From Micractinium sp. NFX-FRZ (lineage: Eukaryota > Chlorophyta > Trebouxiophyceae > Chlorellales > Chlorellaceae), in contig JAPTJF010000266.1 in the NCBI GenBank assembly GCA_029339195.1, forward strand, positions 2,196-66,195: DNA of 64,000 bases, given 5' to 3'. Shown here one piece after another: positions 1-64,000 of the stretch. The position numbers and the translations under genes are program-made. A model generated the notes under the pieces. The model did no database searches. It was not told where the DNA came from and saw nothing but the letters and a program-made list of their open reading frames with translations. Each line of letters opens with the position of its first letter. Positions within the stretch are counted from its first letter, which is position 1.

Positions 1-10
1 TCTGGCGCCC

Positions 11-64
11 TCCCCCACCCCCCCCCCCCCCCCCCCCCCCCTCCACACACACACACACACACAC
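11..64. repeat. Poly-C tract followed by (CA)n microsatellite
   Basis: A run of about 24 cytosines (18-41) leads directly into about eleven CA units ending near 64. This is simple-sequence DNA lying just beyond the 3' end of the F-box gene. No coding feature overlaps it. Confidence 0.9.
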
Positions 65-157
65 TAGGCAGCAGCGCGGGCACAACACAGACAAAGGACG
101 TAGCACCAAAGCATGCACAGCTGTCAGCGCACAGTAAAGCAAGAGCAGAGAGCCTGC

Positions 158-1682
158 CTAGCTTAGCTCAGCCAAGCCTGACCGCCCTTTTTCAGAACAC
201 GCCCACCTCAACTTGCGTATTTCTAATGGCAGGCACGGAGAACCAATCGACAGCTCCGCCAGCTCCAAAGCAGTCAGCTGGGTCAGCAGGCAGAGCTCTC
301 CTGGGAGGCCGGGTCCCTGGAAGAGCAGATTGCTCAGCTCCAGGCGGCGCAGCGTAGACAGCGCGGCAGACGCGCCAGCTGGCACATCAACATCGAGTCC
401 TTCCAGCCACAGCGCAGTCAAGTGGGAGCACTCCCAGCAGCTCCTGGGCACGGGCGGGCGGTTGGACGCATACGAGCAGAGGTCGAGCCGCCGCAGGGAG
501 GGCAGCCGCTGCAGCCCCTCCAACTCGTCACCGGGTGCCTCAACACTGATGCAAAGCTCCACTGTGGGAGGCAGCCCAAACAGCTCAGGCGGCACCTGCT
601 CACCCGGGCTGACCAGCGTGAGAGAGACGTGGCGCAGCCGGGGGCCCAGCTGGCCCAGCTGCTGCCAGGTGGCAGCACCAGGCAGCGGGCCCTCCAGCGA
701 CAGGTGCACGCTCTGAAGGTGCGGCAGCGCCAGCAGCGCTGCCGCCAGGTCAGCGGTGATGGCGGGCACCCGGATGTCGACGTCTGTCAGCTGTCGCAGC
801 TGCCTGCAAGAAGCGGATCCAATACGGGAAGGGAAGCACAGCGGGCCAAGGGGGGATGTCACCAGGTCAGCACTGCCCATGCCAGCTCACCTCACACACC
901 ACACATCTGGGCATGCAGACAGCGATGCACGTGCAGGCAGGCAGGCAGCGGCGCAGGGGCAGGCAGGCAGGCAGGCAGGCAGGTCGGAATGCACGCTAAA
1001 TATGCTCGCACCGAATGGACCCCCTGGGGGCGCCCCCCCAACACCCGCTCCTTACCCAAAGGCCGAAGGGTACGCCCCTCCATAAGCAGTTGCATTCATG
1101 TTGTCAAAGCTGTAAGTGCGCAGGTACTCCAAGGCCGGAAAGGTGTGGGTCAGGGAGTGCAGCCGGGCAGCACCCACGTCACACGCCTGGATCGACAGCC
1201 TGAGAGTGCAGGGGCACTTGGACGCATGGTGATCCGTGAGCACTTTGAGCAGGAGCAAAGTATTGCAGTGCATTAACAGGCGTGGCTTTTGAATGTCAGA
1301 AGGACCCCCCACAACACGCTCACCTGTGGACAGCCGGCAGGTGGAGGCCGAGCAGCAGCACTGTCACTGCACTTGAGGGCCAGTGCACTGCCACAACGGC
1401 AGGCCTCCGCGTGTCGAGGCAGTGCGTGATCTCCCTTGCGGCTGCAGGGCTCAAAGTATTGATCCCCAAGGCATCGTGGTAACACCAGATGTCCAGTGGA
1501 TGCTGCCGCGCCAGCCCCAGAGCCAGGCAGCGCCAGCGGCTGCAAGCGCGCTCCACCGCCCCGAGCGTGCCCAGCGTAACCGCGCCGTCCAACACCCACG
1601 CCGTCAGGCAGGGCAGGAAGGAGAGGACGTGCAGCAGCAGCTCATCTGGCAGGCTGGCATTGATCAGATCCGCCAGAGGCAT
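158..1682 (-). CDS. F-box / leucine-rich-repeat protein
   Basis: Predicted substrate-recognition subunit of an SCF-type ubiquitin ligase; the target is unknown. Proposed exons are 1682-1324, 1199-1056 and 803-158; phases close, giving 382 aa. The N-terminus carries an F-box core (SLPDELLLHVLSFLP at about residue 10) that would bind SKP1. Exons 2-3 hold irregular leucine-rich repeats such as LPHLQSVHLSLEG, LPSLRRLDL, LSTLRRLEL and LTQLTALELAEL. The ATG at 1680-1682 is chosen because it lies just before the F-box and the longer open frame upstream begins with GTG, not ATG; an extra 5' exon is possible. Donors are GTGAGC and GTAAGG, acceptors CTCAG and TTGCAG. The fold assignment is secure; repeat number and biological role are not. 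Confidence 0.8.
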
Positions 1683-2787
1683 GGCCAGGCCACGAAATGG
1701 GCTAGGCAGGGGTGCTGTGCGTCCACGCTGCAGGCGGCCAGAGCGGCGAGCGGGTTGAGGGACTTGTTCAGGGCGCGGGAGTGTCGGGGGGACAGCACCC
1801 GCTGCGGCAAGGGGCGCCCGCCGTCTGCTTATCACCTGTGACTCCGCAGCTAGGCTTGCTGACCGCAGCGACTGCCCCGGCCGCCGACACTGGGAGTGCG
1901 ACGCAAAGAGGAGGCCTGCTGCCACTCCTGAATCCACCTGCGCGACGCGAACTGACGTAACTCACGGGAGGGGTGCGTGAGGTTATGCATTTGGCCTGCG
2001 CTGTGCTTTGGGCGGCACGGTGCCGCCGTGCAGAGCGGGGCCCCGCACGTCAGCCCATGGCGCCAACTGCCTACCCTCCCGGCCGCTTTTGGCTGACAGA
2101 ACCGGCTGGTGAACAAAACTGTAGGTCAAAGGAACTGACAGAGGTGGGAAACGGCGCGATTGTAAATGTTGGCCTCAATCTGCAGGGCCAAGTTGACGCA
2201 TGCCGGCCACCGTATTCTGCACGGCTCAAGTCACTTCCCTGAAATTTAGTTCTGAAACGAAATTTGGATGATGGAGTCGGCTGAAGAGTGGAGGGAGGCA
2301 AGGCGGATTTCCCTGCCAGGTGGGGATGCAGTTGCATTTCCCTAGTCGTGTAATCGCAGCCCCAACTGTGCATAACCCATGCAACTGCCTGCCCTGCCCT
2401 GCTGTCCTTCCTCTGATGCCCGCTCCATGCCTCCCTCTGCCCCTCCCTCTGCGCCGCTCCCCCGCTCTGCTGCTCTGTGAGGTGGCAGTTGGAGTGGAGA
2501 GGCCGTGCCACGGCGTGGCTGTATTGACACGTGTGGAAGTAGTGCAGCTAGCATACAGAGTTATCCGAGTGATCAGGAATTGGAGCAATGGCAGAGTATG
2601 AGGGTGTGACAAGGGCCGGGTGAGGGTGAGCTGATGACTGTGTGATGGGTGGGTGCGAGGAGGGAGGGGCAGTGCGGTGAGGAGCAGAGACGGGAATCAT
2701 TCTTCCATTCGTGTATCAGAAGCAATCATGGCAGGGAAGGTGAGGGGGAGGCGAGCGGGCGGCGCCGGCACATGCAGAGCGCCACGC
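1683..2787. other. Intergenic, F-box 5' side and secreted-protein 3' side
   Basis: No convincing gene was found on either strand; the open frames here have no recognisable protein pattern. From roughly 2240 onward the sequence is homologous, in inverted orientation, to about 25000-25530 (the outer part of the inverted duplication), including the region 2690-2760 that matches 24829-24900 directly downstream of the paralogous stop codon. Confidence 0.6.
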
Positions 2788-3808
2788 TCACAGCAGCAGG
2801 GGGGTGCACTGCCACTCGGGGTCGTGCACCCAGGTGTGGGCGCGGGTGTTGAGGGTGACCACCTCGCATCCCAGGGTCTTCAGCTCGCCGCCGGGGCAGA
2901 AGTACTGCACCTCAAACTGGAAGCCGTACTGCCCAAGCTGCTGCTTGCCCTTGCGGCTGCCGGGGCGCACGGATGTGTAGCAGGCGTGGATGGGGGTGGG
3001 CACGCCGACCTTGCGGCAGCCCTTGCCGGGGGTGCCCTCCTGTGCCAGCTGCGCCACCACGTAGCTCTGGGCCATCTGGTATGCCTCATCCACAAAGTTG
3101 CCCTGTGGTGGTGGGGAGGGCGGGGGGGAGGGGGGCATCAGTGCCAGTGCTCAGCTGAAGCTTGACGTGCATAGTCTCACCGTGCTTGGGGGTGGTGAGC
3201 CAGCAGCATGCGGTGGCAGCGGCCAGCTGGCGGGGCGTGAAGGCAGTGCGGGCAAGCAGGGTAGGCAGGCAGGCAGGCGGGCGGCAGCCAGTGTGCTCAG
3301 TGTGGCTCACCTTGACAACGTCCTTGAACGTGCTGCCCACGATCTTGTAGCTGGGGATGGTCTCATTCCCGGTGCAGGCTTGCACGCGGCCAGGCTCAGG
3401 CGTAGGGGCGGGGGCGGGGGAGGGGGCGGGGCCGCTGACGCAGGGGGAGGTCTTGTCGTTGGGCTGGGTAACGCAGTGGGTGCCTGAGGGCAACCAATGT
3501 GGGGCCAGGTGCGAGGGAGGAGGGTCAGGCAGGGTGGAAGGATGAAGAGGTTACAAGCCGCAAGCAGGTGCTCGAGCCTGTCAGGCTGCCAGGCAGGGAC
3601 CATGCATCCAGCTGTGGGCACAGGGGTCATCCCAGGCGAGACTGCCCGCATGCGGCGGCGGCGGTGCCTCACCAGCGGCACACTCCATGACGTGGCCTCC
3701 CAGGCAGAAGGCAGAGGAGCTGACACAGTGGTAGTTGTTGACGCCACATCCCTTGGCTGCCACGGCTGTGAGGGCCGTGGCCAGCAGGAGCAGCAGCAGC
3801 TTGGCCAT
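2788..3808 (-). CDS. Small secreted cysteine-rich protein, copy 1
   Basis: Function unknown. Three exons, 3808-3673, 3483-3311 and 3102-2788, encode 207 aa. The start MAKLLLLLLATALTAVAAKG is a classic signal peptide, so the product should be secreted or enter the secretory pathway. The mature part has 12 cysteines (an even number, suggesting disulfides), an APSPAPAPTPEPG proline-rich linker of the kind found in algal wall proteins at about residues 65-80, and a C-terminal cysteine domain ending QCTPLLL. No known catalytic motif is visible. It differs from the inverted copy at 23806-24802 at only four residues (N/D, R/H, T/A, V/L). Introns of the two copies differ much more, which suggests selection on the protein or gene conversion of exons. 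The start is fixed by the signal peptide. Confidence 0.85.
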
Positions 3809-4140
3809 GGTGGGTGGGAGGGTGGGTGGCAGGGGCAAGCGGCGGCAGGCGGTGGGCGGGAAGGTGTTGGGGGTCAGGCGGTTGCAGTTAGGTGCGCTAT
3901 TCTGCTGGCGAGCGTTGGGATGACCAGAAATGCGGGAGTGGCGGGCTTATGAGGCCGTGGGACGGGAGGCGTACGGCGCGTTCGCCGGCCAGCTGGCCGC
4001 CCCCAGACCCAGCTGGCGGTCCGCGCACCGTGTGAGCCCGCGTGCACATGCGCGTGGCGCCTGCCGCGGCAGATCGGTGCGCATCCTGCGGGCGCTGGCG
4101 GCGCACAGCTGGGATGGCGGGCCGGCCAGCTGGCGGCAGT
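3809..4140 (-). promoter_or_regulatory. Conserved promoter of secreted-protein copy 1
   Basis: The upstream region of copy 1 is conserved with that of copy 2. It contains a TATA-like CTCATAAG (3946-3953, minus strand) and four palindromic CAGCTG cores at 3990-3995, 4010-4015, 4106-4111 and 4127-4132, mostly as CCAGCTGGC. Copy 2 has four cores at corresponding places. A regulatory role is inferred from this conservation only. Confidence 0.45.
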
Positions 4141-4222
4141 GGCGGCGGGGCAGGGGCTGGCTTTTGATGGCAAGCGGGGAGGAGGATGGCTTGACTGCCC
4201 TAAGATGTTCTTGATTCTTGGT

Positions 4223-4227
4223 TTACA
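4223..4227 (-). terminator. TGTAA polyadenylation signal
   Basis: TTACA on the plus strand is TGTAA on the minus strand, about 200 bases after the stop of the 2OG-oxygenase-like gene. TGTAA is the usual poly(A) signal in chlorophyte green algae; its use here is inferred. Confidence 0.4.
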
Positions 4228-4427
4228 GGTCGGATTGAAAAACGCTGAGGAAGGGCAGAAGAGCAGGGCAGGGACAGTTGCTCAGCGTCGGCGTGACAGG
4301 CTACACGGCCCGGCCTGCGGCGAGCAGCTCGTCCGCCAGGGGGGATACGGGCAGAGGATGATGCTAGAAACATGTACAGAGGGTGCGTACACATGGCAGA
4401 AGCTGTGCCCACCTAAAACCCCATCCG

Positions 4428-7045
4428 TCAAGTGAAGTGAAACGGCAGGGTGATGGTGCTGCCGCCGCCGTCCCTGCTGCGTGGCAGGCGTACTGCAGAG
4501 CACTGCTCTCCAATGGCAGCCAGCACGGCATCTATCACTGCCCACGGTGGTGGAGAGCGCCCCAGCTTGCTGGTGATGGGTGGAGGCGCCACGAGCGTGT
4601 TGACCAGCCACCGCAGGCCCACCACCCGCCCGCTGTCCCCCTCGACGTCTAGCCGCACTACCACAGTGCCGGACGCTGGCGGGGAGTCCAGTGCAGCGAT
4701 GGCAGCGTGCACAGCAGCAACGCAGGCGTCCAGCGCTGGCGCTGCCTGTTCGACACTCAATGAGCCTGCAAGGGTGGGTTGGAAGAAAGAGCGATGCTGG
4801 GAGAAGGGGCGGAGGTTGTGTGTTCCCCAGAATTCTTGTCAGCTTGTTGTAGGCGGTCGGGCAGGCAGGAAGCTCGCCCGCCCGCCCGCTCGCCTGCCTG
4901 CCTCACGCCGTGCCCAACGGCCACCTGCTCCCCTCCCTACCACATGACCAGGCCCCTTGCCTCGCACTCACATTTGCATCATTGAGGAACCAAGGCGTGG
5001 TGCAGAGGGGTGTACTGAGCAAGCAGAGCCGACTGACCACCCTGCAGGCCGGCCCTCCATGGCTGCGCACCTGCCACGCTCGGCTGCGGCTCGGTCAGCC
5101 AGCCCTGCAGCACCACGCGTGCATCCAGAGGGTCCTCCGTGCCCGTCACCTCCCGCACACCGTGGGGCAGGCGGGAGTCAAACAGCACCAGCTGGTTGAA
5201 CTTGGGGTCGATGAGGGTGGTCTGCTGGGAAGGAAGGGCCGGTGGGGGAGTGGTGGGGTTTGAGTCCGGGAAAGCTGAGGGTGAGGGGGCAGTCGAGAGC
5301 GCGGAGCGGCAGCCAGGGGTGGGGTGGGCGTAGGCAGTAGGCAGGAACGCGTGGCGCACACATGTGCACAGGCAGCCCACAGCCACCCCCACCCTGCCAC
5401 TGCTCATCCCAACCACACACCCTCCCGTCCTCGCCCCGCCTGCCCAGCTCAGCCGCGCCACAGCCAAGTACGTCTTACCAAGCCCCATGCCCACCCATAA
5501 GAGCAGCTCCCCTCCCCTGACCCGCCCCCTCCTCACCCCACCCCCTCCCCGTCCTCACCCTCCTCACAAACACACAGCTCTGCCCGCGCACCTCATCCGT
5601 TTCGAACGCGGACGGTCCCAACAGCATGCCCTCGCCGCCGCTGAACCCCCGCTCCTCCCACCGCGTGAGCGAGAGCGTGAACACAAAGGGCCCACGCGGT
5701 GCAGCGCACTGCCAGTTGAGGCGGCACCGCTCTGTGTAGTAGCTGCAAACGGAAGGCGTGCAGGAGGCAGGGGGGCGGGCAGTTGGGCGGGCAGAACAAC
5801 AGGCAAGGGGCAGCGCTAGGGACGTGCTGGGGCGCCAGCAAGCAAGATGATGGCCCGCCTGTGCCGGCATGCTACCTGCGCCACATCTTAGCCAGTGCCT
5901 ACCCGCCCGCACAACCCCCTCTCATCAGCGCTCGGGCGGCGGCGTGCACATCGCCTCGCCATGCCGTGCCCGCTGTGCCCGATGCTGCGCTTGTCCCGAG
6001 CGCAAAGCCAGCGCCAACCCGCCTGTCACCAGCACACACACCTGAGCCACATCTGGGAGACGCCCGGGCAGCCCAGCACGCGCCCGCCATACTCGGACAG
6101 CGCCTGGCGCAGGCGGGCGAAGGAGGCGGGCAGGAAGAAGCGCTCTGCCGGGGTGCGCATGAGCCTGAACCGGTCGGGCATGAGCCAGGTGTCCCAGCGT
6201 GCGCGGCCCTCCTCGGGGCGCAGAGGATCAAGCAACATCCTGCGGGGCCATTGGGAGGCAGGCTGCGGTGCAGTGTGCTTGCTTGTGTGTGTTCCCAGCG
6301 GGAGGGAGGGGGCCGCAGCAGAGGTTGGGGGCAGCAGCAGCATTGACCAACAGGCTGCCGCGGGCGGCGCGAGGCGAGCATTCGAAAGCTACCACGGGCA
6401 GCTATGAGGACGAGCTGCACACCGCTGCCATGGCCAGACTGTGCCCCTGTCCCAGCGCACCGCTCCTCGTACTGCTCCCGTAGTGACAGCACATCTCTCT
6501 CGGGCAAGAAGTCTGGGACCACCAGGATGTGCTGTGGATCGGGCGGCGTCAGCTGCAGCTCTGGCTGCGCCTCCGGCACATACTGCTGCTGGTGCTGCTG
6601 CGATGGCGGCTGCTGCTGCTGCTGCTCCAGGGCAGGGCTGCCTGCACCTTGCTGCCCGGGCGGCCAGGCAACGGTGATGCCCAGCGCCGCTGCTGCTGCC
6701 GCTGCTGCTGTGCTGGCCACTGGTTTATCTGAGGGGAAGGCATGACATTGCAACATTGGGAACAAGAGGCGGAATCAGGATGGCTCGATCAGCTGGACGT
6801 TCACAAGGTATGCTAGAGCAGGCGTGCGACGGGTAAGAAGTCGGTGTCAGCACGGTGCAGCGGGTCCGCTCGCTGCCGCGCCGCCTTGTTACCTGCGCCT
6901 TCACAAGCAGGGCAACCTCACCTGCCGCTGACTGGCACACGCACTTGTGGCGCGTCCGCCTCGTCCTAGCTACGGAGGGCCGCAACTGCGCGGTCGGTGA
7001 GCCGGTTGAAGTTGGGACGCGGGGTCTGCACGCTTGCTGCGCCAT
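4428..7045 (-). CDS. 2OG-Fe(II) oxygenase-like protein, possibly inactive
   Basis: Six exons (7045-6922, 6728-6461, 6239-6042, 5742-5592, 5221-5071, 4765-4428) give 409 aa. The N-terminus is rich in Arg, Ser and Thr with few acidic residues, so it may be an organelle transit peptide, followed by a Gln-rich linker. The oxygenase-like core contains FTLSLTRWEERGFSGGEG, then FDSRLPHGVREV (candidate iron-binding His) and LDARVVLQGWLTEP (candidate 2-oxoglutarate-binding Arg). The upstream HxD iron motif normally paired with these is not seen; the corresponding segment reads RLNWQCAAPRGPF. The enzyme may therefore be inactive, or the motif may lie elsewhere. The exon at 5221 has a NAGNAG acceptor that could add one Gln. 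An in-frame GTG lies upstream at 7120, but the first ATG is at 7043-7045. Confidence 0.7.
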
Positions 7046-7490
7046 TGATCGTGCCTTGATGCTCCCTGCCAAACGCAAGCTCCGCAGGTTGTCGAACCGG
7101 CAGGAGGGCGCGTCAGGCACAGCAGGCGGCGCAGCGGCACAGCACAGGGCCTAACTATGTGCAATTAATTGGTGTGCATTTGTATAGTACCCCCTCTGTT
7201 ATGGTGGTGTATTCTGCCGGATTGCTTTATTTGACTGCCAATGAACCGGGCCCTGCAATCAGCGGCCATGGCATGCTTTGTGCACTGGCACCCTGCCTTG
7301 AAGCGGGGACATCCACGTCCTACGCCCCCTTTCTTTCGTGCCCCTCCCTCGCATTTGCCCCCTTGCCCCCCATCACAATCTGCACACTTCTGAAGCACGC
7401 CGTCCTGTGACAGAAGCCGTTAAAAGCATAACACGTTACAGGGGAATGGGCTGCAGGCTGCACAACCGAACCGCCGGGCGCCGCCGCCGT
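7046..7490. other. Spacer between two minus-strand genes
   Basis: Holds the 5' region of the oxygenase-like gene and the 3' region of the cyclophilin-like gene. It includes a relatively AT-rich stretch (7150-7240) and the TGTAA motif at 7436-7440. No gene was seen. Confidence 0.6.
7436..7440 (-). terminator. TGTAA polyadenylation signal
   Basis: TTACA on the plus strand lies about 50 bases beyond the stop codon of the cyclophilin-like gene, reading TGTAA on the transcribed strand, a typical distance for the chlorophyte poly(A) signal. Confidence 0.5.
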
Positions 7491-9233
7491 TCAGTGCAGG
7501 GGCCCCAGCATGCCGGGGAACGTTCTGTCCCCTTCCGTTGCTATCTTCCAGGGCACCTCTATCTTGAGTATGCGGAGCACCGTGCCGTGCTCTGGGTGCG
7601 TCCATGTGCTGCGGAGCCAGGAGGGGGGCAGGACTGGGCATGAGCATGCTGCTGCTGCTGATGGGTCCGGCAACCGTGCTGGGTGGCACAGCTGGCCCCG
7701 GAACGCCAGCACGGCCCGCCAGAGGCACCCGCACACAGCGGCATCACCGCCACCCAACCACTCTGGCTGCCCCAGCAGCCGGGGAGCCCGCCCTCCGACC
7801 CAGGGCCCCCAGATCACCTGTAGTCTTGCGCTGTTATGAGGTTGGGCACAAAGAAGTCGTCCACCCAGCCCCACACCTGCGGCACATGTCGGGTCAGAGT
7901 CGGGAGCGCCAGCCAGGGCCGCAAGGCTGGGGTTGTGGGAGAGGGGTGGGCAGTGACGCCATCTGGACGCCCAGCCGGGACACACAACCGCCGGCAGCCG
8001 CTTCAACTGCCCCAGCTGCCGCGCAACCTGCCCCTCAGCAACCATTGCAAGTGAGACGAGCCCCAGCCTCCCCCAGCCCGCCCGCCTGCCCAGCTCTGTT
8101 AGGGGGGCGCTGCACTCGCCAGCTGGCCCGTCCACGCACCGGGTGCGACGTCCCCCACTCTGGGTGGTCCCCCAGCGCGATGAAAAAGTCCCTGCCGCCG
8201 GGGATGAAGCACACGTGGCCGCGCTTCACGGGCACGATACCCTCGTAGGGCGGGTCCTGAAGGGGTGGGCGGCGGCAGCAGCAGGGCGGGCAGGGGCGGC
8301 GGCAGGGTCATATAAAGTGAGAGGCGCAGGTTGTGGGGCCAGGGGGGCTGGATGTTCTATATTATAGCCCGTCCGCAGGGCTGCTGCTGGTGTGAGGCAT
8401 CACCTCTGTGCCAGGGTCTTGATGCCCGCCCACCGCCCAGCCCCGCAGCGTCAGCCCTTGCGCTTCAACTCACAGGAACGGACTAAAATGCCACCCTGCC
8501 CCTCCCCCTGTCCCCCCCTGTGGGCCCACCTCGGCCAGGTCGTGCATCCGGCCCTGCAGCAGCGCATATGGCGGGCCCAGCCCCGACTCTGGCGGCGCCT
8601 CGTTCCTGCAGCAGCGCAAGCACGCGGCGCGGGGCATGGACAGGGGCATGGACAGGGGCATGGGCAGGGTGGATTGAATGGCGAGCAGGGAGGGCAGGAC
8701 GGGACGGCTGCAGTCCGGTCAACACGGCTGGCACTGCCCCTCCACGCCCTGAGAAGCCTGGTTGGGGAGGCGAGCAGGCAGGCAGGCGGGCAGGCAGGCG
8801 GGCGGGCGGGCAGGCATTCCAATTCTTGCATGCGGACAGCTGGATTGGGCAGTGGGGGGCCTTGCCTGTACCACGCGCATTTGTGTGCGGTGGTGCACTT
8901 TCGCTTGGTGGCGAGGTCCCACACCAAAGCGGTGATGTTTGGCGCCAGCTTCTCCAGCAGCCGCACCCGGATCCCACCAAACTGGGTGTACAGCACTACC
9001 GTGCGCCCCAGTTCCGTTTCTGCGCTGCTGTTTCCTGCTGCGCCCTGCGCCGCCGCCTGCAGCAGGGCGCGGGCAGTGCCGCCGCTGCCACTGCCATCGG
9101 TGCCGCCGCCGCCGCTGCCGCTTGGTTTGCTGCCGTCGCGCGCTTGGATGGGTGCGCCTAATTGCCTGCAACTCGCTTCACATGCCGCCAACAACAATAC
9201 GAGCAGGACGGCGCTGTGTCGCAGAGACATCAT
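7491..9233 (-). CDS. Secreted or luminal cyclophilin-like protein
   Basis: Five exons (9233-8866, 8605-8530, 8256-8140, 7876-7818, 7608-7491) encode 245 aa. The N-terminus MMSLRHSAVLLVLLLAACEA is a signal peptide or signal anchor. A Gly/Ser-rich spacer follows, then a cyclophilin-like fold: TQFGGIRVRLLEKLAPN (strand 1 and helix 1), a WYRNEAP segment, GPPYALLQG, and GGRDFFIALGDHPEWGTSHP with VWGWV, matching the GGPDFFI...HTVFG core of cyclophilins. The Arg-Phe-Phe peptidyl-prolyl isomerase active site is not clearly present, so isomerase activity is doubtful. The first intron uses a GC donor (CAG|GCAAGG at 8866/8865); only this splice joins the two halves of the motif in frame. The gene is divergent from the ankyrin-kinase gene. 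Confidence 0.75.
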
Positions 9234-10280
9234 TTGCCGGGACCGGAGCCGTCACAGCAGTGTAGGGCCGTGTTTGTTTGATGTTGAGGTATATCAAGGG
9301 TGACCCGTGTCGCCAAAAACGAAGAAATGGGCTGCCGGAGCAGTACACCAAATGTCCCGCCCGCGGCGCCAGCATCCGCCGGCGTAGCTAGGCGCAGTGA
9401 TGAGAGCGAATTTATGTGAGATGCTGACTGAGCAAGAGCAACTGAGTTTGTTCCGAATAGGTACCATTACGGTGAAAGTCAGAGTCACAATTAGGCGTGG
9501 CAGCCTGCCGGCCGGCCGGCCGGCTCGTGCCGTGCTGGCATGCCGTGCTGGCCGCGGCGGCGGCGCGCCGTGTTGCCGTCTGATCGTGCACCTGCTTTCC
9601 TGCCACACGAGCATTCCGTTTTGAAGCCGGATCTGGTCACGGTAAGCTGAGCCCACAAACATCTTGATGATGATGAGGCACCATAGAATTACCCATGTAA
9701 GCCTGCTCATGCCGCTCAGCGAGCGCAGGGCGCTCGGCAAGTGCAGTGCAGCTGGCAAGGCGCCCCTGCCCAGCCAGGGGTGGTTCCTCGCGTTGAGCAC
9801 CTGCGTTACATACAATCGGTGTTCCGTGCATCTGACAGTGGAGATCTCCATCTTGAACGGCCAGATCCAATGCCCTAGCTAGGGTCTGCTGATCATTGGC
9901 TGAGAATGCACATTGCTGGCAGCCGTAGATTCCCCATTCCCATTGGATCGCTTTCATCTGCTTGTTTACGTTGCTCATTTCGGGGCCCAAGTGGCTACTG
10001 GTGCCAGTCGTGCCTGCAGGTGAGCGCTCATGAAAGGGCAACGCGGTGCCTGCGCCCATAAGCGTCTCTATAGCACGCGGAGGGCGCTGCAAGAACAAAT
10101 GCGACCGGCTTTGCTATGCCGCCGCCCAGCGCTCTGGGTTCAGCAGCACCCGCCGCTGCTGCGCCCGCCCGCCTGCCCAGCTGTCCCTCCAGACCAGCTC
10201 CAGATCCACCATCCGTTGGGCACAAGATATAGCACACACCTCGTCCCACACACACCCAATGCACCGCCTCTCCCTGCAGA
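9234..10280. other. Divergent intergenic region with less GC-rich core
   Basis: Spacer between the start codons of the cyclophilin-like gene (-) and the ankyrin-kinase gene (+), so both promoters must lie here. The section 9240-10000 is visibly less GC-rich than the rest. A perfect GGCC-based palindromic run (GCCGGCCGGCCGGCCGGC) sits near 9508-9525. A doubtful ORF is listed separately. Confidence 0.6.
9637..10059 (-). CDS. Doubtful hypothetical ORF
   Basis: An open frame of about 140 codons from an ATG at 10057-10059. It contains a possible metal-binding pattern (GCQQC, then LHCQMHG and IVC) but no family is recognised. Codon use is less GC-rich than in neighbouring genes. A second overlapping frame contains a short hydrophobic stretch (WVILWCLIIIKMFVG near 9690). 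Either could be part of a small gene, a transposon relic or chance; no splice model is convincing. Confidence 0.2.
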   Translation of the reverse strand: MGAGTALPFHERSPAGTTGTSSHLGPEMSNVNKQMKAIQWEWGIYGCQQCAFSANDQQTLARALDLAVQDGDLHCQMHGTPIVCNAGAQREEPPLAGQGRLASCTALAERPALAERHEQAYMGNSMVPHHHQDVCGLSLP

Positions 10281-13200
10281 ATGGGCAACTGTGCCTCTGC
10301 CGATTGTCGTCAGGGGCTGACAGCCGGGTCGCTGCAGGGGCCTGCCGAGCAATGCATCGCGGCGGCGATGCACGGCGACCGGCCGCAGCTGGTGCGGCTG
10401 CTCCAGCGCTACCCTCTACTGGTGCACGCCACCAACCAGAGTGGTACCACCGTGCTGGCGGTGGCGGCGAGGTACGGGCGTGGCTCCTGCGTCGATGCCC
10501 TGCTGGCGGAGGGGGCCAGCGTAAATGCGGCATCGCGGCAGGGCATGACGGCGCTGCACCTGGCGGCGGGGTATGGGCACACGTGGTGTGTGTGGAGGCT
10601 GCTGTGTCGGCGGGCCAATGTGCATGCTGTGGACCGCAAGGAGCAGCGCACGGCGCTCCACCTGGCCGCCACCTGGGGCCAGGACGGCTGCGTGCCGGTG
10701 CTGCTCGCGGGCGGCGCGAGCACCGCAGCAAGCGATGCCAGCGGGCTCACGCCGCTGCACTGCGCAGCTGCCGAGGGCCATGGCGCGTGCGTGCGTGCAC
10801 TGGTGATAGCAGGGAGCAACTTGGAGGTCCGCGCAGGCGACGGCGCTGCGCCGCTGCACGCCGCCGTCAAGGCAGTGAATGACAACGAGACATGCGTGCG
10901 TGTGCTGCTGCGCGCTGGGGCCAGCCCGCAGTCTGTGGACCACCGCGGCTGGGCGCCACTCCACTGGGCCGCTGCAAAGGGCCATGTGGCATGTATCACG
11001 TGCCTGTGCGCCGCCGGCGCCGACCTGTGCGCAACCACCGCCGACACCAACCAAACAGCGGCTGAGCTGGCAGCTGAGGGGGGGCACCCAGAGGCGGTAC
11101 AGCTGCTGTCCAGGCTGGCAGAGGAGCTGCAGCTGCCTGGCACCGCCAACCGGCGGCGGCTGGCAGCTGCAGCTGCGGGCACAACGCCGCAGCAGGGAGC
11201 ACAGCCTGTGGCAGCAGCGGCAGGCTCAGCAGCTGCAGCGCCTGTGGGGGAGGCATCTGCAGCAGCGGCCGCAGCTCCAGTGTCAGTCGGCACCGCTGGC
11301 GCCAGCAGCATGCCAGAGCCTGTTGGTGGCGCTGCTCTGGGCAGTGCGCCACGGTCAGTCAGGCCCACATCCGGGCTTTCCCTCGGCAGCGGGACCAGGC
11401 CCAGGTGTGTTCTAGGTACCTGCACGCCTGCCTGCCGCTGCCCAGCATGCATTGCATATGGGTCATGTCTTTCAAAACGCCCGAGGTTCATGGCAAGAGG
11501 TGCTTGCCGCCCCGGCACTCTTGCGTGCAGAAGTATACTGTAATCTGTGCCTATGCACTGCATGCGGTCATGGCCACACCTGTGAACATCATGCCCTGAA
11601 TCCTGCCTTTCCTTCCCCCCCGCCCCGCCCCGCCCTCTCGCAGCCTGGCCAGCGACCCCTTGCTGCTGTGGATCAGCAGTGAACTTGCCAGTGGCAAGCG
11701 CCCCCCTGCTCCAGGCAAGTGTTGCTGCTCTGCTCTGCCCCTGCGCCTCACGCCACCCTGCCCTCCCCGCATTGGTTAAGAGCTGCCCAGCCCGCTGCCA
11801 GCAGCCAGCTGTGCCTCTGAGCACACACACGCACTGCACACACAGCCAAACCGGCCCCACGCTGCCTGCACATGCAGAGGGCAGCAGCGGCATGCGGCCC
11901 TGGGAGGTGGCCTGGGAGGAGCTCCAGCTGGAGAGGCACCTGGGGGGCGGCTCCTTTGGCAGCGTGTATGCAGGTGTGCGCTTGCACCCCAGTCGAGGCC
12001 TTTGCTTTCAAGAGGATTAATTAAGCTCAAAAGCTTGCCGTTACTCAAGCTTGCCTTCACCCAAGCTTGCCTTGATCGAGCCTGTACAGTACCTGCTGTC
12101 ACTTGCAAAGTGGCGCTTCCGGTGCCCAGGTGCCTTTGCTTTGCTCACAATCTGGTCTGGCAATGCCGGCTTTGCCTACGGCCCGGCTGCAGGGCTCTAC
12201 CAGCACACAACCGTTGCCTGCAAGGTGCTGGTGTCTGGCCCGCCGGGCACTGGAGCACAGCAGACGCTGAGCCCTGCGCAGCCCACGATGGCGCGCTTGG
12301 AAAAGGTGGGCGGGTGGGCGGGTGGGTGGCCCACACTGTGGGAGGGTGGGTGGGCGGGTAGCCCACACTGTGGGTGGGTGGGCGGGTGTGATGGCGCATC
12401 GCATGGAGTGCCAGCAGTGGCCACATGGTGCTGGCACGGCATCAGAGTCTGCAGGTTTGGGGGTGTGGCCGAGGTACGCAGTCTGCGAGGGAGGGGTCAG
12501 CAATGTGAGGCTGCCTGCAGGCCTTGCTTCCTGGCGTGCTGTGCAGCAACGCATTCCCACACAAGGGGCTGAGCTAAGGGCTGCTGCAGGGGCAGGTGTG
12601 CCCACCACCTTCGCCGCCCGCTCCAGACTGCGCCTGCTGGTCTGGCGTGCAGCCGCAGCAGCCCTCACGCTGCCGCTCCCCTGTTCCCCACGCAAAGTGC
12701 CACAAGGGCAGCGCTGCTACCGGGGAGTCCAGGGACCCCAAAAGGACACCAGCTCCCGGGTCTCCGACTCACTCACTCACCCACCCACCCACATGTGCAG
12801 GAGGCTGCGTTGCTGGCAGAGCTGCGCCACCCGCACTGCCTGCAGCTCATGGCTGTGTGCACCTCCCCGCCAGCCATCATCACAGAGTACTGCGAGCGAG
12901 GCTCGCTCGCCATGGTTCTGCAGCAGGCCAGCTGCAACCTAGCGGCAGCTGCCGAGCTGACCTGGGCCCGGCGCCTGTCCCTGGTGAGCACGCCGCCCGC
13001 CGTGCCCGCTCGTCTCCCCTGAGTGGTGGCAGGGCGCCGGGCCTGCTGGCCGGCGCCCGGGTGCCCACAGGCAATGCACGCATTGCCCAGCTCACGTCCC
13101 CCAACCCAACCCCACTCGCCATGCGCCCCTCCGTGCTTGCCTGCAGGCCGCTGGCGCAGCGAAGGGCATGCTGTATCTGCACTCCCGCAAGCCGGCGGCC

Positions 13201-15304
13201 ATCAGCCGCCGAGGCCTCAAGTCATCAGACCTGCTCATCGACGAGGGCTGGCGCATCAAGGTGCGCCACAATCGGCGGGGGCGCAGCTGTGTTGTGGCAG
13301 GGCCTGAAGGATCTGCTGCGTGCATGCGGGCAGCAGCGGCTGCCGTGCGGTGCGGTTGGTTGGCCCGAGCAAGGAAGGGGCCCATGGCCAGGGTCCTGTG
13401 CACCCCGGCGCAGCGAGTTTGATGCCTGGCCCGGCCCTTTGCTTCCGCCAGCTGTCCAAGCGCCCATGAAGCACCCTTTCCGACCCAAGCCATTGCTGCC
13501 CCACACCACCTGGCAGGTGGCTGACTTCGACCTCAGCAACGCCGAGGAGGAGGAGGGCAGCCAGCTGATCACCCCCGCCCATGAAATGGACCCACGGTGG
13601 CTGGTGAGGCGGTGCCCGGCGCAGGCCACAGCTCCCCGCCCTTGCATGCCGCTCGCTGCGCCTGGTCGCCCCCTCGCCCCACCAGCCAACACGTACCTGC
13701 TCCTGCTGCGGCCGCAGGCGCCCGAGGTGCTGTCCGGCGGGCGGCCCAGCGCGGCCAGCGACGTTTTCGCCTTCGGCACCATCATGCAAGTATTGGTCGT
13801 GGATTCTAATCTGAGGGGTTCAATGCTCTAGTGCTGCACATGGCGTGTGACACCACAAGGCTGGCTGCCTCTGAATTTGGCCGAGCGTGCGCAGCAGTGC
13901 AGCGCCGCTAAAGTTGAGCGGTGCCGTGCCCACGGCCATGCAGGTGGGAGGTGCTGACCTGGCGGCTGCCTTGGGACACAACTCCGATGACCTGGCAGGT
14001 GAGGTGGCAGGTTGCTCGCACACATGCCCAGGGGAGGGGGGCGGCCGCTGGCCCTGACTGCTCAGCTTCAACTATGACCGGCTGATTGGGGGCAGAGCGA
14101 GCGCAAGTGGGGGAGAACGAGGCTGCATGGGTCCTGGCATCCCCTCCCTGCACCACCGGCGTGGTTGACCAACCAACAACAGGAGAGTTGACACTCCTTC
14201 CACTGACGCCGCTGCCGCCGCTCTGCTGGTGCGCCTCGTGCAGGTCGCGGCCAGCGTTGAGCAGGGCGAGCGGCTGGAGGTGCCGCCCCGGCAGGCGCTG
14301 CCGGGGGCTGACACTGCAGAGGTGGGTGAGGCCGGCGGTGGGTGTGCAGCTGAGCCAGATGCCTCCTGCCGTGGTTGTGTACGCATCGTGCACACCCTCC
14401 CCCTGCACTGGCTCCTCTGACACCGGGGCGGTACCGCCCCCTGGGCAGCTCACATTCACACCACAGCAATGCAATGAGGGCCCCCTGTGCAGTTCTCTGG
14501 GCTGGATGCCTACGTGGCGCTGATGCAGGCATGCTGGGAGCAGGACCCGGCGGCCCGACCCACCTTTGCCGACGTCATCCCACGCCTCAAGTGGGTCTCT
14601 CTGCACCGATGCAACTGGCTGTGCACGCAGCAAGCATGCAAGAGCGGCTGCCCCTGGCTGGGTGGTCACTTGGCGAGCTGGCCACGGGTAGCTGGCCGCC
14701 AGCACCTGCCTGCCATGCTGTGCAGCCTTGCCTTGCCCTGCCCAGGCACGGCTCGCAGGGGCATTAGACTGAAGAACGTGCACCTGCTTTGCTCTGCCTC
14801 TCGCTGCTGCCCCCGCTGCAGTGAGCTGGCAGTGGCCCTGAGACCCACTGCCGCCGCGTGCCCACTCTCCCCCACCACTGGCGGCAGCCTGGGGCCGCAG
14901 CTGCAGCGGCGGGAGTGCCGGATCTGCCTTGAAGCCGCTTCAGAGCTGCTGGTGCTGGTGCCCTGCGGGCACAGGGCGAGCTGCGACCAGTGCACGCAGC
15001 TGCTGCTGGCACGGCCAGAGGGGCGGCGCACCTGCCCCATTTGCCGTGCTCATGTGAGGACTGCTGGGGCGATCGCATGCTGGGGGATGCAGGCCTGTGT
15101 GGGGGCAAGCGCGGGGTGGTGGAAGAGCAGGGCGTAGGCATGCTGTGAGGGACGGCTGCTTCCCCACCACAGCGCTGCACAAAGATGATCCCGCACATAC
15201 TTTCCATCCCACTGCTGCCACGGCGTTGACCCCTTCCCACGCCCCTCCATCCCTCGCAGATCACCGCATCGGCTCCGGGCAGCTTCCGGATCTTTAACTG
15301 CTAA
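10281..15304 (+). CDS. Ankyrin-repeat / TKL kinase-like / RING-finger protein
   Basis: Thirteen exons (10281-11404, 11644-11714, 11878-11973, 12193-12305, 12801-12983, 13147-13260, 13517-13603, 13718-13785, 13944-13998, 14244-14321, 14493-14590, 14822-15053, 15260-15304) encode 787 aa. MGNCAS at the start fits N-myristoylation plus palmitoylation, so membrane attachment is predicted. Residues about 25-275 are ankyrin repeats (TALHLAA, TPLHCAA, APLHWAA). Residues about 400-670 form a tyrosine-kinase-like domain: GGGSFGSVYA loop, VACK lysine (441), GLKSSDLL catalytic loop, DFD, DPRWL-APEVL, SDVFAFGTIMWEVLTW, and DPAARPTF. The HRD aspartate is Gly552 and DFG is DFD, so it may be a pseudokinase. 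Residues about 723-773 are a C3HC4 RING finger, indicating E3 ubiquitin-ligase activity. Introns after 11714 and 13785 need GC donors (GCAAGT). Role by analogy: membrane-localised signalling ubiquitin ligase. Confidence 0.88.
12031..12078. repeat. Three 16-bp tandem units in an intron
   Basis: AAGCTTGCC recurs at 12031, 12047 and 12063 with exact 16-base spacing inside the third intron of the ankyrin-kinase gene. The units differ in their last bases. No coding meaning is apparent. Confidence 0.8.
12306..12392. repeat. GTGGGCGG minisatellite at a 5' splice site
   Basis: The intron after 12305 begins with about two units of a ~42-base repeat (GTGGGTGGCCCACACTGTGG and variants) made of GGGTGG/GGGCGG blocks. 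The repeat starts at the donor itself. The plus, coding strand is G-rich. Confidence 0.75.
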
Positions 15305-15591
15305 GCCGTCTGCCGTACTGGTGCAAGAGCGGCTTGCACTCCTGCCGGTGGGGATTAGCAGATCAATAGAAGCAGCAAGACGCAGTTTACGGTCGATTGA
15401 CAAGACAGCGCCTGTGGTGCTGCACATTGGTGCCAGGCCTGGCCACACTTGGTGCCGCACGTGAGGCACATTGTTATTCTTATTGTTTTGGTATCCGTAT
15501 TGGTATTCGTGTTTTTATTGCCATTGAGATTGAAATCTGTATTGTTAGTATGCACATTCTTAGCTTGCGAGGGAGGCAGCCCTCCCCTAGG
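15305..15591. other. Convergent 3' region
   Basis: Tail-to-tail spacer between the ankyrin-kinase gene and channel gene A. It contains an AT-rich stretch at 15470-15560 with short imperfect repeats of GTATTGGTATTCGTG type, unlike the surrounding GC-rich DNA. No gene was seen. Confidence 0.6.
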
Positions 15592-18500
15592 TCATGCAAA
15601 CAAGTCGATGTAACCCGACTGTAGGGTGAATATGAGCACCGCCGCCACCACATACAGCACCAGCAGCACCGCCAGCGCCCAGCGGTCGATGACGTACGCC
15701 AGCCAGGCGTCGCACTGCCTGCTGCGCTGGCCGGCGGGCGCCCCGACGGTGGGCTTTGCATGGCTATCATCGGGCTGCGATCCCGTGGCGCCGCAGTCAG
15801 AGGGCGCGCTGCCAGAAGCTCCGGGGCTGCCAGCTACTCCGGGGCTGCCAGGTCCCACCGCCTGCTGCACCTGCACAACCGGCAGGCTGTTGCTGCGCTG
15901 GCCCTTGGCCTTTGCCGCCTCTGCTGCTGCTGCTGCTGCTGCTGCCTGGGCCAGGTACTCCCGCCTCGCTTGGTGCCGCGCCTCTGACTTCTCCTCCCGC
16001 TCCTGCCGGGTCTCTATGCGGTACACCTGGCACGTCAGCAGGGGAGGTTAAAGGGACAGCAGGATCTGGTGAACAGAACTGCTGCAGGGACACCCGTCGG
16101 TTACCCTGGCGAGTGCGTTGGCGGAGGCTCAGATGCCTCGCCACACACGCAGGCTGCTGTTGACTTCAGCTGAGGCTTCACTCACCATAATCGACTCGCC
16201 CGCCGTAATGGCCAGGAGCACGTAGGTGCACAGGGCAGCCTGCTGCGTGGGCAGCACATAGCCCGTTGCCGGCTGCGCCTCGCTGATCACAAACTGCACC
16301 GCCGCCATGGCCAGGAACAAAGTCACCACCACGCCTGCAGGGGGGCGGCGCAGCACGGGGAAACGCTCATGCCCGGCAGAGCCGGTGGATATCAGACAGT
16401 GCCCTCGTAAGGCAGGCATGCGTGACAAGGCATGCGTTGCGGGGTATGTAAGGGCAGAGCATTGGGCAGCTGGGCACGGCAGAAAGGGGCAGGCATAGCA
16501 AAGCAGAGGGCGGGGAGATGGCCGGGCAGGGGCAGTGGCAGCGGTAGGGGTGCAGGGCAGGCTGCCAGCCACTCACTGAGTCGTGAGCTGAGGTCGGTTC
16601 GCTCCAGAGAGAAGGTCACAAAGCTTAGCAGGCCCAGCAGCAGCACCTGGCAGGCAGGCAGGCAGCACAGGGGCCGGGGAGAGTGGTCATGTTGGGCACA
16701 GCAGCGGGCACGACGCAGGAACTAGCAGCCTGCAGAGGCACGCGGGTATGAGAGCAGCAGGTGGTGCGGGCTGTTGTGGCGGCAGCCAGCTCACCGGCAT
16801 GACGGTGTTGAGGAGGTGAAATGACCAGAAGCGGGAGATCTTGATTTTGCAGGCCAGCGTCGTGACGTTGCGGGCGTCCGCAATGGCGGTGGCCCCTGGC
16901 GGGGAGCCCCGCAGCCGGCCAGCGGAGGAGGTGGTAAGGCCAAAGAGTTCCCCGGGAGCGGAGGGGATGGCGGACAGGCGCTGCAGCAGAAGGCAGTGCG
17001 GCGTGAGGGTGGCAGGCAGTGCAGGTGTGGGCGGCAGATGGGAGGATGGCAGGCGGTTCAAGCATGGCGGCACCGCCCCTGCTGGAGCCCACTGCTGTGG
17101 CGCTTAGTGCAATCACTTGACCAGACTACACTACACCCTGCTGCACCGGCTTGCCAGAGAGCTGAGCTGAGTTGAGCTGCGTTCAGTGCCGCCGCCGGAT
17201 GGCTGATGCCGGCCCCACACTGCCTGCACACAGGGCTTGCCTGGAATGCCACTACTGGGTCGCCTGAGGGCAATGCCTCCAGGCTGATCCCATCGATGCT
17301 CCATTGGCTCACTGCATCCCCCTTGCCATACCTGCACGGCACAGGCACACGCATGAGATTGAGAGGACCCGGAGCAAATGCCGAGGCGCCCACGTGCGCG
17401 CACTCTGCAGCCAAGACATGCCGCCACAGCAACGAACCCATCACGAGGTCGGGCGGCAGCTGCCCTGTGCCACCAATCGGTCCCAGGCGTTGCGCTCGCT
17501 GCGGCCTGCTGCTGCGCACGTGATGAGGGTGGTGCCGCCGCTGCTGGTGTGCAGCTGCACGCCTGGGTGGTCTGGCGTGCTGGTGTCCAGGAACTCCATG
17601 AGCATGAGGAGGTCCCAGGAGTCAAATGGGAAGTGGCTGATGTCCATGGGCTGGGGGAAGGGAGGGCAGCAAGGGAGGGAGGGGGAGGGAGGGGGAGGGA
17701 GGCAGCAAAGTTGAGGGAGGGAGCGGTGGGGGCCGGCAGGCAGAGGGCACAGGAGGAGATGGGGTGGGGCGGGCGCACGAGTTCGGGAGGGGCGCCACAG
17801 TTTGGGTGGCTGCTGGGCTGCAGCTGGCGCATGTGTTGGGTGGCGCGCATCTGGGAAACTGGTGCTGAGCAGGCAGCAGGCATGTGAGTAAGGCTGTGGG
17901 TAAGGCACCCCGGCAGGCTGTGAGCCAAGCCATGGTCACGCATTCGTGCGGATGTGCGACCCAGCCCTCTCCCCACCCACCCACCTGATAGAACACTCCC
18001 TGCACAAAGGATGTCCACGCCACTGTGCCGTTGGGCAGCGCGGCAATGCGGTAGCCAACGGCGCGGTCTTGTGGGAAGGAGTGCGCGTTCCTGAGAATGC
18101 AGCAGAGTGTGCGGGGGCGGGGGTGGGTCGGGGGGGAGGAAGTCGAGAGCATGCTGCATGCGTGCCTGATGCATGCGAGAGAACCGCTTGAAAAGCGCCG
18201 CCTGTTACTGACTGCACCTGAAGAAGACGCTGGGCAGGTAGATGCCGTCGCAGCACGCCTGCTGCCCCACCCAGTTGCTGCAATGGAACTGGCAGGAGAG
18301 GTTGCCTGCCCGCATGGCCGCTGTGTTGGCCTGCACCGTCGCATACGCCTCTGGATCCACCCAGCTCAAGTAGCAGTAGAATACTGCCGCAAATTGATAG
18401 TCCACTTCATTCACTGCAGGAGGGAGGGATGAGGGTGTCCCAGGGTTGAGTAGGCGAGGGGCGGGACAGGGGGCAGGTGGCGTCGCCAGGGGAACGCCGT

Positions 18501-18736
18501 GTTGCACCCATCCCACCGCCTCACCCACCCTTCAGCAGGCGATCCAGGTAGATGGAGAGGTAGACGTCGGTTGTGGCATTGATGGGGATGCCTTGCCCCT
18601 TGAGTGGAGATTCCATCTGCGCTGCCGCCGGCACAAGAAGTGCTGCCATGAGCGGCAGCAGCGGCAGCAGCAGGGCGGAACGGGCCACCGCCACCGGCGC
18701 TCGCTGGCAGCAGTTACCCCGGCTCGCAAGCACCAT
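15592..18736 (-). CDS. Pentameric ligand-gated ion channel subunit A
   Basis: Nine exons (18736-18529, 18413-18218, 18090-17985, 17650-17520, 17331-17241, 16980-16795, 16646-16577, 16334-16186, 16026-15592) encode 523 aa. A signal peptide (LLPLLPLMAALLVPAAA) precedes an extracellular ligand-binding domain with DRLLKVNEVDYQF, WVDPEAY, and PMDISHFPFDSWDL, the signature loop of the family. Four membrane segments follow: M1 (RFWSFHLLNTVMP-VLLLGLLSFV), M2 pore (SVVVTLFLAMAAVQFVI), M3 (TYVLLAITAGESI) and, after an Ala-rich cytoplasmic loop, M4 (ALAVLLVLYVVAAVLIFTL) just before the C-terminus. The two cysteines that define the Cys-loop are absent, as in prokaryotic homologues. The intron after 17241 has a GC donor. 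ATG 18736 is chosen because the longer frame starts with GTG. Ligand and ion selectivity cannot be read from the sequence. Confidence 0.87.
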
Positions 18737-19526
18737 CCTGCTGGTGCGCCGCTCTTTCCTCTCCAGAATCTGCCACTGTGTCCGCGTCTGCACGCCAGAC
18801 CGGCTCGGGCAAAGTTGCTCAAGTCTGGGCGCGGCGATAGTTAGAGAGCGCCAGTGCCGTGCGTTGTTGCCGCCTTGGCAACACACTAGTGAGGCGGCGA
18901 ACCGGTGACGAAAGCGTATCGATCAGAGCAGGCAGAGACACTTTTGTGGAGCACCGCCTCCGCCGTCGCCAGCGTCCGGGTGGCTAGCATTCGTGGGGAC
19001 ACGAAGGAGAACACCCGAGGTACCCCTCCAGTTCCCTGCTCTGATTTAGACCATGCATCTACAGAGGAAGGAAATACAGCAGTAGTAAAGATCCAGAGTG
19101 CGGCGCAGGGAGGGGTGTGAGCAAACATTCGATGCAGGGCAGGGACTGGCCGCCCAGGAATACCCCTTGGGAGAGGCAAGGCCAGATGAGCACCCTAGAG
19201 TGGAGTTCCTCATTTTCCACGGCGGTTGGACCTGCGTGCCCGATTCATTAGGTTTGATCCCGCACAGGGTTTCCATGACAAGTGTATCACTCGGTCAAGG
19301 TATCGTCCTGCAAAGGTACCATTCTCAACCAAAGGCGTGCTCTCAGCCGTGGCTGTCCGTCCCTCTCTCACCATGTCCATCTGCTCTATGTGCCTGACTC
19401 TCTGTGGTGTATGTTGAATATGTATGAATATGTATGAAACACATCTCGAAGCCAAAACAAAACACACAGGACTGGCCGTACTTCGATGTCTCAAATCGTT
19501 TGCATGGGAGGCAGCGCTCCCCCAGG
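18737..19526. other. Spacer between the tandem channel genes
   Basis: About 790 bases holding the promoter side of channel A and the 3' side of channel B. Parts near 19220-19500 are less GC-rich. No gene, repeat or RNA was recognised. Neither gene has an obvious TGTAA close to its stop. Confidence 0.6.
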
Positions 19527-22500
19527 TCACGCAAACAAGTCGATGTAACCCGACTGCAGGGTGAATATGAGCACCGCTGCCACCACATACAGCACCAGCA
19601 GCACCGCCAGCGCCCAGCGGTCGATGACGTACGCCAGCCAGGCGTCGTACTGCCTGCTGCGCTGGCCGGCGGGAGCCCTGCTGGTGGGCTGTGCATGCCC
19701 CCCGTCAGGCTGCGGTTCAGCGGCGCCGCAGTCAGAGGACGCACTGCCACAAGCACCGGGGCTGCCAGGTCCCACCGCCTGCTGCACCTGCACAACCGGC
19801 AGGCTGTTGCTGCGCTGGCCCTTGGCCTTTGTCGCCTCTGCTGCTGCTGCTGCTGCTGCCTGGGCCAGGTAATCCAGCCGCGCTTGGTGCCGCGCCTCGG
19901 ACTTCTCCTCCCGCTCCTGCCGGGTCTCTATGCGGTACACCTGGAACGTCAGCAGGGGAGGGTAAAGAGGAAAGGGGCAGCACGGGTCGGGGCCGTGCAT
20001 CGGTTGACCTGACAGTGCATTGGCAAAGGCTTGGGCGCGCACTTACTACAGCTGTGCTGCATGCAGGCTGCCATTGCGTCAGCTGAGGCTTCACTCACCA
20101 CAATCGACTCGCCGGCCGTGATGGCCAGGAGCACGTAGGTGCACAGGGCAGCCTGCTGCGTGGGCAGCACGTAGCCCGTTGCCGGCTGCGCCTCGCTGAT
20201 CACAAACTGCACCGCCGCCATGGCCAGGAACAAAGTCACCACCACGCCTGCATGGGCGGGGGGTGCGGCACGGTGAAACGCCCACGCCTGGCAGAGCCGG
20301 TGGGCACCACGCAGCAGCGTTTGCATAAACCAGGCAGGCATGACAAGGCAGGCATGGCGGGGGCATGAGGTACGGCTAGGCGGGGCACAGGGGCAGCAGG
20401 GCAGGGCGCAGAGGCAGGCATAGCAAGGCAGAGGGTAGGGAGATGGCTGGGCAGGGGCAGTGCAGCGGTAGGGGTGCAGGGCAGGCCGTCAGCCGCTCAC
20501 TGAGTCGGGAGCTGAGGTCGGTTCGCTCCAGTGAAAACGTCACGAAGCTCAGCAGGCCTAGCAGCAGCACCTGGCAGGCAGGCAGGAAGGAAGGCAGGGG
20601 GGCAGCGCAGGAAGGGATGTCATGTTGGGCGCAGGGGTGGGGGAGAGTGCGCCATGGTGGGCGCAGCAGGGGGCACAACGCAGGATCCAGCAGTCTGCCG
20701 AGGCGCGCGAGTGGGGGAGAGGAACAGGCGGCGGTGGTGCGGCTGTTGTGGCGGCAGCCAGCTCACCGGCATGACGGTGTTGAGGAGGTGAAATGACCAG
20801 AAGCGGGAGATTCGGATTTTGCAGGCCAGCGTCGTGACGCTGCGAGCGTCCGCAATGTCGGCGGCCCCGGGCGGCACGCCCCGCAGCCGGCCAGCGGAGG
20901 AGGTGGTGAGGCCAAAGAGCTCCCCGGGAGCGGAGGGGATGGCGGACAGGCGCTGCAGCAGAGGGCAGTGGAGCGCAGGGCTGTGTAGCGGCAGAGGGAG
21001 TGGTGTGCGGCGCAGGCATGGGCGGCACCGCCCCTGCTGCTGTTGGGAGGCGCTCAGCGCACGACATAGAAAAGACTACAACTCTGCTGCACAGGCTTGC
21101 CAGAGCGCCAAGCAATCTGCAGTGCCACTGCTGGCGGCCGCTCCTGGCCCCGCCCTACGGGCAGGCATGCCTGCACACAGGGCTTGCCTGCATGCCCGCC
21201 ATCGGGTCGCCACCGGAGGGCAGCGCCTGCAAGCTGATACCGTCGATGCTCCACTGGCTCACCGCGTCCCCCTTGCCCAGCCTGCAGGCCACGAGCAGGG
21301 TGCACCACGTGGTGACCCGCATGAGACTGAGAAGGAGCAGAGGGCAGGCTGAGGCAACCACACACCCCCGCAGCCATGCGTGCCGCCACACGGCAACCAG
21401 CCATTCCGTCATCAGCGGCAGCAGTTGCCCTGCACCGGCAGCCAGCCGGATCCGGGCAATGCACTGCGGCCTGCAGCTGCGCACGTGATGAGGGTGGTGC
21501 CGCCGCTGCTGGTGTGCAGCTGCACGCCTGGGTGGTCTGGTGTGCTGGTGTCCAGGAACTCCATGAGCAGGAGGAGGTCCCAGGAGTCAAAGGGGAAGTG
21601 GCTGATGTCCATGGGCTGGGGGAGGGAGGGGAAGGCAGCAGGAGGAGGGAGGGTGTTGGGGAAAGGGAGGGAAGGGGGCAGGCAGCAGGGAGAGGGCAGG
21701 AGATGGGGTGGGTGGGTGCAGTGGGCGCACGAGTATGGGCGGGGCCGCCGCAGCCCTGCAGCACTGCTGCACAGGTCGGGGTGGCTGAGGTGCCTCGGAG
21801 GTGTGTTTGCACAGCACGTCCAGGCATTGTGTGCTAAGCATGCTGCAGGCATAAGGGGGAGGCAGCAGCCGAGAGGTCCGAGCCACAAGAAGAGCTGTGC
21901 GGCCCAGCCCCCTCCCCACCCACCCACCTGATAGAACACTCCCTGCACAAAGGATGTCCACGCCACTGTGCCGTTGGGCAGCGCGACAATGCGGTAGCCA
22001 GCGGCGCGCTCTTGTGGGAAGGAGTGTGCGTTTCTGCGAGTCAGTAAAGCAAGCAGCACGTGCGCTGGAGAAGGAGGTCGGGGGTCAACCGCCTGGGTGC
22101 CTGCTGCGTTCATACATGCAGCGGAACAGCTCCAACCATCTTAGTGCTTACTCCTCGGCCCTCACCTGAAAAAAATGCTGGGCAGGTAGATGCCGTCACA
22201 GCATGCCTGCTTCCCCACCCAGTTGCTGCACTGGAACTGGCAGGAGACATTGCCTGCCTGCATGGCCGCCGTGTTGGCCTGCACCGTTGCATATGCCGCT
22301 GGATCCACCCAACTCAAGTAGCACTGGAAGACAGCCGCAAACTGATAGTCCACTTCATTCACTGCAAGGGGTGATGTGGTGTCCGCACCGCAGGTGGGGG
22401 CGGCATAGGGGGAAGGTGATGATGCGAGGGACGGACAAGGTGCAGCGCGGCGCACCCTGGCGGTGCACCATGGCGGCAGGGCACCCCGACGGCACGCACA

Positions 22501-22794
22501 GCATGCACCCAAGACCCCACTGCCTCACCCACCCTGCAGCAGGCGGTCGAGGTAAATGGGGTACACGTCGCTTGTGGCATTGACGGGGATGCCTTGCCCC
22601 TTAAGCGGAGACTCCGACTGCGCTGCCGCCGGCACAAGAAGTGCTGCCAGGAGCGGCAGCAGCAGCAGCAGCAGGGTGGAAGGGGCCGCCAGCACCCAGG
22701 CTCTACGGCAGCGGCCGTCCCGGCTCGCAAGCGCTGTCCCGCTGCTGCGACACTCGTTCCGTTCCAAAAGCCGCGGCTGGGCCTGCCTCTGCAT
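19527..22794 (-). CDS. Pentameric ligand-gated ion channel subunit B
   Basis: Tandem paralogue of subunit A. Nine exons (22794-22533, 22361-22166, 22033-21928, 21615-21485, 21281-21188, 20952-20767, 20570-20501, 20247-20099, 19940-19527) with the same phases at every junction encode 535 aa. It has a signal peptide (STLLLLLLPLLAALLVPAAA), the ligand-binding domain (YLDRLLQVNEVDYQFAAVF, HFPFDSWDLLLLMEF) and four membrane segments nearly identical to A, including the M2 sequence. The loop between M3 and M4 and the N-terminal 50 residues differ most. The Cys-loop cysteines are again missing. The GC donor of intron 5 (at 21187) is conserved with A. The two products could assemble as a heteromeric channel. 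This gene is divergent from secreted-protein copy 2. Confidence 0.87.
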
Positions 22795-23805
22795 GCTGGG
22801 CCGGCTTGGGCCAAGCCGCGGCTAGGCGCGGCGCCCGAAGGTTTCAGACGACAGAGAGAATGTGTGACGATGGTTTTATTGGAACGCAGTGCACTTGAAC
22901 GTTGTGAAGACTGCCACGTGCGGTGGCTAATGTGAAGCCAGCGGTACAACAGCACTGGCAGATGTGGGCCAGATGTCGGGTAGTCAAAACTTACACAAAA
23001 CATAACTATCAACCGATTCAGTAGAAGTGGCCATCACACTGGAGTCGAGGTTCGATGATGAGAGAAGAGAGAGCAAGTGAAGTTACATGGCACGCCAGTG
23101 CACGGCGCAGACGGCACGTCTGGATCCCGCCCACGGTGGCGTGTAATCGTGCCCGCATGGGCTAAAGTACAGCATGCACAACTTGCGTCAAAGGCACATC
23201 ACCCGTGGCCCTTGCCAATTCACCTGATGTCTACAACCTGATGTCAACAACACCGATTCGAGCTGGAGAGCGTCGGGCCTGGGGCGTTGAAGGAACGGCG
23301 GGGGTTTGCGGGGAGCGGGCACCAAGGACAATAAGCAGGGCTGGCAGGCCGGCATGCTGTGTGGGGGGCGCCCAGCACAGGTGGGCCGCAACAAACTATC
23401 ATAAAATATGAGGAGGTCACTGCGCTGCATGCCTTGGAACAGCTTTGATGCTCCTCCCCCGTGTGCCACCCCCTGAACCGCCGCCACCGCCGCCAGCTGG
23501 CCCGCCCCGCCGCCCCAGCTGTGCGCCGAGAGCGCCCGATGGCTGCGCACGATCTGCCATGGCAGCCGCCACGCGTATGTGGAGGGACGCGGGCCCACAC
23601 GGTGCGGGCCGCCAGCTGTGGGGCCAGCTGGCCGGCAAACGCGCCGTACGCTGCCCCGTCCCACGGCCTCATAAACCCGCCACTGCCTCCTTTCTGGTCA
23701 TTCCATCGCTCTACAGCAAACAGCGCGCCCACCTGCAGCCGCCTTCCAACCCAACACCTTCCCACCCACCGCCTGCCGCCGCCTGCCCCCTGCCACCCAC
23801 CCACC
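22795..23805. other. Divergent promoter region, channel B and secreted copy 2
   Basis: No gene was seen. The section 22850-23060 is less GC-rich. From about 23410 it becomes the right arm of the inverted duplication and carries the conserved promoter of the secreted-protein gene. Confidence 0.6.
23490..23805 (+). promoter_or_regulatory. Conserved promoter of secreted-protein copy 2
   Basis: Contains a TATA-like CATAAA at 23670-23675 and CAGCTG cores at 23494, 23516, 23613 and 23625. Order and most spacings match copy 1 (22/97/12 versus 21/96/20 bases), so these are candidate transcription-factor sites. Confidence 0.45.
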
Positions 23806-24802
23806 ATGGCCAAGCTGCTGCTGCTCCTGCTGGCCACGGCTCTCACAGCCGTGGCAGCCAAGGGCTGTGGCGTCGACAACTACCACTGTGTCAGCTCCTC
23901 TGCCTTCTGCCTGGGAGGCCACGTCATGGAGTGCGCCGCTGGTGAGGCACCGCCGCCGCCGCATGCAGGGTCCCGCCTGGGCAGCCCCGCTGTGGCACAG
24001 CTTGAAACACGGCTGCACGCATGGCAGCCTCGACCACCTGCTTGCTGCTGGTACCTGTGCTCCCTCCACCCTGCCTGACCCCTACTCCCCTCGCCCCGCC
24101 TTGCTTGCCCGCAGGCACCCACTGCGTCACCCAGCCCAACGACAAGACCTCCCCCTGCGTCAGCGGCCCCGCCCCCTCCCCCGCCCCCGCCCCCACGCCT
24201 GAGCCTGGCCACGTGCAAGCCTGCACCGGGAACGAGACCATCCCCAGCTACAAGATCGTGGGCAGCACGTTCAAGGACGTTGTCAAGGTGAGCACAGTGA
24301 GCACACTGGGCACACTGGCTTCCCGCCTGCCTGCCCAGCCTTCACACCCCGCCAGCTGGCCGTTGCCACCGCATGCTGCTGGCCCACCACCCCAAAGCAC
24401 GGTGACATGGTGATACGATGCACGTCAAGCCTCAGCTGAGTACCCGCACTGACGCACCCCTCCCCCCCGCCCTCCCCACCACCACAGGGCAACTTTGTGG
24501 ATGAGGCATACCAGATGGCCCAGAGCTACGTGGTGGCGCAGCTGGCACAGGAGGGCACCCCCGGCAAGGGCTGCCGCAAGGTCGGCGTGCCCACCCCCAT
24601 CCACGCCTGCTACGCCTCCCTGCGCCCCGGCAGCCGCAAGGGCAAGCAGCAGCTTGGGCAGTACGGCTTCCAATTTGAGGTGCAGTACTTCTGCCCCGGC
24701 GGCGAGCTGAAGACCCTGGGGTGCGAGGTGGTCACCCTCAACACCCGCGCCCACACCTGGGTGCACGACCCCGAGTGGCAGTGCACCCCGCTGCTGCTGT
24801 GA
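23806..24802 (+). CDS. Small secreted cysteine-rich protein, copy 2
   Basis: Exons 23806-23941, 24115-24287 and 24488-24802 encode 207 aa, exactly the length of copy 1, with the same exon sizes (136, 173, 315) and phases. It has the same signal peptide, 12 cysteines and Pro/Ala linker, with only four substitutions. It lies on the opposite strand 20 kb away. Function is unknown; an abundant wall or extracellular protein is one possibility given the signal peptide, cysteines and APSPAPAP linker. The conserved promoter suggests both copies are expressed under the same control. Confidence 0.87.
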
Positions 24803-25776
24803 GCACGGCGCTCTGCATGAGTCGGCTGCGCCCGCTCGCCTCCCCCTCACCTTCCCTGCCATGATTGTCTCTGATACATGAATGGAAGAATGCTTCCTGT
24901 TTCTGCTCCTCACTGCACTGCCTCTCCCTCCTCACCCCACCCATCACTCGGCCATCAGTTCACACGCCGCTGTCACACACCCCGCCTCCGCCATCGCGCC
25001 CATGTATTCCTTGATTCCTCCAGCACTCTGTACGATAGCTGCTCCTGCACACGTGTGAATCCAGCCACGCCATGGCACCCCCATTAATCCAACCGACACC
25101 ACACAGAGCAGCAGAGCGGGGCGGAGAGGGATGGGCAGAGGGAGGCCGAGAGCGGAGAGCGGGCATCGGAGGACTATCAGCCGAGCAGGCTGCCTAGTAG
25201 GCAGTGCACAAGTCCCTCGCAGCCTGTGCATGTGCCAGGTGGTCGCCAATGCCTGCGAGAAACGGGGGTGGCCTGCGAGGAAGCAAAATGGGCAGGCAGG
25301 CAGGCTGCATGGCTGGTTCAGACTTGTGATTGGGGATATGCGGACGTGTGGGGCATTACGCACCTGAGGAAACGCAACAGTGCAGGCTTCTATTTGGAGG
25401 TCCGCCTTTGCCACGGAATGCTCGCCGTGCACCGGAGGGGGGGCGGGGCGCACGGCTGCAAACCTTAAAAAATGAATGCAACGGCGTCCAATGCCCGCAT
25501 CCACGTTCAAGGCATCATCCAAATTCAAATAATCCGCGCTGTTTCGGTGTTGACAATGCAGAGGGGATGCAACAGGGGGGGAAGGGGGCAGCACCACACC
25601 ACAGCGGCTCAGCACCGCCAGCATGGAGCATAGGAGGCAGTACCATTGCTTACATGTTTCCGGCCACCTAGCGCCTCGGGAGCTTCAATAAATTATTACG
25701 CCTCACCTGGCGCGTCTTCTCGCCCCAAGAATCCCGCAGCGCCAGTCGGCAAGCGCTGGTGCCAGCGGACCCGCAT
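24803..25776. other. Intergenic, mostly outer part of the duplicated arm
   Basis: No gene was recognised. Up to about 25530 it belongs to the inverted duplication. The last part (25480-25720) is less GC-rich and probably contains the promoter of the next gene. Confidence 0.6.
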
Positions 25777-28079
25777 ATGAGCCTCGCCGCGCCCAGCTTC
25801 GTGCGCAGCTACGCGGAAGAGGCGGCACCGGGCGGGCAGATCAGCGGATGGGGCGAGGCACGGGGTGAAGAGCAGGGACCACCGACGCCGGTGCCCTCGC
25901 CGGCAGCTCCGCCGGTGCCGCCGCCTGCGCCAGCCCCGGTGGCCAGGCACGTGCAGCCAGCTGACCAGGCCCGGCGCGACCACCTCACACTATTCGAGTG
26001 GGGCCATGGTGAGTATCATGACAATTGCAAAAGACATCTGAGCCTCATGCTGTCTACCTGCTGCCAGTGCCTGACCCTGTGTACGGTCACGGAGCCTTCT
26101 TCCCCCAGCACCGACATGGCACGAAGTACCTACCTATTGCTGCACCTCACCCCTGCAGACTCCCCGCTGCCCGTCAAGGTGACAAGCACGCGTGCGGCGC
26201 TGTGGCCATCCATAGGGGTACGCAAGGACTGGGGCACGCCCGAGGACGGGCTCCAGCTCAGCGCCAAGGCCGCCCTGCAGCTGCCTCACCGCCTGCAGCT
26301 CGACCTCACCTGCAAAGTGAGTGGCTTTGATGGCAGGCTAGTACCCTGTCGCATGTAACACTGCATAACGAGCGGTCTGTGCATGACCTCAAGTGCTAAG
26401 CGTGTGGGCGGCCTTTGCTCCTGGGCGCAGCCTGGGGGGAGCTTGAGAACACGGGCCATCCTGACTTATTCTCACCTGGATGGCTTTAGCACGGACCGCT
26501 GCTGGTTTGGAGACAGCTCTGGGCAGGCAGCTGACTTTCACAGGCGGTTGCTGTTGCCGTCGCATGCCCTGCACCCCAGTATACAGATTCCCTTTTTTGT
26601 TGGGACAAAAGCTGCACACCAGTGCGCCCCAATGCCCCGCAACTGCAGGAGGCTGTGCTGGGAGGGCGCCTGACTGCCAGCCTGCCGGCCTGCCGAGTAG
26701 AGTACCGCAAGAGGTTCAAGCTGCCCAACGGAGCGCTGCTGGCTGTGGGGGCGGGCCTGGAGAGATGCGCGCGGGATGCGGGGGCCGGCGGCGCTGGCGG
26801 GCGGCAGCGCTTCAAGCCCTTCTTTGGCTGCCAGCTGCAAGTGGACAGCGGGCATGGCAGCAGTGAGTGGTGGTAGGAGGAAGGTGTGGGCTGCGGCATG
26901 GGGAGGTTGTGGGTGGAGGCCATGGGTCCTGCACGGTTGGTAGCTGCAGCCTCATTTGCATGTGATATTGTGTCAGCGGTGCGAACTGGCAGGACAGGCA
27001 CATCGCCACGCCATGCGAAGGCCCGGCTGCCCCGCCGCCGTCTCCTGCAGGCGACGAGATGGTTGTGAGCGAGAGGGGGTTCACCGACACGCACCGCGTC
27101 AAGCTGCCCACCAGGCGCGTGTGCCCGTTAAAGAGGAGCAGTGCTGCTGCAAGGGAGAGTGCAGCCTCATGGGGCATGTGAGGCGCTCATCGCACCTTGC
27201 CTGCTGCGCGTTCAACACAGTCGCTAGCAAGCCCTGGGTGTCACCCTCTGCTGCTGCTTGCTGCTGCCTGTGTTGTGCAGGTGGGGCGGCTGGGCGGTGC
27301 CGGCCATGGAGGTTGAGCTTGCCTCCACCCTCAGCCTGCCCCCAGGCCTGTCGGCCCTGGCCGGACTGGCCACCTCGGCAGGCACAGCAGGCACAGCAGG
27401 CCTGCAAGGCCTGGCAGGCAGTGTTGCAGGCAGCACGGCAGACCTGCAGGGCCTCGGCAGCGCGGTGCAGGGGCTGGCGGGCAGCACAGCAAGCCTGCAG
27501 GGCCTCGCAGGCAGCGCACCAAACCTGCAGAGCCTTGCAAGCAGCAGTGCGCGGGGGCTGGCAGGCAGCGCAGGCAGCCTGCAGGGGCTGCTCCCAGGCA
27601 GCCTGCCTTCCGCGTCCAGCCTCATGTCCAGCCTTCCACGCAGCGTCAGCCTGCCAAGTGTTAGCCTGCCAAGTAGCCTCCCCAGCGCCTCCAACCGTGT
27701 GTCCTCCCTGCCCGCTAGCGCCAGCCTCCCATCCGCCCTACGGCATGCCTCGTCGAGCAGCCTCAGCCTGCCTGCCACCCCTCCTGGGGCCCCCAGCCTT
27801 GCGAGCATGCATATGCCTGGCAGCGCACCCCCGCTGCCCAGCCTTCCTGGCTTGGCAGCTCTGGCCCATCTGGGCAGCAGCGGCCGCGCCCAGGCTGGGG
27901 TGGATGAGCAGGGCGGCCAGGCAGCACAAGCGGCGGCGGGCGAGCAGAGCGGCCGGGCAGCACATGCGGCGGCGGGCGAGCAGAGCGGCCGGGCTGCACG
28001 CGTGGCAGGCGAGCAACATGAGGACCGGCGGGCGCTAGAGTTCCACATTGACAGGCTGGCGCTGCTGGTGCGCATCTGA
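25777..28079 (+). CDS. Unrecognised protein with LQGLAGS repeats
   Basis: Five exons (25777-26008, 26159-26316, 26649-26862, 27051-27114, 27281-28079) encode 488 aa. The N-terminal ~75 residues are rich in Pro and Ala. Residues about 75-260 (LFEWGH, VRKDWGTPEDGLQLSAKAAL, VEYRKRFKLPNGALLAVGAG, RFKPFFGCQLQVDSG) alternate polar and hydrophobic residues as in beta-strand-rich or barrel proteins, but no family is recognised. The C-terminal half is low complexity: LQGLAGS/LQSLASS heptad-like units, then SLPS units, then two GEQSGRAA units. The fourth intron needs a GC donor (CAG|GCGCGT after 27114) to keep frame. Start ATG 25777 is the first in frame; the longer frame begins with GTG. The final exon continues to a stop at 28077. 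Confidence 0.6.
27380..27610 (+). repeat. Coding repeat of LQGLAGS-type units
   Basis: About seven degenerate units encode variants of (S)LQGLAGS in the last exon of the preceding gene. At DNA level the unit reads CTGCAGGGCCTCGCAGGCAG with substitutions. The protein repeat would form short amphipathic segments. Confidence 0.75.
27935..28012 (+). repeat. Short coding tandem repeat near the C-terminus
   Basis: Two to three copies of a ~39-base unit encode GEQSGRAAHAAA-like peptides. Copies are nearly identical in DNA, indicating recent expansion. Confidence 0.75.
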
Positions 28080-29245
28080 GGGCTGCTGCTGGCCCAGTGC
28101 AGAGCCCAATGGGCCACCCACTGGGGGCACTGCTGGCAGCTGGCGCTGTTGCGCGGGCGAAGCAGCATGCAAGAAGAGGAAGCGAGAGCTCGTGAGGCCA
28201 TGCGCCAGGATCAGCATAGGCACATGCAAGGTGAGACATGCTGCCATTGGGGTTAGTGGGGTGTGGCCGTCTACCATGTGCATGGCAGCAAGGGCAATTT
28301 CAGCAACGTGCACGAGTGAACGGCTGCGCCAGTCACGGTTCAACGGCCGCTCGATTGCTGCCATTGATTCCTGCTAGCAGCAAGAAGCTCCTGCCCGCAT
28401 GCCTGCTGTTTGGTCAATGGCCCCCGCATTATGTGTGATTGCCTTGCAGGCCTGCACCCGATTCTGTGACTGCATGCGTGCGCACAGACTTGCCCCGCAC
28501 CCGTCACCCCTTCCACCCTGCACCGCATTCACCACCCTCCAACCCAGTAGTGCACACCTGTGGCTTACGAGTGCGAAAGCAAACATGTGAACAAGGGCAA
28601 AACAGGCATGTGGAAGAGAATGGGCAGGGCAGTGCAGTCACTAAGTACGCAGTGTGTCTGGGGTTGTCGCGGCGCGAGAGGAGAGCAGTGCGGGCAAAGG
28701 TGACAGCAGTGCCGAGGAAAATGATGTTGGCGGCAGGGCAAAAAGCAAGCAGGCGGGTGCGCCACATTTGGGAGTCAGCCTGCTGGCAGGGCCGAGCATG
28801 GGAAAAGGCAAAGGGTGGGATGGTTACGACATGCCTGGCAAGAGCACTCAGACCCTGCGCAGGCATCAGGCGCCATTGCTTGGTTGATGGAAGCAAGGTA
28901 AGATAGAGGCGAGGTAAGGTAAAAGCAAGGTAAGGAGGAGGTGGCGTTTGATCGGGGCGGTAACGGGGCGTTGCGGGGAGATGTGCAGCAGCCAACCTAA
29001 GCGATGGGACGTGCTGTTAGGCAAGCACAAGATGAGGAATAATCGTGACACACGTACAAAGTGTGGGGCTCACTGCTGACAGGTGGAGGTGGGGGGTGAC
29101 CAGACTGGATGAATGAGCTGCAGCTTCAGACGCCGTCAGGTATCAACACATGCGCCCCCACACGGCTGCTGTACCGTGCAAGTCGCGTATGCAGCACGCC
29201 TCACACCGCCAGGTACGGACAAAGCTATGCCAAGTCGGCCCGGCA
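28080..29245. other. Convergent intergenic region
   Basis: Tail-to-tail spacer between the repeat protein gene (+) and the giant wall-protein gene (-). It is less GC-rich than the genes, with several open frames but none with protein-like composition or splice sites. A short AGGTAAGGT-type repeat occurs at 28895-28945. Probably two 3' UTRs. Confidence 0.55.
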
Positions 29246-30443
29246 TCAGGGGCAGGGGATGGTGCAGGCGCGCTGGGTGGGCGCCCCCGCGCACAGGGCC
29301 ACGTTCACCGCTGCCCCCGGAGTGGTTGCCTCGACACTGATGTTGCGGGCAGCCAGCGCCTCGGCACCGGGGCTGGGAGACCACTGGGCGGTGCAGTCGG
29401 TGAAGGGTTTGAAGCTTGAGTACCAGCCGGAGCGAGCAGTCCTGCAGGGAGAGACGAGCCGTCAGTGAAAGGAAAGGACAGGGAAAGAAGGGAAGGGAAG
29501 GGAAGGGAAGGACAGAAAAGGAGAGACACAGCCAGGGTCTCCCTGGGCGATGCGGTCAGGAGCGTTCCAGCCCTTTACCCTGCAGGCTGCCCTAACCTTC
29601 ACTCTTGATGCCACCCCGTGTACTGGGCGACCCCTCCCCCACCCCGCCCGCACTCGCGGCAGCCTGTGGCGCCGGCCCGTCCAGACACCCCCCCTCCCTG
29701 CCTTCTCACAGCACTGGGGACGCACCTGTATTCACGGCATCCAGTGGCAGCATTGAACAGGCAGGTCGCGTTCCCATCCACGCCAATGCGTGTGAGGTTC
29801 ACGTTGCCTATGTCGCATGCCGGCCTGAGCTGGAAGGGCGCCGCCGCCAGCGGCTGTGCCGGGTTGACCATGCACCCAGAGACGGTGCGGGTTTGCGTGC
29901 CGGCGGCTGAGCCCTCGCCTGCGGCGCAGGCGGCGCTGCAGGGACCCCAGGCGGAGGCGGCGGCAGGCACGTACTTGGGCTCGATGGCAAACACCTCTGA
30001 GAAGTTCTTGCCTGCAGATACAAAGGTGGGAGGCGAGAGGGCAGCGGGAGGGGGTAAGAATCGAGCGGGGGGGGTGACTGCTGCTTGAGCTGGGTGGCAG
30101 GAGGGGCAGCGCCAGGACAGCCCTTGCTGCATATGCCCCCCAGGCCCTGCCAGGGCAGTGCCGCCTCCCCTGCCCTGGTTCCAGGCAGCGCGGCCTGGCT
30201 CACCAAAGCCACCTGCGCACCTGCTGGGCCGGTGATTTGCAGGAAGAGCTCAGTCCCAGAGACGGTGGTGGGCACCGTGAGGGTCAGCCAGGCGGCGGTG
30301 GGGCTCAGCGAGGCCTCCTGGGGCGGGAAGGTGTGCAGGGGTGCCCCCTCGTCTCCCCCGCAGTTGGTGCCCTGGTGAATGGCCACCTCCAAGGCGCCCA
30401 GGGGGGCGTGTGCACGTGGGAAGGTCACGTTGTATGTGTAGCC
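29246..30443 (-). other. C-terminal thrombospondin-type segment
   Basis: Exons 30443-30221, 30011-29726 and 29441-29246. The second exon has a thrombospondin type 1 core, WGPCSAACAAG followed by QTRTVSGC, typical of extracellular adhesion or matrix proteins. The last exon ends with CTIPCP and a stop. A beta-rich region with ITGPAG precedes it. Confidence 0.7.
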
Positions 30444-33400
30444 CTGCAGCGAGGGCCGGGGAAAGGGGTGAAAAAGAGGCGGGGAGGGAGGTTGGCGAGC
30501 CAGGGCGCTATGGGGCGACTGTGACAGCGACAGGTGCAAGCCGCTGGCTGGACCATCGGCTGCCGACCTCTGCCAGCACCACACACACAGCAGCAGGGGC
30601 CAGACGCAGAGCACCAGAGGCCCGCCTCACGTGGGCAGCCTGCACCCAGCCAGCCAGCCAGCTCTCAGCCAGCACTCGCCTGCACCCACACGGCGCCCTT
30701 GGCGGGCGCCATCACGGCCGGGAGGCCCAAGTAGGATCCATCCCCCAGGGCACGGTAGCCTAGCTCGGGTGTCATGCAGCCGGGGGCGTTGGGCGGCCCG
30801 CCCAGCTTCTGGTTCAGCTTGGCCTGGAGGGCGCGGTACTTGGGGGCCTGGAGAGGGGAGGTGGGAAGAAGGGGAGGGGGAGGGAAGCCAGTGTGTGGAG
30901 GGAAGAGGAGAAGCCCGGCTGCGGGTGCGGCTGGCATGCTGCATGGGTGGCCGGGGGGGGAGTTGGGACCCTGCGCAGGAAGGGTGGGCGGAGGGAAAGG
31001 CGGCAGAGAGGACAGCAGCTGCAGGCAGGCAGGTGTGGAGGGGCGGCATGCACGCCGCCACCAACCAACTTGGCAGTGGCTGCAGCCGCCTCCCCTCCTC
31101 TAACTCCCCACTCCAACCTGCACACTCACCTCTGCAGCCGGCTGCCCGGTGTACTCGATGAGCCCCCAGGAGCCGTACTTGGAGGGCATCCCCGCCGTCA
31201 CAAAGTGCATGTAGGGGGCGTCCGCCGTCAGCAGGCCCAGGCTGTCGTGCATGTTGAGGTAGGAGCGGTACACGCCCTCAAACCGGGCGTCCCGCTGCAG
31301 CGCAATGTACCTGCACACAGGGGGTGGAACAACGTATATATAGTGAGGGTGCAGGGTGAGGCAGAGGTGCAGGGCAGGCGGCATGGTGTGCGTTGAGTGA
31401 AGGGATCCCAGGACAGGCCTGGCAGGCAGACCTGCATGCCTCTCCCGCTCAGCAGCCCGCCAGGCGCCAGACGCTGCTCTCTCTGCCTCGCTTCTGGCGC
31501 AGGCCGGGTGTGGGGCCTCCACCACAGCTGGCAGGGGGTTTTAAAACCAATGGAGGGACCTTTTCCCGCCCACCCATCTGCCCCCCCGGCTGCACCCCCT
31601 CCCTCTCACTTTTGGTGCAGGCCGGGCGTGGAGCCGCCGCCATGGATGGCAGAGGACTCGACAATGGAGGGGCCCGCCTCGTAGGTGCCCAGCGGCAGCC
31701 CAAAGCTGGTGGCCACGCTTTTCAGGGTCTGCAGGTTGGCGCGGTCTGCCTCCAGGACGGTGCTGTTCTGGCAGCGGGCCATCATGCCCTCCACGCTCAG
31801 CTGCACCACAGAGCGAGAGGAGGAAGAGGGAAGGAGCCAAATTACGGCACAGCAAGTCAATCAAGCAACAACAGCAGTGTGTAGTCATACACGCGGCATC
31901 TCGCATATGCGCCTCCCCTCCCGGGGCGGCATGCTAGCGGGACAAATGGGCGGCGGCGGGAGTTGGCTGGTTGGTGGCCCAGGGACTGCGGGCACTGACA
32001 CAACCCCCACCCCGCTCTGCCCCGTCCCGCCTATCCGCCCCCACTCCTCACCAGATTGTCCAGCACCCCTGCCTCGCTCCGCCCCGTCCCGCCTGCCCGC
32101 CCCCACCCCTCACCAGATTGTCCAGCGCCCCATTGCCGCCCAGCCCGCAGCTGAAGTATCCCGTCACCGCCACCAGGTCAGCCTTGGATGCCAGGCTGTT
32201 GCCATCCACGTCAGCCATTGCCAGGGTGGCGGTCATGGCCTCCGGGCCGCAGCCGGTGCCGCCGTTGCAGACGTAGCCCCACGTGCCGACGACAAAGCGC
32301 AGGCGGTCGGCGCGCGCCTGGCCACCCCACACGGAGGCAAAGGTGTCGAACACTTCGTGGCTCCTGGGGCAGGGACGGCGCAGGAAGGTGTGGTGGTAGT
32401 GTGATGGTAGTGTGCTAAGCTTGTGATGGGTGCAAAGCGCTGCTGTCAAGGGGTGACCACTCTTCTCCCCTCGTAGTCGCAGCAGCCAAGTGGCGCAGCA
32501 TGAGCAGCGGCGGCAGATGCCCAAGAGGCACACTTGGGTCGCGTGTGCAGGGGCCCGGGCAGGGCAAGGTATCACAGCACAGCACAGCACAGCACAGCAC
32601 AGCACAGCGCACCTCAGGCCGTGCCACTTGTTGCGTGCAATCCCCTCGTTGGTGGACAGCCCCAGCTCCAGCCCCCGCTTGCCGGCGTACTTGCCAGGCG
32701 CAAAGCCGGCGTTCCAGACCTGCGTGAGAGACCAGGCGGGCGGGCGGGGTTGGCCATGGGGCAGGCGGTGCATGCACGAGTTGAATTAAAGCAGGCTGCA
32801 GGCAGGCAGGCAGGCAGCAGGCATGGGCAAGCAGCGCCAATGCCATGACATGCCACATTGTGGGCGGCAGGTGCGGTGGGCCATAGCGGGCAGAGCGAGC
32901 TGCGCCAGCGCTCACCTCGTTTGAGTGCTCCACATACAACTGCGGCCAGCAGGGCATGGAGGGTACGGCCAGGGTCGGTTGCATGGGATGGGCAGGGGAG
33001 CTTGCAGGCCACACAGTAGCTCCCTGCCGACCGCTTTCCACATGCCAGCCTCCTCACCGGCCCGCATACCCCTCCAAGTCTCACCCACACGCCGCAGGCT
33101 GTCCCAACAGACCCTGTGCCAGGCTGCACAGCCCCACATGCGCACCACCCACACCCACCCACCTTCAGGTCGGGCCTCAGGTTGTCCTTGAAGAACTGAG
33201 CCAGGCTGCGTGTGTAGGCTTCGCTGGCCAGGTGGTGCACGTTGATCCAAGGGGAGGCGCCCACCCGATTGGCCAGGGCGACCATGTACTCGAGGGCGAC
33301 GCCGCCGGGGCGGGCCTGGGTGTCGTGGGCGGGGCGGGTGCGGGCCTCCCAGGAGGGGGCTGCCTCGCTCCAGATGTCCATCCACGGGTAGAAGCGGAGC

Positions 33401-36400
33401 ACCTGTTATAGAAGCAGGGAGGGAGGGGGGCAGGTGAAGTGGGGTGAGTACACTTGGCTGTGGCTGCCCGAGATCTGTCGACCCATTCCTTGACACAACA
33501 CTCAGCCGCCCAAACAACTGCTGTTGCTATGATCAAATCCCCTCACCGAGTACCGCTCCAGCGACTTGAGGTACCATGGGTGGAAGGGGTCGCGCTGCGC
33601 GGTGTGCTCAAACCCGGGCATCAGCAGCCTGGCAGCGTGGGAGGGGAGAGGAAGGAGGGAGGGCGGGCGGCGAGGTTGGGAGACTTGAAGCGGGGGGGCT
33701 GCCGGCTCACACTGGCATCGTTTGGTGTCCACGCAGAGCAGGGCCGTGAGGGAAGATAAGAGCACAGCCCCTGCCCTGCACTGGTTGGTAGTTGGAAGCG
33801 CTGGGCGGTCAACCAACGCGTGGCCACAGAGTCGGGATTTGAAGGCATGCATGACATGCACATTGTGCAGTGCGCCTCGCCTCAGGTTGCGCAGCGGGTT
33901 GGCTGGGTTGGTGGCGGTGAGGCGCACTGAGATGCCTGCAGCAAGGGGGGCAGCGCAGGGCATGGCGGTGGGTGGGTGCAGGATCTGGGCATCTCACGAT
34001 GCAGGCTCGCCCCAATCCGGCTTTGCCAGGTCAACACACGGAGGGCCTCTAAAGCCCTCCGTCCTGCAGCCACTCAGCTCAGTTGCCCCCATGTGCCCTC
34101 GCAGCAGGCAGCTAAGCCTACCGTTGTCTCCGCAGTACGGATCCCCTGATTCGGCACACTCGGGGTCTGAGGTGGGCTTGAAATCAAACTCCACGCGCCC
34201 CTTTGCCTGGGAGACCACCTGCATGGACCATGCGAGGGGGGCGGCGGGAAGTGGGCATCACCTGGCTGTGCATGTGGCGGGGTAACTAATTGCGTGCACC
34301 AGGGCAAAGGCACTAGGGAACTCTAGCCCACCAGTACCTCGTCTTCCGCCCACCATCTGCTATAACTTCGGCCGCTGCCTGATACTAGAACCTGCCCATG
34401 TCCGGCCGCCCGTGTCTACCGTGCAGAGCGCAGTGCCGCCCCGGCATTGCCCCAGCAGCTGCCGCACTCCCTCTGCTCCCTCACCGACCTTGGCATCGAA
34501 CTTGAAGTCCAAGGTTCCGTCCCCATCGTACAAAGCTACGTACCGCCCCGGCATCGCCCGCAGCTGCACGTCGCGCACCGCCAGCTTGTGGGCAAAGGTG
34601 TTGGGCGGCAGGGAGGCTGGCCAGCCCAGGGAGTCTGGGGACAGCGGGGCGCCGGTGTCAAAGTCCCACTGGTTGGTCTGGTTCCTGCAAAGCGATTTGA
34701 ATGGCATTTGGTTGTCACTGTCTGACGAGTCCATAGACAGCGGGGCAAGGTCCCACGGGTTGGTCTGGTTCCTGCAAGGTGACTACTCACTGTAGGGCAG
34801 ACGTGGCCTGGCACCGGCCACGACCAAAGTACTACTCTTGTAAACTCAAACAGGCACAGGCATTAGCACGCCTAGGCAGCCCGCTTACGTGTCTGGGGAG
34901 TTGGAAGTAAACCAGCGTGAGCTCTGCTTCATCACGTCAACAAACACCCTGCAGGAAGGGAGGGGGAAGCGCGTCAGGGCAGCCTAGTCAGGCGGGCGAG
35001 CAACATGCGACGATGGGCGAATATCTGCATATCTGACTCGTGGCAGAGCGCACAGCTCTGCGAGCGTTTGCTAGCCCAGCCAAGCGAGGCAGGCGGCGGC
35101 TGCCATCATCTTGCAGTTGAGCAGGCTCTGTTCAAACACTTGCCACTCACCACTCTGTGCTCCAGTATGCCAGGCCCGCCACATTCACCCCAACGGGGGA
35201 GTCTGCGTTGGGCGATGACGTGGGGGTGCTGCAAGCAGCACCCGTGTACCCTGCAGGAGGGAGGCGGCAGGTCGGTGTGGTGAAGGCCAGGGGATGCTGG
35301 GATGAAGGAGGTTTAAAGGGCGGCGCAGCGTGCAAGGCGTGCAAGGCGGGTGTGGGCACACTGGGAGATGAGCGGGCACCTGTTGACCGAAGTGCTGGCA
35401 CAACTCACCTGCCCAGCACTCGCAGCGTCCATTGTAGCAGGTGCCGTACTGGCAGGCTGGGGAGCAGCCGCACTCGCCGGGGCCGATGCAGGAGGCGCCG
35501 TTGGCGCACTTGCAGTCCCACACGCAGCCGGTGCCGGCGGTCCATTTGTACCCAGCATCGCATGCGCACGTGTTGTCTGCCTTGCACACGCCGTGCCCGT
35601 TGCACTTGCAGTCCACCTCGCACGAGGCCCCCTTGTAGCCTGGGTAGCAGCTGCATGCGCCTGCGGCGTGCAAGAGAGAGAGCGGGAGAGGATGGACAGG
35701 CAGTGGGAGTGTTTGAAGAGAGGGGCGGGCAGGGCGGTGGACAGAATGGAGGCTTGGCTAGGCTGCCGCTGCACACGCACGCAATGCTTGCCAGGGAGAA
35801 GAGGCCGCTCTTCAAAAAACATTTGTGGGATTCTATCAAGAGGCAAGGCGCAGGGCTGGGCGACATGCTTCCCATGCTACCTGTGATCAGCAGCAGCAGC
35901 CACGGTCACCGACCCGCCCGCTCCCGTCCCGGCCCTCCCACCGCCCCCTCCCTCCGCCCCCCCACCTGTGTCCACGCATGTCCCCGCCCAGCTGCAGTTG
36001 TTGGGGCAGCCGAACAGGGAGCACTCGTACCCCCAGAACTGCGCCTTGCTGCACACACACACACACGCAGCGCAGGGAGAGGCAGATGTCGAGTTTGTGA
36101 AAGCGAACCAAGCAGGGGGAGGGTGTGGGGGGTATGAGATGTGAGAGATGCATATTACACAGCACTCCTGGCTGGACCCTGGCTGCAGTGCACACTCTCC
36201 TGCAAGCCACCACCGACCCTACTCCCCAGACGGCAGCCCCAGCCCCAACAGCTGCACCCTGGCCCACCCACGCACCATGTGCAGCCCCAGTAGCGGTCCC
36301 TGCCTCTGACTGCTGTGATGTTGCTGCAGGTGCCCTGCCCAAACGTGCAGTAGTAGCTGCATGGGGGGGCAGGGACAGGCAGAGCCCAGGGGTGTCAGCA

Positions 36401-39400
36401 GCATCGCATGCTGGTGCGTTGCCAATCCTCGCTGGCTGGCTGGCCCATGCGCTCCAGCTGGCTGCCATGCAGTGCTGCGGCAACGAAAGAGCGCACAGAT
36501 AAAGCAGCACAGGCCGCATGCGCCAAGCATCAAACGCACCCGCAGTTGTAGTGCTCGATGTACGATGTGTTGTTCGAGGGGGGCGGCGAGGGGGGTGGCG
36601 CGGGGCAGGCCTCTAGGGCGGTGCTGTCAATGAACGCCTTGATGCCCTGCAGCAGGGAGGTAGAGGGGCAGCAGTGCAGCAGGCACAGCAAAGCCTGTAA
36701 GCAAATGCGGTGGGGCAGGGGCTCAGGGCGGTGGGGCCGATGAGCGCCCTGAGGCCCTGCAAGGGCGTGCGGTGGTGGCCATGGGGAGGAGAGCAAAAAT
36801 GTGTGTCCACAATGGTGTTGGCCTTGTGCAATTCACTGCCGCTTGGCAGCCGGCTCCTTCCTTCACGTCCCCGCTTAGTGCGTGTGGAATGGTACTGTGC
36901 TGATCCCACCACATCACCCCACCCCCCACCCACCCCACCTGGTACTTGGGCGACTCCGAGTTGTCCTGGTCCATCCATTCCTTGAGGCCCCAGTACCTGC
37001 CATCAGGGCGAGCAGCACGAGGGCAGGTGAGAGGCCAGGCAGGAGATGAATGACTGTGAGCGCGGCTTTGCGTGATTGCAGGCAGAGCCAATGGCTACGT
37101 GCAGAGGGGAGCCAAGCTCTGCACGCTTTCACCCATGCTGGCATGCAGACACATGCACCCCCATGCACAGGCGGCAGGCGCACCCGTATTTGCCCCAGGC
37201 CCCCACAGAGTCGAAGTGCATGATCTGCGTCATGTTGCTGTTGGCTAGCTCCCGCAAGTATGTCTGCAAGCGGTGGGGGCGTGTAAAGGGTGTGGGCAAG
37301 GAACCAGCGGTGCCGGTGCCGGGCAGGCGGCACATACGGGCCAAGCAGCGGGGCTGGGTGGCGCAGCCAAGGCCGGGGCCAACACTCACACAAGCCGGCG
37401 CATGCGGCACTACTTCCACACAGCCCCCGCCACGAAATCTTACGAAATCCAGCTGTTATGCAGCTATGCAGTACTAACATCTGTGCCCTCCCCACCTGAT
37501 AGATGTTAGCCATGCGCGGGTCGCTCTGGGCCTGCATTGAGGCGACAGATGGGAGAGGGGGTGGCGAGCAGCAGGGGCGGCAGATGAGGAGGGCCGGCAG
37601 ATGGGGAGGCGCGGCAGGCAGCATGCTGTGGCCGCAGCACATGCGAGGCAGGGCCGGCAGGGTGAGGCACAGGAGTGCAGCGCGGCACTCGGGGTCAGGC
37701 CCCACCCGAGCATCTGCAGGCAAACAACCCATGGTAGCTGACTGGTGCCTTTGGCTTAATTTCCTGTTGGCTTCCTCAACCCCACGCCCTCGGGCTGTAA
37801 TCTTCTTCTTCTTCAGGCAAACAACCCGCTGCACAGTGACGGCGCCCACCGCTTGCCTTCGCATCCACTCAACACGCCCCCGCATTCTCCCAGTCCGCGG
37901 CGCCCCTTCCCCTGCCTCCTACATCCCGCCCCTTCCTTCTCATCGCCCCACCCCGCCCCTGGCTCTCTCTGCAGGGTATTCCGTGGGCTCCCTCAATCAC
38001 TCCCCCCAATGCCCTGGCTGCAGCTGCCACCATACTCCCTCCCCTGCCTCCCACCGCCCACCCCCCGCTGCCCACTGACCCGGTAGGGAATGGTGTCGGT
38101 TCCATCCATGCCCCCGATGCCCTGGCCCGCCTCATACGCCACAAACGACTTGTTATACTTCTGCGCTATCTCGGCGTGCTTCCGCACATACATCTCGATT
38201 GCCTCGATTGCCTGCAGGGCAGAACAAGAGGGGCCAGGAAGCGAGGGCAGGAAGGCAGCTGGTGGGATGTCTCGGCATGCGCCTGGACATGCATCGTGAT
38301 AGATGCAGCGGTCGGCAGGAAGGGGGGAAAGGGAAGAGACAGGGAAGGGCGCTGGGGAGGAAGGGGCGCTGCCATTTGTGGCCCCCAAACAAGCCCTCCA
38401 CATCTTCGTCTTTCCCCCTCGCCCCCCCTGTCTAGCTTGCCTGGGTGGGCAGGACCTCGTTCATAAAGGTGTCCAGGCTGCGGGTGTCTGTGGCTGCGTT
38501 GTACGACCCAAAGTAGGGGCCTACTGCCAGAGCGTCAATGTGCTGCGTGGCATTGCTGCGGCAGGCAGGGAGTGGGAGGCAGGGTGCAGCGGGTGCAACA
38601 GGGGGGCGGGCAGGTCAACCCAGGGGGGCGGGGTATGAATGGGGGGGCATGGATCGTCACCGCTGACGCCACCTGTCTTCTCACGCATACGCCTTCAGTG
38701 ACAGCAGCGGCATGTGGCAAAACATCATCCGACCAGCTGCGCCCGCGGCAAGCTGTGCCGGTGCTTTTTGGCAGCTACAGACCTTGGTGGTGGTAGCACG
38801 CAGCATGCAGCACGAAGCAGCAGCCATATGTGAGAATCAAGCCGCAGCCATCAGCCAAGCAGCGTTGAAAGGAGCTCACCGGCATGTGAGGACCTTGGAG
38901 GATGTGATGGGCAGCACGCCCTGCCCCTGGGCCACCACCACGACGCGGTCGCCCAGCGCGGCGTGCCAGATCTGCCGGGCGGGGGCGGGAGGGAAGGGCA
39001 GGGTGCCAGAGCCAAATTGGGTGCCAAGGTGCACTCATGCAGCGTAGTGCGGCTGCAGTCGATGCCAGGCATTGCGTGGGCGGGGCGGCCCCCGCTGCCG
39101 GTCAGGAGACGCTGATAGCAGAGCTGAACCCTGTCCCTGCACACGTGGCCACCCCTCACGTGCGGAATGCGCTTGATGTGCACCGCACAGTACAAGTTCT
39201 GCTGTTCAGCCTTCTCTGTCACACAAGTGACAGCTCACCTGCGAGATGCTCTTGGTGCGCTCCGCGTAGTAGCAGAGGCGCGCCTCGGCGGTGGCACCCA
39301 GGTAGAAGCGAGCCCCCTCCTCGTTGTACCCCAGCCGCACACCCTCCGACTGAGCGTACTGCCCACCTGCAGGCAAGGGGCAGAGCAGGGGGAGGTGCTT

Positions 39401-42400
39401 CGCAGGGCGAGGCAGCGGCTTAGCCTTTCCTCCGCCGCCTGCACAGTCTGGAGATCCAGTGCACACACCATTGTGTAGGGGGGTTGTTTCACCCCGTTGC
39501 TATTCCAATGCCCTTGCGCTGCAACTGCTCACCCGCGAACCCGGTGTGCCACACTTCGTTGGCGTACTCGACATACACCTTGACATCCGGGCGCAGCTTC
39601 TGGGCCACCAGGGCGGCAAAGCGGGCGTAGTAGTCGTCGCCCGCCGAGTAGGGGAGGGAGAACCAGGGGGCGGCGCCCACCTGCAGGGGCGGCCAGTTGT
39701 GTGGCGGCGGGGAGAGGGGCAGACACTGCTGTTTGCGGAAACCAGGCTGTAGATCCCTAGAAGCAAGACGTGCATGGCGGGGGCAGGGCAGCGGGAGGGC
39801 TCCGCCTGCCAGGCGGGCGCCAGCAGCGAGGACCGGCAGCGGGAGAGCAGCACACCATGGAATAACAAGCCGCACTATGTGCCGCCCACCTCGTTGGCCA
39901 GCTGGATCATGTACTCTGGGGGGACCCCCGCCCGGGTGGCAGCAAACGAGCGGTCGCCCGGCTTGGCACGCTCCGACCACACCGTGGGCTGCCCCACATC
40001 GTTGGCCTTCATCCTGCAAGCCAAGTGGGTTATTTGTGTGAAAACAAGCTACGATCAACTCGTGGAGCAACTAGGCGTCACCTTGCACCCTCGCCCCCTT
40101 ATGCAAGGAGGTGTGAGCACTGGCTGTTCACTGCCCACCAGCCCCGCGCAACCTTCCTCCTTTTGACCACCATTCCAAATAGGCACGGCATGCTCTCTAC
40201 CGCTGCCACCCACCCGCTGCCACCCCACCCACCCACCAGCCCATGAACCGAATGGCGTTGAAGGGTGCCAGAAAGTCTTTGAGCTCCGGCATGAAGGGGC
40301 GGGCTGCCACGTCACCGCTGGCGTCCTCCTCTGGGGCCACCCCCGGCATCAGCAGGCGCATGTTGCGGATGGGGTTGGACGGGCTGCTGCGCTCAATGGT
40401 CACCCAGATGCCTGCAGCAGGGTGGGTGTGGTGCAAGGGGGGTGGGGGAACAGGGGGATTTGGGCCACAATGGATTCTCATGCTTCCCAGGGGAAGGTAG
40501 CCATGCTCATGATAACACACCCCTCACCCCACCCCACCCCCAGCTCGCACCACTGCTCGACTGGGTGATGATTCAGAGGAAGTACCGCCGGCAATCCTCT
40601 GTTATGCAGGCATCACACCTGGCTGTCCTCAGCTCTCTGCCGCTGCTCCCCCTCCCGCACCCCTCCTCACCGTTGTTGAACTGGGTGGTGAGCTGCACAT
40701 CCACGTCAATCCTGCCGGCCCGCACATACCGCCTCTCAACCACCTCCATGCCCACATTCACCACCCCCTCTCCATCGTACAGCAGGGTGTACGTGCCAGA
40801 GGGGAAGTGGCCCTGCGGGGAGGCAGGGGCAGACGGGGGGGAAGGGGATAGTGGAGAGGGATGGGGAGGGCCGGGCAGGCATAACGTGAGTGCGGGTGGG
40901 GGACCACAGCGGGCAAAGCACGCCGGGAGTCCCCCGCGCTGTGCTGTCCCCCAGTGCTGGTTGCAGGCAGCTCAAGCACGACGCCTTGGCGCGGCAGGCA
41001 GGGCAACCGCCGGCCCAGCCAGCACTTTGTGCATGGCATCTCGACAGTGCAGGCAGGGCAGGGCAGCCGCCAGCCTGGCATGACTCACCATGAGATCACG
41101 TGCAATCAGGGTGCCGGCCCACTTGAGCTTGCGGCCGTCCTTTGGGTTTGTGAGGCTGCCCAGGCCAGTGGGATACCCGCTGCCGTCAATGTTGGTGGCG
41201 TTGAGGGGCACAAACGCGTCCCAACCGTACTCGGGGTGCTGCAGGAGAGGGGCAGGAATGGGTTAGGGGTGGGCGTAAGCCTTGGGAATCCACTTATGAG
41301 GCGTCGAGGGCAGCGAGTGTAGCGGGCTGGCCTGCCCCGGCAGCATGTACCTGGGACGCGAGCAGGGAGGTGGCGGTTTGGCTCAGCGCGGCGCGGCGCA
41401 GCACAGCGCGGCGCATGCCCTGCAGCACAGCATTGCGCAGCGCAGCACAGCACAGCACGGCAGGCGCACCATGGCGAACCAGCGGCGCCCGATCTTCATG
41501 GCGTCGCGGAACGTCCAGGAGCGGGAGTAGTCGGAGATGCCCTCCAGATTGATGCCCACAAACTGCAAGTGACGCATGCAGGAAGGGGGAGGGGGGGCGT
41601 GAGAGCAGCCCAGCATGCACACACGATTACTGCCACGAAGCGCAGGGGTAGGAGGGAGGGTGACACGGGGGGCAGAGGTTGCAATATTTGGAATGGTTGG
41701 AGGAAGCCGGGTCGGTCACTTCCCCCTCCATCCTTCCCCCTCCATCCTTCACACCGCACCCACACACAGCACACTCGTTTGAATCACAGAGCGTAGCGGG
41801 GCGCACCCGGTTGCAGTCGTTTGGTTTGGCCCCAAGCGAGGCGCAGTCATCGCCAGAGGCGCCTGCCCAGCACACGCACTCGCCCTGCGTGCACACAGAG
41901 TGGGTGGGGCGGATAAGCGGAGGCAGAGGGCGAGCCACGCAGTCAGGCAGCTGCCCAGAAAGCTGCATCACAGCCACTGCTGGCAGGCCACACCGTGCAA
42001 GGCCTGCTTGCACTGAGGAACCGCGTACATTCACGCACGGCATGGCTGGATGGTTTGCTCACCCGCACACAGTTGCCATACACACAGGCGGGGTTGCAGG
42101 TCGGCGGTGCCGGCTCGGCAGGCAGCTCAGCGGTGGATCGCGCCAGCGTACTGCGCCCGCCGGCCATGTACTGCCTGGCGGCCTGCACAGGGAGGGTGGG
42201 AGGACGCGCAAGGCCAGGCGTGCACGGTAGGCAGTATGGGAGGGAGGCAGGCACGCGTGATTGCAGCACCAGGCAAGATCAAGGTTTGCTGACAATGACG
42301 ACGTCAGCATGCTCTATGTCAGCCCTCCAGCAGAGCGCACCTTGTAGAGCGGCGTGTCGTCGGGGTGCGCCACAGCTGCACCGTTGGTGCACTGCTCGGG

Positions 42401-45400
42401 CTTGTTGGCAGCAACGGAGCCTGCGGCGCAGGCGGGCAGGCAGGCAAGCAAGCAGGCAAGCCAGGAAGCAGGGGTGGGGGTCACAGCAAGGGACAGCACA
42501 GAGCGTGCGCAGCGGGCCAGGGAGATCAGCAGCCACTCCGCGGCAAGAAGGAGGCTACCGGGCAGCTGGGGCACCACCACGCCAGCGCCCCTGCAGCCTT
42601 ACCTCCCGGGGCTGAGCTGCACGGCAGGCCGGGTGGCAGCTGGACGACAAAGGGACCTCCTCCCATCTGGTCCCACCTGCGGGCGGTTGGTGAATACGCA
42701 AGGGCAGGCAGGTGTCGGAACAGGCTGCAGCGCAGGCAGCCAACGAGGCAGCCTGTGGCAGTCTGCATCCACAGGGTGCCTCCTCCCCTCCCCCTCTCTC
42801 ACGGTGCGTCGGCCACAGATGCCGCCCCGCTGCCCTGCCTCGCACACGCCCCCACGCCCACCTCCTCTGCTCTGATACGCACCGCCAGCTCCAAAAGGCG
42901 AGTCCGGCCTGCCCAGCAGCACCGCCGGCCCCATGCCCCACTGCCAGCTGGCGCCCTCAGGCGGCGTGACAGCTGAGCCCTCACCTCCACAACGCATCCA
43001 GCGCATGCTCTCTTGTCTCATCCGACTGCAGCTTCAGCCTCCTGATCTGCTCCTCCACATTTAGCTCCCTCAGCGCCTGGGCCTGGAAGTCAGGCAGGCT
43101 TGCGGCCCGCTCCGCAGCGCTGGCCCACGTCACGCTCTCCCCTGGCCAAGGCTTCCACAGGGCCAGGGTGCAGGGGTAAGTAGAGCAGCTGGCACGGCTG
43201 ACCGTCTGCAGATTTTCGCGCGCGCCGTAGTAGGGAGCAGTGAACGAGGTCTCGGGGCCGCCTGGGGGGCAGGGAGGAGGGGGGGGGGCGGTGGCAGGGT
43301 GAAGGCAGGGTGGTTGGCGGTGGAAGTGGGCGTGGAGGCACAGTGGCAGAGAACAGGGGACAGGCGGCAGAGGGACAGAGAACAGGCGGCGGGGATGCAC
43401 GAGCACAGGGTGTCGCACGGAGCGCGCGTGATGGGCGGGGTGGGCCGAAAGTGGAGGGGCAGGCGGCCTGCTCAATTGCCTGCCCGCAGTGAGCGCACCT
43501 CCCATGCCCAGCAGCTGCAACCCCCTGTCCTCCAGCCGCTGCTTCCACGCGTTGTACACCGCGTCTGCCTGCATCTGGGCCTGCAGGCACACATGCATGA
43601 GGGCAGGAGGAGGGAGCGCATGGGTCAGAATGAATGCGCAGGCTTAGGAAGGGCATGTGGGGATGCTACCATCAATTTATCGCCGTGCCTGCCATGGTGA
43701 TAAACCATCCACCCTTCACTTCACCCAGGCTCAGCACCCACCTGCCGAGCCAGGCCCTCCAGCTCGGGCAGCTCCATGCTCCCCTTGGCCTGCGCCAGCG
43801 AGTTGTTGTTGGCCACACACCAGTAGCAGCGCCCCGGCCCCTGGAACGCGGCGGTGGTGCCCCAGCCGCCGCTGACGGCGATGGCGTCGATGTTGGACAG
43901 GCCGGTGCCGCCAAAGAGGGCGCGCACCTGCGGGGGGGGTGGGAGGGGGTGGGGGCGCAAAGGCATGGTGGTGTCTGAGGGAAACGGTGGCCGAGAATAA
44001 GAGGCAAGAAAAGAACCAACAGAAGATAAGGCAAGAAGACACTGAGTGTGTCACTGGCAGTGGCGTTGCAGGCAGCCCCCAGGTCTGAGCGTGCACCGGC
44101 GGCACCAGGCAGCCGGCAAAGGAGGCGCACACACACCTGGTCGGCCTCGGCGTTGCGCAGGATGTAGGGGATGCTGTCCTTGCCTGCACAAGGGAACAGA
44201 GGGTCACAAGTTGTGGTGCTTGGGGCGGCGCAGGATGTGTGCAATGGTGCCCTTGCCTGGGAGCTGAGGGGGAGACGGCCAGCGGAGCCGGTTTGAGGGC
44301 TTCGCCCAATGGGGCGGGAGTGAATTCAGGGTGGGGGCACGAGGAAGACGCCGGTGGAAATGGCAGACTGCATGTCCCGAGTACCTGCGGGGGCAGACTG
44401 CATGCAATCATTGCACCAGGCGGCAGCAGCCAGCAAGCAAGCGTTCTCGTCAGCCAGACGCCACCCTCCCACACTACACTGCCACACACCTTGGTGGGAG
44501 TCTGTCATGGCGACCACCACCACGCGCTTGGGGTCGAGGCCCAGGGAGGAGAAGGCCTGGCGCCAGATGCGCCCAATCCTGATGGTCTGGGTCACCTGCA
44601 CAGCAGCAGTGTCATGCAAAGCATGGCCATGTTGTGATTGATGATGCATGGCCCCGCTCTTCCCCCTTCCCGCTTCCCCTCCCCTCCCGTCGCTTTCAGG
44701 TCACCCAGCCAGGCACACTGGCCTCCCGCCCAAAGCATGAGCGCCCCGCCCCGCACCGCACCGCCCTGCCCCAGCCTTCCCCTGCCCTGCCCTGCCCTGC
44801 CCTCCCCCAGCCTTCCCCCGCCCCGCCCTGCCCTCCCTCAGCCTTCCCCCGCCCCGTCCTGCCCTGCCCTCCCCCAGACTTCCCCTGCCCCGCCCTGCCA
44901 CAGACCTGGTTCAGTGTCATCCATCCGGGCGCGTTCTGCCCGTACTCCACATACACCTTTGCCCCCGGGGCCAGGTTCTGGGCCACATAAGTGGCAAAGC
45001 CGGTGATGTAGGGGTCGGAGTCGCTGGCGGCGTTGGGCTGGGAGAACCAGGCATCGGCGCCCAGCTGCAGGGCGGGGTGGAAGGGGGAGGGGAGGGAGAG
45101 GACATACTGAGGCAGGGGGGCTTGGGCAGTGGGGAGCATGGGGTGGTGGTGCCCCGCCGTGCGCTCAACTCCACGCCTGCTGGCACCCGTGTCACCCCTG
45201 CTTGCACCCAGTGCTAAAGTACTGGTACCAGTCCCCACCTTGTTGCACAGCGCCACCATGAGCTCCACTGCCACGCCGTCGGGCTGGTAGGCAAACAGGC
45301 CGGAAGGGGTGGTGGGGTAGAAGGTGCCGTTGCGGCCAGCCTGGGGGGTGGGATGAATGGGAGTAGGGGGGTGGGGGCATGCGCATGTGTTAAGCCAATG

Positions 45401-48322
45401 GGCGCCCAGCCGCCATATAGGACAGGAGACACCAAAGCTGACTGCATGTTGCTGGCAGGAAGGGCAACGCCATGTGTTCCGCTCTTCGCTCCCAAGCTGG
45501 CGCCTCTCTGGCAGCGCCTGCTGGCTCCCCTACCTGCGTCTGCGTGTACAGCGTGGTGCGGTTGTCCCAGGACCGGGCCCTGGTGGCCGCATTGTTCTCG
45601 TCCCCCTTGATGCGCTGCCAGCTGGTGAAGCGCAGAGGGGTGAAGCCTGCACGCGTGTGTGTGTGTGTGTGTGGTGGTGGGGTGGTGGTGCGGGGCGGGG
45701 GTGAAAGAATGAGGGAACCGGGGCTGAGGAGGAGGCAAGTGCACATGCCAGGTGGCGGGGCAGATGGCAGGCGAGAGTGCCCAGCAGGCTGGCAGGCCGA
45801 CACGCTGGATACCTGGCTGGACGGACAGGCAGCAGGGCAGGCAGGCAGCCAGCCCACGCAGGCGCCCAGCCAAACCGCCGCCCCGGGCGCACCTTGCAGC
45901 CTCTGGAGGAAGCTGGGCTGGAAGGCCTCCGCCTCGTGCGTCGCCTCGTAGGCGGCCGGTACGATGCGGATGTACCGCACAGGGTTGGAGGGCGTGGTGG
46001 CGGTGATGCGCACGGTGATGCCGGCTGGAGAGGGCGTCACTGCGAGGAGCTGGCGGCTGGGGGTGCTGGAGGTGGGCACTGCGTCGCCGCTGGCCTCCAC
46101 GGTACCGTTGCCGTCGTACAGCAGCACGTACTGCCCTGCACATCCGGGTAACATGGGCAGTGTGGGATGTGAACAACAGGCGGCCCAAGACGGCCAGGCT
46201 TGCCGCCTGTGTGGCAGGGTGCAGCATTCGGGATGAGGTGAGCGCCGAGGGTGCAGCTGTTGAGAGGACATACAGTGGGAGGTGATGGGGAGGTGCAACT
46301 GGGGAAGGGGGCCAGGGCTTCATCAAACAGCAAGCCCATCGTGTGCATGCGGCATGCCCATAGCACCGCACTTGTGCCTCTCCCAGCAAAGGCTCCCCAC
46401 CCCACCACCCCACTCCACCTCTCAGCTAGTGTGCCACCCCCTCTGCAGGTGATGCACACACCGACAGCTGGCGACGCCCCGCCTCTGCAAAACCAAGGGC
46501 AGCCGCCTCGACACCCACCCACCTTGCGGGTAGTGTGCCGCCCCCTTGCCGATTGTTGCGTACACCGACAGCTGGCCGTACGACGTGCTCTGGGGGAGCT
46601 CCGCAGGGTAGCCATCCAGCCTGAGCTTCACTGGCTCGCGAGGGGCGAAGCCCCACGCGCCAGTGCACGTGCGGCAGCGCGACTGCGGCTCAAACGGCGT
46701 GGCGTGCTGCAGCGAAAGCGCAGGGGCAGACAGAGGGCGGAGAGCAGTGGGGATGGCCGGCGGGATCAGTGGTTGATCCATATTGTATTGGGACCGGAAG
46801 CTGGGGAGGCAGCCAGGGGTGCCTCCCTCCCTCCCGCTGCCCCGCGATGTTCTGCGCACCCCTGTGGGTGGTGCACCGCTGCACAGTTACACTGCTCACC
46901 CTGCCCGCATGCCGCCCATTGCAGGCCCCACTCACATACCCCAACCCGCTCACATACCCCCCCACCCACTCTAGCCCCACCCACCCCACATCACCCCACC
47001 CCACCCGCAAAGGCCCACCCCACCTTCATGAGATCCAGGAAGATGGCTGAGCTGGCAGCCGCCCATGCGCCCGCATAGGTTGGCGCCACCAGGTCCAGGG
47101 GAGGCATGTCCAAGCCTGCGGGAGGTGGTGGGCACAGGGAGCGCGGGCAGCAGAAAGTGAGATGTCACCAGCAGGAGCGGGAGTGGCACGTTAGATTGGT
47201 CCAGAAGCCGCAAGCGGCAGTGAGAGCGCCCGTGATAGCGGCAGCGGCAAGCAGCCGCAGCGGTGTGCAGCAGCCAGCACCACAGCCAGCCCATCCGCTG
47301 CCATTGCTGAGCACACATGGCAGCTGCCACTGCATTACACTCGCACCTGCTGCATGCTCACTGCTGCCGCGGCCTCACTACTGCTGCACCAGCGGACTGC
47401 ACCCCTTTGTTTCACACTTGCAGCTGCTGCCACTATTGACGCTGCACACTCACTCCCGCTGCACCAGCTGAGTGACCCCCTCACCGATCTGTTCGGCCAG
47501 AGCCTTGGGCCTTGCAGGAGGAGGCGAGAGGGACGGCGGGGGAGGGCTGGGTGGCGGGGGGCGAGCGGGGGGCGGTGGGCGAGCGGGGGGAGGGGGCCTC
47601 TTCGGTGGGGGTGGGGAAGGCTTGGGTGGGAAAGGGGGAAAGGGCCTGGGCCGCGGGGGAGGCGGGGGGGATGGCGGCGGCGGGCTTGGGGCTGGGGGAT
47701 TGGGAGGGGGAGGCTGTGGAGGTTGCGGGCGGGGCGGCGGAGGGGCGGGGGATGGAGGTTTCGGCATTGGGGGCGATGGGAGAGGTCTCGGGGGCGGTGG
47801 GCGAGGTGAGGGAGGGCGAGGGGGTGGGGGCTGGGGAGGGGGAGGGCGTGGGCTGGGTGGAGGCGGACGAGGGAGTGGAGGAGGCGGGCGGGGAAGAGGG
47901 GGAGGCGGCTTGGGAGGTGTTGGGCGGGGGGGAGGAGGTGGAGGGGGCATCGGACGCGGGGGAGGGGGGCTGGGAGACGGGCGTGGCGGCGGTGGCTTCG
48001 GGGGTGGCGGTCGCGGCGAGGGCGAAGGTGGTTTGGGGGCTGGTGGGGGTGGTCTGGGACTTGGAGGAGGGGGAGATGGCGGCCTAGGGCGAGGAGGTGG
48101 TGGCGAGGGGGGCCGGGGTCGAGGTGGTGGTGGCGGCGGCCGCGGCGACGGAGGCGGCGGCCGCAGGGGTGGCGGTGGTCTCAGCTGTGCCAGCCGCCGG
48201 CCCCTGGCGGGCTCAGCTGGCCCCTCTGAGCCTTCCGATACAGACCTGGCATCGTCAAAGCCCGCCACGACTCTGGCGACGAGCGTCAGCAAGAGGGCGA
48301 GTCTAAAGGCCCGCAGTCGCAT
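29246..48322 (-). CDS. Giant secreted protein with three glycoside-hydrolase-like modules
   Basis: Proposed 49-exon gene encoding about 2,410 aa. Order: signal peptide (LALLLTLVARVVAG), polyproline stalk (residues ~50-275), GH-like module 1 (~280-861), EGF-like segment (~862-927), GH-like module 2 (~928-1418), Cys/EGF-rich segment (~1419-1626), GH-like module 3 (~1605-2176) and a thrombospondin-type C-terminus (~2177-2410). Modules 2 and 3 carry EYANEVW/EHSNEVW and YEAG motifs, resembling the acid/base and nucleophile glutamates of clan GH-A hydrolases. It should act outside the cell, probably on or in the cell wall. Exon coordinates are listed with the modules below. All phases close across the 49 exons, but a break into two genes cannot be excluded without transcripts. 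Three introns use GC donors (after 38441, 33881, 30680). The stop is TGA at 29246-29248. Exon-edge copies fill several introns. Confidence 0.78.
32572..32608. repeat. (CACAG)n microsatellite
   Basis: About seven CACAG units adjoin the donor of exon 32719-32613, within the intron of the giant gene. Confidence 0.9.
34684..34775 (-). repeat. Duplicated 3' splice site with in-frame cassette
   Basis: The exon start at 34684 (TTTGCAG|GAACCAGACCAACC) is repeated 87 bases upstream in the transcript (exon start 34771). Because 87 is 29 codons and the interval has no stop, both acceptors are usable in frame. The second copy encodes NQTNPWD instead of NQTNQWD. Confidence 0.8.
35151..36646 (-). other. 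Cys-rich / EGF-like segment between modules 2 and 3
   Basis: Exons 36646-36540, 36356-36276, 36048-35966, 35660-35409 and the start of 35250-35151. Cysteine patterns such as CNGHGVCKADNTCACDAGY and CQYGTCYNGRCECWAGYTG are EGF-like, about three to four units, typical of extracellular spacers. A PAPPPSPPPSNNTS linker precedes them. Confidence 0.75.
36939..41562 (-). other. GH-like module 2
   Basis: Exons 41562-41470, 41238-41089, 40812-40671, 40411-40237, 40013-39890, 39680-39533, 39366-39239, 38971-38880, 38555-38441, 38211-38080, 37531-37496, 37263-37184, 36996-36939. Motifs: FVGINLEGISDYSRSW, YTLLYDGEGVV, RNMRLLMPG, APWFSLPYSAGDDY, VYVEYANEVWHTGF (Glu ~1197), VAYEAGQG (Glu ~1343), YWGLKEWMDQ. 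This is the best-preserved copy and a likely active glycosidase; its substrate is unknown. Confidence 0.75.
41807..42182 (-). other. EGF-like segment between modules 1 and 2
   Basis: Exons 42182-42063 and 41884-41807 encode CNPACVYGNCVRGECVCWAG followed by SGDDC, one EGF-like unit. Confidence 0.7.
42341..47115 (-). other. GH-like module 1, catalytically eroded
   Basis: Exons 47115-47024, 46706-46523, 46135-45893, 45646-45534, 45340-45239, 45064-44906, 44595-44490, 44183-44137, 43927-43742, 43580-43499, 43261-42985, 42676-42603, 42420-42341. It aligns with modules 2 and 3 through YVLLYDGNGTV, RYIRIVPA, DAWFSQPNAASDSDPY and KVYVEYG, but the NEVW motif is replaced by QNAPGW and the YEAG region reads LLGMGGGPE. 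It is probably a non-catalytic, possibly carbohydrate-binding copy. Confidence 0.68.
44765..44905. repeat. Intronic CCCTGCC/CCTTCCCC minisatellite
   Basis: Repeated blocks of CTGCCCTCCCCCAGCCTTCCCC type with several near-identical copies lie just upstream (plus coordinates) of the donor of exon 45064-44906 in module 1. Confidence 0.8.
47517..48190 (-). other. Polyproline stalk with strong strand asymmetry
   Basis: The first exon (48322-47485) encodes about 225 residues made mostly of PPPPRPP, SPPPP and PSPRPPPP units, a hydroxyproline-rich glycoprotein pattern seen in green-algal wall proteins. The plus (template) strand is therefore almost pure G/A/T-poor G-rich DNA for over 600 bases. Confidence 0.9.
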
Positions 48323-49188
48323 CGTATGGTCGCGGGCCTCGCAGCGCTGAATAGTCGGTCGAGTTCTCCGCTCAAAGGCGGACTACACGGCCGTTCGTAG
48401 CGTGCGCCATCAACCTCTCTTGTCACCTCTGCCAGCGAGGATCAGGAAGCGACACAGCTTCTCCGGTCAGCTGCACAAAACCGGAGGCCCCCCAGTGCCT
48501 CACCTGGACTCTCAACCATGGTATTCACTGCTGTAGTTAGCAGGCATGCAGCGGACCAGAAGGCTGAACCTGTTCAACGCTCGGCGGCAGTACCTGGTAC
48601 TGTTCGTGGGGCGGGCCATCGCCTTGCTTAGTGGAGGGTGCCTTCCAGCAGCAGGCCTGCAGGAAGGAGCCTTGATGCAAGCATGGTCGCCGCGCAGGAG
48701 CATGATCCACTGTCCCCAGGGCCTGCTGTTGCCCGGGCTGCACCAACGCTGGGCTGCTACTGTGATTTCTTTGTGACCCACCTCCTGGCGGCAAATGCAT
48801 GCGTCACACACGGGGGGCCTAATCATGGTACAATGGCTGGCAGGCAAGAGCGCAGGAACACACAGAAAACAAAGGAAACAATGCCCAACAAACAAAAGAA
48901 TGGGGGACAGGCAGCGGGGGTGCATGTCAACATTGAGAGCTGTCACAAAACAGGGTGCATGTATGCGGGCACATGCCCTCACGTTGGGCTGCCCAGCGGG
49001 CTGCCCAGCGCGCCCGCCTGCCAGTCACGGCGGCAGGGCCACAGAGGCGGCGCCGGGGCCAGGAAACGGCAGGGCCAGGCAAAGGCTGCGCCAGGCAGGG
49101 CCAGGGTCAGGCAATGGCAAGCTTGGCACCCAGGCTGAGCGGCCGTGCTTCCGCCAGCCAGTTGCACAGGACCTAGCGCTAGCTGGGA
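48323..49188. other. Spacer between XRN1 3' end and giant-gene 5' end
   Basis: Contains the promoter of the giant wall-protein gene and the 3' UTR of XRN1, both on the minus strand. Open frames in 48512-48982 lack protein character. A GGCCAGG-rich imperfect repeat lies at 49020-49115. Confidence 0.55.
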
Positions 49189-52100
49189 TCACTTCTTCTT
49201 GCCATTGGCACCGCTCTTGGCATTGGAGAGCAGGTTCCAGAGATCGCTCGGGTTGGGGGGAGCGCCTGGGGCGGCAGCAGCTGGGGCTTGCACACGCGCC
49301 TGAGCCGCCGGGGCTGCTGCGGGTGCCGGCATGGGGGCTGGCGCCGGCTGCGGCTGCCCAGCGGGCGGCGCCGCCAGAAGGGTGGCGGGCATCGGCGGCG
49401 CCGCCGGCGCTGCTGGGAGCTCAGAGGGTCCGTGCTGCTGCTGCAGCTGCTGCCACAGGCGGGAGAGGTCACCCCCTTGCGCCGGTGCTGGAGCTGGCAC
49501 GGCTGCTGGCATTGCTGCTGCAGCTGCAGGGGGTGCGCTGCGTGCAGAGCCTGACTGCAGCCGCTGCAGGAGCGCAGCCGTGCCTGTGACTGGCAGAGGC
49601 GCAGGGGCGGGGGCAGGGGCGCCGCCCTGCTGCAGCTGTGACAGCAGCTGCATGCCCAGCGGCGGAGGCGGCGCCTGCTGCACCGCAGCAGGGCGCTGCA
49701 GCTGCTGCAGCAGCGCGCTGCCTGCGGCCAGGCCGGGCGGCGGCGGCACGGGGGCCGGCGCCGCAGCTTGGGGTGCAGGCGCCGGGCGGGGCGCGGACAG
49801 CAGCGCGCCGGGAGACGGCGGCGGGGCCACCATGCCGGGCTTGGCGGGGGACTGCAGCTGCGCCAGCAGCGCCTGCCCAGGGGCCACGGCACGAGGCGGG
49901 CTGGTGGGCTGCTGCTGCTGCGCGGCCGCCGATGCCAGCGCCGGCGCAGTGAGCACTTCGCTCGGGTGCCCTGTGGGCTGCACCGGGCCGCCGTTGCTGC
50001 GCTGCAGCTGCTGCAGCAGCGCTATGCCAGGGGCAGGCGGCGCTGCCGGGGCGGCCGGCTGTGCTGCGGATCCAGGGACTGAACGCCGCAGGTGTGCCAG
50101 CAACTGACCCGCCGCGTCTCCGGCTGGCGGCGCCCCCGCTGCCGGCACGGTTGGGGCACCAGGGGCAGGCACAGTGGGTGCCCGGGCTGCAGGGGCGCCC
50201 GGGGAGCTCGCCTGCTGCTGCTGCTGCGGCTTGCCTGCAGCTGCCGGGCGCAGGCCTGGTGGCAGCGCGGCAACAGCGCCCCGGCCCATGCCGAAACCCT
50301 TGGCATTGGGCTGGCCAGGGATCTTGGGCTGCTGCTTGCTGCTGCTGCTGCTGCTACCGCCGCCCGCCCCTACGGTCCAGGCGCCAGCTGCGCTGTTGGC
50401 CGCAGCGGGCGCGGGTGGGGTAGAGGGCGTTGCGGCAGCCGGCTGATGGGGCGGCCGCGGCGGCGGCGGCACGCCAGACAGCGCCGCCGCAGCGGCCTGC
50501 AGCGCCGTGGCGGCGCTGGGCCGCGGCTGCGCGCGCGGCACAAGCACAACGTTGCGAGTGGCGCCGTTGACGGCTGCTGCGGCGGCGCTGGTGCTTGCTG
50601 CGGCAGCGTCTGCCGCCGCCGCGGGCTGCTGCGTCCGGGTGGCGCGCACAACGCGCGGCGCATGCTGCCCTTCTGCTTTGACCGCCGCCGGCTTTGAGAG
50701 GTTCAGGAGCTCCTGAGACGGGAGCAGCATGCCAACGTTGCCGTTGCAGCGGCCGTAGAGGTCGCTGCCGCCCGCCACTTCAGCATCAAACACCACCTGA
50801 ATGGGGGCAGGGGCGACGTGGGAGGGATGTGCTGTTTAGAGTGTGTCCACAAGTCGCTGCCGCGAGCCAGCCCAGCATCAAGCAGCTATTTGAAAGGGGA
50901 GCATTGAGGCATATGAATTGGGGAGACTGAACGGAGCAATATGTGTGGAGTTTGGGGATGAGGCGTGGGGCGTGCACCCCTCTCCACACACACCATATGC
51001 TCCACCCCCCCTTTCTCCCTCTCTCCTCATTGCTAAGAAACCTCCACGGCAGCGCTCCCGCCATGCACCCTGCTCCCCGGCTGCATCCTCCCACCCTCTC
51101 TCCTCCGCTAATAACAATGCAGAAGTGACTCCTCACCTCCACAGCATCGTTGTACGTCCCCACCACAGTGCCCCGCACCCCAAAGGCGGGGGAGCCGCCG
51201 CCGCTGATGGCAGCCACACGGTCACCAATGTCAAACACGCCGCCCGCCAGGGCAGCCGCCATGCCGCCCTTCTCTGCAGCAGCGCAGAAAGCATGGGAGG
51301 ACGGGAGTGCGGTGGGTGTGGTTGACGCCCCTGGGGTGGGTGCCAGGTCAAACACACGATTAGACACGGCACCTGCAAGTGCAGCCGCCAGTGTGCAGGC
51401 CTTTCCTGAGTTGAGGTAAGGAGCAGGCAAGCACGGTCTGGCTGGCAGGCAGGCAAATGAACGTGCGAATCGATGGGCGCAGGTTTGGCTGACGAGGGAA
51501 GCACGCGGCGGGGACGCAGCGCTTCACGCTGCGGCGAGAAGGAGGGAGGGAGGCATTGGCAGGCGCTGGGCACACACCTGTGGGCGGCAGCAGCAGCGTG
51601 GCAGCCACGTTTTCCAGCTCGACCGCCGCCTGCTCCCGTGCACGCGGCGGCAGCGCGGCCTGCAGAAGAAGAAGACATTCCAACACGGCTCGATAGAGTG
51701 GTTTGAAGAGGCCAATCAAGTCCAGCTCAAGCCGTGTAGCAGCAAGCATAGTGAGCAAGCTGCATACAGTAGGTAAACAACATGTGCATCCTACCTGCAG
51801 CATCTTCACTGCCGGCTCGGGCGCGACGCGTGCGCTGAGCTTGACCAGCGGGCGGCGGGAGAGCGGCAGCCCCTTGAGCCACTTGGTCAGCGAGGCCACC
51901 TGGGGGGGGGGGGGGGGGCACAAGGCAGGCAGGGCAGGGCAGGGCAGGGCAGGCAGATTGGGTGGGTGGGGCGCAGAAGGACGGGTGTATTGCGCACAGC
52001 AGATGGGGAGGCGGGCGGGCGCTGACCAGCGCCGCCTGTTTTGGCGGTGTGCGTCTCTCTCCCCCCTCTCTCCCCCAAGCTGACCCTAATGCAGATGCAT

Positions 52101-55100
52101 GCAGATCCACGGGCCTTCCCACCTGCTCCAGCTGCTGCTCCCTGCCCAGCCCCGGCATGAGATTGTCCAGGTGGAGTTCGGCTGCACAGCAGGCACAGCA
52201 GGGTGGGGAGGGGGGCAGCAGGCAAATGGGTATGGGTGAGGGACGTGGGCATCAGGTTGGCAGGGTGGAGCTCCGCTGCCTGCTAGGTATGCTACTGCTC
52301 GATCTGCCTCTCCCACCAGGCCTGCCCAGCGCAGTGCTGCCCTTTCCACCCCTTCCACCCCTGCCACCTGGCCAGCCCTCAACCCTTGGCACAACAACCA
52401 TGCACTCCCCACGCACCTGGCGATGCATCCGACTCGATGCAGGCCCACAGCCAGGGGTAGCGGCGCTTGTAGTCATCCAGGATGCGCACCAGCGCCTCGC
52501 TGTACGACCAGCCTGCAGAGACGCACACCATACAAGGGAACATGTGAGGCTCCTGGGAGGTGAATGGCGGGTTTGCGAAACAAAAAAAAAAATGACAACA
52601 GGGGTGCATGCGCAGGTGCGCACCAGGGCCTCTCTCTGTAGGGGCGCCCTACCCGCCATCCTCACACGACTGCGCAGCCCACACCCCACGCTCACTCTTG
52701 GCGTCTCCATTCTCCATGAGTGGCCGTGCAAAGTCGGGGACGTACAGCCCCTTGCCCCCGTTCTTCACGCACAGCCCCACATCCACTCGGTCCCGCCGCT
52801 CCTCGCCCGCCTGGAGCCACACGTTGCCTGCGGGGCGGGGCATAGGAGGGGAAGTGCATGTCCGTTTTATGTTGTGTTGACACTCAGGGTGCGGGCGGGA
52901 GGGCGGCGGAGGGGCGGGGCGGTGGTGCGCGAGAAGTGGGAGAGTTTGCGGCATGCAGCATAGCACGCCCCCCGAGCAACGGCATCTGCTGCTGGGAGGT
53001 GCGGCCCGGCCAGCAGACAGCCGTCAGCCTGGGCACACGAAACCGCTGCTCTCGCCTGCCTTGCGCCCCAGGGTGCAAGGCCAGACGGAAATACAGACTC
53101 AAAAACACCAAACAAAATTATTGTTACAAAGGCTGGGAGGAGCTCACCGGTCATGCGCCCCAGCGTGCGGTGCGATACACCCAGGCGGCGCGCCACCTGG
53201 CCGGCGGGCGCGTACTGCACGTTGATGTTGCCCAGCACGCGCTTGGCTGCATGGGGGTGGTAGGAAGAGGGAAGGGTGGGCAGGTGAGAGGGGCTGGCAG
53301 GCCGCGTGCAGGGTAGGGTGCATGTACAACAGGGATCGTGCAGCCGTGCAGGCAGGCAGCAGGGGGAGGGGTGCGCAAACTCCGCCAACCAGCATGTAAA
53401 AGCTGCCCCACACGTGTGCCTGCTCAGCTGCTTGCAACGTCTGCAGCCACGCACCAAGTACCTCCCCTCGTGGCACAGCCAGCCCACCCCCCCCACAGTT
53501 CTTGCCCCCGCCGGCACTCACCCGACTGCGCAATGGTGGCGGCATTGGCGGGCCCAGGCTCCAGGGAGACCCGGAACACGCTGCGCTGCTCCTGTTGGCC
53601 GCCTGCCACCAGCTGCTGACCCTGCAGGCGGGGAGGCGGGAGGAGCAGGTGAAAAGCAGCAGGCAGGTCAGGTAAGCAGGTGGGCAGGCGGGTGACCAGC
53701 GGTTGCATTTGCAGCGGAGGGGCCTGCGCTTGGCCAGCCGTGGTCACCCCTCCTGCCCCCTGCGTCTCCCCCCAAACACCCCCCCCCCCCCCCCTGTCCC
53801 CACCCTGAAACTTCCTGCTGAGACCCTCGGGAGGCAACTGAAAAAAAAAACAACTCAAATGGCCATTCATCCCCCACCCCTGTGCACCCGGGCCAGCGCA
53901 AAGGGTCAACAACCTTCCCAGCACCATGCTCCCCACCCACCCGCCACCCCCACCTTCTTGCTGAGCCCCGTGGACGCGTCTGGCAGTATGGTGGCCATGC
54001 ATCCGTAGTAGGAGCGCCCCAGGAAGAAGGCCCGCGCCCCGGGCTTGAAGTCGTAAGAGACCAGGGAGGCGGCGGCGGTCTCGGGCTGGAAGCGGGGGTC
54101 GGGGGCGGGGTTGCGGCGCACCACCAGCTGCGCGGGGAGAGGGAGGGAGGGGCGCGGGGGAGCAGGGCAAAGGCGCGGCAGGGTGAGTGAAGGAGTGGGA
54201 GGAGCAAGGGGGCAGGGTGGGGCAGCGCAGGGCACATAAAAAGGCAGCAAAGCGGGAGAAGCGGGCACCACCCACCCAACCCTTCGCCCACGCGCACTCT
54301 CTCACAAAAGGGCCACTCCCCCAGCAAGCCACACACCTCCAGAGGGTATGCCACCTCCGTCTTTGCAAACCGCTTCTCAATGGTGCCGTCAACCTGTGGG
54401 TTGAACAGGTGGGCAGAGCAGGGTGTGCAAGAAGGCAGGCGGAAAGACGGGGCTTTTGAGTGGGTAGACGCGTGCGCAAGCGGACGGGCAGGCAGGCTGG
54501 CCATCGCAAGAGCACAAGCACTGAGGAGGGCCAGCCAGGGACACATTTCGCTGCTGCGCACGAGCGATGTGCCAAGGCGGCGTGAGGAATGCATGCATAG
54601 TATTGTGCATGCACACGCGGGCGCACGGTGCTGTCGAGGTGGTGCAGGCGGGCGGGCGGCTTACCTGGCGGACCAGCCCCTCACAGGGGCGCACATGCAC
54701 CACCAGCGTCACCTCACCGCAGTCCACACCCTGTGGGCAGGCAGGGGCAGGCAGGCCATGCAACCTGGTGAGCCGGACAGTGGCAGGGGCGCAGCGCAGG
54801 GAGAGCGGGGGATGGCACGTGCGCGAGTTGGCGGCAGCGATGCTCCGGCAGCCTGACACCCACCCCATGCCTTGCTCCCAACCCAACCTTGCCCTGCCGA
54901 ATCGGTGTTGCCCACATCCGTTGGCCTCCTCTCTTCTCCCCTCTTGAAAGTCGGATCCCTGCCCACCCTCCCAATCCTTTCTTGTTGCCTCACCTGCTTG
55001 TGCAGGTACTCCTGGGTCAGGCGGTGCCGCTCCTGCTGCCACTCCCCGGCCTCGGTGTTGCCGTGCTTCACAGCGCCCGCAGAGCGCGACACCTTGACGA

Positions 55101-58100
55101 CTGCACGCACACACACACAGGCACAACGATACACACAGGCACAACAGGCATACATGATCAACAAAGAGACACCGCTTGGACAGCGCAGATGTGTGTGAGT
55201 GCAGGTTGCTGCGGAGCAAGCTAGTGCGGACTGCAGGCAATGCCTGGTGGCTTGTGCTTGGGCCACTGGCCGCCTTGCCTGCCCCTCGCTGACCGCCCTC
55301 CCCACCGCCTCATCTCCCAGAGGGGGCCGCTTCAGACAGCAATCCAGTACACATGCGTGCAGCCCCCAAATAAGCATGCACCCACCCACCCACCCACCGG
55401 CATCGCTGACCGCCTCCACCACCGCCTCCTGCAGGTATGGCCACTTCACCCAGCAGCGCTGCCCCAGCAGGGCGGCAGCCACCTGCTCCGCGCCCAGCTG
55501 CTGCCCGCCCAGCTGGCTGGACAGGCCCTGCGGCAGGCAGGTCGGGCGGGGGGCGGGGGGTGGGGTGCGGGGCGGGGCAGTGCAGGGTCAGAATGCGCCA
55601 GAGTGTGGAGACGGCTGGAGTGGGTGGGAAGAGTGGGAAGCAGTGCCCTCAAACTGCCACCTTGTGCCCTCATCCGCCCACGCACCGCCACTACCGCAAC
55701 ACAACCCCTCACCCCACCCTGAGGCTGCATTGCGAGGGCTTCAGCCTCCTCCTCCTCGACCACAGGCACTGGCCAACTCTGCAGCCCCACCCCCAGCCCT
55801 TGCATGAGGCTCAGAAGGAAGGACCCCCGCCCAGCGCAAGCTGCAGTACGCGGGTTTCTCCCTGCTGCTTCGTAACCACAGGCACTCGCCAGCTCTGCAG
55901 CCCAGCCCCCCCACCCCCCGCATGCATCCAAGAAGGAAGGGGGGACCCCGCCCACCTTTAGCTGCAGTATGAGCGACTCCTTGCGTGACGACATGCCAAA
56001 CACGTTGACCCCAATCTTGCGCAGCTCGGCTGCAGGGAGGGGAGGGGAGGGTGACGACATTGAGGGGCAGGGGGTGAGGGGGAGCGAGGGAAGGGTGGTG
56101 GCATGGCGTCACAGGGTGGGCAGGCCAGGGCAGCAGACTCTGGTTTGTGGCAGCTTCAGATACACACCTGCCCATCTTTCATTGGCCCACCAAGCCGAGG
56201 CAGCACTAAGCAACACCTCCCCAGCTAACCCGCTCCACCCCACCCCGCCCCACCTGTTGACTTGATGGTGGCGAGGGAGGGGAAGCCGGGCGGCCCGCCG
56301 CTGCCGGTCTTGGTGCCCGCCACAAACTGCGGGCCGATGATGGGGCAGGAGCAATGGAGAGGGAGCGCAGGGGGAGGGTGAGCGGTGCACGCGCACTGAC
56401 CAGCTGCATGCAACGCCAGCGCCTGCCTGCCTACCTGCCCTGGCCGCCGTTCCACGAGGTGCACCACCAGAGGCTTGGCTGCGCCCCGTGCCCACTCCCG
56501 GTCCCGCCCTCTTCTAAGTACCTGAGGCACGAATCCGCGGTCCCCGCTCGGCAGCGGCGGCGGCGCGGCCTGGGACACCGCCCGCGAGTTGGAGGCGGAG
56601 ACGGAGGCAAAGTGGGCGGGCAGGGTGGAGGTGCAAAACTCGGTCTCACCCGCGACACCTGCATGGGGAAGGGCGGAGCAGGGGGGCCCAGTTCAGGGTT
56701 GGGGAGGGGCAGCATGGGGTGGGCAGGCCGGGGCGGGCGGAGCTGGCGGGGTATTGGCGGGCGGGCCACTGAGGGTTGGCAGTGCAGGGCCCAACCACTT
56801 GCCCCATCTCCCTGCAACCGTCCCATGCATGCAGTTCCAAGCATAAACGCATGCTTTAAGCGCACCTGGTGCATGCGAGAAGACCAGGATGTCCCCGAGC
56901 GTGTTGCGCTGTCGCTCCTCCGGGGTGAGCACGCCGGGCGGGATGCTGCGTGCGGCAGTCAGCAGGCGCTGCTCGTCGATGAAAGGGATGAGCACCACCC
57001 CCTCCCAGTCAGCGCCTGCATGGATGGAGGGTTGGGAAGGGCGGGTGGATGAGGTGGCAGCAACAGGTGAGGTGGGCGGGGGATGAGGCGGCGTGCAGGC
57101 AATGCTCATCCGACGCAGCAGCAGCAGCACCAGCCCAGGCGCCAACTCAGCGCCGCCTCAGCACCCGCTCATGCTCGCACTTTGAGTGCACGCGGTCAAC
57201 TGCCCTTCAGCTGCAAGTCGATTCAAACTCAAACACCACCAAACAACAGACCTATACCCCACGCACGTCTGCCTTTCATGCCCACTTTGGCTAACACCAT
57301 GCAGGCAGACACACAACACACCCCTGCCTTCCTCATTTCCCCTTGCCGTCCATGCCCACTTTACCTATAGCAGAAGACAGAAGCAGCCCTGCCCCCTCTC
57401 CCCCTGCCCTCTTCCCAGTACTCACGCTTGCCGTCCATGCCCAGCTGTGGACTGACACACCAGACTGACTGTAACACACCTGACCTCCCCACCCCCCACA
57501 CCCACTCACGCTTGCCCTCCATGTCCACTTGAAAGTCTGTCGGGTAGAAGTCAAAGATGGGGGAGGAGGAGTCGCACATGAGGTGCTGGTAGGGCGACGG
57601 CAGCAGCCGGTGGCTGCGGCGCATGGAACGGAACAGAAATGGCGGTTGGTGGGGGTTGAGGCGGCAGAGAGCAGCGAGGCCGCGGGCAGGCAGGGGACTT
57701 GGGAAGGCAGCAGAGGGGCAGGAACGACGCCCCAAACCAGGGCCTCACTCACCTCCTCAAGCCAGGGCCCGCCCTCCTGAAAGTGTGCAGCTCAAGGTCA
57801 GACATGCCTGCCTCACTCCCCCACCCCTTCCCACCCTACCCCACCAACACCATCTGCTGCTGCATGGCCCCACTGCCCACAGCTGTGTAGTGCACACAAC
57901 CTCAACCTCCTCCCTGCCTCCCTCCCTCCCTCAAGACAGCGCCCCACCCCCCAGCCCCACCCCCAGCGGCACCTGCTGGATGGCTGCACCGCCAGTAGCT
58001 GCTCGTAGGGCAGGAAGGGTTGGCCCAGGGAGAAGTGGACAGAGATGGCGGGCAGGCGGGTGAGGTCTGCGGGGGGAGCAGGGCGGTACAGGGTTGGGGA

Positions 58101-61100
58101 CGTGGACGGTGGCGACGATGACGGGGGAGCGGCAGGTATCTCCTCCCCTGGCTGCCAAATACATAGGAGGCAGGCGCAGGCGAGGCCGCAAGGTGCAGCG
58201 GGTATCACGCGTGCGCGGTGCAGTGCCGTGTGGCGCCAGGGGGTCCCACACACTTGTGAGAGTGCAGTCGGTTCCAGCGACCACCCCACCCGCTTACTGC
58301 CATGGGCGCGTAGCCGCATCCCACCAGACACAGTGGTCCGGGCCCCAGCACCACAGGCAACTCGACCCCAACTGCACAGAGCCGCTCACCCGAGGCCATG
58401 GGTGCGTAGTGGTATGGGTAGTACCAGTTCCAGGAGGCCACCCCCCGGTAGTAGTACTCCAGCACCCAGTGCAGCCCCTGTGTTGACAAAAGGACCGAGG
58501 AATCAGTCGCAGGGCACCGACAAAGCGGTTCGCTACGCCTGAAACGACAGTAGCTACTCCAGGGATGCAGGCAGGCCCCCCCCCATGCATGTTCCCAAAT
58601 CACTCGGCAACACGTGTGTGACGCTCCATGCATGTTCACACGACCCCCGCCCGCCACACCTGTATGTACGACTCCACCACCTGGCGGCGCCCCGCCTCGC
58701 CCGCCACGTGCAGCTTCTCACGATAGTACCGCAGCTGCCAGGGAGGAAGGAGGGCAGCAAAGCAATATGTAAAGACGAGAAGTAAGCAGGTGTTCAGCAA
58801 CATGCTTCGTGCTCGTTCAAACGTGCCAGCATTACGCCTCCGCTCCTGCTGGCGTCGGGTTGCACAGGGCAGGCGCCTGACGCGCTGTCCTCGGCTCCCA
58901 TAAAAAAGACAAGATTGCATGCCCAAACATCCTAAAAGCCCCCATTTCAAACAGGTTGCGCGTCCCAACCCATCCCAACCGTATCTCGCACGACTTGCTC
59001 ACCTTCCAGGCCGCCAGCCCGCTGTCCTTGTCCCCGTTGAGGAACAGGTTGCGCGCCTCCTGGCTCATCATGGTCGGCTCACTGCTGATGGCGTGCTTGG
59101 TCAGCGCCACGTCACCCTCCCCACCCTCCCCCTCCAAAAGCTCCCCCTCCACGGCGGCCAGCAGCTCCAGCTCGTGCCCCTCGGCCTGCAGCGCCAGCTT
59201 GGCCATGTCCAGCTGGCGGGGGGGGAGGGGGGTGGGGGCGAGGGAGGAAAGGGAAAAAGAGGGTTGTTGGGAGACAAGTGGACAGGTGCAACAAAGCGCC
59301 GCTTGGCCATGTCCAGCTGGCGAGGGGGGGAGGGGGGGTAGCGAGGGAGGGAGGGGAGGGTAGGAACAGGGTTGTTGGGAGACTAGTGGACAGGTGCAAA
59401 GAAGCACCACCTCGTGCCCCTATCTCTCACTTCCCTTCGCCATCACCGTCCCCAAATGCCGCCCCCCCACAACACACTATCATCGCCACACTGACTGGCC
59501 TCACCGCGAACGCGTCGTCCTCGTCTATTTCATCCTGCAGGCGCGCCTGCTCCTGAGCGCCGCGCTTGGCCGCCACCCGCGCCGAGGCCCAGGCCGGCTC
59601 GCCGCCGCCGCCCCGCCCCCGGCTGCGCTTGGCCTCAAACGACTCGGCATCCTGCAGAGCGCCAGGGAGGGAGGGGGGGAGGGACGGAGGTGGGCATATG
59701 GGCAGGTAAGGTGGACGGAGTGGAACCATGACGCGTGGGCAGACGCAAGGGTTCACAGCTCTGTCCGGGGGAGGCTCGGGGTGGGCTGCCTGCAGGCCTG
59801 CCATCCGACCACCCACCCACCCACCCGCCCGCCTGACCCGCCCGCCTGACCCCTTGTCCTGCCCAGCGCGTGCCCGACCACACCGCACCACACGCCTGCG
59901 CACACGTGTAGCACATCTGCCTCCGCCCGCGCCCTCTCCCCCCACCCCACCCGCGCTGACCTCCCACCACCACCCCGCACCCACTTCTGCCCGCGCGGCC
60001 AGCACGTCTGCCTCCGCCGTGGCCAGGTGCCCCATGAACGTTTCGAGGCGCGTGCGGCTCAGCTCCCCCGCGTGCGTCAGGTAGCCCCCCAGCTCCGGCA
60101 GCAGCTCCTTGTACAGCGCAAACATGGCGTCCAGGGAGCCTGTGGATAGACAACACAACAGGGGGGGAGACAAAAGGAAGGGCGTGGTTACAGACTGTGA
60201 AGAAGCCTGAAACCCGGTGTCCAGGGAGCCTGGAGACGCACGACAACAGGGGGGAAGCAAGGTACTTTCCGTTGCATTCCCACGTGTGTGAGGGGTCCGA
60301 TGACGTGGTACCACTACTTGTGCCAGGGTGTGCAGTACCTGTTGAGCTGGCGGCAGCGGAAGCTGCCAGAGGGGTGAGGCTCAACCAACCGGGAGCAAAC
60401 AGCAAACGCAACCCCCCACCACTTGAACGCCCCTGGGTGGAAACGCAGCACCCAAGCGTGCGCACTACCCGCAGCACAGGGCCAGGGTCAATACTGATAT
60501 AGTATAAAAGATATAATATTATAGTCAGGCCAGGCTCACCCTCGTTGATGTCCACGGTTGGCAGGGGCGGCAAAAAGTCGTTGCCCACAAGCATGCAGAA
60601 GAGCACAAAGTCGTCCACAATGCGCTCCAGGTCGTACGCAAACGGCAGGCGGCCCGCCAGGGCGGTGCGGAACTCGGCGTCAAAGTAGTCGCGCAGCAGG
60701 CTGCGGGTCGAGAGGGAAAGAGGAGAATAAGAAGGATTCAGGGGGTGAAATTTCAACCGGGCGGCAGGGGAGAGAGCAGGGGAAGGGGAGCCACTTGGCG
60801 TCAAAGTATTCGCAGAGCAGGCCGTGATGCAGAGGAAAGGAGGAAAACGAGCAGGTTTTGGGGCGACGCAACCAGGCAGAAGGCCGGCCTGGCGCGCGTG
60901 TGGGGACAGGGAGGAGGGCAGGGGAATGGGGCCACCCGGCATCAAACACTTTTCTGAACAGCCTCACCCGATAAGAAGCAGCACACAGTGCTCCGGGCAC
61001 AGGTCGCCAACTCCACTCCCACACGACATGTGCCCTTGATTCAAGCACGCCAGTGCACTCACCCTATCTGCAGCAGCACAAAGTGCTCCTGGCAGGGGTT

Positions 61101-64000
61101 GTCCAGCACCTCCCTCGCCGGCTGCCCGCGCCCGCCCCCCGTGAACGACACCACCTCGCGCAGCAGGCAGAAGTGGGGCTCGTGTGTGACCAGGCTGCAA
61201 CACAGGGGGAGATTTGTGTGCAGGGGACATGGTTTTAGAGATGTAGAGGCAGGGCAAGCAGAAGTGGGGAGCTCGTGGGTCACCGGGCCGCTCAATGAGG
61301 GCAGGCGTTTGGGTCTTCGCAAACACAGGCACGGCCGCATACAGAGCAAAGAAAAGCAAAGAAAAAGCACGTTGCAGCACAGGTGGCCGGGGCCATTCGT
61401 GCCTGCACCCACCTGAGCATGATGAGGTCGGCGTCCAGGCCGTACAGGCAATGCCGCGTGTTGGGCGCGTACTCGGGGCGCCGCTTCTGCGGGGAGGCAG
61501 GGGAAGTGGGGTTTCAGGGTTTCAGGGTTTCAGGGTCGGTCCAAACCCACCGCAAGCAGCGGCTCCCGCAAGGAAGCAGGGCGGGGGCAAAGCAGCAGGC
61601 AGGCGGGCAGGCGCTACAGGGTGAGTGGCGTGGCTCGCGTGGTGCTGCAGGGACCCCGCTATGCCTTGTGCCTCTCCCGCTCTCTGGGCGCTGAAACACC
61701 AGCAAACTGAAACCTCCCCCTCCCCCGCCCGCACCTGCCAGCGTATGTACTCCATGATCTTGTGCTCGCCCTCGCCGGGCACGTCGTGGCCTGCAGGGGG
61801 GCGGGTGCGGGAATGGGGGCGAGTGGTGCCGGCACGGCGGGCGGTGCAGGTGCAAGTGCAGCCAGCGCAGGGCAGAAGGCCTGCGCGGTGCGCACCCTGC
61901 ACACCCCCCTCCCGCCCCCTCCCTCCCTCCCTCTCCCACCTCACCCTCCCACCCCCCCCCCCTCCGCCAGCTCACCGCTAAAGATGATGGTTGGCTTCTG
62001 CCAGGCCGGGTCCTCTGCAATCTTCTTGCGGATGAAGAAGCGGATGTGGGCGCCTAGCCGCGCCATGAAGGCTGCAGGCCGTGGCAGGGAGGGTGGTGCT
62101 CAGAGCTGGACAGAGGATTGACAAGACAGCAGATGTCGGCCCTGGCGGCAGAAGGAGCATTAAAGGGGAAGATGGGTGCAGGAAGGGCGCGCGTGCGATG
62201 TGGTGGAGGCACACAGGGGCCAGATGAACGCCGCAGCACAGCGCCAGCCAAGAGCCACGAGCAGCTGCATGCATCACAAACAATGTGACTGGTGGCGTGG
62301 GCACGGGCAAACCCAACCATGCCAAGCCAAACAGCAAGGCCGCCCATGCACATGTGCCGCACGTGATAGCAATTTGGCAGCAGCTGCTGGGGCAGCAACG
62401 TGTGCATGCACTCGAGCGTGCCGGGCGTGACGCAGTTTTTGTTGAGTGTGCATGGTCACTGCAGGCAACACAGCAGGGTGGGAAGAGAAGCCACTCACGT
62501 GTGCCGGGTGTGATGCAGTTCGAGTCGAACCGCGTCCCAGGCTCTGGCGCGGGCTCTCCGCGCTTGACCGCCGCATCTATCGCCTCCTGAGCCTCCCGCG
62601 CTGCAGGCAGGAGTGGGGTCAGGCAGGGGAAGGCGTAGCCATCAGTGTAAGCGGTGGCAGCGGCGGCAAGCGGCTACTGGAGCAAAGTGCATCAGCAGGG
62701 ACAGTGGTGTTTACACACCACAGCGGTGGGTGTACCCTTCGGCACGCTACAGCAGCAGCGTCACACTCAGCAGCCCAGCAGCGGCTCAGCTGCAGTGTGG
62801 GCGGCAAGCAAGGCGGCATGCGCGCACCCGACTTGAAGCGGCGCGACCGCTGCTGGTTCATCTTGGCGCGCGGCGCTGAGCCGTCGATGGCCATGAACAG
62901 AAGCTTCTGCTTGGGGAAAAAGGCAGGGGTGGCACAGAGGCGCAGGGGCATGTGTAAGAGGGTGAGGACGATGAGGGCAAGCAAGCACAGGGGCAGGCAA
63001 AAGGACTGGTGACGGGCGTGAACAGCAGCTTCTGCCTTCAAGAAAAAGCGGCAGGGATACATGCGCTCCGGCACCCCGCCACCAACAAGTACGGCCGCAG
63101 CGTGGTGGTTTCACACGGTTTGCAGGGGGGCACACCCGAGCAGCAGCAACAACCAACCCTACCGTCAACTGTGTGTACCTGCGGCTTGGCAATGTGAAAC
63201 AGCACACACACGCAAGGGCAGCTGCCAACCCTACCTGCGGCTCGACACAGTGAAACGCAAGCAGCGCCAACTGACAACCCCACCTGCGGCTTGACGATGT
63301 GGAACAGCTTGTCCAGGTAAGTGAAGATCTTCATAATCATTTCATCCTCAGTCAGCTTCACGTCTGGGTTGTTGCCGTGCGTGCAGTTGTGGATGATGCC
63401 GTTCTGTGCAGGCGAGGGGGCAGGCGGGAGGGTCACAGGAGGGCAACGGTGTGCCGGGGAGTGGGGCAGGGATGGCCAAATGGCGGGAGAACCAGCATGG
63501 GCTGGCGGCTGGGAGATGAACGCGCAAGGGTGGCAGTGAACAACAGGGCAACAGAGCAAGAGGGGACTGTGGACGCGGGCGGCGCGGCAGCGGAAGCAGC
63601 AGCAGCGGAGTCAACTGGCATGGAGCAGCGCTTTTCCTGCCAGCAAGCAGACGATGCCTAGTGGCACACTGCTGCAGGAATGAGTGCAAAGCTGGCACAG
63701 CTGGTGCCGGCACCACCTCTTGGCTCCTCCTCACCATGTCCAGGTACAGGTTGTCTGCAGGGCAGAGCAGGCCGGTGAGGGAGCAGGGTTTAAGCCAGTG
63801 CGGAAATCCATGTCGACCTCCTGCACGTGGGCAGGTGGCTGATGCCCTGGCACGCAAGCCGTAGAGCAGTGTGCCAGCCCTGTCGCCGCCACTGCCGCCA
63901 CTGCCCGCCCGCCCCACCTATGATGGGCACCACAGTGGCGCCGCCCGGCTGGTTGATCAGCGGGTATCGCTCGCTCAGCCATCGGTAGAACTTGGGGATG
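49189..64000 (-). CDS. XRN1: XRN1-type 5'-3' exoribonuclease (5' end cut by window)
   Basis: Degrades decapped, 5'-monophosphorylated RNA, normally in the cytoplasm. Thirty-five exons: 64000-63918, 63754-63735, 63403-63284, 62906-62828, 62600-62499, 62071-61976, 61790-61735, 61486-61413, 61194-61063, 60700-60540, 60139-59985, 59651-59505, 59212-59003, 58734-58660, 58477-58390, 58066-57973, 57613-57510, 57015-56866, 56658-56522, 56326-56254, 56029-55956, 55527-55398, 55100-54994, 54730-54665, 54393-54337, 54127-53954, 53621-53522, 53246-53148, 52827-52696, 52512-52417, 52181-52123, 51899-51795, 51659-51578, 51273-51137, 50796-49189. Only about five bases (ATG and part of Gly2) lie outside, so the protein is ~1,728 aa. 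Catalytic acids are present: YLDMNG (D35), IDGSAP (D84), GEGEHK (E175, E177), LDADLIML (D205, D207), GNDFLPP (D297). Middle exons match the XRN1-specific domains, with an SH3-like region near residues 1148-1225, then a long Pro/Ala/Gln tail. Confidence 0.95.
49222..50110 (-). other. XRN1 C-terminal tail with repeated LLxxLQ motifs
   Basis: Within the last exon, Pro/Ala/Gln-rich disordered sequence is punctuated by eight short amphipathic elements: [68 protein letters not shown] and [11 protein letters not shown]. The tail ends in KKK. Such spaced repeats look like docking motifs for another protein; this is an inference. Confidence 0.7.
51901..51919. repeat. Poly-G tract at an acceptor
   Basis: A run of about 18 guanines on the plus strand (cytosines in the transcript) is the pyrimidine tract directly before the acceptor of exon 51899-51795. 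Confidence 0.85.
53777..53796. repeat. Poly-C tract in an XRN1 intron
   Basis: A homopolymer of about 18-20 cytosines inside the intron between exons 54127-53954 and 53621-53522. Confidence 0.85.
57340..57530 (-). repeat. Three copies of an exon 3' edge and donor
   Basis: The exon end encoding VDMEGKR with its GTGAGT donor (57504-57530) recurs in the next intron at 57421-57445 (GMDGKR with GTGAGT) and 57340-57360 (GMDGKG, donor lost). Confidence 0.75.
59202..59320 (-). repeat. Duplicated acceptor with exon start
   Basis: The acceptor and first codons of exon 59212-59003 (CAGCTGGACATGGCCAAGC) are repeated about 106 bases upstream in the intron (59303-59320), together with the intervening purine-rich intron sequence. 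Confidence 0.8.
60673..60965 (-). repeat. Tandem unit spanning an exon 5' edge, 2-3 copies
   Basis: The exon start coding [10 protein letters not shown] (exon 60700-60540) plus ~90 bases of intron is repeated at about 60790-60815 (reads [10 protein letters not shown]) and 60930-60962 (reads [10 protein letters not shown]). The intron is essentially built of this ~125-base unit. Confidence 0.8.
63178..63308 (-). repeat. Three copies of an exon 3' edge, ~52-base unit
   Basis: The exon end coding LFHIVKPQ with its donor (63282-63308) recurs in the following intron at 63233-63257 (FHCVEPQ) and 63178-63202 (LFHIAKPQ). Confidence 0.85.

Follow-up and report, generated by a model that had tools for sequence, protein, structure and literature searches.

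The XRN1 locus and the survey

The window, by which we mean the whole 64,000-nt stretch of Micractinium sp. NFX-FRZ DNA analyzed here (G+C of about 66%), carries on its reverse strand an XRN1-type 5'-3' exoribonuclease gene, identified by its Pfam domains XRN_N (6e-94) and XRN_M (5e-100), the protein of which finds its best match in Micractinium conductrix (79% identity across 84% of the query). Next to it lies a large gene with EGF-like repeats, called a wall-protein gene in the first-pass annotation of this DNA. Introns of both genes contain copies of the adjoining exon edges (Table 1).

Besides the window, we surveyed twenty 10-kb stretches from other contigs (labeled L0xx) of the same assembly (66 Mb, 838 contigs), which brings the DNA surveyed to 264 kb. 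We placed the first 18 exons of XRN1 by hand, which together form a single open frame, and used them to train a simple gene finder for both strands. Retrained on the 264 kb, it gave 55 models with 522 introns. All 18 hand-set exons were recovered exactly, these being also the training seed, and none of the 55 models has in-frame stops, an outcome that the method nearly forces; the six model proteins that were sampled all matched Pfam families, SPT16 and patatin among them. The fusion of XRN1 with its neighbor in the gene-finder output hardly affects the introns used. We set aside 23 of the 522 introns, because the model had fewer than 300 coding bases or either flanking exon was missing, and kept 499. 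The data basis is one assembly, our own gene models and sequence only. Introns of the sample have a strong strand skew, with G at 0.43 after the donor and declining along the intron, and C at 0.50 before the acceptor.

Table 1. Genes and exon-edge copies in the window (shifts in nt)
Feature	Position	Strand	Remarks
XRN1-type 5'-3' exoribonuclease gene	49212..64000	-	3' end from our own model; 5' end beyond the window
Large neighbor gene with EGF-like repeats ("wall-protein gene")	28429..48083	-	limits approximate; fused to XRN1 by the gene finder
Donor-side copy of exon end 63284	63179..63203	-	shift 105, 88% identity, GT kept; shorter copy between, by eye
Donor-side copy of exon end 62499	62418..62437	-	shift 83
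Acceptor-side copy of exon start 61194	61254..61287	-	shift 93
Donor-side copy of exon end 61063	60968..61020	-	shift 95, GT kept
Acceptor-side copy of exon start 60700	60762..60821	-	shift 121
Donor-side copy of exon end 59985	59896..59942	-	shift 91; weaker second copy at shift 162
Tandem pair over acceptor 59212	59190..59399	-	period 104-108, 86% matches; copied exon start 59295-59316, AG kept
Two donor-side copies of exon end 57510	57342..57443	-	shifts 84 and 169
Donor-side copy of exon end 46523	46427..46487	-	shift 104
Acceptor-side copy of exon start 44183	44219..44256	-	shift 73, AG kept
Acceptor-side copy of exon start 36646	36712..36756	-	shift 110, AG kept
Acceptor-side copy of exon start 34684	34741..34771	-	shift 87, AG kept
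62-nt tandem pair over donor border 32114	32013..32131	-	91% matches
Donor-side copy of exon end 31610	31492..31560	-	shift 118; not named in the first-pass annotation

Exon-edge copies in XRN1 and its neighbor

Thirteen borders in the two genes had been named beforehand as places where an exon edge recurs within the intron, and all 13 proved to be splice borders in our gene models, with an exon-edge copy in each adjoining intron. Own-intron scores at these borders range from 26 to 56, as compared with means of 16 to 21 for 60 length-matched introns of other genes; at 12 of the 13 no control reaches the score, and at 62906 one control in 60 does. Two of the borders, 62906 and 58390 (score 26), are individually weak. 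The copy at 32114 is absent from our stricter catalogue, where it falls to the low-complexity filter, yet Tandem Repeats Finder reports it as the pair given in Table 1. Taking the first 17 introns of XRN1 by themselves, 15 of the 34 exon edges fit their own intron best among the 17, where 2 would be expected. Copies had also been said to occur in series, and indeed at least two are present at 11 of the 108 borders whose copy scores at least 28 and is not of low complexity, XRN1 intron 57016-57509 being an example. Another stretch of XRN1 intron, at 55724-55969, holds a tandem pair of about 120 nt without any exon part.

Distribution across the sample

The pattern is genome-wide and not special to these two genes. 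A comparison of exon-edge likeness against controls, proposed in the first-pass annotation and run here on the 264 kb, gave an excess both in the window and in the 20 other stretches. Over the 499 introns, the own intron comes first among 61 for 108 of 948 exon edges (edges below 30 nt excluded), with 15.5 expected, and 68 edges score 36 or more where 1.6 are expected; in the other stretches by themselves, first rank goes to the own intron for 79 of 686 edges (11.3 expected). The copies are direct repeats: own introns that were reverse-complemented or reversed yield no excess (15 and 11 edges at a score of at least 30, with 14.5 expected). An inverted or hairpin function was rejected for want of enrichment in the reverse complement. 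A count made independently of gene models, with low-complexity pairs excluded as in all our pair counts, finds 121 repeat pairs scoring at least 18 where the shift is 25-500, versus 4 where it is 3000-3475.

For a catalogue of copies we required a score of at least 34, excluded exon edges below 25 nt, and removed 18 of 94 alignments as low complexity, which left 76 copies. Catalogued copies occur in 65 of 498 introns, about one in eight of the sample (this tally omits one intron between the ranges of XRN1 and its neighbor). By region, the introns with a copy number 11 of 34 in XRN1, 8 of 54 in the neighbor, 1 of 50 in the rest of the window and 45 of 360 in the other stretches, and their frequency varies among genes beyond chance (permutation p 0.005). 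The supposed concentration in two neighboring genes thus reduces to one of them: the neighbor is ordinary when set against the other stretches (Fisher p 0.66), and only XRN1 is enriched. It is among the richest genes (p 0.004 versus the other stretches), a value that does not come from a blind choice, since XRN1 had been pointed out beforehand.

Structure and divergence of the copies

The source of the copies is almost exclusively the outermost 60 nt of the exon (70 of 861 at score 34, with 3.6 expected). Exon segments lying 60-240 nt deep are slightly in excess (15 of 979 versus 8.1 expected), as is the next intron over (8 of 851 versus 2.9). Dispersed copying of any exon piece was rejected, the deep segments being at most slightly enriched. 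Donor and acceptor sides contribute similarly (36 and 40 copies). The two splice borders mostly lie 60-140 nt apart, in some cases about twice as far; border pairs number 5-14 per 10 nt of shift within 60-140 and at most 0.4 beyond 300, while intron-internal pairs drop off near a shift of 120. Likeness runs from the exon through the splice site and some 30 nt into the intron, and is weaker in the intron part. Introns with copies are longer, with a median of 330 nt (counted per copy) versus 240 nt for all introns. Copies are absent from all 96 introns of 150-200 nt and present in 27 of the 90 of 300-400 nt, and the 4 of 65 copy-bearing introns shorter than 150 nt are all mini-exon or array cases.

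The alignments indicate that the copies drift near-neutrally, with little codon constraint. Mismatches by codon position amount to 17.1, 17.2 and 22.3%, and the small third-position excess fits silent change in the exon itself. Shifts modulo 3 (0, 1, 2) count 21, 27 and 28, and gaps are present in 45 of 76 alignments. The splice dinucleotide is retained in 28 of 49 flush copies, near the neutral expectation at an identity of about 0.8 per base; constraint on the inner splice sites was rejected on this ground.

Full tandem pairs are present both inside introns and across borders, and several arrays are plainly tandem. Over borders, they are found at 59212 and 32114 (Table 1), at L010 634-826 and at L019 8862-9146, with 82-91% matches. 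In L018, at about 6017-6216, an array of a 32-bp unit with AG|GT at the joints runs across a donor, and could show choice among near-identical donors.

Probable duplication across splice borders

The reading that we favor, with a probability of roughly two in three, is that the copies stem from duplications of about 60-135 bp, local and for the most part tandem, which crossed splice borders, and that the intron grew while the outer site stayed in use. Short duplications of this kind would recur in the nuclear genome. Where the duplicated unit lies over a splice border, two copies of the exon edge and of its splice site would result, and splicing would continue to use the outer one, that is, the first donor or the last acceptor. 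With the outer site still in use, the protein would be unchanged and the intron longer by one unit, and the inner copy of the exon edge would be left to drift. Splicing of the RNA presumably takes place at the outer site. As for the mutational origin, two nearby nicks may give a staggered break, followed by fill-in and joining, by analogy with the mechanism suggested for rice, to which nickase experiments in mouse cells lend support.

The first-pass annotation had put forward duplication across exon-intron borders as a way for introns to grow, and our findings support this well: the copies are flush with the border and almost confined to the adjoining intron, run in direct orientation, decay near-neutrally and are commonly about 100 nt long, and the introns that carry them are longer. 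The sequence itself shows the copies and the register they keep with the splice site, as well as their adjacency and orientation, the spectrum of their lengths and their near-neutral decay.

A tandem duplication should also leave likeness in the spacer between the two copies. We looked at the 49 of the 76 catalogued copies with a shift of 50-160, flush within 8 nt, in which spacer and partner have at least 15 nt. Likeness extends to the spacer in 17 of them, where about 2.5 would be expected; of the 14 whose identity is at least 0.86, 8 have such a spacer, three of these 8 coming from one array. Simulations started from 157 copy-free introns give likeness in 0.55-0.58 of cases overall and 0.78-0.83 at high identity for tandem units, and in 0.14 and 0.18 for unrelated filler. 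The data fall between the two, nearer to tandem units at high identity, and we read them as mostly tandem with a minority of spacers that are unrelated or decayed. High-identity copies at L006 7594 and L021 3533 have no detectable spacer likeness, which counts against the favored reading, as do the slight excesses from deeper exon segments and in the next intron over, and the lack of a clear tandem insertion in the paralogue pairs described below.

Splice borders as possible hot spots

Two further features of the data depart from the simulations of random tandem units. At shifts of 60-140 (score 16), border pairs number 70 versus 16 intron-internal pairs, whereas simulated units with decay, started from all 499 introns (score 15), give 0.9-1.3 border pairs to one internal pair; among near-identical pairs the count is 27 versus 16. 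Also, the copied exon part is shorter than uniform placement of units predicts, with a mean of 44 versus about 60 nt, and of 29 versus 56-58 nt at an identity of at least 0.86. These features mean either that introns erode faster than modeled or that borders are truly hot. Introns that were shorter when hit would raise the expected ratio. Exon constraint, for its part, would prolong the visibility of border copies; it should at most about double their lifetime, and is already built into the simulation.

These departures are what a rival account would lead one to expect, in which some process bound up with the border, be it the G-rich donor side, transcription or splicing, would place a copy of a splice-site fragment of about 30-60 nt some 100 nt into the intron, with unrelated filler between. 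The spacers without likeness in some high-identity copies agree with it, as does the composition of donors, since introns are G-rich at the start and C-rich at the end and copy-bearing donors are G-richer than others (0.50 versus 0.40, p 0.00015). However, spacers are alike more often than filler gives in the simulation, full tandem pairs lie inside introns as well as over borders, and border copies would stay visible for longer under exon constraint. Copy-bearing acceptor sides, moreover, are not C-richer (0.42 versus 0.47, p 0.04 in the opposite direction), so base composition alone is no explanation, and G-richness as a general cause, which holds for the donor and fails for the acceptor, was rejected. 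We consider true hot spots of this kind unlikely, if well worth keeping in mind. A related proposal, which we advance with considerable reserve, is that borders might be hot for local DNA copying, several times above intron interiors, so that introns would lengthen mainly by exon-edge copies, and occasional spare splice sites would give a new mini-exon together with a new intron.

Mini-exons, intron creation and introners

Duplication with continued use of the outer site, our preferred reading, has further competitors that fare worse. The copies could be real alternative exons or mini-exons under selection, and the gene finder did call a copy an exon (12-57 nt) at L005 2732, L008 1695, L019 8911 and 9024, and L002 5235. 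Their in-frame length is no evidence, because the gene finder forces the frame. Against selection stand the nearly even codon positions, the shifts that are not multiples of 3 and the frequent gaps described above; in L019, the two differences both lie within the mini-exon as called, and the 25 bases of called intron that follow are free of them, which speaks for silent copies. We regard selected exons as quite improbable. The cases in L005, L008 and L019 nevertheless have a potato-type layout, in which a unit lies over the acceptor and GT in the copied exon part is followed by a second acceptor, and the fifth, in L002, is unlike it and crosses the donor. These four layouts are possible candidates for potato-type intron creation, which the gene finder cannot tell from silent copies.

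Creation of introns by tandem duplication had been suggested in the first-pass annotation alongside growth; in the classical model, which a review treats as a genuine mechanism, the duplicated segments are exonic and carry AGGT (PMC3443670). Here the suggestion found nothing to sustain it: not one of the 499 introns has ungapped likeness to its flanks (score of at least 14) when shifted by exactly its own length, the nearest case, a 50-nt intron beside a 15-nt repeat at window positions 41420-41469, missing by 1 nt. Older gains would have lost their trace, and as a source of the introns in the sample the model appears very improbable. Least credible of all is the insertion of a mobile intron-like element (introner) beside the borders with duplication of its target: direct repeats around a spacer do resemble target-site duplications, and 11 of the 65 copy-bearing introns match some other intron, but likeness is confined to 40 of 124,251 intron pairs, of which 8 come from paralogues, 3 belong to one tandem array or lie next to it, and 29 match over 25-91 nt.

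Relation to known systems

Vaughn and Bennetzen reportedly described, in 2014, tandem duplications of plants (rice) that arise by patch repair. The rice duplications are direct, like those of the alga, and mostly tandem, as those of the alga probably are too; in rice, tandem duplications are the commonest insertions, are common at 50-200 bp and lose share beyond about 125 bp, and the repair of adjacent nicks has been proposed as their cause (PMC7971508). The unit length of the plant type, mostly below about 125 bp, is seen in the alga as well, with its shifts of 60-140 and steep fall beyond. Local copies that are partly tandem or non-tandem occur in rice as well (reviewed in PMC7407515), and in mouse cells the repair of breaks with protruding ends gives tandem duplications (PMC5730883). 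The record differs, however: the rice events were read from differences between crop varieties, and those of the alga from decayed copies over splice borders in one assembly (PMC7971508).

A close precedent is an RdRp gene of potato, in which a new exon arose together with a new intron from a duplication crossing the border (PMC4974935). There, a unit over the intron-exon border carries branch site, tract and acceptor, and the four algal layouts are similar; but the new potato intron is backed by RNA reads, whereas the ordinary outcome in the alga, a longer intron, is read from the sequence (PMC4974935). The first-pass annotation had called this route rarely visible, which is a fair description, except that the potato gene had already provided a published case of border-crossing tandem duplication (PMC4974935). 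The tandem genomic duplication model shares with the alga a tandem duplication near splice signals, but as set out in the review it starts from an exonic AGGT unit and requires the intron to be equal to it, which is the configuration that none of the 499 algal introns has (PMC3443670). In Drosophila, tandem duplication has likewise been invoked for intron change; there it concerns novel intron positions with little sequence trace left, while in the alga traces survive (PMC2891723). In literature on this pattern in algae, on border duplication, on break repair and on intron growth, we found no title or abstract opening that describes exon-edge copies as a common intron feature, potato and Drosophila being the nearest.

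How introns come by their length can seldom be seen, since their sequence likeness fades quickly. In the alga, a conserved exon edge serves as a ruler, and every inner copy marks the place and the approximate date of one duplication, so that introns keep a readable record of their own growth. With about one intron in eight marked in this way, the rate of the process, its length spectrum, the choice of splice site and the step from growth to creation would be measurable in one genome with RNA data.

Paralogous genes and shared intron sequence

Two paralogue pairs in the window allow exons and introns to be compared directly. In the pairs formed by genes 0 and 5 and by genes 3 and 4, exons are 97.6 and 91.4% alike and introns 83.8 and 69.6%, which puts the divergence of introns at about 3.5 to 7 times that of exons. 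The pairs contain three gaps of at least 25 nt, all between genes 3 and 4 and none clearly a tandem insertion, which neither shows nor excludes a recent event.

Tandem paralogues lie at 15565-18836 and 19500-22833 (protein 82% alike over 488 residues), and the one that was tested has a neurotransmitter-gated ion-channel ligand-binding domain (Pfam PF02931). At 2420-4161 and 23465-25155 there is an inverted pair of near-identical gene starts, with protein 97.6% alike over 165 residues and introns 84%, which is a recent duplication with divergent second halves. Finally, the window intron starting at 8606 shares stretches of 26-60 nt (78-93%) with introns in L007 (twice), L013 and L016 and at window position 4766, perhaps a small interspersed repeat.
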